From positions 1 through 38,695 of IMG/VR virus record IMGVR_UViG_3300019776_000132: a stretch of DNA of 38,695 bases. One strand, written 5' to 3'. The number at the start of each line of letters is the position of its first letter. Position 1 is the first letter of the stretch. Of this stretch, positions 1-38,695 are shown piece by piece. A program made the position numbers and the translations under genes. The notes below the pieces were generated by a model, which saw nothing but the letters and a program-made list of their open reading frames with translations, was not told the origin of the DNA and searched no databases. Source of the DNA: a virus.

Positions 1-71
1 CATCGGAAGCTTCCGAAACACCAGTCGTCACAGGAGCACCAAGGTTATCGACAGTCCACTCAGAGTAGGTA
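1..71. repeat. Terminal direct repeat, left copy (circular closure)
   Basis: These 71 bases are identical to 38625-38695. The repeat lies inside the major capsid gene, and joining the two ends keeps that reading frame open. This fits an assembly overlap of a circular or circularly permuted genome better than a packaged terminal repeat, which would duplicate part of a capsid gene. The unique length is then 38624 bp. Confidence 0.95.
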
Positions 72-229
72 GCCGATGCCTTGCCTTTGCTTGCGAGCGA
101 AAGGAGCGGGGTTTCTTCAGGAGCAAGGATAGCAAGTTCGTTGCTGAGATCCTCGCGGTTCGAGATAGCGGAACCTTGACCGCTCTTGGCGGCAGGTGCG
201 CTTGGTTGATAGGTAGCACTAATAGACAT
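1..229 (-). CDS. Major capsid protein, N-terminal part (continues at 38695)
   Basis: This is the start of the major capsid gene, which runs off the left edge and resumes at the right end of the window. The ATG is at 229-227, preceded by an A-rich leader (AACTAAATAAAACT) with no Shine-Dalgarno. The encoded start, MSISATYQPSAP, is followed by NREDLSNELAILAPEETPLL and then a short segment ending in YSEWTVDNL. That order (NREDL, then P.ETPLLS, then a W.VD.L segment) is what is known of the SU10/DUF5309 major head protein family. Joining to 38624-37852 gives 1002 nt, or 333 residues, a normal length for the family. Scaffold (242-1291) lies just upstream, the usual scaffold-capsid order. Confidence is high for the role and good for the family. 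Confidence 0.9.
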   Translation of the reverse strand, partial: MSISATYQPSAPAAKSGQGSAISNREDLSNELAILAPEETPLLSLASKGKASATYSEWTVDNLGAPVTTGVSEASD

Positions 230-241
230 AGTTTTATTTAG

Positions 242-1291
242 TTAGAATTTTTGCATTTTAGCAACTCTGGCGGCAACCCAGTCCTCAACGGATGTCGAGG
301 TTTGGAATCTTTGATAGGCTTGATCGGCACTCTTTTTCGCTGTCTTTGGCCCAGACTTAGCTGCTCCAGCACCAAACGGGGTTCCCGGCACTTTGGCCTT
401 GGAGACTACTCCCGCTGCTTTCACGGCTACTTTGGACTTCTGACTGCGATGAATGGATCGGACGGCATGCGCTAGAATGTAGGGAAGTTGCGGTCCCAAA
501 TCTGGTACATACTTGTTAACCTGTTCAACTAGTGGGTCAGACAGTAACGCCTTGTATTGTTTACTAAGCTCGGAATCCTCGTTGGCTAGTTCTGGCACTT
601 CCTGCGGGATCAGTCCCGTGTAGTGCTTTTCCATCTGCACACGCTGCTCGCGTCGAGCGAGTTCTGCGTGCTGTGCTGGAAGGTACTTTGCCATTGCCTC
701 CCGCGCATTGCGGTTGGCTTTACGGATTTCTTTTTTCGTAAACTCTCGGTCGCCCACAACTATGATGTCTTCTGCACCGTAGTCTTCGTGTTCTTCCAAG
801 ATATTGTCGGTTTCCTCCGCGACCTTCTCCAGTTCCGCAAACTTGGCTTGGAGACTCTCAACTGACTCAATGTCACGAAATGGGTTCTCCTCCTGCGGTA
901 CAACTGGTAGTGGTTTCGTTTCGGCCTGAGAACTCAGCTTCTCCTCAAGAGCTTTTTTCTGCGCGGTCAACTCACCCACACGGTGGAGCAACCTGCTGCG
1001 GCTCTTTTTGGCTAAAGCTTGGAGTTGCTCTGGGTTGAGCGACAACAAGTCGATTTCCTGTTCCTCTTCGCCTTCTTCCTCTTCTACTTCCTCGTCGGAC
1101 TCCTCTGGTTCGTCGGAAACTGCCTCTGGCTCCAGAGACTCTTCCGTTTCCTCCCAAGATTCATCCTCTGGTTCAGTAGCCGTGGCTTCTGGTTCAGAGA
1201 CTTCCTGACTCCTCCGATTGATATAATCATCGAAAGATATGTTAGACGATGGGATTGCGGCTCCATCGGTAGCCTCGGATTGCACATTCAT
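242..1291 (-). CDS. Head scaffolding protein
   Basis: This 349-residue protein lies immediately upstream of the major capsid gene (12 nt gap), the standard place for a scaffold. Residues about 28-80 are extremely acidic, with runs of Glu and Asp, followed by charged helical segments predicted to form coiled coils (about 85-130 and 140-240). The C-terminus is basic and Ala/Lys-rich (about 285-349). An acidic, helical body with a basic helical tail is typical of phage scaffolds, whose basic C-terminus binds the capsid shell. The start has no Shine-Dalgarno. It probably heads a scaffold-capsid-head protein transcript ending at the terminator at 37332-37374. No protease motif is visible. The role is inferred from composition and position, not from a strong sequence signature. 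Confidence 0.8.
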   Translation of the reverse strand: MNVQSEATDGAAIPSSNISFDDYINRRSQEVSEPEATATEPEDESWEETEESLEPEAVSDEPEESDEEVEEEEGEEEQEIDLLSLNPEQLQALAKKSRSRLLHRVGELTAQKKALEEKLSSQAETKPLPVVPQEENPFRDIESVESLQAKFAELEKVAEETDNILEEHEDYGAEDIIVVGDREFTKKEIRKANRNAREAMAKYLPAQHAELARREQRVQMEKHYTGLIPQEVPELANEDSELSKQYKALLSDPLVEQVNKYVPDLGPQLPYILAHAVRSIHRSQKSKVAVKAAGVVSKAKVPGTPFGAGAAKSGPKTAKKSADQAYQRFQTSTSVEDWVAARVAKMQKF

Positions 1292-1322
1292 GTTTTTGAC
1301 ACCAGTTAACGCCCGGCGGCGG

Positions 1323-1361
1323 CGATGACTTATGAATGTTGGGGGAATATATATGTGTCAA
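1323..1361 (-). promoter_or_regulatory. Possible promoter for the scaffold-capsid transcript
   Basis: Reading the minus strand, a perfect TTGACA (1361-1356) is followed 18 nt later by ATTCAT, a poor -10 with 3 of 6 matches. The predicted start is near 1325, about 30 nt before the scaffold ATG. It follows the terminator at 2062-2098, so a promoter is expected in this interval. The weak -10 keeps the call tentative. Confidence 0.3.
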
Positions 1362-1377
1362 TGAGCTGGGCATAGCT

Positions 1378-1396
1378 TGTGGATATGTGTGAATAA
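1378..1396. promoter_or_regulatory. Two adjacent DnaA-box-like sequences
   Basis: TGTGAATAA at 1388-1396 is an exact reverse match to the DnaA box TTATNCACA. TGTGGATAT at 1378-1386 differs from the TGTGGATAA form at one position. They are in the same orientation, separated by 1 nt. A third near match, TTATACACG, lies at 2033-2041. The phage encodes a DnaA domain IV protein (29958-30305), which makes binding here plausible. Origin function is inferred. Confidence 0.5.
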
Positions 1397-1403
1397 ACTA
1401 TAT

Positions 1404-1431
1404 GTCAGAAATAATGGGTGGTTTTTCTGAC
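1404..1431. promoter_or_regulatory. Inverted repeat beside the plus-strand promoter
   Basis: GTCAGAAA (1404-1411) and TTTCTGAC (1424-1431) are perfect 8-bp arms around a 12-nt spacer. The repeat sits between the DnaA-box-like pair and the -35 at 1443. Neither strand has a T-run after it, so it is not a terminator. An operator is the simplest guess. Confidence 0.4.
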
Positions 1432-1442
1432 GAACTTGCGTG

Positions 1443-1471
1443 TTGACTTGACGCAAAAACGCTAGTATATT
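1443..1471 (+). promoter_or_regulatory. Strong sigma70-type promoter on the plus strand
   Basis: TTGACT (1443-1448) and TATATT (1466-1471) are separated by exactly 17 nt; each matches 5 of 6 consensus bases. The predicted start is near 1478, the first base of a strong RNA stem. No convincing plus-strand protein gene follows, which points to a noncoding RNA product. Confidence 0.6.
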
Positions 1472-1477
1472 TGCGTT

Positions 1478-1582
1478 GACGAGGGATCGGACTCATCGTC
1501 ACTCTTCACCCCGCTAAACCGAAAGGTTTTAGCTGCAAGGCTACACGAGTACTCCGATCTCCTCGTGTGGCCTTTGCCTTTT
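1478..1582 (+). ncRNA. Structured small RNA or attenuator-like leader, not recognised
   Basis: The transcript predicted from the 1443-1471 promoter folds in two exclusive ways. In one, 1479-1491 pairs with 1553-1566 (13 bp with one bulged base at 1560). In the other, 1537-1549 pairs with 1562-1574 (13 bp, one G-U), followed by a T-rich tail, as in an intrinsic terminator, with a small 5' hairpin 1478-1482/1496-1500. Both keep a stem of about 8 bp closed by a GAAA tetraloop (1513-1533). Shared bases 1562-1566 make the folds mutually exclusive. No known RNA family was recognised. The T-tail (TTTGCCTTTT) is imperfect. Confidence 0.5.
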
Positions 1583-1650
1583 ACCGCAGGAGCCATGACA
1601 TATTCAAGGAATCGAGGAACGCTAAAACGACCGCACGAAACCTAGGTAAA

Positions 1651-1708
1651 AGTCTCACAAAGGTGTCGCCTGATGATCGATGAAGCGACTTAATAAAGTG
1701 TGACGACT
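1651..1708 (+). other. Second nested helix in the gene-free region
   Basis: 1651-1659 pairs with 1699-1708 (9 bp with one bulged C at 1704), enclosing a 5-bp hairpin GTCGC/GCGAC (1665-1669 with 1685-1689). It lies downstream of the RNA at 1478-1582 and may belong to a longer plus-strand RNA or be a DNA-level structure. Confidence 0.35.
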
Positions 1709-1942
1709 AGAGAGCTTGATGCCGCCCCTCTGCACAACCTTCGGCTATCTCTAGTTCCAGCTTCTGCTGGTGTGCATGTCGTCCTTTCCGAAAAATATAC
1801 GGGAGTTCCAAAAGCACAGTTAGTCGGCTTACGGCGAACTGTGTCTGCGAGCCTTCCTCCAATGCCGGGAGTTGATGGTGTTCTAATGCATCATAAACCA
1901 TCCATAAAGTGTCCATATTGGCTTATTTAAGCACACTTATCT

Positions 1943-1988
1943 CGCCAGTTAAGTGGAATCCCGCCAGTATTACGCCACTTACTCGCCA
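1943..1988. repeat. Iteron-like CGCCA repeats with 11-bp phasing
   Basis: CGCCA occurs at 1943, 1962, 1973 and 1984. The last three are exactly 11 bp apart, about one helical turn, which would place them on one face of the DNA. A 7-bp inverted repeat TAAGTGG/CCACTTA (1950-1956, 1975-1981) overlaps them. An initiator or regulator binding array is a reasonable inference. Confidence 0.4.
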
Positions 1989-2061
1989 CATTTGACGTAT
2001 TAAGTTCTGCTTAACAGCTCAAAAATAACCATTTATACACGGTTATAGCTGGATTTGAGTA

Positions 2062-2098
2062 TAAAAAGAAAGGCCACGGGGATGAAACCCGTGACCTT
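2062..2098 (-). terminator. Intrinsic terminator of the late transcript
   Basis: On the minus strand an 11-bp stem (2098-2088 with 2080-2070, one C-A mismatch, ACGGG/CCCGT core) is followed by TCTTTTTAT. It stands 72 nt after the stop of the last small gene of the terminase-portal block and before the scaffold-capsid unit. Confidence 0.8.
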
Positions 2099-2169
2099 CC
2101 AACCAATGATGAACAATGAAACAAAAGCACTTGCGTGCTAGAAACTTGTAGTTCGGGTTGGTTGCGATG

Positions 2170-2385
2170 TCAAGACTGCTCTGTCGTGAGCATGGTCAGT
2201 AGCTCGTCGAGTGTGGCAACACTGCCAACAACCTTCATGACCTCGTTACTTTCCACGCACTGGCGCAGGTCTCCAAAGAAACGCTCACGCTCGTCGCGGA
2301 TGAACTGGACGATTGCCTTGAACTCATCTCGGTCGGAAAGTGCTTCGATTGCCTGCTGGACTGTTGGTTTCGGTAGTGGTGTCAT
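2170..2385 (-). CDS. Small acidic helical protein, function unknown
   Basis: This 71-residue protein is the last gene of the terminase-portal transcript before the terminator at 2062-2098. It is largely alpha-helical and charged (SDRDEFKAIVQFIRDERERF in its first half) with no cysteine pairs and no membrane segment. The ATG is preceded by AGTAACCA, the A/C-rich leader common in this genome, and has no Shine-Dalgarno. No family was recognised. Position next to portal accessory genes suggests a virion or assembly role, which is only an inference. Confidence 0.7.
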   Translation of the reverse strand: MTPLPKPTVQQAIEALSDRDEFKAIVQFIRDERERFFGDLRQCVESNEVMKVVGSVATLDELLTMLTTEQS

Positions 2386-2400
2386 TGGTTACTGGTAAAG

Positions 2401-2529
2401 TTACTTCTTCTTGGCCTTTTTATTGGGCATGCGCTCCATCTTGATCTCGATCTCGACGTATCCGCCTTTGCCCTTTTTCTTGCCGTTTCCGTTTCCGTTG
2501 TGACCGCAGCCATTAGTTTTACTTTTCAT
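2401..2529 (-). CDS. Tiny Lys/Gly/Asn-rich basic protein
   Basis: This 42-residue protein begins MKSKTNGCGHNGNGNG, continues with Lys/Gly repeats, has a short Val-Glu-Ile-Glu-Ile strand and ends in a Lys cluster. It fits snugly between its neighbours (4 nt upstream, 15 nt downstream) in a run of five short basic genes after the portal. The strong positive charge suggests binding to DNA or another polyanion inside the head. No family was recognised. The reading frame is short, so existence is supported mainly by tight packing and start/stop spacing. Confidence 0.55.
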   Translation of the reverse strand: MKSKTNGCGHNGNGNGKKKGKGGYVEIEIKMERMPNKKAKKK

Positions 2530-2533
2530 AAGA

Positions 2534-2719
2534 TTACTTGCGTTTTTTCATTCCAGCCTCGGACATGGCGATTGCGATTGCCTGCTTGCGGCTTTTAGCC
2601 AGTGGTGCTTTCTTTGGTCCTTTAGGGTTGCGACCAGCGTGCAGAGTGCCTGATTTGTACTCGCCCATGACCTTTGCGATCTTGGCTTGTTTGCCTGCTT
2701 TAGTTGTTGGTTTCTTCAT
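2534..2719 (-). CDS. DUF6496-like small basic phage protein
   Basis: This 61-residue Lys-rich protein has the pattern KVMGEYKSGTLHAG followed by KKAPLAKSRKQAIAIAMSEAG. The element SRKQAIAIAxSEAG near the C-terminus is what I know of the DUF6496 family of short phage proteins, whose function is not established. It sits in the cluster of small basic genes downstream of the portal. The length and the motif order match the family well. The start lacks a Shine-Dalgarno. Confidence 0.8.
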   Translation of the reverse strand: MKKPTTKAGKQAKIAKVMGEYKSGTLHAGRNPKGPKKAPLAKSRKQAIAIAMSEAGMKKRK

Positions 2720-2723
2720 AGAG

Positions 2724-2948
2724 TTATTTCATCGACTTGCTGCCCTTGCACTTCCACTTGCGGCGTGAAAGATTGTTTGGTGAGTTTGGATCGGACTTCC
2801 AGTCACCCTTGATCTTTGCAGAACGAGCGCAGTAGGAATCACCCTTTGAGGTTCCGGGCTTGATGGTCGCACCCTTCTGCCCGTAGCGCACGGTCTTCTT
2901 GCGACCTGTGGCAGGGTTTGTAACTACTTTTGAGAACTTCTTTTCCAT
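2724..2948 (-). CDS. Small basic conserved phage protein with KKTVRYGQKGA motif
   Basis: This 74-residue protein reads as a compact basic domain: a beta-rich start (KVVTNPATGRKKTVRYGQKG), then KPGTSKGDSYCARSAKI and a C-terminus with CKGSKSMK. Short proteins with this layout (NP.TGR.KTVRYG..G and P...KGD.YCARS) are common near phage portal and terminase genes, but I cannot name the family with confidence. Its start codon overlaps the stop of the 2948-3199 gene, indicating translational coupling. Two cysteines are too few for a classical zinc finger. Confidence 0.75.
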   Translation of the reverse strand: MEKKFSKVVTNPATGRKKTVRYGQKGATIKPGTSKGDSYCARSAKIKGDWKSDPNSPNNLSRRKWKCKGSKSMK

Positions 2949-3199
2949 TACTTTACTGGAACTCGTTTAGCGGACGATGGCGTACCACGCTCTTTCCACT
3001 GCGATTGACGATAAGCAGTTACATCGTCGGCAATCTCTTTTACTATTTTTCCTGCAAGTCTTGAACTTGGATTATTTTGAAGGTGTTTCACCTGTCCTCG
3101 CTGCATTTTTTCTTCAGCGATATTGTGAGTGTAACGGCGATCTCCAGATTTTCTGGCAATTTGGCCTTTAAGCCATGCTGTTTTAGGTTTGTATTCCAT
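2948..3199 (-). CDS. Small basic protein downstream of portal, function unknown
   Basis: This 83-residue protein starts MEYKPKTAWLKGQIARKSGD. The frame is open further upstream into the portal gene, but the ATG at 3199 is preferred: it lies just past the portal stop and follows the genome's leader style (CACAAACTAAACATT), while the upstream extension would be read antiphase through conserved portal sequence. The product is basic and mostly helical. It is part of the short basic cluster 2401-3199 and couples to the next gene at 2948. No domain was recognised. Confidence 0.7.
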   Translation of the reverse strand: MEYKPKTAWLKGQIARKSGDRRYTHNIAEEKMQRGQVKHLQNNPSSRLAGKIVKEIADDVTAYRQSQWKERGTPSSAKRVPVK

Positions 3200-3215
3200 A
3201 ATGTTTAGTTTGTGA

Positions 3216-5291
3216 TTACTGCTGCATTCCCTGTGTCTGCATTCCACCCATCTCGGCTGGAGCGGTTCCGATACGACCAATCTCTGCGTTCTGGGCTTGC
3301 TGAAGCTGGAACTGATACTGCTCGGCGTATTTCTGGAGTCGCGTTGCGAATGCCTCGTCCTGCTGTGCGCGTTGTGCGACATCTGGTTGTTGGACATAAG
3401 CCTGCACAAGCTGCATTGCGATCTGTGCGCCATTCGGTTGCGCTGGTACTTCGATGCCTGCAAAGATTTTGGCGAGGTCGTCGGTGACGTTCTTCATCAC
3501 CTTCTGTTGCGCTTCCTCTGCTGGCTGGAGAACATAGTCGGCAAAGATTGGGTTGATGCTGGATGCCGTAAACTCAAGCAACTTGTTGACATCCATGATT
3601 CCGTTGCGGTCGAGTTGGACTAGCGACACCATGTTTTTAAGCTGTGTCTCTGCCGTCTCTGGGTCGTTAGACTGGGAGTCGAAATTCACCACGATGGAGA
3701 AGTTCTCGTCGGGGCTTCCCTTGGTCATCACCTGCGGGTTTGGGTTGCCAGTTACCTGAAAGAAAACTTCATCTGGTCCCATGCGCTGGAACAGTTTCCA
3801 TGCGGTGTTCAGCACATCGCGGACATGGTCCAAGAATTTGCTGACAAAGTATTGCTGGCGCATGCTTGCGAGCGGATTGTTCATGTCCAGACCAACGGAG
3901 CGGTCTGCCTGTCCAATCATCGACACCTCAACTTCGATAGAACCATTGTCTTGAGGAGGAGTCGGGCCGAATTGAATCTCGCCCAAACGTCGATAAGGTA
4001 CTCGCCTGCCCGGACCCCAGTCGGACGGTGGTTTCCCTGCTGGGTGCATGAGGGGTGGGAGAGTCGCAAGAGAAGCGCGATCAATACGGCTATCACGCTC
4101 GGTTTTGATCTGCATCTGTGGGCCTCTGAGTATGTCGCTAAAGGTCTGTACCTCATACATTCGTTTCTGGTTATTGGACAAACGGGTTACGACAAATGGA
4201 TAGTCGTCATATCCGTTAAGCAATTCGTGCTTGGCATAGCCCTCGGACTGCGGGTGGAATACGGTGCAGTAGATGCCCTCGCTGCCATCCTCCTCGTCAA
4301 TTAGACGCTGGTAGCAGTACACCACCATTACAAGGTCGTTGTCGTCGGTTATGGGCAGGCGGGTGTCCGTCTTGAGCTTCTCGCCATCGTAATACATGCT
4401 ATCCTTGCCGCGCAGACGCTCGATAGCGTTTTCGACCCAGTCCTCATCCCAGCCCTCGTTGGCGACCTTCTTCTCAAGCTCTTGGGCGGTCAGGAATGTA
4501 CGCCAGAAGATGTAGGGGGAACGCTGAGGGTCCGAAACATAGGACGGGAACAGCACCTCGCCATCGGGGGCGCAGGAGTGGACCACTGGACGATCCACGG
4601 AAACCCTAGGAATCGGTATTTGGGCCTCTCCCTTCGTTCTGAGGTCTTTGAGGGCTTTTCTGGCTCTCTTAGCCGAAAGTGCGGGGTAAGCCTGAGAAAT
4701 CAATCCTAGGGCCATTTCTGAGGAATTTGGGTCCAAGAGCATGTCCACGATCTCTGGAGCGGCTTGTGCCACCTCGTCGAGGGTCAGCGTCTGGAGGTAG
4801 GTGCGGGACTCCCGTTGCCAACCCACATAAGAAATCATCAAGCCCTTTTCGAGCAGGTAGTTGGCTCCCAGTTCCATGTGTTCGCGGAAGTTCGGGATGT
4901 AGGTCGAGCGCATCCATTTCAAAAATCCAGAGACCATTGCCGCCCGTGGCATGGATGCCATGCTGGTCGGGAATGCCTTGATGTGACTGCGTTGGAGTGC
5001 TTGGTCGAACAGGGCCACATAGGTGTCAATCCGCTCGCCAATGACATTGACCTCTTGGTCGGACGCACCCTGCCAAGGGAAGGCATTAGCGCCATTTTTC
5101 CGCAGGTCATCGGATTTCCCGTCCCAGATGTTGCGGCGATCCTCGTAGGAACGCAGGCATGACTCAAAATAGTAGTCTAGATCAATGAGGCAGGTATCGT
5201 AGGCGTTGGCAAGTTCGCCAATGTTTGGCTCCTTCTCAACATAGATCATGGCCTCGCCTTCGAGTGCCTCGTTGTCATATTCAGTTTCCAT
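3216..5291 (-). CDS. Portal protein
   Basis: This 691-residue protein lies directly after the large terminase subunit (with one small gene between), the standard terminase-portal order. The N-terminal region contains WDGKSDDLRKNGANAFPW followed by GASDQEV, the W.G..D..VN/P.I type of motif seen in large podoviral portals, and the length is in the range of P22-like portals (about 700). A central beta-rich part carries PDGEVLFPSYVSDPQRSPYI, and a Gln-rich helical C-terminus (about 600-691, QLVQAYVQQ, QQDEAF, QFQLQQAQ) resembles the helical barrel of large portals. The dodecameric portal is the DNA channel at one head vertex. Codon use and frame are intact; the C-terminal Gln/Met-rich tail is low complexity. 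Confidence 0.9.
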   Translation of the reverse strand: METEYDNEALEGEAMIYVEKEPNIGELANAYDTCLIDLDYYFESCLRSYEDRRNIWDGKSDDLRKNGANAFPWQGASDQEVNVIGERIDTYVALFDQALQRSHIKAFPTSMASMPRAAMVSGFLKWMRSTYIPNFREHMELGANYLLEKGLMISYVGWQRESRTYLQTLTLDEVAQAAPEIVDMLLDPNSSEMALGLISQAYPALSAKRARKALKDLRTKGEAQIPIPRVSVDRPVVHSCAPDGEVLFPSYVSDPQRSPYIFWRTFLTAQELEKKVANEGWDEDWVENAIERLRGKDSMYYDGEKLKTDTRLPITDDNDLVMVVYCYQRLIDEEDGSEGIYCTVFHPQSEGYAKHELLNGYDDYPFVVTRLSNNQKRMYEVQTFSDILRGPQMQIKTERDSRIDRASLATLPPLMHPAGKPPSDWGPGRRVPYRRLGEIQFGPTPPQDNGSIEVEVSMIGQADRSVGLDMNNPLASMRQQYFVSKFLDHVRDVLNTAWKLFQRMGPDEVFFQVTGNPNPQVMTKGSPDENFSIVVNFDSQSNDPETAETQLKNMVSLVQLDRNGIMDVNKLLEFTASSINPIFADYVLQPAEEAQQKVMKNVTDDLAKIFAGIEVPAQPNGAQIAMQLVQAYVQQPDVAQRAQQDEAFATRLQKYAEQYQFQLQQAQNAEIGRIGTAPAEMGGMQTQGMQQ

Positions 5292-5568
5292 CTGTGAAGA
5301 TTTCGTAGTTTTCAGAGTCTAATTTCTTAACGACTGTAATAGTCTTGCGGATGAGTCGCGGGGACATCCATGCTGGCACTTCCACCGCAATCTTTGTCCC
5401 ATCTAATGAGGCATATACATATCTAGGGTTGTTGGCGAGACTAATTACCATGACTTCCTGCGGGGAAGCATTTACCAGCACTGCTGGAACTTCAACAATT
5501 GGTTCTGCGACTGCCTTAGGTGCTACCTTCTTCGCCGCCTTCTTTGCTGCTTTTTTCTTTGTTGCCAT
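5281..5568 (-). CDS. Small protein with Lys/Ala tail between terminase and portal
   Basis: This 95-residue protein begins MATKKKAAKKAAKKVAPKA, a histone-H1-like Lys/Ala segment, followed by a compact beta-rich domain (VMVISLANNPRYVYASLDG and VPAWMSPRLIRKTITVVKKL). The start is preceded by AAGGAGG 9 nt from the ATG, inside the end of the terminase gene. This is one of the few textbook Shine-Dalgarno sequences in this genome. It overlaps the portal start by 11 nt, so the genes are coupled. The basic tail suggests DNA contact; the function is unknown. Confidence 0.75.
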   Translation of the reverse strand: MATKKKAAKKAAKKVAPKAVAEPIVEVPAVLVNASPQEVMVISLANNPRYVYASLDGTKIAVEVPAWMSPRLIRKTITVVKKLDSENYEIFTDGN

Positions 5569-5570
5569 GG

Positions 5571-8114
5571 TTAGTATCCTCCTTGTCCTTGGATAGTTAC
5601 AGATATAGCCTGCCCGTCCACATGGTCAATACCAGACACGGCAGCGTAGCGTAGAACGTCGATAGGGTCTTTCCATGCCTCCTTCAGCCCTCCGTCACCC
5701 GTGTACTCGGACAGGGCTTGGATGATGTTCTCGCAGTCGCTGCTGACATAAAAGTGCGGTCGGTTGACCGAATCCCTAGGCTTGGTGGTATCCCACGCCA
5801 TTTTGCCTATCAAAGCTTGCAGACCATCGTCGATCTCCAGACCGGGCGCGGGGATGCATACGATGTCTTGGTCGTTCAAATCCTCGATGATTGAGGAAGC
5901 CCCGTCAGAGGCTTGGTACTTGGCTGCACCTAGTCGGGGGTCGATCAGTCTCTCTGCGATCTCCTCCTCACCCTCAAGGTCGTGGATTAGTTCCACATAG
6001 TCTCGGATACCAAACCCTTGGCCTTTCGCCCCCTGTCCCGGAACCCACTTGCCGCCACGCCACTCAGCCCAGTCACCCACATCCACGCCGGGGTATTCAC
6101 GGTAGACCCAAAAGGTTCCGCTTTCATCCACGGCGATCCAGCACATAAACCAGTTTTTGGCTCCTGCTGGGTCGATGATGTGGTAGCGCGTGATATTCTT
6201 AGTTGGAATCTGTTCGGGGCTAACAATGTTAACTTCCTTGTTGAACTTGGGAAATTTGGTGGCATGGGACTTGACTGGAACCCCGTACGCGCGAATTAGG
6301 ATCTCCTCCCTAGGACGACCAATCAGTGTCTCCTTAATTCGCTCGTAACCACCGAAAGGGTTGTCTTGGGAGTGGAAGTAGTGGACGCTCGCATTGCGCT
6401 TTTTACTTCTCTGGACATATGGCACTAGCTCTCCGTTGAGCAATTCAGCCTCGCGGGTCTCAATGCTTCTAGCACCGTCTAGGTACTCTTTGATGACCTC
6501 CGTGTACCCGTCGATAGGAGTGAAGGTTAACAGCATTTTAGCATCCCGTGTGGCTAGGCGGAACCGCAGGGTGTTGATAAGCTCTGGACCACCCAAGAAT
6601 TCGTCTGCCCATACCCCAATGTTATTCCATTGTGGGTTTCTGGAACCAAGCTCTGCGCCCTCTAGGATAGTTGGGTTGTTCTGATACTGCGAGTAGGTCT
6701 TGAAGATGATCTGCGAGCCATTGGGGAGGATTAGCGAGGAATCTGTAAACCCGTTCTTCTTGGTGTAGCTGATGTAAGTCCCAGAGGATGTCTGCTTGGT
6801 ACGCAGTTCCGCAGGCAACCAGTCCCAGACGGCACTCTGCTGCTGACGGATGGACACCTCGGATGTCTGCGCGAAACACATGATCTCGGAGTTGGGGTTT
6901 TCAACTGCCGCCCTCACAACGCAGTAACTACCCCATGACGTTTTGCCCGAGTTGTGCGAAATGACACCTGCCGCAATATAGTTGTTGTAGATTGGAACAT
7001 GGAAGTCCCACACAACATCATCTCGGAGGTAATCGACAGATACGATCTTGACACTATTACCTCCCGTGCTATTATCCCCGCATGTCCCACAACATACAAT
7101 ACCCCGTCGAACTGATCCGCACTTACATCCAAGAAGGAAAGACTCAAGATTGGATAGCGCAAACCCTAGTGTCTTCTGGATACGATTCCAGAATAAACGC
7201 AAAGGCGATTTACAAAGTCTGCCGCAAACATGGGATACAATGCCAGAGAACTGGTCCTCGCGGTGGAGATGAGCATCCAGAGTGGCAAGGTGGTCGCCAC
7301 ACAAACAAGTCTGGGTACATTGAGATTTATTGCCCAGATCACCCAATGGTTGTTGAAAAGAATAATCGGCGTGAAGCAAAGAGCAACGGCAAGTATTACA
7401 GGAAAGAGAAGTACATGCTTGAACATCGCTTGGTGATGGAGGAAAAGCTTGGGCGTTATTTGAAACAAGAAGAGGTTGTTCACCACATTGACGGCAACAA
7501 GCAGAACAACGCACCAGAAAATCTTGGGCTTTTTTCCAGCAACGCAGAACACTTGAGAGAAACGTTGAAGGGTTGCGTACCGAAATGGACTGCGGATGGC
7601 GAGGCCCGGATGAGGGCTGGGAATTCACTAGAACACCGCCGACATCTAGCGATCCTAAGGAACGCCATCCAAAGGGAGTCAGGAGCAAGTGAGCCTTTGA
7701 GCAAAAGAGAGCTTGCCCGTTATCTAAATAAACTCGGTAAATCCCCGAAACAGGCTTGCGAAATGGTTTCTCTGCACGTGCTGCCACCATTTGACGACCG
7801 TCCCACGCATTGACATGGAAGTCAGAATCAATCTCATCGACCCTTTTGTAGCAGTCTGCAACCGGGTCGTATATCTCCTGCTCCGCTCCAAGACAACGGT
7901 TGCCTCCTAAAGCTACAATTTCATTGACTTCTTTAAGTTGCTCCTCGGCCTTTGCCCAGTGCGGAAGTCGGAAGCCAAAGCGGTACGGGTCGCGTTCTGC
8001 GTTGTCTACAGCTTCATGGTAGACCCTGTGAAGCTCAACAAGCTCCTCTGGCTCCATAAGAGCGATCTCGTCGTCCGTAGGCGGCGACAGAATCTGGTGA
8101 GTGCGCCACTTCAT
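5571..8114 (-). CDS. Terminase large subunit interrupted by an intein
   Basis: The 847-residue product is the packaging ATPase-nuclease split by an intein. The N-extein (1-73) ends ...VALGGNR and the C-extein (389-847) starts SGKTSWGS; splicing restores the Walker A loop GGNRSGKT and yields 532 residues, a normal large terminase length. Further motifs are Walker B ending in WADE (D504-E505), the coupling motif LLTFTP (528-533), and the RNase H-like nuclease with HIIDPAG (D648) and LIDPRLG (D725). Without splicing the P-loop is broken, so packaging should depend on splicing. It overlaps the upstream gene by 4 nt, and the next gene starts 3 nt past its stop. The leader ACAAACC has no Shine-Dalgarno. 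Residues 74-388 are described separately as the intein. Confidence 0.93.
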   Translation of the reverse strand: MKWRTHQILSPPTDDEIALMEPEELVELHRVYHEAVDNAERDPYRFGFRLPHWAKAEEQLKEVNEIVALGGNRCLGAEQEIYDPVADCYKRVDEIDSDFHVNAWDGRQMVAARAEKPFRKPVSGIYRVYLDNGQALFCSKAHLLLTPFGWRSLGSLDVGGVLVNSQPSSGPRHPQSISVRNPSTFLSSVLRCWKKAQDFLVRCSACCRQCGEQPLLVSNNAQAFPPSPSDVQACTSLSCNTCRCSLLHADYSFQQPLGDLGNKSQCTQTCLCGDHLATLDAHLHREDQFSGIVSHVCGRLCKSPLRLFWNRIQKTLGFALSNLESFLLGCKCGSVRRGIVCCGTCGDNSTGGNSVKIVSVDYLRDDVVWDFHVPIYNNYIAAGVISHNSGKTSWGSYCVVRAAVENPNSEIMCFAQTSEVSIRQQQSAVWDWLPAELRTKQTSSGTYISYTKKNGFTDSSLILPNGSQIIFKTYSQYQNNPTILEGAELGSRNPQWNNIGVWADEFLGGPELINTLRFRLATRDAKMLLTFTPIDGYTEVIKEYLDGARSIETREAELLNGELVPYVQRSKKRNASVHYFHSQDNPFGGYERIKETLIGRPREEILIRAYGVPVKSHATKFPKFNKEVNIVSPEQIPTKNITRYHIIDPAGAKNWFMCWIAVDESGTFWVYREYPGVDVGDWAEWRGGKWVPGQGAKGQGFGIRDYVELIHDLEGEEEIAERLIDPRLGAAKYQASDGASSIIEDLNDQDIVCIPAPGLEIDDGLQALIGKMAWDTTKPRDSVNRPHFYVSSDCENIIQALSEYTGDGGLKEAWKDPIDVLRYAAVSGIDHVDGQAISVTIQGQGGY
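7048..7075 (+). promoter_or_regulatory. Promoter of the antisense HNH gene, predicted leaderless mRNA
   Basis: TTGACA (7048-7053, consensus) and TATTAT (7070-7075, 5 of 6) are 16 nt apart. The ATG of the HNH gene begins at 7082, 7 nt after the -10, so the expected transcription start coincides with the start codon. There is no ribosome binding site. The promoter lies in DNA that, on the other strand, encodes the residues just before and at intein block F. Confidence 0.6.
7082..7813 (+). CDS. HNH homing endonuclease encoded antisense within the intein
   Basis: This 243-residue protein has an N-terminal helix-turn-helix-like part (about 7-50, ELIRTYIQEGKTQDWIAQTL). It then has an HNH nuclease domain with EHR at 114-116, HHIDGN at 134-139, N147 and H157, matching HNH_3-type homing enzymes. 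It would cut the uninterrupted terminase P-loop site so that repair copies the intein. It is the only convincing protein gene on the plus strand and lies wholly inside the intein DNA. Its C-terminal quarter (about 165-243) is antisense to the block A-B splicing region, so two functional sequences may be encoded there. HNH codon positions 2-3 plus the next position 1 form the terminase codons. No homing motif is encoded in the sense intein frame. Confidence 0.88.
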   Translation: MSHNIQYPVELIRTYIQEGKTQDWIAQTLVSSGYDSRINAKAIYKVCRKHGIQCQRTGPRGGDEHPEWQGGRHTNKSGYIEIYCPDHPMVVEKNNRREAKSNGKYYRKEKYMLEHRLVMEEKLGRYLKQEEVVHHIDGNKQNNAPENLGLFSSNAEHLRETLKGCVPKWTADGEARMRAGNSLEHRRHLAILRNAIQRESGASEPLSKRELARYLNKLGKSPKQACEMVSLHVLPPFDDRPTH

Positions 8115-8443
8115 GGTTTGTATGCGTCAGTTTCCATTAGTATGTCGATTATCCGATACACGCTCCCGCATTCGTCGCATCCAAATGCATCATCCTCTGG
8201 AGGCAGTGAACCTCGGTTGCCATCAACAAAATGAAGCTTGCTGTACTTCTCGCAGTGTCCGCAAAGACCAATATGAGGCTCGATATGCTTCTCCAGCACT
8301 ACATTCCACACCTTGGAGTCAAACTTTTCAGCTAAGTACGATGCGTAAGCCAGAGTGTTACACTGGTGCGCTTTTCCATCATGCTCAACCACATAGTGGT
8401 AGAAGCTCAGTTCATCAAACCTTGATTCTGGTTCCTGTATCAT
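8111..8443 (-). CDS. Small protein with two CxxC knuckles
   Basis: This 110-residue protein lies between small and large terminase subunits, overlapping each by 4 nt. The C-terminal half has LCGHC and GCDEC, two CxxC pairs about 26 residues apart that could bind zinc. The N-terminal half reads as a mixed alpha/beta fold (FYHYVVEHDGKAHQCNTLAY). The position between the terminase genes suggests a packaging accessory role, for example DNA or terminase binding, but no family was recognised. Confidence 0.8.
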   Translation of the reverse strand: MIQEPESRFDELSFYHYVVEHDGKAHQCNTLAYASYLAEKFDSKVWNVVLEKHIEPHIGLCGHCEKYSKLHFVDGNRGSLPPEDDAFGCDECGSVYRIIDILMETDAYKP

Positions 8444-8979
8444 GCGACAATTTCAGCATCGACTGCCTGCGACTTTACCTTGCTAGCAATGCGTGAGCGT
8501 GCCTCTGCGATCATCTTCGCGGCATCATCGATACTCGCACCCTGCCTATGCTCGACCACTGCGGTTGCCATTCCAGACAACTGCATGGACTTGTCCGTGA
8601 GGACACCCACGGTGATGGCAAGTCGGTCGGGTGAGATGTTCTTGAGTTGCTCTGGGTCGTCGCTCAACTGGTCTGCCTTCGCGAACAGGAGGTCGGTGTA
8701 GGTCTCTGCCGCCATCGCGTATTTCTGCGAGAATTCTTTACGCTTCGTCTCCAGAGTGTCGCTATGCCTCCACATGAGCGACCGCACGGTGTCCCTAGCG
8801 AGTCCCGTGATCTCGGAGGTGGACTTGATAGACTTACCCTGCGCGAGGAGCCACAGGGCTTTTGCGGCTGCTTGGGGATTCCACCATTCCACACGCTGCC
8901 TGTTGCCGTGTTCCTCGGCTCGGCGCATGACCTCGGCGAACCATTCGTGATCTGGTTCTGCGGCTAGTTTCTCGCTCAT
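8440..8979 (-). CDS. Terminase small subunit
   Basis: This protein of 179 residues (ATG at 8979) has a helix-turn-helix at about 55-80 (KSIKSTSEITGLARDTVRSL) that would bind the packaging site, followed by helical segments for oligomerisation and a C-terminal tail. It lies upstream of the large subunit in the usual order. An in-frame ATG at 9003 is possible, but 8979 is preferred: it is preceded by AATAAACCAAAACCA, the A/C-rich leader seen across this genome, and it avoids overlapping the end of the 2019-residue gene. The assignment rests on motif, length and position. Confidence 0.82.
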   Translation of the reverse strand: MSEKLAAEPDHEWFAEVMRRAEEHGNRQRVEWWNPQAAAKALWLLAQGKSIKSTSEITGLARDTVRSLMWRHSDTLETKRKEFSQKYAMAAETYTDLLFAKADQLSDDPEQLKNISPDRLAITVGVLTDKSMQLSGMATAVVEHRQGASIDDAAKMIAEARSRIASKVKSQAVDAEIVA

Positions 8980-8989
8980 TGGTTTTGGT

Positions 8990-11900
8990 TTATTGAACTC
9001 CAAGTTTCTTTAGAAACTGTTTTCGCTCGGCATCGGTAATTCCGATTGTCTCTATTTGTACTGGACTGGCACTTCTAAGACTTTGGACAATGGAATCAAA
9101 TCCTCTGGGAAGTACTCCTTCACCTGTTCCAGAATCGCCTTGAGTTGGTCCACCGACAGTGGCTTGCTCTCGTCCTCCAACGAGTCCTGCCCCACGAACC
9201 TCTCCAGAAGTTGCTTCTGAAGCGGCCCCAGATTCTGCAATTCGCTGTTTGACCAAGCTTCCTTCAGATTGTCCGCTAGTAATTTCAGTCTTTCTTCCTT
9301 TTTCATAAGTCATAAATACGACATCTGGGTTGGATTGTCCATCCCATCCTTGCTCTGTCCAGAACATTTTCAGTGCCGCTTCTTTTTGTGCTATTTTTTC
9401 TTCATGATCGGCCTTTTTCTCGCCTTTTTTGCGCTCAATTAGGTATTGGCGATCAAATGGCATCCTTTCGACCTCTTTCCAGCCATATCTCTTGTATAGC
9501 GATGGCAGCAATCCATTGGGTGTTTTAGATGTTGGGACAGCATATGCATCTAGTTTGTTTACCCCAACCTCCAAAGCACGCTGCATGATCAGATTCAGCA
9601 TGCCCGGTATGCCAGTGTTATTCACCACGGAAACAAGCTCATTTCCGTCCTTGCTCTTTTTGACCCCAAACCAAATGTCATTATCACCAAGTTGGTGTAC
9701 TTCCATTTTATCTTCCTTGATCATCTTTTGAAGCTCAGAAAGATTGTATTGAGTGAGCGAGTCGCGTGCTGGGCTTCTGTGAATTGCACCAATTAACTCA
9801 GCCAGCCCCTTGAGTGATGCGCCACTGGTGAACTTTCTCCAATTGCCATTCACGGCTTTTACTGCTTCACGAATGTACGGAACATTTCCAGATATATTTT
9901 GTGCCTCATTGATGGCGTTCTTAATTTGATCTGTCAATGGTTGAAATTTAATGCCTTTGTCCTTTGGCATTCTAGCAAGAAGATAGTCAATTCTACTCAA
10001 TGGTGATGCAGCACGCATCGTGTTGATCATTTCTGGAGTAGAAATTCGGAATGGTACAGGGTTATCAAAATGAGCCAACACCTTACCCGGCATTACAGTT
10101 CCATATGATGGATGTTTTGGAATATTGAAATCATCAGCAGAAAGATCACTTCTTAGTTTCCAATTGCCATTCTCGTCTTTAGTTGCCAATCGATCTACAT
10201 CAATTAGAAGAAGCCCAGTAAGTGCGTTTTTCTCAACTCCATGATATTGTGGGTCTCTTGATTCGGTAAGAATCGTTTCTGGAGATGGTGCGCCCAAATC
10301 TCTTGATCTAACATTGGACAATTCACTCATGATTGCCGCTCTTGTTTCAAAGGCAGCATCATGAATAAACTTGGTAAGTTTTTCGGTCCCAATGTTAGGC
10401 ATGTCTTTTGCCACTGGAACATTTGCTCTAATATGATCAGAAAGGTCGCTAGCAGTTGCCTTTTTCAAAGCACCGCTAATAGCCATATCATTTACTTTTG
10501 ATATGTAAATTTCTGGTGTTTGTGCATTTGATTTGTGTGCTGATTGTGCCATTGTGTGTGGCGCAAACAATGCCCAGTTATGACCAGATTCATCTTGCCA
10601 GATTGAATCGGTCTTCACCATATTCTGCAAAATAGTGTTAATTCCACCACGCTCAGAAGCCCAAACTCCAGTTATATCATCTGGTTTTGCTGGATCAAAG
10701 TTCTGAATAGGATATCCCGGACCACCGCTGACATCCACACCTCGAATTTTTCCACCAGCACCAAGCAAGTCTGCCATACCAACAACAATTGGCTTGTTTT
10801 TGATAAGCTCAAACAACTCATCAGTAATCCGTTCTGGTATGCCCTTTGCGCGAGCAGCTTTATTGGTCGCCACAATTGGGTTTGGATTCCATTGTTTTGC
10901 TTGCTGTGGTTTTTGATCACCCTCTGGCATGAACCTCTGCGATGGTGCAGGGGCTTGCTCTGGCTCCATCCACCCAATGGCATCTGCTGAATACGAGTCC
11001 AGCATCGCCTTGGATGTGATTGGTGTCAGCTTCTCATCCATCTCGTTGAGCGCAAACATCCGCTTGCCGTCTGCCCACAGACCTTGGGCTTCCTGCTTGT
11101 TGGCGACTTGGTTAAGGTTTTCTGGGGAAACCTCTGGCATCTGGCGTTGCTCTGGCATCCGCACTGCACTCACTGCCTCGTAGCTGAATGGCATTGCTGG
11201 ATACTCGTCTGGCGACATTGGAACTGCCTTGCTGACGCGATCTGCACGGTATGTGCGGTAGACATTGTCACGGCTTTTCACCCCATCCTCCAGCAGGATT
11301 GGGTTGAGGACTGCCTGCTCCTTTTGGTTGAGCAGACCAAACATCGTGTTGATGAACTTCTTGCGCTCATCGGCCTCGACCGCACCATACTTCTGCTTAA
11401 AGAATTCAATGCTGTCCACGCCTTGCTTGTGGTAGTCCATCATAGCCTGCGTGTCGCGCAGGATCAAATCCACATTGCCACCATACAGCTTCTTTCCACG
11501 CCTATCCTGTGAGCGTTTCTGGATGTTCTCATGCAGCTTTGTGACTGACATTAGTCCGAATAGCAGGTTGCCGTCCTTGGAGATGGTGACAGCTACTGGA
11601 ACCGTGTCGCGGAGAGTAGCACCCTGCGGCTTGTAAACCACCTTTCCTGCCTTGTTGCGGGTGGTAGCTGGGAAGTTGATCATGACCACGCGATCTCCAG
11701 CACCCTTGCGGATCAGCTTGTTCATCTCGCGGATGATGCGCTTCTGCTCTGGGTTGTAATTGTTCTTGGCGAACATTTCGGTGAGAACATCGTTGGACAA
11801 CCATCCGGGTTGGAATTGCCCTTCGTCGTCCACGTAAGCCTCACCCTTTTCTGGGGCATAATTCTCGCTCCTCTTCCTCTGCAAGACTTCCTTTGCAGTA

Positions 11901-14900
11901 AGCCCCGCAAGCGCACGCGAAAGCTCTGTAGCCCTGTCTAGTGCCACAGGCTTGCCGTCCTTTAGGATCGGCTTGTTGGCATCGTCCACTTGCACCAGAG
12001 GATGCAGAAGCTCGGCATCAATGCCGTCAGCTGGGTTGAGCAGGATCGGCGCACCAGAGTCTGGCTTGTCGCTCATGAGCGGATCAAATTGCCCCGGCAC
12101 AAGCCCTGCACTTCGCCTATTCATGTCGCGGAACATCTTGCTGGTGATCGGGTCTCGCTTGACACCCTCTGCGTCTAGGATGCCGTTTCCAGTCACCCAC
12201 GCACCGTTCTTGTCGATCATGCCACCGCTCTTGAAGTGGAGGTCTTTCAGGACTGGAATGCGAGGCAGGACGGTCTCAAGGATCGACCCCAGCTTGCGCC
12301 TAGCAGCACCACTGGCGGCGACCGCTCCAAGCTCACCAGATTCTGCCATTGCAGCATACTGGTCGGCGTGCTTTTCGATGAAGTATTCCACCGCAATCTT
12401 GTCTAGCGGGTAGATGGCATCCCTCTCGGCGTTGGACATGCCCTCGACACCAAGACGCTTGTAGTAACCATCTCGGAATGCCTCAAAATTCGGGTCCAGC
12501 TTTCCATCCCTAGAACGGAACAAACCACCAACCGTGTTGTTCTTTGTGTCACCTAGAAACAGGGCAGAGATGCCGGGTTCCATGTTGTTCTTGATGACGG
12601 TGTGGTGGAGCGTTTCGTGAGCAACCAGTGCCTTGATCGGGTTGGTTGAATTAACATTGATAACTGCCGTGTTGGTGTTGGGGTCGTACCTGCTAGCACC
12701 AGAGTCCTTAAAGGTGTAGTTGAGTGTTGGGTTGGCGATGGCGTAAGTGGAAATAGCCCTGCGTGTTCCAGCAGGAATTGCCTCAAACAATGCCTTCTGG
12801 CGCGGGTCAATAAGATCACGCCTAAAGTTAATCTCATCACCAATGGAAAGCTCACGCATGCGTTTCTTGGTTCCCATGAATGCACCACCACCAGCAGCAA
12901 ACGAACCACCAATAAAGAATGACTCCGAACCTGCTTGATACAAGGTCTCTGGACGCATGTCAGCACCGTCAGATAGGTACTCAAACATCAAGTCCGTAGG
13001 TGCGGCTGCGGCAATACCACGACCAGCCCTGCGGATTGTGTCAGATGTGACACCACCTAGGTCTAGCATGTTGAATGTATGTGCAAATCCACGACTCAAG
13101 GAACCGGGTGCGGTGTGTCTCGCCACACGCTTCCAGAATGGCATCTGAGCTCGAACATTCTCCATCTCTTTTCCTACATAACGGAATAGCTTCCCGTAGT
13201 TGGACAGAACCTTGCCAGTCTTGAGTGCTGCCGCCCCAGCTCCTAGTGCGCCAATGATTGGGTTTCCAGCCAAACCTACTACCCCGGCTGCGCCTACGGC
13301 AGCTGTGTACATTTGATCCAAACCACGCTCTTGCAGGAAGTTTGTGACTGCCGTGTCAGTCTTTGAAATTGTATCACCAACACGCTCCAAGGTTGCGCCA
13401 ACTGCCTTTGCTGGCATGGAACGCATCTGCCTTCCAAGCTCCATCGTTTGCAGAACCTTCTGTGAGTACGCCTCTGGAATGCGAGTGGCTAGGCTATTAC
13501 GCTTTGCGACAAGACTTTCCAATTCCGCAGTTATGGTTGGAAGTGTTGTCCTAATTTGGTTGGCACTATCAGAAATTCTGCTGGCAACTTGAGATGCTTG
13601 GTTAGCCCTAGCAACCAACTCTGGGCTTGCTCCTGCGCGTGTGGAAATGTCCAAAGCTAGACGATTCGCAACACTCACGGTTGCGGCTTCTTTTTTCAAA
13701 ACAGCATTAGCTGCCTCGATAGCTGTTTGCGCTTCAGCAATTGCCAAATCTTTAGCGGCAATACTCGCCATTCTTTTTTGTGCGGTAATTGCCACCCTGT
13801 TTGCAAGTGGTGCTGTTCTAGCAGCCTTTACTGCAATGGACGCTGGGATAGCATTAGTTGGGTCTAGTGCTATTTGTGAAAATGCGCTTGTTTGACCATA
13901 TTGCTTGTCAAACTCCTCTTTACCAATCCTGCTTTTTGCAGATTCAGCTTCAGCTACAGCATTGTCCATTCCAAGAACAACTTCTGCTATTTCACCCGTA
14001 CTTAAATTGACGATGTTTTGTTGGGTTTGCCATTGGCGTTGACGAGCAGCATACAATGCTTGCTCTGCCTCGTCTTCCATTCCATCAGGAAGAACATCAT
14101 AAAGCTTTTTACCGATCCAAGCCGAGCCGATATCTGCGATTCCAGCCCACCCCGCAAGGTTTTCTACAGCACCCTCAACGAGACCAAGACCGCTTGCGGT
14201 CATTTTGTCTCTCAATTCTTGAGGTCTGAGATCAGTTCTTCCAAGTGCGCTATCCCATGTTTGGGAGTTGTACCAAAACGATTGGGCTTCTTGGCCTATT
14301 CTTGTTGCACCTCCTAACGCAGCATCAACAACAAACTTACCCGTGTTGCTGGCGATTTCTCCAAAGGTTGCGTTTGGTCTTATGACTTCATCATCCCAAA
14401 GAATCTGAAATGCTTTTAGATTCTCTTCTTTTCCAATGTCAGCAATTGGAGTAAGATACGCCTGACCCTTTTCGTTGATCGTCCCATCCTCGTTGAATAC
14501 TCCAGACTGCTGGAGGTTGTAAAACAACTGACCCCTTTCGGTTGGATTCCCATCTTGATCTACCAACCCTAATGCACGCACGCTGTTTGCGTTTAGCGGT
14601 TTAGAGAAAACTTCCAATGGTGATTTTGCGATTTCGCCAGCATCGTTTCGTAGCGAATCAACATCCGCTCCGATTACATCAGTAACGGCTTGCTCGTATG
14701 GCGTGATTGACACCATATCCCTGCTGAATTGCGCTTCGGCTTGGTTGCGAAAATTTGACAGAACTTGAGGCTGCTCCTGCGGAATAACCATGCTATCCCT
14801 TGCTGGCATCTCGGTGAGACTACCAACTTCTGGGGCTGGTTGAGGTTCGTGAACATACTGCTCCAGTGGACTCAGATTGCGAGCGACTGGTGCTTGAACT

Positions 14901-15049
14901 GGTTGATTGTATGCATCAACCAGAGTCTGTGGCTGCAAAACCTCTAGTTGCCCAAGAGTTCTTTGGACATCATTGGCAAACAAATCCAGTCCGCTTTTGA
15001 CAGCTTTGTTGAATTTGGGCTTTTCTTCTTCGGGTACATTGAATGCCAT
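8990..15049 (-). CDS. Giant internal virion or ejection protein with HExxH motif
   Basis: This 2019-residue protein is the largest in the genome and sits in the virion block. The first third is helical and Ala-rich (about 390-560, coiled-coil-like). A hydrophobic segment follows at about 580-615 (MYTAAVGAAGVVGLAGNPII), suited to membrane insertion. AHETLHH with H811-E812 and H815 is an HExxH zinc metallopeptidase signature, preceded by a strand containing NTNTAVINVNST. The rest resembles the very large multi-domain proteins that podoviruses and related phages carry in the head and inject. Expected roles are forming part of an ejection conduit and perhaps cleaving peptide bonds. The last 100 residues are Gly/Ser-rich and overlap another frame (9052-9306). 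It ends 10 nt before the small terminase start. Confidence 0.85.
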   Translation of the reverse strand: MAFNVPEEEKPKFNKAVKSGLDLFANDVQRTLGQLEVLQPQTLVDAYNQPVQAPVARNLSPLEQYVHEPQPAPEVGSLTEMPARDSMVIPQEQPQVLSNFRNQAEAQFSRDMVSITPYEQAVTDVIGADVDSLRNDAGEIAKSPLEVFSKPLNANSVRALGLVDQDGNPTERGQLFYNLQQSGVFNEDGTINEKGQAYLTPIADIGKEENLKAFQILWDDEVIRPNATFGEIASNTGKFVVDAALGGATRIGQEAQSFWYNSQTWDSALGRTDLRPQELRDKMTASGLGLVEGAVENLAGWAGIADIGSAWIGKKLYDVLPDGMEDEAEQALYAARQRQWQTQQNIVNLSTGEIAEVVLGMDNAVAEAESAKSRIGKEEFDKQYGQTSAFSQIALDPTNAIPASIAVKAARTAPLANRVAITAQKRMASIAAKDLAIAEAQTAIEAANAVLKKEAATVSVANRLALDISTRAGASPELVARANQASQVASRISDSANQIRTTLPTITAELESLVAKRNSLATRIPEAYSQKVLQTMELGRQMRSMPAKAVGATLERVGDTISKTDTAVTNFLQERGLDQMYTAAVGAAGVVGLAGNPIIGALGAGAAALKTGKVLSNYGKLFRYVGKEMENVRAQMPFWKRVARHTAPGSLSRGFAHTFNMLDLGGVTSDTIRRAGRGIAAAAPTDLMFEYLSDGADMRPETLYQAGSESFFIGGSFAAGGGAFMGTKKRMRELSIGDEINFRRDLIDPRQKALFEAIPAGTRRAISTYAIANPTLNYTFKDSGASRYDPNTNTAVINVNSTNPIKALVAHETLHHTVIKNNMEPGISALFLGDTKNNTVGGLFRSRDGKLDPNFEAFRDGYYKRLGVEGMSNAERDAIYPLDKIAVEYFIEKHADQYAAMAESGELGAVAASGAARRKLGSILETVLPRIPVLKDLHFKSGGMIDKNGAWVTGNGILDAEGVKRDPITSKMFRDMNRRSAGLVPGQFDPLMSDKPDSGAPILLNPADGIDAELLHPLVQVDDANKPILKDGKPVALDRATELSRALAGLTAKEVLQRKRSENYAPEKGEAYVDDEGQFQPGWLSNDVLTEMFAKNNYNPEQKRIIREMNKLIRKGAGDRVVMINFPATTRNKAGKVVYKPQGATLRDTVPVAVTISKDGNLLFGLMSVTKLHENIQKRSQDRRGKKLYGGNVDLILRDTQAMMDYHKQGVDSIEFFKQKYGAVEADERKKFINTMFGLLNQKEQAVLNPILLEDGVKSRDNVYRTYRADRVSKAVPMSPDEYPAMPFSYEAVSAVRMPEQRQMPEVSPENLNQVANKQEAQGLWADGKRMFALNEMDEKLTPITSKAMLDSYSADAIGWMEPEQAPAPSQRFMPEGDQKPQQAKQWNPNPIVATNKAARAKGIPERITDELFELIKNKPIVVGMADLLGAGGKIRGVDVSGGPGYPIQNFDPAKPDDITGVWASERGGINTILQNMVKTDSIWQDESGHNWALFAPHTMAQSAHKSNAQTPEIYISKVNDMAISGALKKATASDLSDHIRANVPVAKDMPNIGTEKLTKFIHDAAFETRAAIMSELSNVRSRDLGAPSPETILTESRDPQYHGVEKNALTGLLLIDVDRLATKDENGNWKLRSDLSADDFNIPKHPSYGTVMPGKVLAHFDNPVPFRISTPEMINTMRAASPLSRIDYLLARMPKDKGIKFQPLTDQIKNAINEAQNISGNVPYIREAVKAVNGNWRKFTSGASLKGLAELIGAIHRSPARDSLTQYNLSELQKMIKEDKMEVHQLGDNDIWFGVKKSKDGNELVSVVNNTGIPGMLNLIMQRALEVGVNKLDAYAVPTSKTPNGLLPSLYKRYGWKEVERMPFDRQYLIERKKGEKKADHEEKIAQKEAALKMFWTEQGWDGQSNPDVVFMTYEKGRKTEITSGQSEGSLVKQRIAESGAASEATSGEVRGAGLVGGREQATVGGPTQGDSGTGEGVLPRGFDSIVQSLRSASPVQIETIGITDAERKQFLKKLGVQ
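9052..9306 (-). CDS. Overlapping frame inside the end of the giant virion gene
   Basis: This 84-residue frame starts MKKEERLKLLADNLKEAWSN and is +1 relative to the giant gene, whose final 100 residues it overlaps. Its composition is protein-like: regular amphipathic helices rich in Leu, Glu and Lys (PLSVDQLKAILEQVKEYFPE). The giant gene's own translation here is Gly/Ser/Ala-rich and low complexity (GSLVKQRIAESGAASEATSG). Either it is a nested gene, or ribosomes shift +1 from the giant gene at A-rich sequence near 9306, or one frame is decayed. Comparison across relatives would decide. Confidence 0.45.
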   Translation of the reverse strand: MKKEERLKLLADNLKEAWSNSELQNLGPLQKQLLERFVGQDSLEDESKPLSVDQLKAILEQVKEYFPEDLIPLSKVLEVPVQYK

Positions 15050-15064
15050 TACCTTAAAGGTGTT

Positions 15065-15967
15065 TTATTTAGTAAATTTGTTAAAGAATGCGTTAATACC
15101 GCTAACTGTTTCTTCTTTCTTTTCGTCCACCTTGGGAATCTCTGGAATCTCAAGGTCAGAACCAGTAGCTTTCTTATATGACTGCATCTGATCCACAATG
15201 TCACGTCTAAAGTTTTCAACAGACTGAAGAGCAACATCTTGTTTTGCTATTAATCCAAGTGGTATTAGGTATTTTTGCGCAGCTGCAACTTCACCCTCTC
15301 TTGCGACAGAGCTTGGGTCAACAGTCTTGGCGTAAGCAATTGCCATTTGGTATGGAAGCTGATTCAGCCTAGCTTGAATTTTTGGATCACCAAGCAAATA
15401 CGATTCCCATGTTCCACCATCTTTAATTGTATTGTACAATTCATTGCTATATCTGATAGCGGAATTTGCATTCTGCTCAAACGTGATATCTGCGGCAGAT
15501 TTCTTTGGTGCTTTGTCCGCTTCCTTTACCTCAAGAATTGGAAGCGATGACTTCGCAATTTCCCTAGCCTTGTCTGGGTCTACTTGGGCAAGTGATGTAA
15601 TTGATTGCACCAGAGATGGGTCAAATTTATTTCCACTTTCAGCAGATTTTTGGGCAAGTTGATTTAATTCAGCAATAGTGGCAGCAGTCAGAGCTTCCTT
15701 TTTGGCGGTGTCTTCAGCAGTGGTATCCTTGGGCCTAGTAGCACCCTCACCCTTAATGTTTGACCCGTAGAATTTAGCAATTTCCTCAAAGTCTTTTGCG
15801 ATGGTTGCGTCTTTGTTTTGAATCTTATTTGCTAGTCCACGCTCAAAAACATCAGCTTCCGCATTAAATCCCCTAGCTCTCAATAGATCAATACGCTGCT
15901 GTGCATTGCCAACATAAGAACGAATGTTTGATTGTGGTGAAAGAAGGCTAGATAAATCAATGGCCAT
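15065..15967 (-). CDS. Internal virion protein candidate, helical
   Basis: This 300-residue, predominantly alpha-helical protein is rich in Ala, Lys, Glu and Gln, with no cysteine and no membrane segment. It lies immediately upstream of the 2019-residue ejection protein and downstream of a small Gly-rich protein, the place where podoviruses encode the internal core proteins injected with the DNA. Recognisable stretches include NAQQRIDLLRARGFNAEADV near the start and SSVAREGEVAAAQKYLIPLG. No enzymatic motif was found. The role is inferred from neighbours and composition. The ATG follows AGCAAACATATC, without a Shine-Dalgarno. Confidence 0.72.
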   Translation of the reverse strand: MAIDLSSLLSPQSNIRSYVGNAQQRIDLLRARGFNAEADVFERGLANKIQNKDATIAKDFEEIAKFYGSNIKGEGATRPKDTTAEDTAKKEALTAATIAELNQLAQKSAESGNKFDPSLVQSITSLAQVDPDKAREIAKSSLPILEVKEADKAPKKSAADITFEQNANSAIRYSNELYNTIKDGGTWESYLLGDPKIQARLNQLPYQMAIAYAKTVDPSSVAREGEVAAAQKYLIPLGLIAKQDVALQSVENFRRDIVDQMQSYKKATGSDLEIPEIPKVDEKKEETVSGINAFFNKFTK

Positions 15968-15984
15968 GATATGTTTGCTTTAAA

Positions 15985-16470
15985 TTAAAAAGTTATTTTA
16001 GATGGTGCTTCACCACCACCGCCAGAAGCTTTTCCACTCCCACCCGCACCGCCAGATGATGCAAGTTTTTGCTGCCTAAGATTCATCATGGCGTTCTGGT
16101 TGATCATCTGGTTTACTTCAAACCCAGTCTTCATCGTACCAAACAATCCTTCAGCAGCGGCAATACGCTGAGACAATGGAAGTTCTTGGTCGTCAAGCAC
16201 CATTTTGATCTCACCAATACCCGGAACCAAGTCTGGTGCTTTTGCCTCAAGCAATCCTGCGATGCGGCTTGCCGTGTTAACTGAGTTAACTTTTTCTTTT
16301 TGCTGTTTGAAGTAGTCTCCAACTTGCATTGCAGCCTTGCCAATTCCTTCGCCAAGGTTCTGCATTCCCTGTGCTTGGATCTCCGCAGCCCTTGTGAAGC
16401 CAGAGTAATCCTGCACAAACATCCGTGGGTCTACACCCGCTCCTAGCATCTGTCCTTGTCCGTATGGCAT
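15985..16470 (-). CDS. Small virion-associated protein, Gly/Gln-rich
   Basis: This 161-residue protein has an N-terminal MPYGQGQMLGAGVDPRMFVQ, a helical middle rich in Gln and Lys, and a Gly/Ser-rich C-terminal tail (about 138-155) ending in SKITF. It resembles in composition the small internal or tail-tip proteins encoded next to podoviral ejection proteins. It lies in the block nozzle-fibre-internal proteins-giant protein. No catalytic motif is present and the specific role cannot be assigned. Confidence 0.68.
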   Translation of the reverse strand: MPYGQGQMLGAGVDPRMFVQDYSGFTRAAEIQAQGMQNLGEGIGKAAMQVGDYFKQQKEKVNSVNTASRIAGLLEAKAPDLVPGIGEIKMVLDDQELPLSQRIAAAEGLFGTMKTGFEVNQMINQNAMMNLRQQKLASSGGAGGSGKASGGGGEAPSKITF

Positions 16471-16474
16471 ATTA

Positions 16475-17281
16475 TTAGTCTTTCATGTAAGTTGGAATGC
16501 TTTGGTCAAACCAAGCAACTCGTTGTGAAATATTTTCAATCGTGCAATCCAACTTTGGACAATGCACGAATTTAGGGGCCGACTCCCTACGGTCAATACA
16601 AGCGGTACAAGCGTGTACATAATCGCAATTGTGCGTTCTGTCAACCTTCTCTGACCACTTGCCACCAATCTTCTCGTAGCGGCTGGTTTGAATTGGCACA
16701 TTGTTTTCCTCACAGTATTTGAACACATCGTCGTGCGTCCAATCCTTCATTGGGTAAAACGCGTTGCATTGGCTAGGGTTGATTCTCACATCTACGCGCA
16801 CCCCGGCATCACCGCCATAGATTGGATCAGAATCGCAGAGTTTGTGTCCCACCAGCATTCCATCCCATCCTGCAATAATGCCGGGATTCTTTGGGCGATT
16901 ATAAATATCCATCGCGCAAACCCACGGTTTGCCTTCCTCAATTGGCGTAATGCCAGTAGGGCAAGTCATGTCGGTGTTGTCAAAGATATACTTGTTCTGC
17001 ACCTCAAACTCGTCGTCAGTTTGCTGGAATGAAGAGAATGTTGGATGCCATGTGTACACCTCAAGACTCCATTCCTCAATAATGCGATTCTGAAATGCGT
17101 ATTTGCTTGGCTGCCATTGTTCGCGGTAGAATACAACTGGAACCTTTACCCCAACTTTTTTGAACACAAGGTCAAGAAGTGCCATGCTATCCTTTCCACC
17201 GCTCCAAGCAAGGCACGGTTTCTTAGAGACACTTAGGCATGTCTCGATATTCTTAATGGCTGATTGTACTTTGTTAAACAT
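16475..17281 (-). CDS. PAPS reductase/ATP pyrophosphatase family protein
   Basis: This 268-residue protein has the PP-loop SGGKDS at 27-32 (AWSGGKDSMALLDL), the ATP pyrophosphatase signature of phosphoadenosine phosphosulfate reductases and relatives (CysH, DndC-type, tRNA thiolation enzymes). Cysteines cluster near the C-terminus (CDYVHACTACIDRRES and CPKLDC), possibly binding a metal or iron-sulfur centre. It is embedded between structural genes, starts at the stop of 17281-18096 and is followed closely by 15985-16470, so it is co-expressed late. Phage homologues are known, but their substrates are mostly not. It may act in sulfur transfer or nucleic-acid modification; a virion role is possible from position only. 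Confidence 0.87.
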   Translation of the reverse strand: MFNKVQSAIKNIETCLSVSKKPCLAWSGGKDSMALLDLVFKKVGVKVPVVFYREQWQPSKYAFQNRIIEEWSLEVYTWHPTFSSFQQTDDEFEVQNKYIFDNTDMTCPTGITPIEEGKPWVCAMDIYNRPKNPGIIAGWDGMLVGHKLCDSDPIYGGDAGVRVDVRINPSQCNAFYPMKDWTHDDVFKYCEENNVPIQTSRYEKIGGKWSEKVDRTHNCDYVHACTACIDRRESAPKFVHCPKLDCTIENISQRVAWFDQSIPTYMKD

Positions 17282-18096
17282 TAGATTGCAATAATAGCAG
17301 CACCAGCAACAGCTCCACCAGCACTCATCATAGCAGCATTCCGAGTAGCACTTGACTGCGCGTTAGCTGATTGCGCTCCAAGGATATTCTGCCTGTTAGC
17401 AGCACCAAGATTAAGCGCAGACCCAACATCAAACAGCTGAGGCTTACCAGCACCGATTGCGTCAAGTCCAAGGCCCATCATCTGGTTGCCAACTTGATAC
17501 GAGAGTGGCTGGCTTCCAAGAAGCTGGAGTCCCGGTGCGGTGTAGAACTGACCCGCAAGATTGAACGCTTGTTGTCCAGCCTGTGCCGCTTCTGCTCGTT
17601 TCCGTGCCATGATGTCCTCACGGCCCATAATCTCAGAGGCAATAGCAGCATTCCCTCCAATCCGACCTGCAGCCTGTGCGCCCTCTCTGGCGGCTTGCTG
17701 GTACATGCGTTGTTGTTCTGGAGTGACCCCTTGTGCAGCGGCGTATGCTCTCTGCGACTCTTGTTGAGCCTGTTGTACTGCACTTGCCTGTTCTGGTGAT
17801 AAACCAGCCATCAACCCACGGGTAAGCCCAGCCTGCCCAGTCATCTGACCAAGTTCAGCCTCACGCGCCGCACCAAGTTGTTGCGCTGCGCCTTGAGTAA
17901 ACTGAGGGGAAAGCCCAAGCATTCCAAGACCAAACTGAGATACATCTTGAATGTTTAGCTTCTGAAACTCTGGTCGATATTGCTGCTCAAACGACAAGAT
18001 CCCCGGCATCGACTGCTGGAACGCCGACAACATTTTACTCAAGTCCTGAGCGTAATTAGCTTCTGGAGCTTGGACTGATTTAGGTTTACTTCCCAT
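17281..18096 (-). CDS. Internal virion protein candidate, Ala/Gly/Gln-rich
   Basis: This 271-residue protein is dominated by Ala, Gln and Gly (GLSPEQASAVQQAQQESQRA, AAQGVTPEQQRMYQQAAREG) with predicted long helices and a hydrophobic C-terminus (AAMMSAGGAVAGAAIIAI). This composition and tail are typical of podoviral DNA-ejection proteins that insert in the cell envelope. It lies directly downstream of the fibre and a small protein and upstream of the PAPS-reductase-like gene, overlapping the latter's start at 17281. No enzymatic motif was seen. The role is inferred. Confidence 0.7.
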   Translation of the reverse strand: MGSKPKSVQAPEANYAQDLSKMLSAFQQSMPGILSFEQQYRPEFQKLNIQDVSQFGLGMLGLSPQFTQGAAQQLGAAREAELGQMTGQAGLTRGLMAGLSPEQASAVQQAQQESQRAYAAAQGVTPEQQRMYQQAAREGAQAAGRIGGNAAIASEIMGREDIMARKRAEAAQAGQQAFNLAGQFYTAPGLQLLGSQPLSYQVGNQMMGLGLDAIGAGKPQLFDVGSALNLGAANRQNILGAQSANAQSSATRNAAMMSAGGAVAGAAIIAI

Positions 18097-18100
18097 TGGA

Positions 18101-18439
18101 TTAGCTTTCTTTTAACTTTGAATAAAACTTGTACATGTCGTAAGTTCTTACGCGGTCGCTTCTTTTGAAGCTGCGTTGGAATGCAATAAAGTCGTAGTTT
18201 TGGATGTATTTTGATAATGCTCCACGCATATCTCCCGTGGAGAATGTGACAAACAATGTGTCTCCGTCATCAACATGGACTGCTTGGGTCGGATTTCCAC
18301 AGAACGCACTAAAGCCAATAGCAAAACAATCCATATCGCAAATAACAACGCCATGACACAAGTGCCATGTGAGAAGTTGTTGGAAGTCGATACATTCTTG
18401 TTCATATATTGCTATTGCTTTAGCTAGGTGCTGGTTCAC
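18101..18439 (-). CDS. Small conserved-looking protein in the virion block, GNAT-like possibility
   Basis: This 112-residue protein has a beta-rich core (GVVICDMDCFAIGFSAFC, then VDDGDTLFVTFSTGDM) and a C-terminus DMYKFYSKLKES. Small acetyltransferase-like proteins occur at this place in many podoviruses, often ending in a similar aromatic-rich strand, but no acetyl-CoA loop can be identified here, so the GNAT link is weak. It lies 2 nt downstream of the fibre gene. It is recorded as function unknown. Confidence 0.65.
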   Translation of the reverse strand: MNQHLAKAIAIYEQECIDFQQLLTWHLCHGVVICDMDCFAIGFSAFCGNPTQAVHVDDGDTLFVTFSTGDMRGALSKYIQNYDFIAFQRSFKRSDRVRTYDMYKFYSKLKES

Positions 18440-18441
18440 TT

Positions 18442-19278
18442 TTACTCGTACATTATGTTGATGACTCCAGCGTCAAAAGTATTTGTCCCAGCCACAGTTG
18501 TTATTCTAATCCTATCTAGTTTATCTGATAATGTTTTTGTTCCACCACTGAGTGACAAAATACTTACATATGTCGAATCAGTGTATGACAAAACACTAGA
18601 CTCCACCCAAGTATTTCCATTTATATTTGTTAACACGCAATGGCCAAACATTGATGAAGATGCGGTTTGTAGTCGAGTTAAAATGTATCCAGTTGTATTT
18701 GATAAACTTGCTCCACTGTCACCTCCAACGGAGGAGTAACCAGTATTTTCAAATCCACCTGAGTCGCCAATTTGTATCAATATGTTGCTTCCTCCGTTTG
18801 TTGAAACGGCAGAAAACATAATTGTGATTTTTTTAACCCAGTTTGGGATTGATGTGAAATCAATACTTGTTCCGCTTGTGCTATTTTGAGCGGTAGATAA
18901 AGTCAACGGCTGTGACAACTTTGCCGGGGTTACATTTGCGTCAAGAATTTTAACAGTTGTAACAGCATCAGAGGCAAGTTTGTCTACTGTGACATTTGCG
19001 TCCGCAATTTTTGCAGTTGTTACATTTGAATCAGCTATCTTTGCTGTAGTTACATTAAGGTCAGCTATTTTCGCTGTAGTAACATTGGAATCTGAAATTC
19101 TCGATGTTGTAATCCCGCTGGTTGCAACCTGCATTTGACCACCACCAGTAACCTCAAGACCACCACTCGGGACAACAGCCTCAGAGACAAAGGACGAATT
19201 GTCCATAATCTCATTGAGCTTGGTAGATGTGATTTGCTCGTTGTTGGTAAATGTCCTAGTTGTATCGACGACTGGCAT
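18442..19278 (-). CDS. Tail fibre with decapeptide repeats
   Basis: This 278-residue protein has three parts. Residues 1-60 form an N-terminal attachment region, and 61-120 hold six 10-residue repeats. The C-terminal domain of about 150 residues is rich in Ser, Thr and Gly (GDSGGFENTGYSSVGGDSGA), likely the receptor-binding tip. The repeats read I/L-x-D-x-N-V-T-T-A-K, typical of phage fibre shafts that trimerise as triple beta-structures. It follows the nozzle gene by 3 nt. The repeat unit is exact enough to allow recombination and length change. Receptor specificity cannot be deduced. Confidence 0.83.
   Translation of the reverse strand: MPVVDTTRTFTNNEQITSTKLNEIMDNSSFVSEAVVPSGGLEVTGGGQMQVATSGITTSRISDSNVTTAKIADLNVTTAKIADSNVTTAKIADANVTVDKLASDAVTTVKILDANVTPAKLSQPLTLSTAQNSTSGTSIDFTSIPNWVKKITIMFSAVSTNGGSNILIQIGDSGGFENTGYSSVGGDSGASLSNTTGYILTRLQTASSSMFGHCVLTNINGNTWVESSVLSYTDSTYVSILSLSGGTKTLSDKLDRIRITTVAGTNTFDAGVINIMYE
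18919..19098 (-). repeat. Six tandem 30-bp units in the fibre gene
   Basis: The units encode residues 61-120 of the fibre, each ending in a lysine: ISDSNVTTAK, IADLNVTTAK, IADSNVTTAK, IADANVTVDK, LASDAVTTVK, ILDANVTPAK. DNA identity is highest among the first four units. Such arrays change length by slippage and alter fibre length. Confidence 0.85.
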
Positions 19279-19281
19279 AAA

Positions 19282-21981
19282 TTATTTCTGTGATATGATT
19301 GCTCGGTTAGAAACCGCTCCAGATATTTTAACGGAGTGTACTTTGGGTGAGCCGCTGGTTCTTGTCAAGATCATAGTGCCTGTGTAACCACGAAGGCCAC
19401 CAAGCCTGCCCCTAACATTTGCGGTTTCTTCCTCTTGGTTTGTATTAGATAGATCACCAATTAGATCGTTTGTGCTTCCAACAGGGAAAGCATTGTCTGG
19501 GTCTTCAGTTGAAAACGAAACATTAAAGGTAGATGGTGATCCAGCAGGGAAAGATTGCATTTGCGTCTGGAAATCCGTAAACCTCTTGCGCTCTTGTGTC
19601 CCAAGGTCGTACCCACGGGTGGTTAAAGACGAGTTAATAGGCTCAACATCAATGGTTGTGCTACCAAACTCTGCGGAAATGCTGTCATTTTGAGAATCTG
19701 CAGCCTCCATCTTATGGATTCCGCCACTAGATGACACGGCATACAGGTCGTTTCGCACTCCAGCCCCAGCAGTCACGAAGTCTGTGATTAAAAATCCAGA
19801 ACTGCCGTAGGTGTCGAGAGACTCCCAGCCCTTATTTAGGAAGTTAAACACCAGAATAGCGTTATTTCCTTGGGCATCACCAGCACCTGCTACGGAATCC
19901 AGCGGAACCGCGAGGTAGTATCTGTTATCGTAGTAAACCGCAGTAGCATTTCCAGCTAGTCTGGCGTTGATCCTGTCGATGTACGGCTGGATATTCTTTG
20001 AAAGTGGCTCCTCTGTACCACGAAGGTTGTAATCATTAAGGAATGTAAGTGCGTAGACCCCATTGTCAGACAGGAACAACAGGTTATTAGCCTGCATGAC
20101 TACGGATTTTCTAGCCAAACATCCAACCTCATTGGTTAGTTCTTTAACCACGGTGTCAGCAAGGCTTCCTTGAGTGCCAACAACCGCATGGATGCTGTTG
20201 CGATTCATTACCACCAACGCATCGTCGTAGAACCCGTGCATTGCTACCGTGTAATCTGCAGTGCCACCAGAAATACGGAACTGGTTCAGCACCCGATCAT
20301 ATGTATTGCTGTCTAAGATGTCGGACGCTATGATCTCGTCGGAGATTCCACGATTCGTGTAGGTGGAAACCGTCAATGTGCCACCAGTATCGTACAGGTA
20401 TGGCATCCACAGGCGGCGTTGGAAGTAGGTTGCCCAAGGTGGGCCGGGCATGTAGGAAAACCCAAGGCCGATTGACTCCTGTTGAGAGTAATGAATGGTA
20501 TGGGTTCCGCTAGGTTCAGTGGTAAAGAACTGCCAAGTATTGTATGTTGGAAGTGCAGATACATTCAAGATGTCACCAACATTTAAAATCTTAAACACGG
20601 AGGATGCCTGAGCAAGCCTTAATGATTGTCCAATGGAGAAAGGGTTGTCTTGAAGTGCTGTAAATGCGTACTCGGTATCAGGGAAAAATGAACCAGTCGC
20701 TAATGTCGCAACCTTGGTAGTTCCGTTGTAATCATTGATTGTTCTTGTTGCTGCAGAAATCGAAAGCGTTGCATTATTGTAGAAATTATCTACTGGAGAT
20801 GGGCTAAACCCATCATCGAAAAAAGATGGGAACTCAATAGTATTACTTGCCTTGCGAACCGTAGCTCCAGTAACAGTGTATGTGCCAGTAGCCCCAGTTA
20901 GAGGAATTGTAAAAGTGGTGGTATTGGTAACCGTAACCACACGCACTCCGTTAGGGTCTGGCCCAGCGGATTGTGTTATCCCGCCAATTAACACGGAGTT
21001 CCCAGTTGTCAACCCGTGAGCTGTTGATGTTACAATGGTAACGATGTTTGTACCAGCAGTAGCACTTGAAATATCATAAGAAATCCCAACGCCTTTGGCA
21101 ATACCGCTAGACAACTGGTAGTCACCAGCAACCAATGTGATGGTGGCTGTTCCATTACTCATGGTAATGTTATTATTACCATTGTAATCCTTGCCTGCTT
21201 GGTATGGACCTCCCGGAACCTTTATGAACTGTGTGCTAACCCCATCCCACTGTAGCGCAGACTGCCCACCACGGAAGATGATAACCTTATCGAAAACCTG
21301 CATCATCGACACCTCAACCCCAGCATCCAAAGTAATACCAGTAGGAAATGTCAAATCTGTAACACCAGCCGTACCAGCGTCAGCCAACTTGGACACCTCA
21401 ATCTTCTTAACACCAGCATTGGTAGCTACAAGGATGTATTCCTTGTTGCTTTCGTTGGGGTTGCTGAACAAGCAGGACGCTCGGATGTCGGACACTGCAT
21501 TATCATTGATCGGTGTCGCGCTAAGTGTACCTGTCTGGTAGCTAATGGTTGTCAACCCAGTCACAACGCAACTCATGGTGTCAGCATCGACATATGTCAA
21601 CTCACGAACCCCATCAATCGTGACATTGCCAGCAAGCCCAGAGATGGTGGCATAACCACTAGTCCCAGCGGCAAATCCGTGACCAGTAATCGTAAGGCTC
21701 AAAACGCCAGCAGTAACCGATGCGGCAGTAATACTCTTGCTGGTATCAATCGTGTAGAACGGCAACCGCAAAGGAGTGCCACCAGTAGTCAAGCTGGTCT
21801 TCTGGGCAATGACCGCCTTACGAGGCTTCCAGTAACCCTCCATCCGCCCGTTAAGGCTCTCCCTTACCTCACCCTCCTGCAACTGGTTTAGCTGAAGCCT
21901 ACGGTTCACACCATAGAACCCACGATCACCGTCAGAGGCAATCGAGTCGTCAAGCCCACCAGTAGACCGATACTGCGACAT
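19282..21981 (-). CDS. Tail nozzle/tubular protein B-like structural protein
   Basis: This 899-residue, beta-rich protein is the second largest in the window. N-terminal elements are DRGFYGVNRRLQLNQLQEGE and SLNGRMEGYWKPRKAV. The middle contains YLYDTGGTLTVSTYTNRGIS, and later LLFLSDNGVYALTFLNDYNL and the YYDNRYYLAVPLD strand-turn pattern of repeated blades. This fits the beta-propeller nozzle proteins (T7 gp12-like) that form the end of short tails. Two or three Ig-like inserts (about 80-160 and 270-380, rich in Thr and Gly with LTITGHGFAAGTSG and STAHGLTTGNSVLI) resemble each other and may be duplicated domains. It overlaps the upstream small gene at 21981. No tape measure gene is present, supporting a short tail. 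Confidence 0.8.
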   Translation of the reverse strand: MSQYRSTGGLDDSIASDGDRGFYGVNRRLQLNQLQEGEVRESLNGRMEGYWKPRKAVIAQKTSLTTGGTPLRLPFYTIDTSKSITAASVTAGVLSLTITGHGFAAGTSGYATISGLAGNVTIDGVRELTYVDADTMSCVVTGLTTISYQTGTLSATPINDNAVSDIRASCLFSNPNESNKEYILVATNAGVKKIEVSKLADAGTAGVTDLTFPTGITLDAGVEVSMMQVFDKVIIFRGGQSALQWDGVSTQFIKVPGGPYQAGKDYNGNNNITMSNGTATITLVAGDYQLSSGIAKGVGISYDISSATAGTNIVTIVTSTAHGLTTGNSVLIGGITQSAGPDPNGVRVVTVTNTTTFTIPLTGATGTYTVTGATVRKASNTIEFPSFFDDGFSPSPVDNFYNNATLSISAATRTINDYNGTTKVATLATGSFFPDTEYAFTALQDNPFSIGQSLRLAQASSVFKILNVGDILNVSALPTYNTWQFFTTEPSGTHTIHYSQQESIGLGFSYMPGPPWATYFQRRLWMPYLYDTGGTLTVSTYTNRGISDEIIASDILDSNTYDRVLNQFRISGGTADYTVAMHGFYDDALVVMNRNSIHAVVGTQGSLADTVVKELTNEVGCLARKSVVMQANNLLFLSDNGVYALTFLNDYNLRGTEEPLSKNIQPYIDRINARLAGNATAVYYDNRYYLAVPLDSVAGAGDAQGNNAILVFNFLNKGWESLDTYGSSGFLITDFVTAGAGVRNDLYAVSSSGGIHKMEAADSQNDSISAEFGSTTIDVEPINSSLTTRGYDLGTQERKRFTDFQTQMQSFPAGSPSTFNVSFSTEDPDNAFPVGSTNDLIGDLSNTNQEEETANVRGRLGGLRGYTGTMILTRTSGSPKVHSVKISGAVSNRAIISQK

Positions 21982-22247
21982 TACGCGTAGTAGACGATAA
22001 CAACGCCAGAGGTGAGGACAACCTGCGAGAAGTTACCACCGATACCCAAACCAGCAGGAAGGGTGATGCTCTGCAACCTAGACGCTCCAGATACATTGCC
22101 AGAGGTGCTCGTCACGGTCGCCAGCACAGCGTCATTCACCACTTGAATCCAACGAATGTTTCCAGTGTAGGTGGTGTTGCCGCCAACAGTCGAAAGCACA
22201 ATGCTTCCACCTTGGCCTTGGAGATCATATGCGACAGGAGAGGACAT
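21981..22247 (-). CDS. Small beta-rich structural protein
   Basis: This 88-residue protein is beta-rich, with Gly, Ser, Thr and Val throughout (GGSIVLSTVGGNTTYTGNIR, WIQVVNDAVLATVTSTSGNV) and no cysteine. The pattern WIQVVNDAVL..T resembles short phage decoration or fibre-tip domains. It is the first gene downstream of the 400-nt gap holding the tRNA and is translationally coupled to the nozzle gene (shared base at 21981). The start has no Shine-Dalgarno. A virion role is inferred from position. Confidence 0.72.
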   Translation of the reverse strand: MSSPVAYDLQGQGGSIVLSTVGGNTTYTGNIRWIQVVNDAVLATVTSTSGNVSGASRLQSITLPAGLGIGGNFSQVVLTSGVVIVYYA

Positions 22248-22341
22248 AAATTAAATAAGGTTCAAACCCGCACCTTGCAGGCATATCACCAAATGCGAGG
22301 GGAATACCAAAGCGTCAAGGGGTAATCTCGCCAAGCCTAGT

Positions 22342-22368
22342 ATACAGAGGATACAGAGGATACAGAAG
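22342..22368. repeat. Three 9-bp tandem repeats
   Basis: ATACAGAGG occurs at 22342-22350 and 22351-22359, then ATACAGAAG at 22360-22368. A TTGACA follows at 22374-22379, with a poor -10 (AAGCAT) at 22397-22402, which would start transcription close to the tRNA 5' end at 22412. Confidence 0.6.
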
Positions 22369-22411
22369 AAGGATTGACAGGGAGCAGAGAACAATGAAGC
22401 ATCGGACACAT

Positions 22412-22486
22412 TCCTGCGTAGCTCAGAGGCAGAGCGGGTGACTGTTAATCACTAGGTCGCTGGTTCGATCCCAGCCGCAGGAGCCA
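22412..22486 (+). tRNA. tRNA-Asn (anticodon GUU), CCA encoded
   Basis: The cloverleaf is complete: acceptor TCCTGCG (22412-22418) with CGCAGGA (22476-22482), D stem GCTC/GAGC, anticodon stem GGTGA/TCACT around loop CTGTTAA (anticodon GTT), T stem GCTGG/CCAGC with TTCGATC, discriminator G and an encoded CCA at 22484-22486. It is on the plus strand while almost all genes are on the minus strand. Phage tRNAs often compensate codon use or replace host tRNAs cut in defence; which applies here is unknown. Confidence 0.95.
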
Positions 22487-22648
22487 TAAGGCTGAAAAGT
22501 GCCACCCGCAGGTTCGCGTGCCGATTCAGTGTTAATCCCACAGAGGCGCGGGGTGGCGATATGGGTGTGGTGGGGGAGATAGATCGGCGCAAGGGCTAAT
22601 GTCGGCTTCCTGAGGCGTTAGTGGGGATAGGGGAGCGTGTGTAAGGCA

Positions 22649-23542
22649 TTAGAAACTGGCAGCCACATTAGATGCCATGAAGTCAAACGGGTCCAAATCA
22701 CGCTTCCTAGAGTTGCATGAGAAGCACGCAAATACGAAATTGGACACGCAGTGCGCCCCACCTTTGGCTAATGGCTCGAAATGGTCTAGGGTTAACTCGC
22801 CCTTCTTGCCGCAATAGTAACAGCGATCACCAGCAGTTTTCCTAGCATCGGCTACCATTTGCGGGGTTGCCCTTACCTCGCAATTGTTCATCCTAGCCCT
22901 GCGAGCGTGCTTGTAGTTTCGTTTCTCCTGTCTTTTCTTTTCCTTGCGCTGCTCGTCCGTAAGAGGTGGCTTTTTATTCGCTAGTCGCTCCAGTCTGATT
23001 TTTTCGTTTTCTAACCGCTTGACCTCACGCGCAATACGCTTGGCTTCTGCCTCTTCTTCTTGAATTTTCTTTCGAGCTTCGGATTCTTCCTTCCTTTTTT
23101 TAGACCGCTCTCTTCGCTCCAGTTTGCGCTTTTCTCTATATTTTATTCTGGCTCGTTTTTGTTTCGCTTTGTGCCTCTCAAGTCTAACTGGATCAAGCAA
23201 CATCTTTTCGTGGCTTCTCTTTCTCGCTTCTTTTCTCCTTTCGACAGTTAGGTGCTTAGTTTTGTGATATTGTTCTGCGTTTTTAATTCGCTGCTTGAGC
23301 TTTCTTTCCTTCTCCAACTCCTCCTTGTTAGCCTCACGCCATGCCTTAATTTTACTGTTCCTTAACTTTGACTCCTCTCTCGCCTGCTTGTTCTTTTTCG
23401 CGCGATCTTTCTTCTCGTAGTAATCCGCTCCGTACTTCAACAGGAATTTGTCCATTGGAATCCAGTACTCGCCAGATTTAAAGTTCTTGTTCTTGCAAAC
23501 AAAGACCATTCCGTCACTTCTAATGTCACCAGTTGAAGGCAT
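22649..23542 (-). CDS. HNH nuclease with a long basic coiled coil
   Basis: In this 297-residue protein, about 40-225 is an extremely Lys/Arg/Glu-rich helical region, probably a long coiled coil (NKQAREESKLRNSKIKAWRE, ERRKEARKRSHEKMLL). The C-terminus has an HNH domain: CYYCGKK, then LTLDHFEPLAKGG, then FACFSCNSRKRDLDPFDF, with two CxxC pairs for structural zinc. It is likely a free-standing homing or packaging-related endonuclease. A minus-strand promoter (23576-23548) places the transcription start at or next to the ATG. It lies at the head of the late region, after the terminator at 24023-24059. Confidence 0.85.
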   Translation of the reverse strand: MPSTGDIRSDGMVFVCKNKNFKSGEYWIPMDKFLLKYGADYYEKKDRAKKNKQAREESKLRNSKIKAWREANKEELEKERKLKQRIKNAEQYHKTKHLTVERRKEARKRSHEKMLLDPVRLERHKAKQKRARIKYREKRKLERRERSKKRKEESEARKKIQEEEAEAKRIAREVKRLENEKIRLERLANKKPPLTDEQRKEKKRQEKRNYKHARRARMNNCEVRATPQMVADARKTAGDRCYYCGKKGELTLDHFEPLAKGGAHCVSNFVFACFSCNSRKRDLDPFDFMASNVAASF

Positions 23543-24022
23543 GACTAATTGTGGGTCGATTGTACCATTATGTCAAGAATCCACAAAGGCCAATTCCCCA
23601 TTTTTCGTTGGGCAAGTCTACCGTCCCGGTCATTTCCTGCCGCGCCAAAATCGATCCCCCCCGCCCCGGTCTTGGCTCAGTACTTGTTACAATGTGTATA
23701 ATGCTGAGTCCTGTTCCACGGAAACCACCAGCATCTATCAGTGTTCCACGGGATTTGGTGGTCGCCAATCTGTAATCAACCCACTAGTTGGTGGGTTCGG
23801 CACTACATGTGGTGGTGGTCTTGACCCTCGCGTGCGCGTTGGTGAATTCTTTTGCGAAAGTGGGAGCGGTTTCCAGCCCAACCCCATCGAATTCGACGGG
23901 ATTAGACCACCATCAGTCAACCCATCAGTCCGCATCACCACTAGTTTCCAGCCCAACACCCTCTCAATTGCGTGTAAATGCCCCTGTATGCTCTCGTCCC
24001 TATTTATGGACACATTACCCGT
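23543..24022. other. Gene-free region with short direct repeats
   Basis: About 480 nt lie between the helicase terminator and the HNH gene. GTTCCACGG occurs at 23713-23721 and 23743-23751 (30 bp apart). A 14-nt repeat, GTTTCCAGCCCAAC, occurs at 23869-23882 and 23944-23957. ATCAGTC recurs near 23913 and 23926. A plus-strand TATAAT stands at about 23697-23702 without a good -35. Open frames here are of low-complexity composition and I do not accept them as genes. Confidence 0.55.
23548..23576 (-). promoter_or_regulatory. Promoter of the HNH/late transcript, predicted leaderless
   Basis: On the minus strand TTGACA (23576-23571) and CACAAT (23553-23548, 4 of 6) are separated by 17 nt. The HNH ATG begins at 23542, 5 nt beyond the -10, so the transcript would start at or next to the start codon. 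It may supply the whole late block downstream. An alternative -10, TACAAT, nearby has only a poor -35. Confidence 0.5.
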
Positions 24023-24059
24023 AGAAAAGCCCCAGACGCTGTGTGAGCGATTCTGGGGC
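24023..24059 (-). terminator. Intrinsic terminator after the helicase gene
   Basis: On the minus strand an 8-bp perfect stem GCCCCAGA/TCTGGGGC (24059-24052 with 24036-24029) encloses a 4-bp CGCT/AGCG extension and is followed by TTTTCTAC. It ends the replication-gene transcript about 38 nt after the helicase stop. Confidence 0.82.
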
Positions 24060-24096
24060 AATCTAGCGCGGTTTGGTGGAGGATGTTGTCTGTGGG

Positions 24097-25332
24097 TCAG
24101 ACGAAGTGCTGGTATTGACCGTTCAATCTCAGTGGTAGGACCACGTCACGCTGTCCGTTTCTGAGCTTGCCAACCTTGATGCCATCGTCGGCAATAAACA
24201 GCAGGGCATCTGCGTCCTGCTCGATAGCTCTCGACTCACGCACCTGATTGTTGTCGTTGAGTTGTGATGCGCTGATGACTGGGCATTTGAGGTGCTTGGC
24301 TAGCTGCTTGAGTCCACCGCTAACCCGTGCAACTTCCTCTTCCCGTGACTCTCGGCTGGAGCGTGAGCCTCGGATCAGTTGCAGGTAATCGACAACAACA
24401 AGGTCCAGACTGCCATGCAGGTCGCGGATGCGCTCGGCCTCGGCGGCAATGCTGTCGATGCTCTGGTTGCTGCTTGAGTCGATCCACAAATGGGAGTTGC
24501 TGATCTGCTCAACACCTCGCTGGATTTTCTGCAACTCATGCTTGGCTGCGGTCCTTGGCTGCGTAATGGCTCCGTAGTTGGTGTGCGTGAGGACTGAGAT
24601 CAATCGTCCAATGACCTCATGGTTCATCATCTCCAAGCTGTGTATAGCCACAGGCTTGCCGTCAGCAATGAACTTGGAAGCGATTTGGAGCATGAGTACG
24701 GACTTACCTCGGCTTGGCTTGCCAGCAATGACCCAGAATTCACCGGGTCGCATGCCTCCACAAATCTCATCGATCTCTGCGATTCCCGTTGAAGCTCCCG
24801 GAAGCTCGCCTGAGTTGTAGTCGCGCAACAGCGTCTCGATGAACTGCTGACCCGCTTTCTCTGCGTCGATGGACCTCTGCTTTCCACTCACAACCTGCTG
24901 GAGGCTTTGGAGGGTGGTCCTAAACGATTCTATTGCTCCCGCTGCATCATCTGCGGTTGCGATCTCCCGTGCCGCGGATTGTGCGAGCCTGCGTGCTTGG
25001 TACTCCTTGAGCGTAGCAACCCACTGAGACCATCCTGCGGGTGTTGGAGCGTAGCTGTAGCACTCTACCACCTGCGATGCTCCACCGATACGGTCCAGCT
25101 TATCTTGGTCGGTCAGATGTTGCACGACAGCGATCAAGTCGTACTGGTTATTGTCGCTGGCTGGAAGCTCTCGGCAGACTTCCCAGAGGGTCTTGGTGTC
25201 TGGGTGGTGGAATGAGTCTGCGCTGAGTCCGTCAGCGGCAGCACGCTTGAGCAAGGATGCGTCCTTGAGGATGGATGAGATGACTGCTTTCTCACTGGTG
25301 TGAGCGGATGGGATGGTTGGTTCTGTGTTCAT
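24097..25332 (-). CDS. dnaB: DnaB-family replicative helicase
   Basis: This 411-residue protein has an N-terminal helical DnaB-N domain (about 10-120, SEKAVISSILKDASLL) and a RecA-like ATPase domain. Walker A is GKPSRGKS (204-211), Walker B is LVVVDYLQL (D315), and the late motif SASQLNDN follows. It unwinds DNA at the fork and is usually loaded by a phage initiator; the HTH protein at 25529-26107 is the best candidate. It lies at the end of the replication transcript, just before the terminator at 24023-24059, and overlaps the upstream coiled-coil gene by 4 nt. The start has the leader AGAACAACCAA. Confidence 0.93.
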   Translation of the reverse strand: MNTEPTIPSAHTSEKAVISSILKDASLLKRAAADGLSADSFHHPDTKTLWEVCRELPASDNNQYDLIAVVQHLTDQDKLDRIGGASQVVECYSYAPTPAGWSQWVATLKEYQARRLAQSAAREIATADDAAGAIESFRTTLQSLQQVVSGKQRSIDAEKAGQQFIETLLRDYNSGELPGASTGIAEIDEICGGMRPGEFWVIAGKPSRGKSVLMLQIASKFIADGKPVAIHSLEMMNHEVIGRLISVLTHTNYGAITQPRTAAKHELQKIQRGVEQISNSHLWIDSSSNQSIDSIAAEAERIRDLHGSLDLVVVDYLQLIRGSRSSRESREEEVARVSGGLKQLAKHLKCPVISASQLNDNNQVRESRAIEQDADALLFIADDGIKVGKLRNGQRDVVLPLRLNGQYQHFV

Positions 25333-25532
25333 TTGGTTGTTCTTGGTCCTGTGAAACTGTAATGGAATTGTCTTGGTCTATTCGCTATCTGAAACTCGTC
25401 AACGATTGCCTTCAGTGCTGCGTGCCGTCTGGCTGTGATCTCAAGCACTTCTGTGAGATGCTCGATTTGTTGTTCCAGTTCGAGCTTTTCACGCTCCACT
25501 TTAGCCAATCTGGTCTTAAGGTTTTTATTCAT
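25329..25532 (-). CDS. Small coiled-coil protein
   Basis: This 67-residue protein has a continuous N-terminal helix with heptad pattern (LAKVEREKLELEQQIEHLTE) and a basic, aromatic C-terminus (FHYSFTGPRTTK). It overlaps both the initiator-like gene (25529) and the helicase start (25332) by 4 nt, forming a coupled initiator-coiled coil-helicase unit. It could be a helicase loader or adaptor, an idea supported only by position and size. Confidence 0.65.
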   Translation of the reverse strand: MNKNLKTRLAKVEREKLELEQQIEHLTEVLEITARRHAALKAIVDEFQIANRPRQFHYSFTGPRTTK

Positions 25533-26107
25533 ATTCCGAATTGGTCTGAGGTTTGTGGTCTTGTGGTTTGCTTGTCACGGGCTTGCCATGTCCTGACTGC
25601 TGACTTCCAGCACTTCATGGGTGACTTGCCAACAACCCAGCCTTTTGACTCGTAGTAGTCAATGAATTGTTGTGCCTTGAGGAACTTTGGAGTGAGGCTT
25701 GATCCGTAGGCTAGGACATCCGCTACGGATGGTTTCTTGAACCGCTTCTTCTCGCTTGTTTCCCCTATATGTTCTATTGACGGTTCTTTAATATAGGGCA
25801 GGTCTCCAGTACGGACCTCTAGAGGTCTCCGCTGCGGACTTCTAGAGGTCTCCAGTACGGACTTCTGGATTGTGTATATGACCTCGTTCCGTCCTCGATG
25901 ACGCTCGACGATTCCACTCTCCTCAAGCTCATTCAACGCCTTGAACACGCTGCTCCTAGCCAACCCTGTCTCGGCTGCGATGGTCTCAATGTGCGGCCAA
26001 GCGACACCTTGATCGTTCGCATTGTCTGCGAGCTTCAGCAGCACCAATTTAGCCTTGGCATCGGCAACTGGTGTCTTCCATGCCTGTGAGATGTAATGGA
26101 TGCTCAT
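25529..26107 (-). CDS. Replication initiator-like winged HTH protein
   Basis: This protein of 192 residues (ATG at 26107) overlaps the stop of the upstream gene by ATGA. Residues about 20-80 form a winged helix: KLVLLKLADNANDQGVAWPH, then IETIAAETGLARSSVFKALN and LEESGIVERHRGRN. This is the helix-turn-helix found at the N-terminus of phage replication O-type and replisome-organiser proteins. The C-terminus (about 130-185, VADVLAYGSSLTPKFLKAQQ and WVVGKSPMKCWKSAVRTW) resembles the DnaD/initiator tail. It is followed by a coiled-coil protein and DnaB. It would bind the origin and recruit the helicase. An earlier ATG at 26224 was rejected because it runs through the upstream gene. Confidence 0.82.
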   Translation of the reverse strand: MSIHYISQAWKTPVADAKAKLVLLKLADNANDQGVAWPHIETIAAETGLARSSVFKALNELEESGIVERHRGRNEVIYTIQKSVLETSRSPQRRPLEVRTGDLPYIKEPSIEHIGETSEKKRFKKPSVADVLAYGSSLTPKFLKAQQFIDYYESKGWVVGKSPMKCWKSAVRTWQARDKQTTRPQTSDQFGI

Positions 26108-26313
26108 GCTTCGTAGAGGTACAAATACTTCTCGCAGTTGCGCACGAAATGCTCGACTGCCCGGCTGCGTGTCTTCTTCTGCCCTCGGAAATGCTCTGCG
26201 CAGATGCGGTCGAGGATTGCCCATGCCTCTGGCGACATGGTGATGCTGGAGGCTATGCGGTGTTCCCCAGAGGGGAGGGGCTTACGCCCCACTTTCGCTT
26301 TATTCTGGTTCAT
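26104..26313 (-). CDS. Ribbon-helix-helix-like small DNA-binding protein
   Basis: In this 69-residue protein the central part HRIASSITMSPEAWAILDRI has the beta-strand followed by two helices expected of ribbon-helix-helix (Arc/CopG) proteins, with a basic N-terminus (KAKVGRKPLPSGEHR). It overlaps the initiator-like gene by 4 nt (ATGA). It may regulate the replication operon. The family call rests on pattern, without a decisive signature. Confidence 0.65.
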   Translation of the reverse strand: MNQNKAKVGRKPLPSGEHRIASSITMSPEAWAILDRICAEHFRGQKKTRSRAVEHFVRNCEKYLYLYEA

Positions 26314-26473
26314 TCTTGATTTGTTCTGTTATGTCTCGGATGGCAAGCTCAAGCAGGTCTAGTTCCTCCGTCAGGCGTTTGGTCTTCCCGTACTTCTCGG
26401 CCTTGAGCCTGCGGAAATATGCTTCCTTGAGTGTGGTGAGGATCAACCCTCTTGCGGTTAGTTCTTGTGGCAT
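26300..26473 (-). CDS. Small helical protein, function unknown
   Basis: This 57-residue, fully helical protein begins MPQELTARGLILTTLKEAYF and continues with alternating Leu, Glu and Lys. It overlaps the downstream ribbon-helix-helix gene by 14 nt. The ATG follows TGCCAAACCA, the usual A/C-rich leader here. No family was recognised. Confidence 0.62.
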   Translation of the reverse strand: MPQELTARGLILTTLKEAYFRRLKAEKYGKTKRLTEELDLLELAIRDITEQIKNEPE

Positions 26474-26570
26474 TGGTTTGGCATTTCGGGCAGCTTGGTG
26501 ACGAGCGGAATTCTGATATTGCTTTCGGGAGTCCGCAGGTCGCGCAGATGCGCCATATTAGTTTCGGCAT
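26349..26570 (-). CDS. Possible zinc-finger protein overlapping its neighbours
   Basis: This 73-residue frame starts MPKLIWRICATCGLPKAISE with CATC and then SCPKCQ, a plausible zinc knuckle in the first 32 residues. The rest overlaps the 26300-26473 gene by about 125 nt in another frame and looks less ordered. The knuckle argues for a real short protein whose C-terminus is unselected, but a chance frame cannot be excluded. Confidence 0.42.
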   Translation of the reverse strand: MPKLIWRICATCGLPKAISEFRSSPSCPKCQTNATRTNRKRVDPHHTQGSIFPQAQGREVREDQTPDGGTRPA

Positions 26571-26857
26571 GAGTATGTTTCTGTGTCGTTATCGTGATCC
26601 ATCGAGAAAAAGGGATCGGCATCGTGCGGCCAAGTGATGACACGCTGGATGTAAAGCTCATTCTCCTCCAGCAGTGCCTTCAACCTTTCGACTTCAAGTG
26701 CCAACTTGTCCTCGCGTGCTATCGCTGCGTAAAGAAGTCTGCAAACGCTTGTTACGCTGATATGCTCTGACGCTGGTCGTCCGCATGCGATGCATTCGTA
26801 GTCGGTATCTGCAACCCAGTCCTGCTTGCAGGTGGGGCATTCGTTATGGTCAGACAT
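26558..26857 (-). CDS. Small zinc-ribbon-like protein with coiled coil
   Basis: This protein of 99 residues (ATG at 26857) has a zinc-ribbon-type pattern CPTCKQDW..DTDYECIACG at about 7-26, followed by a helix (CRLLYAAIAREDKLALEVER) and an acidic tail. AGGAG lies 6 nt before the ATG, inside the preceding gene, one of the rare Shine-Dalgarno-like sites. An upstream ATG at 26878 would extend it by 7 residues. It is one of a train of tiny early genes. Confidence 0.72.
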   Translation of the reverse strand: MSDHNECPTCKQDWVADTDYECIACGRPASEHISVTSVCRLLYAAIAREDKLALEVERLKALLEENELYIQRVITWPHDADPFFSMDHDNDTETYSCRN

Positions 26858-27038
26858 CGTCGTCTCCTTCCTCGTCAAATTTAAATAGCGAGTCGATCTC
26901 GTACCAGATTGCGTTGATGATACGATCTCCCATTAACTCCTTGTCTGGCGTGTCGGTATATTTGTGGGCGCGATGCCACCCGTAGTCGTAACCATCGTCT
27001 ATAGCACGCTCAAGGATTCTCCTGATGTTCGGTTTCAT
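26850..27038 (-). CDS. Small acidic protein, function unknown
   Basis: This 62-residue protein begins MKPNIRRILERAIDDGYDYG, with an aromatic-rich middle (WHRAHKYTDTPDKELMGDRI) and a strongly acidic C-terminus (DEEGDDDV). The leader CAGAACAAACCA precedes the ATG. It overlaps the downstream zinc-ribbon gene by 8 nt. No family was recognised. Confidence 0.7.
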   Translation of the reverse strand: MKPNIRRILERAIDDGYDYGWHRAHKYTDTPDKELMGDRIINAIWYEIDSLFKFDEEGDDDV

Positions 27039-27147
27039 TGGTTTGTTCTGTTTGTTGTGGTTGTGGTTTGCGAAAAATGTCGTCGTAGTTTTCCCCGTAC
27101 ACTTTCGCGTCTACTGGACGGGGTGCGTCTCCTTTACCTGCGCTCAT
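27010..27147 (-). CDS. Small conserved phage protein beginning MSAGKGDAPRPVD
   Basis: In this 45-residue protein the element MSAGKGDAPRPVDxxxYGENYDDIF matches a common short phage protein of the form M(S)xGKGDxPRPV...Y..N(Y/W)D.IF, whose function is unknown. The ATG at 27147 overlaps the end of the upstream gene by 14 nt; a longer reading from 27198 would add 17 unlike residues. The C-terminus is Gln/Glu-rich. Confidence 0.75.
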   Translation of the reverse strand: MSAGKGDAPRPVDAKVYGENYDDIFRKPQPQQTEQTNETEHQENP

Positions 27148-27697
27148 TGCGTGCCTCCTTCCATGCGGTAATATTTGCTCTGCAAAGTTCAATGGCATTC
27201 ATGTATGCAGTCGAGTTGCAGCCATGTGGGATGTCCTCTTCGAGGAAGGGCCAAATACCTTCAAGAGCATCCGACAGCCGATCCGCGAGGGCGCGTTCGG
27301 CGGCGAGCTTGCGTGCGGTTGCTGCGTGTTTTTGCAAATCCACCGTTCGTTGCTGTATGCGTAGTTTTTCGTCTTTGTGTACTAGCATCGTTCCATCTTT
27401 TACGATGGTTGGTTTTCCGCATTTGTCGGCTATACAAGTAGTTGCCTCTACTTCTATGAGACCGCTCTTTGTGATCATTGACTTCAAAGCGTCTAGCTCT
27501 TTAAGCGCCCTATTAAGTTTACAGTGTTCTTCTTCCATAAATTCTTCTATAAGTTTTCTGTGCGATTCTTTATCTTTGTTATAGTTAATGCGACCACCGT
27601 ATAATGTAATCGTATTTGCTTTGAGGATAGATTCTAAAATCTCCTGTTGGTATTTGCTAACTGTGAATTTAAATGTTGTTGGGTGTTCCTCACTCAC
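27134..27697 (-). CDS. Helical protein with a duplicated C-terminal module
   Basis: This 187-residue protein is mainly helical, with KYQQEILESILKAN near the start, a coiled middle (HRKLIEEFMEEEHCKLNRAL), a short cysteine pair CIADKC, and a C-terminus RALADRLSDALEGIW..AWKEARNE. The same ending (DRLADALLSTL..AWKEARSE) closes the next gene upstream (27690-27941), so the two share a module. A C-terminal DRLADAL..AWKEAR element is frequent in small phage early proteins of unknown function. It overlaps neighbours on both sides. Confidence 0.75.
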   Translation of the reverse strand: MSEEHPTTFKFTVSKYQQEILESILKANTITLYGGRINYNKDKESHRKLIEEFMEEEHCKLNRALKELDALKSMITKSGLIEVEATTCIADKCGKPTIVKDGTMLVHKDEKLRIQQRTVDLQKHAATARKLAAERALADRLSDALEGIWPFLEEDIPHGCNSTAYMNAIELCRANITAWKEARNERR

Positions 27698-27941
27698 TGC
27701 GGGCCTCCTTCCATGCGGAGAGGGCTTGAGCAGCCTTCTCGGAATCTGGAGATGTCATCCAACTGCTCAATGTTGAGAGCAGGGCATCTGCCAAACGATC
27801 TACTAGGTCTCGCTCTCCCTGTAGCCTGCATAGTTCTCTCATAGCCTCTGAAAGCTCGGCCTTGAAATCATCGGCTGCTTGGAGGTTGTGCATGGCTTGT
27901 TCCTGCCACAACTCCACTGTTGCTTCTGTGTCTGTTCTCAT
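27690..27941 (-). CDS. Small helical protein sharing a C-terminal module with its neighbour
   Basis: This protein of 83 residues (ATG at 27941) is an amphipathic helical protein (ATVELWQEQAMHNLQAADDF) ending DLVDRLADALLS...ALSAWKEARSE, closely similar to the end of 27134-27697. The ATG overlaps the stop of the membrane protein upstream as TAATG, implying coupled translation. A reading from 28022 was rejected because it runs through that gene. The function is unknown. Confidence 0.72.
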   Translation of the reverse strand: MRTDTEATVELWQEQAMHNLQAADDFKAELSEAMRELCRLQGERDLVDRLADALLSTLSSWMTSPDSEKAAQALSAWKEARSE

Positions 27942-28216
27942 TAGTGTGTTATGTGGTATAAGACGATGATTTCCGCGACAAAGATGCCGCCAAGCAGAGC
28001 AGCCAATGCCATAGCCAACCATAGTGGTGGTTCTGGGAGTGGCACTGGCGCAGGGAGCAGGTGGATGACACCAGCACCGTCCCTTGGATCTTGTGAATCT
28101 GGTGGTAGCACCCAGCCATTGCCGTCAGGGGTGATGAAGGTTCCACCCTTCCAGACCCCTTTTGAGGAGTCTAGGCCAAGGGCAGTGTGTCCGCAGTAGT
28201 AAGCAAATGTTTTCAT
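27941..28216 (-). CDS. Small membrane protein
   Basis: In this protein of 91 residues (ATG at 28216), the N-terminal part is soluble and Gly-rich (GVWKGGTFITPDGNGWVLPP) and a single strong transmembrane segment lies near the C-terminus (LWLAMALAALLGGIFVAEII). The ATG follows four AACC units, the clearest example of the A/C leader. It is an early gene of unknown function; membrane location could mean superinfection exclusion or host takeover, which is speculation. Confidence 0.72.
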   Translation of the reverse strand: MKTFAYYCGHTALGLDSSKGVWKGGTFITPDGNGWVLPPDSQDPRDGAGVIHLLPAPVPLPEPPLWLAMALAALLGGIFVAEIIVLYHITH

Positions 28217-28238
28217 GTGTGGTTGGTTGGTTGGTTGG

Positions 28239-28445
28239 TTAGCGGAATTTGATGACTTGATATCCTTCTCCAATCCATGCTAGGGTTGATGCGACTTCCT
28301 CGACATAACTGTGAGCTGAAGATTCATCTGGGAATGACCCGTGATACTGACCATCGTTTCCGTACAAGGCAAAGCGAATGGCGTTGCTGCGAATTTGATT
28401 GCGTTCCCAATTTTGTAATGCGTGATTTGCGAGTTCTGTGTTCAT
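28239..28445 (-). CDS. Small early protein, function unknown
   Basis: This 68-residue alpha/beta protein has LANHALQNWERNQIRSNAIR, then FALYGNDGQYHGSFPDESSA and a C-terminal strand ending VIKFR. The leader consists of a 6-bp hairpin (28459-28477) followed by ACAACCAACCAAA before the ATG. It is separated by 22 nt from the membrane protein downstream. Confidence 0.68.
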   Translation of the reverse strand: MNTELANHALQNWERNQIRSNAIRFALYGNDGQYHGSFPDESSAHSYVEEVASTLAWIGEGYQVIKFR

Positions 28446-28458
28446 TTTGGTTGGTTGT

Positions 28459-28477
28459 GCCGGGGGTGGAACCCGGC
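28459..28477 (-). promoter_or_regulatory. Leader hairpin before a small early gene
   Basis: GCCGGG and CCCGGC (6 bp, 7-nt loop) lie 14 nt upstream of the ATG at 28445, followed on the minus strand by the A/C-rich leader. It may stabilise the mRNA or mark a processing site; it has no T-run. Confidence 0.4.
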
Positions 28478-28484
28478 GGGGTGG

Positions 28485-28667
28485 TTAGATGCTTTTTAGG
28501 ATTCGGCGGATTGTGTGCTTTGCCATAGGCCAAGTTGACCACTCGCCTTGTGTCTTGATCATCCAAGCGATCGGCGCATTGCCAAACTTGTTGCGGTAGC
28601 AGATAACTGAAGTCCCGTTGATTTGTAATGATCGGGAATCCGTGATGTTTGATCGTGTCGTTTTCAT
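28485..28667 (-). CDS. Small early protein, function unknown
   Basis: This protein of 60 residues (ATG at 28667) is basic and mixed alpha/beta (RSLQINGTSVICYRNKFGNA, then PIAWMIKTQGEWSTWPMAKH). The leader CCAACAGAACCAAACG precedes the ATG, and a GTTGC/GCAAC inverted repeat (28687-28707) lies upstream. No family was recognised. Confidence 0.65.
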   Translation of the reverse strand: MKTTRSNITDSRSLQINGTSVICYRNKFGNAPIAWMIKTQGEWSTWPMAKHTIRRILKSI

Positions 28668-28801
28668 CGTTTGGTTCTGTTGGTTGGTTGCGCCGCCTGC
28701 TGGCAACTAGAAGACAATCCACCATGTGCTGAATTTAATCAACAGAAAAATGCAGAATGGATGAAGAATCCTCTGCAACCCGCTTAAACACTAGGGTTTT
28801 C

Positions 28802-29188
28802 CTACTCCAATTCGTCGTCCAGACCGGGGTAATCGGGTAATTTCGACGGTTCTGGGACAGGCTCGAAGGCAAAACCTCGCTCATCGATGATCAGTGCCTT
28901 GGCCAAGATCGCGTAGTTGACCAGATCCAAGCATGCATCCTCAGCAGACTCGTTCGGCACAGCTAACTTGCCGTCATTCGCAAACGATTTGAGACGCTGG
29001 AGTTTGTCCTGCATGCGTAGTAGTAACCCTGTAATAGGATGTAAACCTAGTGACTCTGATGCTTTGAAGTTCGCAAGCGCATCGTGTGCATGCTCACCTC
29101 CAGAGTAGTCGTTATTCTTTACATCCATGATCGCCAACGCTTGTCGGCATGTCTCGTTGTGTACCTTTAGTAATGCTTGTTTGTTCAT
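28802..29188 (-). CDS. DUF1599-family protein
   Basis: This protein of 128 residues (ATG at 29188) contains the pattern CRQALAIMDVKNNDYSGGEH, LANFKASESLGLHPITGLLL, RMQDKLQRLKSF and ESAEDACLDLVNYAILAK. It matches what is known of the nucleotide-modification-associated family DUF1599 (DYSG near the start, then R..DK..RL.SF, then D..DL.NY). Phage members often sit with nucleotide or DNA modification genes; the reaction is not established. It overlaps the upstream gene by 77 nt. Confidence 0.82.
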   Translation of the reverse strand: MNKQALLKVHNETCRQALAIMDVKNNDYSGGEHAHDALANFKASESLGLHPITGLLLRMQDKLQRLKSFANDGKLAVPNESAEDACLDLVNYAILAKALIIDERGFAFEPVPEPSKLPDYPGLDDELE

Positions 29189-29339
29189 TGTGTTTCTTCC
29201 ATGTTTTATAGTTACTTTCGTCGGCAAAGAAAGGGTCGTTCTTCAGCAACCATCGCTCGCATGCTCGGCGCACATCTAGGAACATCTCCTGCGGGAGACC
29301 ATCTTCTGCTAGTGTTGGGTTGCGTACAAACCTAGGCAT
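29112..29339 (-). CDS. Small early protein overlapping the DUF1599 gene
   Basis: This 75-residue frame reads MPRFVRNPTLAEDGLPQEMF, then LDVRRACERWLLKNDPFFAD. Its last 25 residues overlap the DUF1599 gene in another frame and look less ordered. The ATG overlaps the stop of a 28-residue membrane peptide gene. The N-terminal part is protein-like, so a real gene is likely. Function unknown. Confidence 0.55.
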   Translation of the reverse strand: MPRFVRNPTLAEDGLPQEMFLDVRRACERWLLKNDPFFADESNYKTWKKHNEQTSITKGTQRDMPTSVGDHGCKE

Positions 29340-29418
29340 AGTTGTTGTCGTCTTGGGTATACATGACCATTGCAACAATTGCCATGATCACGATGAAAGA
29401 TGTAATGTCCTCATGCAT
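29332..29418 (-). CDS. 28-residue single-span membrane peptide
   Basis: The frame MHEDITSFIVIMAIVAMVMY, then TQDDNNYA, is one transmembrane segment with a short acidic head and tail. Its ATG overlaps the stop of 29411-29644 and its stop overlaps the ATG of 29112-29339, so it fills exactly the interval between two genes. That fit, plus the clean hydrophobic pattern, argues for a real peptide despite its size. Confidence 0.55.
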   Translation of the reverse strand: MHEDITSFIVIMAIVAMVMYTQDDNNYA

Positions 29419-29644
29419 TGAGTAAGCGGAATTTGACTTTCGATAAGTCCTCACAAGCTTTCACCAACTCGGATGCATCGTGTGCGTTGGTGAGTTCGGC
29501 TAGTTCTTCCTGCAAGCACTCCAAGCAGACTCGTCCACCTCTAGCTGCACGCTCACAGTCGTCACGCTCGCACGTGCTGTATGTGCTAGGCCACAGCGGG
29601 AACTGATACTGAATATCGTAGATGATTTGTTTTATTGATCTCAT
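29411..29644 (-). CDS. Small protein with cysteine pairs
   Basis: This 77-residue protein has CERDDC and RVCLECLQEELAEL, which give four cysteines that could form a zinc site, followed by a helical C-terminus (ASELVKACEDLSKVKFRLLN). It overlaps 29641-29961 by 4 nt and the membrane peptide by 8 nt. No family was recognised. Confidence 0.68.
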   Translation of the reverse strand: MRSIKQIIYDIQYQFPLWPSTYSTCERDDCERAARGGRVCLECLQEELAELTNAHDASELVKACEDLSKVKFRLLNA

Positions 29645-29961
29645 GACAGGTCTAGTACTTTAAGTTCGTAGCGATTGGTTTTCTCGTTCTTCTTCCACCC
29701 GTGGATCAGAATCTTCCACCCAGCCCGGCGCAGGCAGTCTAGGTATGGTGACTCGGACATTTTTTTTGCTCGCGCAGACACATTGTTCCAGCTAGTGGTC
29801 TGGACGGCAATGGTCTCGCTCCCCGCGCATGCAAGCACATCCACGAAACCAAATAGATCCTTCCTGCGGCGGGAGAACTGACACCAATGCTCAACGACCT
29901 GCACGCAGTCTGTTGCCTTGCGTAACTCTTTTAGGGTTAGCTGTGTTGGTGATGTTTTCAT
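29641..29961 (-). CDS. PD-(D/E)XK-like nuclease, probable
   Basis: This 106-residue protein has the order LKELRKATDCVQVVEHWCQF, RRKDLFGFVDVLACAGSETI, AVQTTSWNNVSARAKKM, and LRRAGWKILIHGWKKN. It resembles small restriction-like or resolvase-type nucleases: a helix, a strand with D-L-F-G-F-V-D, a strand ending in Q-T-T in place of E-x-K, and a helix then strand. It might resolve or trim recombination intermediates beside the ERF and RecE-like genes. The catalytic lysine is not obvious, so activity is uncertain. Confidence 0.62.
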   Translation of the reverse strand: MKTSPTQLTLKELRKATDCVQVVEHWCQFSRRRKDLFGFVDVLACAGSETIAVQTTSWNNVSARAKKMSESPYLDCLRRAGWKILIHGWKKNEKTNRYELKVLDLS

Positions 29962-30305
29962 TTCAGCTTCTTGATCGCAAAGGTTGCCTTCTCCCTAAAC
30001 CCCTCGTCGTTACGGGTGAGAAAGTCTGCACGCTCCTTGGCTGCGATGACGGTGGTATGATTCTTGCGCTGAAAAATGCGAGCGGTATCAGCCAATGTGT
30101 GGTCCTCGGAGACAAGTGCCATTGCCAGCGTCCTAGCCTGCGATGGTACAGGTTGTTTATCATAGGCGAATATCTGCGCTGGATGTACGCCAAATATGTC
30201 AGATACCACGCTTATGATTTTCATAGCCTTATTCTTGGACATGCGGTGACCTAGCTCCGCGCATAGCTCGTCGGTAGTTAGGTCAGAAATATGTGTGACT
30301 TTCAT
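29958..30305 (-). CDS. Stand-alone DnaA domain IV-like DNA-binding protein
   Basis: In this protein of 115 residues (ATG at 30305), residues about 26-90 match the C-terminal DNA-binding domain of DnaA. They run SVVSDIFGVHPAQIFAYDKQ, PVPSQARTLAMALVSEDHTL, a helix (ADTARIFQR) and then the signature KNHTTVIAA (81-89), compared with RDHTTVLHA in DnaA. There is no AAA+ ATPase part, so it cannot unwind DNA alone. It may recognise DnaA boxes to block host initiation or help start phage replication; box-like sequences lie at 1378-1396. A structured leader precedes it (30322-30363). Confidence 0.85.
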   Translation of the reverse strand: MKVTHISDLTTDELCAELGHRMSKNKAMKIISVVSDIFGVHPAQIFAYDKQPVPSQARTLAMALVSEDHTLADTARIFQRKNHTTVIAAKERADFLTRNDEGFREKATFAIKKLK

Positions 30306-30313
30306 GTAAAGTG

Positions 30314-30374
30314 TTTGCCCTGCGTGCAACCCACGGGCCATGGGACAGAACCCACCTGCACGCTGGTGGAATTG
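30314..30374 (-). ncRNA. Structured leader A, paired with leader B by covariation
   Basis: On the minus strand: outer stem GCGTGCA/TGCACGC (30363-30357 with 30328-30322), inner stem CCCA/TGGG (30344-30341 with 30333-30330) with loop TGGCCCG, then AGGGCAA and the ATG at 30305. The leader at 30656-30718 has the same layout, identical loop and different but compensating stem bases. The conserved flank ACAATTCC precedes both. It has no rho-independent T-tail. Confidence 0.72.
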
Positions 30375-30647
30375 TTATGCGTTATTGGCTACTAGGTCAA
30401 TGGCAGAGCAACGGACGATGATGCCGTTGCCGCGGGCTGGAGCGAACTTGTCCACCCTATGTTCTAGGTTGCGGATGTAAGCGACTTCTTTGGCATCGCT
30501 GGGGATGACCCTATAGAAATCACCCTTGATTTGACGTGAGTTGAAGACTGGTGTTCCGTAGCGCAAATCCTTCTCTTCACGAATGATGTCAGGGTTTTTG
30601 ACCTTGGTTTTTGCACCAAATTTAAGCGTTCTCTTTATGTATTGCAT
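30375..30647 (-). CDS. Protein of unknown function behind a structured leader
   Basis: This 90-residue basic alpha/beta protein begins MQYIKRTLKFGAKTKVKNPD, continues EEKDLRYGTPVFNSRQIKGD and VIPSDAKEVAYIRNLEHRVD, and ends SAIDLVANNA. It lies between the SSB-like and DnaA-like genes, with a related RNA fold on each side. No family was recognised. The ATG follows AATCATTTTCC, with AGGGCAA further upstream at the base of the leader stem. Confidence 0.7.
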   Translation of the reverse strand: MQYIKRTLKFGAKTKVKNPDIIREEKDLRYGTPVFNSRQIKGDFYRVIPSDAKEVAYIRNLEHRVDKFAPARGNGIIVRCSAIDLVANNA

Positions 30648-30655
30648 GGAAAATG

Positions 30656-30718
30656 ATTGCCCTGTGGTGAACCTCCGGGCCAGAGGAAAATGAGACCGCT
30701 CACCACTGCGGAATTGTA
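30656..30718 (-). ncRNA. Structured leader B, paired with leader A by covariation
   Basis: On the minus strand: outer stem GTGGTGA/TCACCAC (30706-30700 with 30670-30664), inner stem CCTC/GAGG (30686-30683 with 30675-30672) with loop TGGCCCG, then AGGGCAA and the ATG at 30647. Relative to leader A, four outer and two inner pairs differ with compensating changes. Spacer lengths (13 versus 12 nt) and a single unpaired base after the inner stem are conserved. Confidence 0.72.
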
Positions 30719-30946
30719 TCAGAACGGAATCTCGTCTTGGTCCTTCTTGGGGGTAGGCTTAAATGCAGCCTTATCCTCAACCTTTAGAGAAATGAATTCG
30801 CCTTTTTTGCCCTCGCGGACCCATCCGACGATCTCATACTCTTTGCCGTTGACATCGACCTTTCCCTTATATGCAGGACGCTTTGGGTTGTCGCCCACAT
30901 CGTTCTTAAACAGAATGCCCGTGTTTGTATTGTCGTAGTTGCTCAT
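30719..30946 (-). CDS. Single-stranded DNA-binding protein-like
   Basis: This 75-residue protein is a small beta-rich domain: NTGILFKNDVGDNPKRPAYK, then GKVDVNGKEYEIVGWVREGK and KGEFISLKVED. It ends in the acidic tail DQDEIPF, like the C-terminal tip by which SSB proteins bind partners. A common phage family begins NTG.LFKN and has NPK.P.Y.G. It is likely to coat single-stranded DNA or modulate recombination; it lies 4 nt past the RecE-like gene. Its small size makes a full OB fold unlikely to be longer than minimal. Confidence 0.7.
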   Translation of the reverse strand: MSNYDNTNTGILFKNDVGDNPKRPAYKGKVDVNGKEYEIVGWVREGKKGEFISLKVEDKAAFKPTPKKDQDEIPF

Positions 30947-30950
30947 ATGT

Positions 30951-31754
30951 TTACTTTGTTTTGGTTGCCCATTTTGGGGGGGAGATTGTTTGTATGCCGT
31001 CGATGGCTGGCGGGAAATGTTTGGTCTGCACGCACTGGTTCCACTTGGCTAGTGCCTGCATGTAACCCTCGCGGCCAAGCTTGATGAAGTCCTCGTCGAG
31101 AAGTACGGTTGCCATCTCGAAAGGACGGTCAACTGCCATGAAGACGATTAGGAACTCATTACGATCCTCGCCCGATGCCATGTTCCAGAGGTCGAGGTAG
31201 AGTGCAGCCTGCCAGTGGTATCCACGGTTGATAATGAGCGATGTCAGTTGCTCCAAGCTCTCGATGCTCTGGGTAGTCTTGAGGTCAATCAGAGACAAGC
31301 CCTCTGACGGCACAAGGTCGATCATGCACTTGCAGGGTGTTCCGAATACTTCCGCGAAAACAGCAACCTCGGTGCGGTAGTCTGGGAGATGCTCGATTGC
31401 AGGGTTTTTTCTGAACGCATACCCAGCACTTTCCGCGCGGATATACTCGTCTGCGGTGATGACTTGGATGCCGCTCAAGCTGTCCCTCCACTCCCTAGCC
31501 TCCTTGGTGCGGAAGTCGGAGTAAGGCGAGACGATGTACTCAGTCTCCAGCTTGTGAGGCTCAAGGCAGGCAGTGTGGTACAGCGTGCCAGTACGCATGG
31601 CTGGGGTGCTTTCCCTGTCCTTGCTTTTATTGTACCACCTGTACGGACTCTGGTTGAAATCCCAGAGTAGTGACTTGCTCACGGGTCCAGATAGGTCTCT
31701 GGGTGTTGCGGTGCGAGTGTAGTATTCCTCGCCAAGATTCTGGATGATCTTCAT
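30951..31754 (-). CDS. RecE-like exonuclease (PD-(D/E)XK)
   Basis: This 267-residue protein contains MRTGTLYHTACLEPHKLETE (about 53-72), CMIDLVPSEGLSLIDLKTTQ, with the catalytic D...E/D-x-K type residues in SLIDLKTT, and GYHWQAALYLDLWNMASGED. These match the exonuclease VIII/RecE-like family (DUF3799). It digests the 5' strand at double-strand ends to give single strands for the ERF annealing protein encoded just upstream (4-nt overlap at 31751-31754). Together with the SSB-like protein it forms a recombination module. Confidence 0.88.
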   Translation of the reverse strand: MKIIQNLGEEYYTRTATPRDLSGPVSKSLLWDFNQSPYRWYNKSKDRESTPAMRTGTLYHTACLEPHKLETEYIVSPYSDFRTKEAREWRDSLSGIQVITADEYIRAESAGYAFRKNPAIEHLPDYRTEVAVFAEVFGTPCKCMIDLVPSEGLSLIDLKTTQSIESLEQLTSLIINRGYHWQAALYLDLWNMASGEDRNEFLIVFMAVDRPFEMATVLLDEDFIKLGREGYMQALAKWNQCVQTKHFPPAIDGIQTISPPKWATKTK

Positions 31755-32332
31755 GCTGCACCTCCCAGTTTTTTAGCCTTGGCATCAAGACTAGCGTTAG
31801 CTTTGACCAAAGAGGGCTTTGTAAGCTCGCTGAGGGATTTGACTGCGAGGTACTTGAGGAAGGCTTCCTCGTCAACGCCAAGGGACTCCATTCGCTCCTT
31901 GAGCGATGCAACATCTTCTTTGGTTGCTGGTGCAGCAGGCTTGTTGTGGGCGGCACTCTGACCATCGTCATCCTCCTGAGCAATTCCAGTCATGGCGGCT
32001 AGGGCATATCTGCGGAGGTAGGTTGTGGAAGCTCCAACACCCTGCGCGTCCGCTTTAGCTGGAACGCATGATGCTGTGGACGAGATATAGCCACCCTCGG
32101 CGTGGAGGATGGTGGTGGTGACACTCACTAGACTTCCGTCATAGGAGGTGGATTGTACGATAGACAGACCATGCGAAGCAAACACAGGTCGGACTGTGTT
32201 GAGTACCTCGGCAAGGTCGGCATAGCGGTTCTTAAAGTGTGGGTTGATGCTACCCTTAGTAGCGTTCTCCACTTCGGACTGGGCTTGGGCTAGGGCTTTA
32301 TTCAGCCCTGCGGTTGTATGTTCTAGGTTCAT
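31751..32332 (-). CDS. erf: ERF-family single-strand annealing protein
   Basis: This protein has 193 residues (ATG at 32332). The segment GSINPHFKNRYADLAEVLNT, then VRPVFASHGLSIVQS, and the block QGVGASTTYLRRYALAAMTG followed by IAQEDDDGQ are the hallmarks of ERF recombinases. The C-terminus (about 140-193) is helical and Lys/Ala-rich. It anneals complementary single strands produced by the RecE-like exonuclease and may help circularise DNA. The start is chosen from the leader CAATAGAACAAACA directly before this ATG; the frame is open 75 nt further upstream. Confidence 0.92.
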   Translation of the reverse strand: MNLEHTTAGLNKALAQAQSEVENATKGSINPHFKNRYADLAEVLNTVRPVFASHGLSIVQSTSYDGSLVSVTTTILHAEGGYISSTASCVPAKADAQGVGASTTYLRRYALAAMTGIAQEDDDGQSAAHNKPAAPATKEDVASLKERMESLGVDEEAFLKYLAVKSLSELTKPSLVKANASLDAKAKKLGGAA

Positions 32333-32410
32333 TGTTTGTTCTATTGGTTGACTGACAATGTGGTCAGATGTGGATATGAGACAGCAATTTAGCCTTGCGG
32401 TCAACAAAAT

Positions 32411-32632
32411 TTAATACCTTTTTTGCATGGAAATATAACCAGTTGCATTCCAATGTCTTACGACTTGCTTTGGAGTCCAATCTGCCATGCATGAGCGTGG
32501 AGATTTTGTGTCACACACGCACATGATGTAGGTTACACCGGGGTCATAACGCAACTCGTTATTAGGCTTCTTGCATGAGCATTTGCGCATCAAGCGTCGA
32601 GCCTCGTCAAACTCCCAGTCCTCGTCGGTCAT
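32411..32632 (-). CDS. Small cysteine-rich zinc-binding-like protein
   Basis: This 73-residue protein has CSCKK near the start, CVC and SC in the middle (TYIMCVCDTKSPRSCMADWT) and WNATGYISM near the end. The spacing C-x-C...C-x-C...W-N is like small zinc proteins such as Lar-type restriction alleviation proteins, but the match is loose. It overlaps the membrane protein gene upstream by 4 nt (ATGA). Confidence 0.68.
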   Translation of the reverse strand: MTDEDWEFDEARRLMRKCSCKKPNNELRYDPGVTYIMCVCDTKSPRSCMADWTPKQVVRHWNATGYISMQKRY

Positions 32633-32784
32633 CTGTTAATGTCTGCCCATATCAAGCCAGCATTTGCTGCGGCATACGATAGGTACACCAATGCCCAAGG
32701 AGCGTCACCCTTTAGCGCATAGCTTGCCCCAGCCGCAGTGTAAAGTAACATAGCGGCTAGGACAATTACCTGCTCAAAGCTCAT
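32629..32784 (-). CDS. Tiny two-span membrane protein
   Basis: The 51-residue frame MSFEQVIVLAAMLLYTAAGA, then SYALKGDAPWALVYLSYAAA, NAGLIWADINR, has two hydrophobic segments with a short polar turn (KGD). Both ends overlap neighbouring genes by ATGA (32629-32632 and 32781-32784), which makes it convincing despite its length. The role is unknown. Confidence 0.72.
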   Translation of the reverse strand: MSFEQVIVLAAMLLYTAAGASYALKGDAPWALVYLSYAAANAGLIWADINR

Positions 32785-33002
32785 ACCACGGAATAGAAGT
32801 GACCCTTGGGTGTCTTCCGCAAGACCAGCTTACCACTTTTAACCGCGATATTCAGTACCCGTCTAGCTCCCTCTGTATGCATCTCTGCTTTGTCGGCGTA
32901 CTCTGCTGCGGTGAATTCGTCGTCGCGTTTAGGCTCCTGCACCCCCGTGATTTTAAGGGCTTGTTCTAATGCCGTTAAGGCTACTTGTGCTTTTGTTCTC
33001 AT
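32781..33002 (-). CDS. Small winged-helix-like protein
   Basis: This protein of 73 residues (ATG at 33002) has helical segments KAQVALTALEQALKITG and EFTAAEYADKAEMHTEGARR, then a beta hairpin (GKLVLRKTPKGHFYSV) like the wing of a winged helix. The leader before the ATG is a run of AACC units. An ATG at 33035 would add 11 residues and overlap the metallophosphoesterase gene. It is a possible transcription regulator. Confidence 0.6.
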   Translation of the reverse strand: MRTKAQVALTALEQALKITGVQEPKRDDEFTAAEYADKAEMHTEGARRVLNIAVKSGKLVLRKTPKGHFYSVV

Positions 33003-33021
33003 TGTTTTGGTTGGTTGTTGG

Positions 33022-33756
33022 TTATAGAATTCCATGGGGGCTTACCCATACGCCATCCTCGTTTGTCGCGTGCCACGCCTGCCAACTACCAGTCTTGGTA
33101 TTGATGAGTCCAAACAGGAAACCCTGCCGCCATCCATGCTTAGCTTGGTATCGGTCAGCGTAGGTCATCTGGTCAATGTCTGCTAGGCATCCAACGCTGA
33201 ATGCCATACCACCATCGACATGACGAGCATGATAGGTTGCGGGGGCGTGGACGTGTCCGTGTATGCACGAACCCCACCCGTCAAAGTGCGCCTTGGCTGC
33301 GTGAACTGACGACTTGAAACCGTGGATGAGCTTTGGTCCACCCTCTGGCATGCGGAGGTATTTGCTGACATGGTAAGGACATGTCTTGATCTTCATCTTG
33401 CGGAACTCGTTTTCAATTTCAGACCATAATTCCGTGCATCGTTCACGCAGCATGCCGTCAGAACATGATGTGGAGTGGAGTGCTAGCCTGTCCTCATGGT
33501 TTCCAATCGTTAGGTAATGGGGCTGATACTGGCGAATGAACTCCATGCCCATCATCACATCGTCGGAGATGCCATCTGCCTTCTCTTCAGCAGAAGCCCC
33601 ACGCCTCAAGGGTGAGAGGTCGATGAAGTCACCTAGATGAATCCTATAGTGCGCGTCCCAAGTTTTGGTAAAGTCTAGGGCTTTCTTAATTGCCTTGGGG
33701 CATCCGTGTACACCGTGGTTGTCAGCGACCACCATGAAGCGTTTAAACTTGCTCAT
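33022..33756 (-). CDS. Calcineurin-like metallophosphoesterase
   Basis: This 244-residue protein contains ADNHG (D12, H14), HLGDFID (D43), TIGNHED (N86-H87) and IHGHVHAP (H166, H168, H170), the ordered metal-binding motifs of calcineurin-type phosphoesterases. It hydrolyses phosphodiesters or phosphomonoesters; phage members are implicated in nucleic-acid processing, but the substrate here is unknown. It overlaps the HExxH gene upstream by 4 nt. Confidence 0.9.
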   Translation of the reverse strand: MSKFKRFMVVADNHGVHGCPKAIKKALDFTKTWDAHYRIHLGDFIDLSPLRRGASAEEKADGISDDVMMGMEFIRQYQPHYLTIGNHEDRLALHSTSCSDGMLRERCTELWSEIENEFRKMKIKTCPYHVSKYLRMPEGGPKLIHGFKSSVHAAKAHFDGWGSCIHGHVHAPATYHARHVDGGMAFSVGCLADIDQMTYADRYQAKHGWRQGFLFGLINTKTGSWQAWHATNEDGVWVSPHGIL

Positions 33757-34049
33757 TGTTTCTTTGGTTGTTGTTGTAGTTTCTCTAGTGCAGGAAAAAA
33801 CAAATGGTCAAGGCAACGCACGACCCCCTCTTCCACTTGAGTGAATGGTTCACAATGTCCAATGCCTCCGATAGCGAAAGCAGCGTGCATAAGTTCATGG
33901 CGAAGTGTGTCATTCATCTCCTTGGTTGGGCCTTTCCTGACAGAAATAACCATTCGGTCAAGATCAAAACTACCGAAATCTTCAAGATTCTCGACAATAA
34001 TGATTTTCACCTTCAGCCCACCGACATGGATGTGCTTGGGAAAGTTCAT
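33753..34049 (-). CDS. Small HExxH zinc-metallopeptidase-like protein
   Basis: This protein of 98 residues (ATG at 34049) overlaps the endolysin stop as ATGA. It has a short strand pair (HVGGLKVKIIIVENLEDFGS, then MVISVRKGP) and a helix with RHELMHAAF, the HExxH zinc-binding motif, followed by E-V-E-E-G as a possible third-ligand region. It resembles minimal phage metallopeptidase-like proteins next to lysis genes. Active protease function is not proven. Confidence 0.78.
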   Translation of the reverse strand: MNFPKHIHVGGLKVKIIIVENLEDFGSFDLDRMVISVRKGPTKEMNDTLRHELMHAAFAIGGIGHCEPFTQVEEGVVRCLDHLFFPALEKLQQQPKKQ

Positions 34050-34609
34050 CGCGTTGCTTGGAAATGTTGAGAATCGTATCCCCAATGAGCGCCAGCAGCC
34101 ATCCATCCTTCTCGGCTAAAAATCTCCATTATTTCTATGGGCATGTTAGCCGACATGGGCCAATGCTCACGGAACTGGTTGGTGCTAGGTGCAAGGTCGA
34201 TTGCGGCTCCTCTAGCGTGCAAGGATGGCAGAGAACCACCTCTCATGGGTCTGTGGTTGTAACATCCAGCGTACTCTTTGAGAACCCACGCATGCGGGGT
34301 CTTGGAGATGTTTTCCAGAATGCGGCGAAGGCTCGGAGCTACCTTGTGGTGGCAGCGGATGCTCTTAACATTCTTCCCATCGTAGCGGATGTCGAGGTCA
34401 TTGACGGCAAGGTTGACTAGTTGCGTTTCATCGCCCGGTCGTCCGTAAAACTTAGTGAGAGACGCTTGATCCTGCGTAGGCCACGGGTGGTCTTTAGGCA
34501 TCAGACTGCGGAGGTATTCCTTGCACTTGGCTACGGACTTTTCCCCCCAGAATCCGTCTGGAGTGGCTCCTACCCGCTTTTGCAACTCAATGATCTGGTG
34601 GTATTGCAT
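34046..34609 (-). CDS. Endolysin, M15 peptidase (VanY-like)
   Basis: This 187-residue protein begins with a short peptidoglycan-binding-like motif (QKRVGATPDGFWGEKSVAKC, about 10-30), followed by a D-Ala-D-Ala carboxypeptidase/L-Ala-D-Glu peptidase domain. The motif SLHARGAAIDLA gives H131 and D138, and WGYDSQHFQ gives H182: the three zinc ligands of M15 peptidases. It cleaves the peptide part of peptidoglycan. Two tiny membrane genes lie directly upstream, making a lysis cassette. No signal peptide is present, so a holin is needed. Confidence 0.9.
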   Translation of the reverse strand: MQYHQIIELQKRVGATPDGFWGEKSVAKCKEYLRSLMPKDHPWPTQDQASLTKFYGRPGDETQLVNLAVNDLDIRYDGKNVKSIRCHHKVAPSLRRILENISKTPHAWVLKEYAGCYNHRPMRGGSLPSLHARGAAIDLAPSTNQFREHWPMSANMPIEIMEIFSREGWMAAGAHWGYDSQHFQATR

Positions 34610-34626
34610 GGTTGAATGTTACACCA

Positions 34627-34649
34627 TAGGTCAAGACCACCTTGACCTA
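34627..34649 (-). promoter_or_regulatory. Perfect 9-bp hairpin before the endolysin gene
   Basis: TAGGTCAAG (34627-34635) and CTTGACCTA (34641-34649) are perfect arms with a 5-nt loop, between the stop of the small membrane gene and the endolysin ATG at 34609. No T-run follows on either strand, so it is more likely an mRNA stabiliser or an operator than a terminator. Confidence 0.5.
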
Positions 34650-34650
34650 C

Positions 34651-34827
34651 TCACCGCTTTTTAAGCAGTTGGTAGGCAGAAATCAAGCCCACAATGATAC
34701 CGATTCCCAGCGAAGTCACACGCATACCCCACTCGATTTGCTCTTGGAGAGAGGTCACTAGGCCCAAAACTGGCACTACACTACCCACGATGCCGTGTGC
34801 TGCGTCCCGTGCGGAGTCTGCACTCAT
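34651..34827 (-). CDS. Small membrane protein, holin candidate
   Basis: The 58-residue frame MSADSARDAAHGIVGSVVPV, LGLVTSLQEQIEWGMRVTSL, GIGIIVGLISAYQLLKKR has a hydrophobic segment near the N-terminus and a strong one near the C-terminus (about 38-53), ending in basic residues. It overlaps the gene upstream by ATGA and is followed by the endolysin. A one- or two-span protein with a basic C-terminus just upstream of an endolysin is the usual holin arrangement. Confidence 0.7.
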   Translation of the reverse strand: MSADSARDAAHGIVGSVVPVLGLVTSLQEQIEWGMRVTSLGIGIIVGLISAYQLLKKR

Positions 34828-34976
34828 TTGTTGTCTCTGGCTTTAATGAGGCCGATACCAGCCGTGACAGCAGCGAACGCTCCCATGAAGTCGGGTGCGC
34901 CACCTTTGAGGACCTGAACGCCAACATTAGCGAGCGTTGAGACGATAGTGAGAATGCCAAGTGCGGTAGTTTTCAT
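34824..34976 (-). CDS. Small membrane protein, holin or spanin-like candidate
   Basis: The 50-residue frame MKTTALGILTIVSTLANVGV, QVLKGGAPDFMGAFAAVTAG, IGLIKARDNK has two hydrophobic segments and a basic tail. It overlaps the next membrane gene by 4 nt (34824-34827) and sits 19 nt after the tail-spike gene. The pair may form a two-component holin; which one makes pores cannot be decided. Confidence 0.7.
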   Translation of the reverse strand: MKTTALGILTIVSTLANVGVQVLKGGAPDFMGAFAAVTAGIGLIKARDNK

Positions 34977-34995
34977 ATGTATGTATTGTGTTTAA

Positions 34996-36435
34996 TTAAA
35001 ATGGTGTGTATGTTGGTTCGGATACTTCAGAATTAATAAAATCAGCAATCAATGCTCTCCCAGCATCATTATGATGTAAACCATCAACATAATAAGTTGT
35101 ATCAACTGGATCACCAAAAGCTTGGTATGTTGCTATCAAGTCATCAAAATCAACAACTTGATCTGCAATTTGAGACCCAGATGTCCTTATCCATGAATTA
35201 ACTTGAGATAATTTGAGTTGTTGCGCTGCTGTATATTGATAAACTGTTCCATCACCAACACTTGCTACAGGAGTAAGAGTGCATATGGCAAGCCTAAAGT
35301 TCGCAGCTTTTGCTATATTGCAGTACTCTTCGTATGCGCTTGTAATTTGAGCCGTAGAATATCCAGCAGTAATATCGTTAATTGCTGGCCAAGCTATCAA
35401 CAATATATCTTCGCTTCCATATGGCTTCCAAGAATTAACAATAGATGGCAGTCTTGGAAGGTTATCTTCTATCAAACGGTCGCCATTTTGGGCGTAATTC
35501 TGCGACCTTAAATAGGTCGAATTCCATCCACTTTTTAGTAATAGTTTTGCTGGCCATGTGGTCCCTCCACCAGAAGTGCCTCCAGTTAAACTATTCCCGT
35601 CAAAAACAACCGCAGGTCTAAATGGTATAGTGCTAGAAAATATCTCACGTAGTCTTTTTCTAAAGTTGTTGTATGCTGATACGCCTATTGCATTAGACCA
35701 AAGAAACGCAGCCATTATGCGACCATCGAATCTAAATGCGGTGTTGCTAACCATCCCCAAACCCATTGTGTTAAGGTTATTCCACACACTTGCAACAGAT
35801 CCAGTCGTTTCAGTAAGATCATCTAAAGTGACTGTTCTTTGGGAACCATTCCATTGAGCAAAAGCGTAACCCCAATCATCATTGTAATCAACATTATTCC
35901 TATTGATAAATGTGTTTAACACAGTACCATCAGTAGATGTGTAGAGTCTAGCTGCAGTTTCTGGGTTTGACCCTGTTCCTGCATACCCAATTGTCAGATA
36001 TGGACCCCTTGTTGTACTTGGATTATAGCTACCAAGAAGCGCATGCGGAGCCGCAACCGGGTCATGCTGGTGTAATGTCATCCATGAAAATCCAGTTGAT
36101 ACTGGAGATTCAGCATCAGCATTTGTGAATGTGTACCCATTTGTTGTGGCGTTAAAACTACCACCCCAGTCAGCAAATGTTGAACTTCCAGATGCTGTTC
36201 TAATTAAATTAAGACTTTTAAGCGTAGAACTTGAAGACTGAAACTTACTACCAAGTAGGAAAGCGTCCGTAAGCGTTGACCATAGATTGTTTTGTTTAAG
36301 ATACTTAACTATCTCATTTACTCTCCAGATTGCAAGCGTGTCAGAAACACCAGCAGAAGTAATATACGCCTTTGCATCAGCGTCTAGTCCACGGACACCC
36401 GCGCCATTAAGCATGTTTCCAAGAGCGTATTTCAT
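34996..36435 (-). CDS. Tail spike/fibre with C-terminal SGNH hydrolase
   Basis: This 479-residue protein has, in residues 60-250, a concanavalin/LamG-like jelly-roll (TGFSWMTLHQHDPVAAPHAL, AAFLWSNAIGVSAYNNFRKR). The C-terminus (about 272-470) is an SGNH/GDSL hydrolase: block I FDGNSLT with Ser282, block II AQNGD with G318, block III WPAIND with Asn353, block V DGLHHND with Asp451 and His454. Such enzymes remove acetyl or other esters from surface polysaccharide, so this is probably the receptor-processing spike. It sits between the adaptor-like protein and the lysis genes and starts at the upstream stop (TAATG). Confidence 0.87.
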   Translation of the reverse strand: MKYALGNMLNGAGVRGLDADAKAYITSAGVSDTLAIWRVNEIVKYLKQNNLWSTLTDAFLLGSKFQSSSSTLKSLNLIRTASGSSTFADWGGSFNATTNGYTFTNADAESPVSTGFSWMTLHQHDPVAAPHALLGSYNPSTTRGPYLTIGYAGTGSNPETAARLYTSTDGTVLNTFINRNNVDYNDDWGYAFAQWNGSQRTVTLDDLTETTGSVASVWNNLNTMGLGMVSNTAFRFDGRIMAAFLWSNAIGVSAYNNFRKRLREIFSSTIPFRPAVVFDGNSLTGGTSGGGTTWPAKLLLKSGWNSTYLRSQNYAQNGDRLIEDNLPRLPSIVNSWKPYGSEDILLIAWPAINDITAGYSTAQITSAYEEYCNIAKAANFRLAICTLTPVASVGDGTVYQYTAAQQLKLSQVNSWIRTSGSQIADQVVDFDDLIATYQAFGDPVDTTYYVDGLHHNDAGRALIADFINSEVSEPTYTPF

Positions 36436-37049
36436 TAGTAGCGGGATTGCATGTTAGCGTTGGTAAAGATGCGGTTGCTCACAAACCCGCTTGTGTGGTT
36501 CTCGTCTAGGCGGATTAGTTCCTCCGTAAGAAGTGCTTCAGCCTCTTGGTCGGCAAGTGCTGCCTTCTCCTGCTGTCCTTCAGCGCGGAGGTAGTCGGCG
36601 TATGTGCCGTGGGCAAGGTACTGGAACCACTCTGCGGGGACACTGGATGTCTCACCAGCACCATCACCATAGGTGTCTGTAAACTGCGCCTTGTAGGTAA
36701 GGAATGCAGTGGATGGGTTTAGGTCGCCAGCAACCAGAGTCGCGCCTTCAGCGGTAACGGTAAAGTCAAACTCCTGCACGGACGAGGAAATGTACGGGGC
36801 TTGCTTAAAGATGCGGAGGAAGGTATCCACGCTGCTCTTCCCAGCTTCGGTGTACGGCATAACGCCACTCGTCACGGCGCGTTCCTCGCCAATCTTTAGA
36901 AAGCGTGTCCAGTAGTTGCTGGAGCGGTACGCCCTCTGCGCCCTGCGGTTGATTAGTGCCTTAATGCGTCCAGTTTCGATGCTGGCAAACACCACGCCGC
37001 ACAGGGCTTGAATCAGCGCAAATAGTTCAGCGTAGGTCTTGGTCTGCAT
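36435..37049 (-). CDS. Head-tail adaptor-like structural protein
   Basis: This 204-residue protein has a helical N-terminus (YAELFALIQALCGVVFASIE, ALINRRAQRAYRSSNYWTRF), a beta-rich middle (YISSSVQEFDFTVTAEGATL) and a helical C-terminus. The length and layout are like the adaptor proteins that bind the portal and carry the nozzle in short-tailed phages. TAATG coupling links it to both neighbours. The call is from layout and position; no signature motif is decisive. Confidence 0.62.
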   Translation of the reverse strand: MQTKTYAELFALIQALCGVVFASIETGRIKALINRRAQRAYRSSNYWTRFLKIGEERAVTSGVMPYTEAGKSSVDTFLRIFKQAPYISSSVQEFDFTVTAEGATLVAGDLNPSTAFLTYKAQFTDTYGDGAGETSSVPAEWFQYLAHGTYADYLRAEGQQEKAALADQEAEALLTEELIRLDENHTSGFVSNRIFTNANMQSRY

Positions 37050-37327
37050 TAGATGTCTCCTGCCTTGAGGTGGGATTGGGACTTAAAGAAGTCTCGAACG
37101 AACTCGCGGTCATCCCAGCATTCTGTCCCGTACTTATTAGCTAATAGAAAGTATTCGTGCTGTGGAATTGCCCCAACGGGTTTCCCTAGCGACGATTTTG
37201 CATCCTTCATTGCACGTGCTTCAGCGGATGCGGCTATTTCACGTTGGTTTTGCATTGCCTCCTTCAGCGCACGACCAGAGCAAAGCTCCTTTACGAGTGC
37301 ATCAGTAAGTGCGTCTTCGCAGATCAT
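37049..37327 (-). CDS. Small helical protein, function unknown
   Basis: This 92-residue helical protein (ALTDALVKELCSGRALKEAM, then QNQREIAASAEARAMKDAKS) ends WDDREFVRDFFKSQSHLKAG. It lies just past the terminator at 37332-37374, so it may be transcribed by read-through or from an unseen promoter, and is coupled to the adaptor-like gene by TAATG. No family was recognised. Confidence 0.7.
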   Translation of the reverse strand: MICEDALTDALVKELCSGRALKEAMQNQREIAASAEARAMKDAKSSLGKPVGAIPQHEYFLLANKYGTECWDDREFVRDFFKSQSHLKAGDI

Positions 37328-37331
37328 TGGT

Positions 37332-37374
37332 AAGAAGAAAAGGGGCAGGAGGGCGTTTTAAGTCCTCCCACCCC
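37332..37374 (-). terminator. Intrinsic terminator after the capsid block
   Basis: On the minus strand an 11-bp stem (37374-37364 with 37352-37342, two wobble pairs) closes an 11-nt loop and is followed by TTTTCTTCTT. It ends the scaffold-capsid-head protein transcript. Confidence 0.87.
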
Positions 37375-37383
37375 AATTAGGGT

Positions 37384-37821
37384 TTAGGCATTCGATACGA
37401 TTGCACCGGGATCGAGGATCGTCAAGCAGACGAGCCACTCACCAGCGGTCACGCTACCAACCGCACCACCGAACTTAGCAAAGATCGGAAGGGCAGAGGT
37501 GGTTGCGTTCACAAGACCCGGCTCAGTGTCAACAGCGGAACCCGTGTTGAACTTAACCTTGTCGGTGTTGGCGTCGAGGTCGAACTCAGCGATGAGGTTC
37601 GTTGCAGTGCCAGAAACGGTTCCAACCGAAAGCGTCAAGTCAGACGCACCAGCGGAAGCGGTTTGTTGAAACACAGCAGCGTTCGTCACAACACCACCAG
37701 AAGGCAGTAGTGCGACGGTCTTTTGCGACGAGGTGAGATAACCCGACGAGGCGAGTTCAGCACCAGTGATACGGAACGAGTGGGTAAAACCACGCGATTC
37801 TTGGTTAGCAAGTTGAGGCAT
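37384..37821 (-). CDS. Head protein downstream of the capsid, decoration candidate
   Basis: This 145-residue protein is beta-rich, with Ser, Thr, Val and Gly dominating (TVALLPSGGVVTNAAVFQQT, LTLSVGTVSGTATNLIAEFD) and no cysteine. It is the last gene of the scaffold-capsid transcript, just before its terminator, so it should be made in large amounts; a head decoration or stabilising protein is the most economical role. The leader AAGAAATAACAAT precedes the ATG. Confidence 0.68.
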   Translation of the reverse strand: MPQLANQESRGFTHSFRITGAELASSGYLTSSQKTVALLPSGGVVTNAAVFQQTASAGASDLTLSVGTVSGTATNLIAEFDLDANTDKVKFNTGSAVDTEPGLVNATTSALPIFAKFGGAVGSVTAGEWLVCLTILDPGAIVSNA

Positions 37822-37851
37822 ATTGTTATTTCTTTATAGTTATTATTAGGA

Positions 37852-38695
37852 TTAGGCGGAGTAAGCAATCTTGCCGTGTGCTTGCGGATGCTTGACAACA
37901 AGCGTACCAGCAACGTCGATGAAACCGCGCTCGCCACCACCTTGGTTCTCAAGGCGAGTCGCGCCCATTGGGATAAGGGTATTGAAGCCGAGATATTTCG
38001 GGTTGATGATGTAGCCAACGCCACCAGTGGTGGTGGGCATACAAGCAGGGTTGCCGTTAACAATCTTGACCAGACCGAAATCCGAATCGTAGACATTGAC
38101 AGCGAGGGTGATTGCCTTGCTGGTCGCTTCTTGGTTGACATGATAGGTCACGCCAGCCGAGGAAGGAGTAGCACGGGTGAAACCGCTGATAACCCGGCGG
38201 AGAGCAACATCGGCAACGAGGGTCAGGCTGTTCATCTCGCCATTGCGGGAGAAGATCGAGCCAATCACACCGTTGAAAGTGCTTTCGCTAGGAGCTGCGC
38301 TGAGAATCGAGCCAGAAGGCGTACGATAAGCAGCAGGAACAGCATTCGTTGCTTGGGCGGTGGACTGAATCCACTTGCCGAGGCCGCGCATGCCGTAGGG
38401 AGTACCAGCACCGTTCTCAACCGACATTTCGTTGTCGGAAGCGATGGTAGCTTCGATGTCACGCTTGATTTCACGCATCGACTTAGCTTCGGCTTGGGCG
38501 ATGTTGGCAGGACCAACGCTCGTCACAGCTTGTTGCAGGTTCGACACCATGTAGTCACGGCGCATGAGTTGGATGTAGTTACCAAGGCGAGCGCGATCAG
38601 CAAACTTGTCGCTGAACGAGGTCACATCGGAAGCTTCCGAAACACCAGTCGTCACAGGAGCACCAAGGTTATCGACAGTCCACTCAGAGTAGGTA
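37852..38695 (-). CDS. Major capsid protein, C-terminal part (begins at 229)
   Basis: This is the continuation of the capsid gene that starts at 229; bases 38625-38695 repeat 1-71. The segment carries SEASDVTSFSDKFADRARLG, NYIQLMRRDYMVSNLQQAVT and REIKRDIEATIASDNEMSVE, the helical part of SU10/DUF5309-type major head proteins, then beta-rich sequence ending VVKHPQAHGKIAYSA. The P-domain and axial regions appear complete. The protein forms the icosahedral shell around the scaffold. It is not a truncated gene: the break is the assembly start point. Confidence 0.9.
   Translation of the reverse strand, partial: TYSEWTVDNLGAPVTTGVSEASDVTSFSDKFADRARLGNYIQLMRRDYMVSNLQQAVTSVGPANIAQAEAKSMREIKRDIEATIASDNEMSVENGAGTPYGMRGLGKWIQSTAQATNAVPAAYRTPSGSILSAAPSESTFNGVIGSIFSRNGEMNSLTLVADVALRRVISGFTRATPSSAGVTYHVNQEATSKAITLAVNVYDSDFGLVKIVNGNPACMPTTTGGVGYIINPKYLGFNTLIPMGATRLENQGGGERGFIDVAGTLVVKHPQAHGKIAYSA
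38625..38695. repeat. Terminal direct repeat, right copy (circular closure)
   Basis: Identical to 1-71; see the left copy. Both copies lie within the same reading frame of the major capsid gene. Confidence 0.95.

Follow-up and report, generated by a model that had tools for sequence, protein, structure and literature searches.

The terminase large subunit (TerL) gene of this virus contains what appears to be an ambisense homing intein, in which an HNH endonuclease gene with its own promoter lies on the strand opposite to the intein, and the antisense translation of that gene would be discarded by protein splicing. This reading is given a probability of about 0.85. The window (the whole stretch of DNA that was analysed) is a 38.7-kb virus sequence, and the features discussed below are listed in Table 1. 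In a canonical homing intein the endonuclease is in frame within the intein; here the nuclease sits on the other strand.

The TerL gene is on the minus strand and encodes 847 amino acids, split into stretches of 73, 315 and 459; if the intein is spliced, an extein of 532 amino acids is left. The insertion point is the Walker A motif, between GGNR and SGKT, with Cys as the first residue of the intein, His-Asn as the last two and Ser as the next. Intein blocks A, B, F and G had been reported between GGNR and SGKT in the sequence-only reading, and all are present in the terminase frame, with a match to Pfam Intein_splicing and conserved catalytic residues. That match has an E-value of 1e-8, just below the family cut-off, and the scores of the intein across Pfam and NCBIfam are likewise just under or below the curated cut-offs. 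In an alignment of 44 inteins C1, H69 and N315 are invariant, and H314 is present in at least 90%. The +1 residue of the parsed inteins is S, T or C, which the parser demands and which is also seen in unparsed loci. AlphaFold, applied to the 44 inteins, gives a pLDDT of 96–98 at residues 1–95 and 278–315, and mostly below 50 (about 30–50) in the linker (100–277). Foldseek matches of the intein model in the PDB are the Mtu RecA, NpuDnaB and SspDnaB mini-inteins. By all of the sequence and fold tests made (nucleophile, block B, His-Asn, +1 residue, predicted Hint fold, empty homologues) this is a class-1-type intein, and the terminase would be expected to undergo protein splicing. The stretch between blocks B and F is Cys/Ser/Leu-rich and without an endonuclease motif, as first described, and searches of Pfam, PHROGs and NCBIfam found no nuclease family in the in-frame linker. 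A TerS-like gene is found near TerL (8440–9003), with matches to Pfam Sf6_terminase and to a PHROG terminase small subunit, both weak.

Table 1. Features of the terminase locus in the window
Feature	Position	Strand	Basis
Terminase large subunit gene	5571..8114	-	ORF; Pfam Terminase_6N, E 1.2e-5; 46 intein-less relatives with contiguous GGNRSGKT
Intein, 315 aa, C1...H314-N315, +1 Ser	6951..7895	-	Pfam Intein_splicing; profile matches to NpuDnaB, SspDnaB and Mtu RecA inteins; AF2 Hint fold
Intein block A (CLGAEQEIYDPV)	7860..7895	-	C1 invariant across 44 aligned sequences
Intein block B (GQALFCSKAHLLLTP; [ST]xxH); opposite strand encodes the HNH C-terminus	7674..7718	-	H69 invariant; all codon positions suppressed in overlap
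Intein linker, residues 96-277, Cys/Ser/Leu-rich, predicted disordered	7065..7610	-	pLDDT <50; aa identity 0.62 in host frame vs 0.84 in HNH frame
Intein block F (RDDVVWDFHVPIYNNY)	6978..7025	-	D297 invariant; V300, N305 and Y306 nearly so
Intein block G (AAGVISHN) and splice junction HN/S	6951..6974	-	N315 invariant, H314 nearly so
HTH + HNH_3 endonuclease gene, antisense, 243 aa	7082..7813	+	ORF; HNH_3; AF2 pLDDT 90; fold match I-HmuI; HNH-wobble divergence
Predicted N-terminal helix-turn-helix DNA-binding region, HNH aa 9-49	7106..7228	+	AF2 helices 9-17, 22-31 and 40-49; weak HTH_21 match
HNH catalytic region (EHR...HHIDGN...N...H)	7421..7552	+	Motif conservation
-35 box TTGACA of predicted HNH promoter	7048..7053	+	Consensus match
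-10 box TATTAT, preceded by TG	7070..7075	+	Ends 6 nt ahead of HNH ATG

On the plus strand, the frame opposite the intein matches Pfam HNH_3 (E 4e-11) and many PHROG HNH families. The 243-residue HNH protein that had been proposed, with EHR, HHIDGN, N and H in order, was confirmed – EHR is at residue 114 and HHIDGN at residue 134, with N and H after them – and these catalytic residues are invariant or nearly so. An AF2 model of the protein (mean pLDDT 90) has an N-terminal HTH, an HNH core and C-terminal helices. Its best fold match in the PDB, at probability 0.98 and a weak E-value of 0.094, is I-HmuI (1u3e), while a sequence search of the PDB with the HNH alone as query gave no match. I-HmuI is intron-encoded, and shares the HNH catalytic motif; set against it, the domain order here is HTH, HNH and C-terminal helical tail. 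By motif, predicted fold and marks of mobility, this is an HNH endonuclease of the homing type, with a predicted cleavage activity and cut site. The gene is placed between and over the intein blocks. Since its C-terminal end extends over block B, the gene is not limited to free linker, and part of it truly codes in both frames.

The two frames overlap in a fixed phase, with the first position of HNH codons opposite the first position of terminase codons, the second opposite the third, and the HNH wobble position opposite the second position of the terminase. For this phase the proposed rule that the HNH frame must avoid NTT-A, NCT-A and NTC-A to keep the terminase frame free of stops is right. 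Synonymous codon shuffling of the HNH gene in the window produced a mean of 7.1 terminase-frame stops, and none of 4000 shuffles remained open; the observed number of stops is 0. All 36 of the distinct inteins tested have no host-frame stops, where 4.3–10.2 are expected after synonymous shuffling of their HNHs. Freestanding HNH relatives have a mean of 5.5 stops in the same antisense frame, and only 2 of 38 are stop-free. The open terminase frame opposite the HNH gene is not due to chance. The dipeptides F-[IMTNK] are found 0 times in 217 among antisense HNHs and 41 times in 190 among freestanding ones, a mere corollary of the open host frame and no separate evidence. L281 (loci are given as L numbers), one of the two stop-free "freestanding" genes, is probably itself antisense, a second and truncated copy in Polaromonas.

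Divergence at the three codon positions shows which of the two readings is under selection in each part of the intein. In the inteins most like that of the window (group A), divergence at host positions 1/2/3 is.136/.021/.293 in the N-end of the splicing domain and.098/.045/.290 in the C-end, measured in parts beyond the reach of the HNH gene; host third positions are the most variable there. In the linker of group A the pattern flips to.126/.314/.083, the host second position being the HNH wobble position. The linkers of the other groups have.032/.138/.018 (B),.038/.148/.025 (C),.034/.071/.016 (D) and.207/.452/.122 (E). In every intein group tested the HNH wobble position in the linker diverges about 2–8 times faster than HNH positions 1 and 2, and the Ymer phages have the same flip, with few substitutions. 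The same linker DNA in group A gives an amino acid identity of 0.84 when read as HNH and 0.62 when read as terminase. The flip therefore indicates that the HNH is a maintained gene and the splicing domain a maintained domain. In group A every codon position is suppressed along the stretch of block B covered by the HNH C-terminus (.042/.084/.046), which is the pattern to expect when both readings count; groups C, D and E also have a lowered third-position rate in this overlap. Judged by these rates, the terminase-frame reading of the linker is constrained mainly to stay open. The case named beforehand as refuting, a terminase frame conserved over an unconserved HNH frame, is the opposite of what was found: in the linker, conservation lies with the HNH frame.

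A sigma-70-type promoter is predicted within the intein, ahead of the HNH gene. Its two boxes are separated by a 16-nt spacer and match the consensus at 11 of 12 positions; 0.7 such sites are expected in the region on both strands. With the -10 box ending 6 nt ahead of the ATG, transcription would begin at the start codon or close to it, and the HNH mRNA is predicted to be leaderless. Among the zones upstream of 39 types of HNH, 26 score above the 95th percentile of controls, and the best site has an exact TTGACA as its -35 box in 17 of the 39 types, compared to 0.4% of control zones; these controls were the antisense of exteins, the composition of which may differ from that of the upstream zones. 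Shine-Dalgarno-like sequences are also found in L139, L143, L165 and L188. The HNH is probably expressed from its own promoter, and probably as a leaderless mRNA.

Searches by HNH, by terminase and by HNH alignments yielded about 350 loci. A uniform parser identified 136 loci (76 distinct) with an antisense HNH inside an intein; all have the one phase, and all have an intact HNH ORF and catalytic motif. A few rows of this automatic parse are mis-delimited (L149, L282), with phase and stop counts unaffected. The carriers are from many TerL families, with insertion in the P-loop before SGKT/TGKT or between K and T/S (L143, L157, L165). Two carriers are not terminases: a clamp-loader ATPase (L182; DNA_pol3_delta2/AAA) and an AAA_34 helicase in Polaromonas sp. 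CG9_12 (L279). L155, outside the 136-locus parse, is in a DEAD/SNF2-like helicase, with the insertion away from the P-loop. L278 and L282 are terminase-like carriers from bacterial MAGs.

Full, mini and empty alleles were found at one site when terminases were searched for the same intein with and without the HNH gene, as had been suggested. Of 80 TerL loci, 46 are empty, with contiguous GGNRSGKT, five have HNH-less mini-inteins of 130–136 aa (L069, L079, L072, L105, L108), and about 28 have the antisense HNH. Compared over the shared ends, the intein of the window is 85% identical to mini-intein L069 and 78% to L079; by sequence these mini-inteins look like two separate losses of the HNH, and window-type mini-inteins in general look like products of HNH loss. 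Inteins and their hosts have different histories. The exteins of the window and L046 are 90% identical and their inteins 54%, while the exteins of L247 and L261 are 42% identical, their inteins 78% and their HNHs 80%. Every pair tested in groups A, C and D has a lower third-position divergence in the intein than in the extein, as do 143 of 210 pairs in group B. By these comparisons the inteins have been exchanged between hosts and bear the marks of a mobile element in a gain-loss cycle, and homing is the probable means. Identity profiles at the flanks of the insertion site had no clear peak of co-conversion.

Intein and HNH distances are correlated (Mantel r 0.63, p 0.0005). In a tree of HNHs, 35 of 41 antisense sequences cluster (support 84/91), from only 114 columns. 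About 5 changes are needed in the unconstrained tree, and one clade of all antisense HNHs, including L281, is not rejected (p-AU 0.19). The shared phase differs from the phase with the fewest stops in freestanding HNHs. The single phase and the unrejected single clade favour one ancient joining, the tree being weak at 114 columns. The sequence-only reading had proposed that a homing gene invaded a mini-intein in reverse, and is tolerated because its antisense translation is spliced out. A tolerated antisense homing gene is supported by selection in both frames, by structure prediction and by the mini and empty relatives; a recent invasion of one mini-intein is not, because the composite of intein and HNH, in one fixed phase, is common to dozens of divergent phage lineages. 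It seems reasonably probable that ambisense homing inteins are a widespread mobile lineage – joined once and kept in one phase, with coding co-evolution in which the HNH C-terminus overprinted block B, gain of autonomous promoters, and spread via terminases and other DNA-handling ATPases.

In the proposed mechanism, the minus strand would encode a normal self-splicing intein within the terminase P-loop. Opposite it, the plus strand would encode a separate HTH+HNH homing endonuclease, with transcription starting from the sigma-70-type promoter in the intein and the mRNA probably leaderless. A ribosome on the terminase would read the HNH antisense as a disordered loop of ca. 180 residues, and the Hint domain would remove this loop along with the intein. 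Since the loop would be excised with the intein, the main demand on the antisense reading would be that it has no stop and does no harm to splicing. The HNH protein presumably cuts intein-less terminase P-loops, and recombination would then copy the composite in.

Other readings of the locus were considered. That the HNH gene is a decaying remnant, with the terminase/intein frame alone functional, is very improbable: the HNH-less mini-inteins show that the gene is dispensable for splicing, but the faster HNH wobble, the higher amino acid identity in the HNH frame, the intact ORFs and motifs and the promoter all stand against decay, and the remnant was largely ruled out by codon-position divergence. 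An RNA intron in place of the intein is also scarcely credible. Phage group I introns often carry HNH genes, and antisense homing genes are known from group I introns (PMC2585584), but here the frame is open throughout, with intein motifs, a predicted fold and host-frame selection. A group I intron with an antisense homing gene was rejected, and a search of Rfam with 6000–9000 gave no match at E≤1.

Two further alternatives accept the HNH as a real gene. The terminase might remain unspliced, either with the insert as a tolerated loop or as a two-piece TerL; open in-frame inserts without splicing have been proposed for the ShiLan methylase (PMC11855218). ShiLan is without splicing motifs, whereas the present inteins conserve C1, [ST]xxH, block F and HN, their splicing blocks are under host-frame selection with a predicted Hint fold, and it is unlikely that an ATPase could accommodate an insert splitting its Walker A; this alternative is considered improbable. 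An equally doubtful one is that the HNH is a packaging co-factor or an antisense regulator of the terminase and is inside an intein by chance. An HNH protein encoded close to a terminase can take part in cos cleavage (HK97, as discussed in PMC10448857), and a convergent promoter within terL could disturb late transcription, but the HNH is missing from the 46 empty and 5 mini-intein relatives in the same TerL family, and no packaging role is expected in the clamp loader, AAA_34 and DEAD/SNF2-like carriers, which have the same layout.

The proposed ambisense homing intein combines known parts in what appears to be a new architecture, one undescribed as far as was found. Phage TerL P-loop inteins are well described, and some encode active endonucleases (PMC5050341). 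Canonical homing inteins, such as Mtu RecA and mycobacteriophage TerL1 (PMC5050341), are alike in having a Hint domain with blocks A, B, F and G, and the TerL1 inteins are also alike in P-loop site, sporadic occurrence, and empty and endonuclease-less alleles. In canonical homing inteins, however, a LAGLIDADG or HNH nuclease is translated in frame, while the nuclease here has its own gene on the opposite strand, and the linker has no nuclease motif. In ShiLan, an open insert of phage methylases hides an HNH gene in a different frame (Arsenault et al. 2025, PMC11855218); it is similar in its other-frame, homing-type HNH gene, its insert open in the host frame and its scattered occurrence. The ShiLan HNH is on the same strand (third frame), without splicing motifs or a Hint fold, and a spliced product is unexpected, in contrast to the opposite strand and splicing domain found here. 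In Porphyra rDNA group I introns a homing gene is on the complementary strand (PMC2585584), and is likewise antisense to a self-splicing carrier. There the rRNA gene is non-coding and the carrier, an RNA intron, has no host frame to keep open, whereas the carrier here is translated. The first description had known of no intein with this layout; full-text searches of the literature agreed, finding no antisense endonuclease in an intein among the sources within their reach, beyond which lay most subscription papers and bioRxiv preprints.

The endonuclease of a homing intein is assumed to belong to the polypeptide that undergoes splicing. With the two functions on opposite strands, the dose and timing of the nuclease could be uncoupled from host-gene expression, and long phage coding stretches would be under antisense constraint. 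The layout would account for Cys/Ser/Leu-rich inteins without a nuclease motif, and for unrecognised or truncated terminase annotations, as in the Ymer genus and PHS3. Here a fully nested pair of antisense genes has recurred in nature, and the empty, mini and full alleles serve as built-in controls. The system may help in studying how genes overlap, how the homing cycle runs and how leaderless expression works, and may supply inteins and site-specific HNH nucleases.

The layout is also found in cultured phages. Eight of the Ymer group carry it – Pectobacterium phages Ymer, Abuela, Koroua, Amona, Sabo, Taid and Pappous, and Dickeya phage Setonix – and the four loci of this group checked for phase are all as in the window. 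The antisense gene is missing from the annotation of Ymer, and the paper on this phage makes no mention of an HNH or of homing (PMC11445585). A search of plasmids gave five weak HNH matches. Pseudoalteromonas phage PHS3, also cultured, has the layout as well; its HNH is annotated, but its terminase is annotated as truncated.

The antisense-HNH terminase intein also occurs in cultured phages, such as Pectobacterium phage Ymer and Pseudoalteromonas phage PHS3. In the Ymer annotation the terminase large subunit (TerL) is a 'hypothetical protein' and the antisense HNH gene is not annotated; in that of PHS3 the HNH is present and TerL is truncated. Three other terminases (L184, L212 and L231) contain two inteins each – the first is the P-loop antisense-HNH intein; the second, longer and close to the terminase C-terminus, has the look of an ordinary LAGLIDADG intein with its endonuclease in frame.

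Helicases are also hosts. The intein of the phage helicase L155 is inserted at the motif GDTVKNDS, not at the P-loop. In Polaromonas sp. CG9_12, an AAA_34 (strawberry-notch-like) helicase (L279) hosts an antisense-HNH intein. The same organism has another HNH very like this one at the start of a contig (L281), probably what is left of a further, truncated copy of the intein-plus-HNH layout.

The methylase ORF of L292 contains no recognisable intein blocks. Its HNH gene has the phase of the antisense-HNH inteins, and the methylase frame has 0 stops (8.7 expected). This locus is likened to the ShiLan methylase insert (PMC11855218), as its antisense counterpart.

Coordinates of the related loci and of other window genes
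Locus	Positions	Strand	Feature
L355, Ymer (OP748252)	1041-3305 and 2414-3112		antisense-HNH terminase intein locus
L356, PHS3 (KX912252)	1044-3167		antisense-HNH terminase intein locus
L155	1850-6373		large phage helicase protein with antisense-HNH intein of ~386 aa
L292, Nitrospira MAG	1376-4342		open DNA-methylase ORF, HNH gene antisense inside
Window	22649-23542	(-)	ordinary HNH/endonuclease VII-like gene
Window	8990-15049	(-)	2019-aa ORF

The 2019-aa ORF of the window had no PHROG match at E 0.001. The HNH/endonuclease VII-like gene is a second HNH gene in the window, in normal gene orientation.
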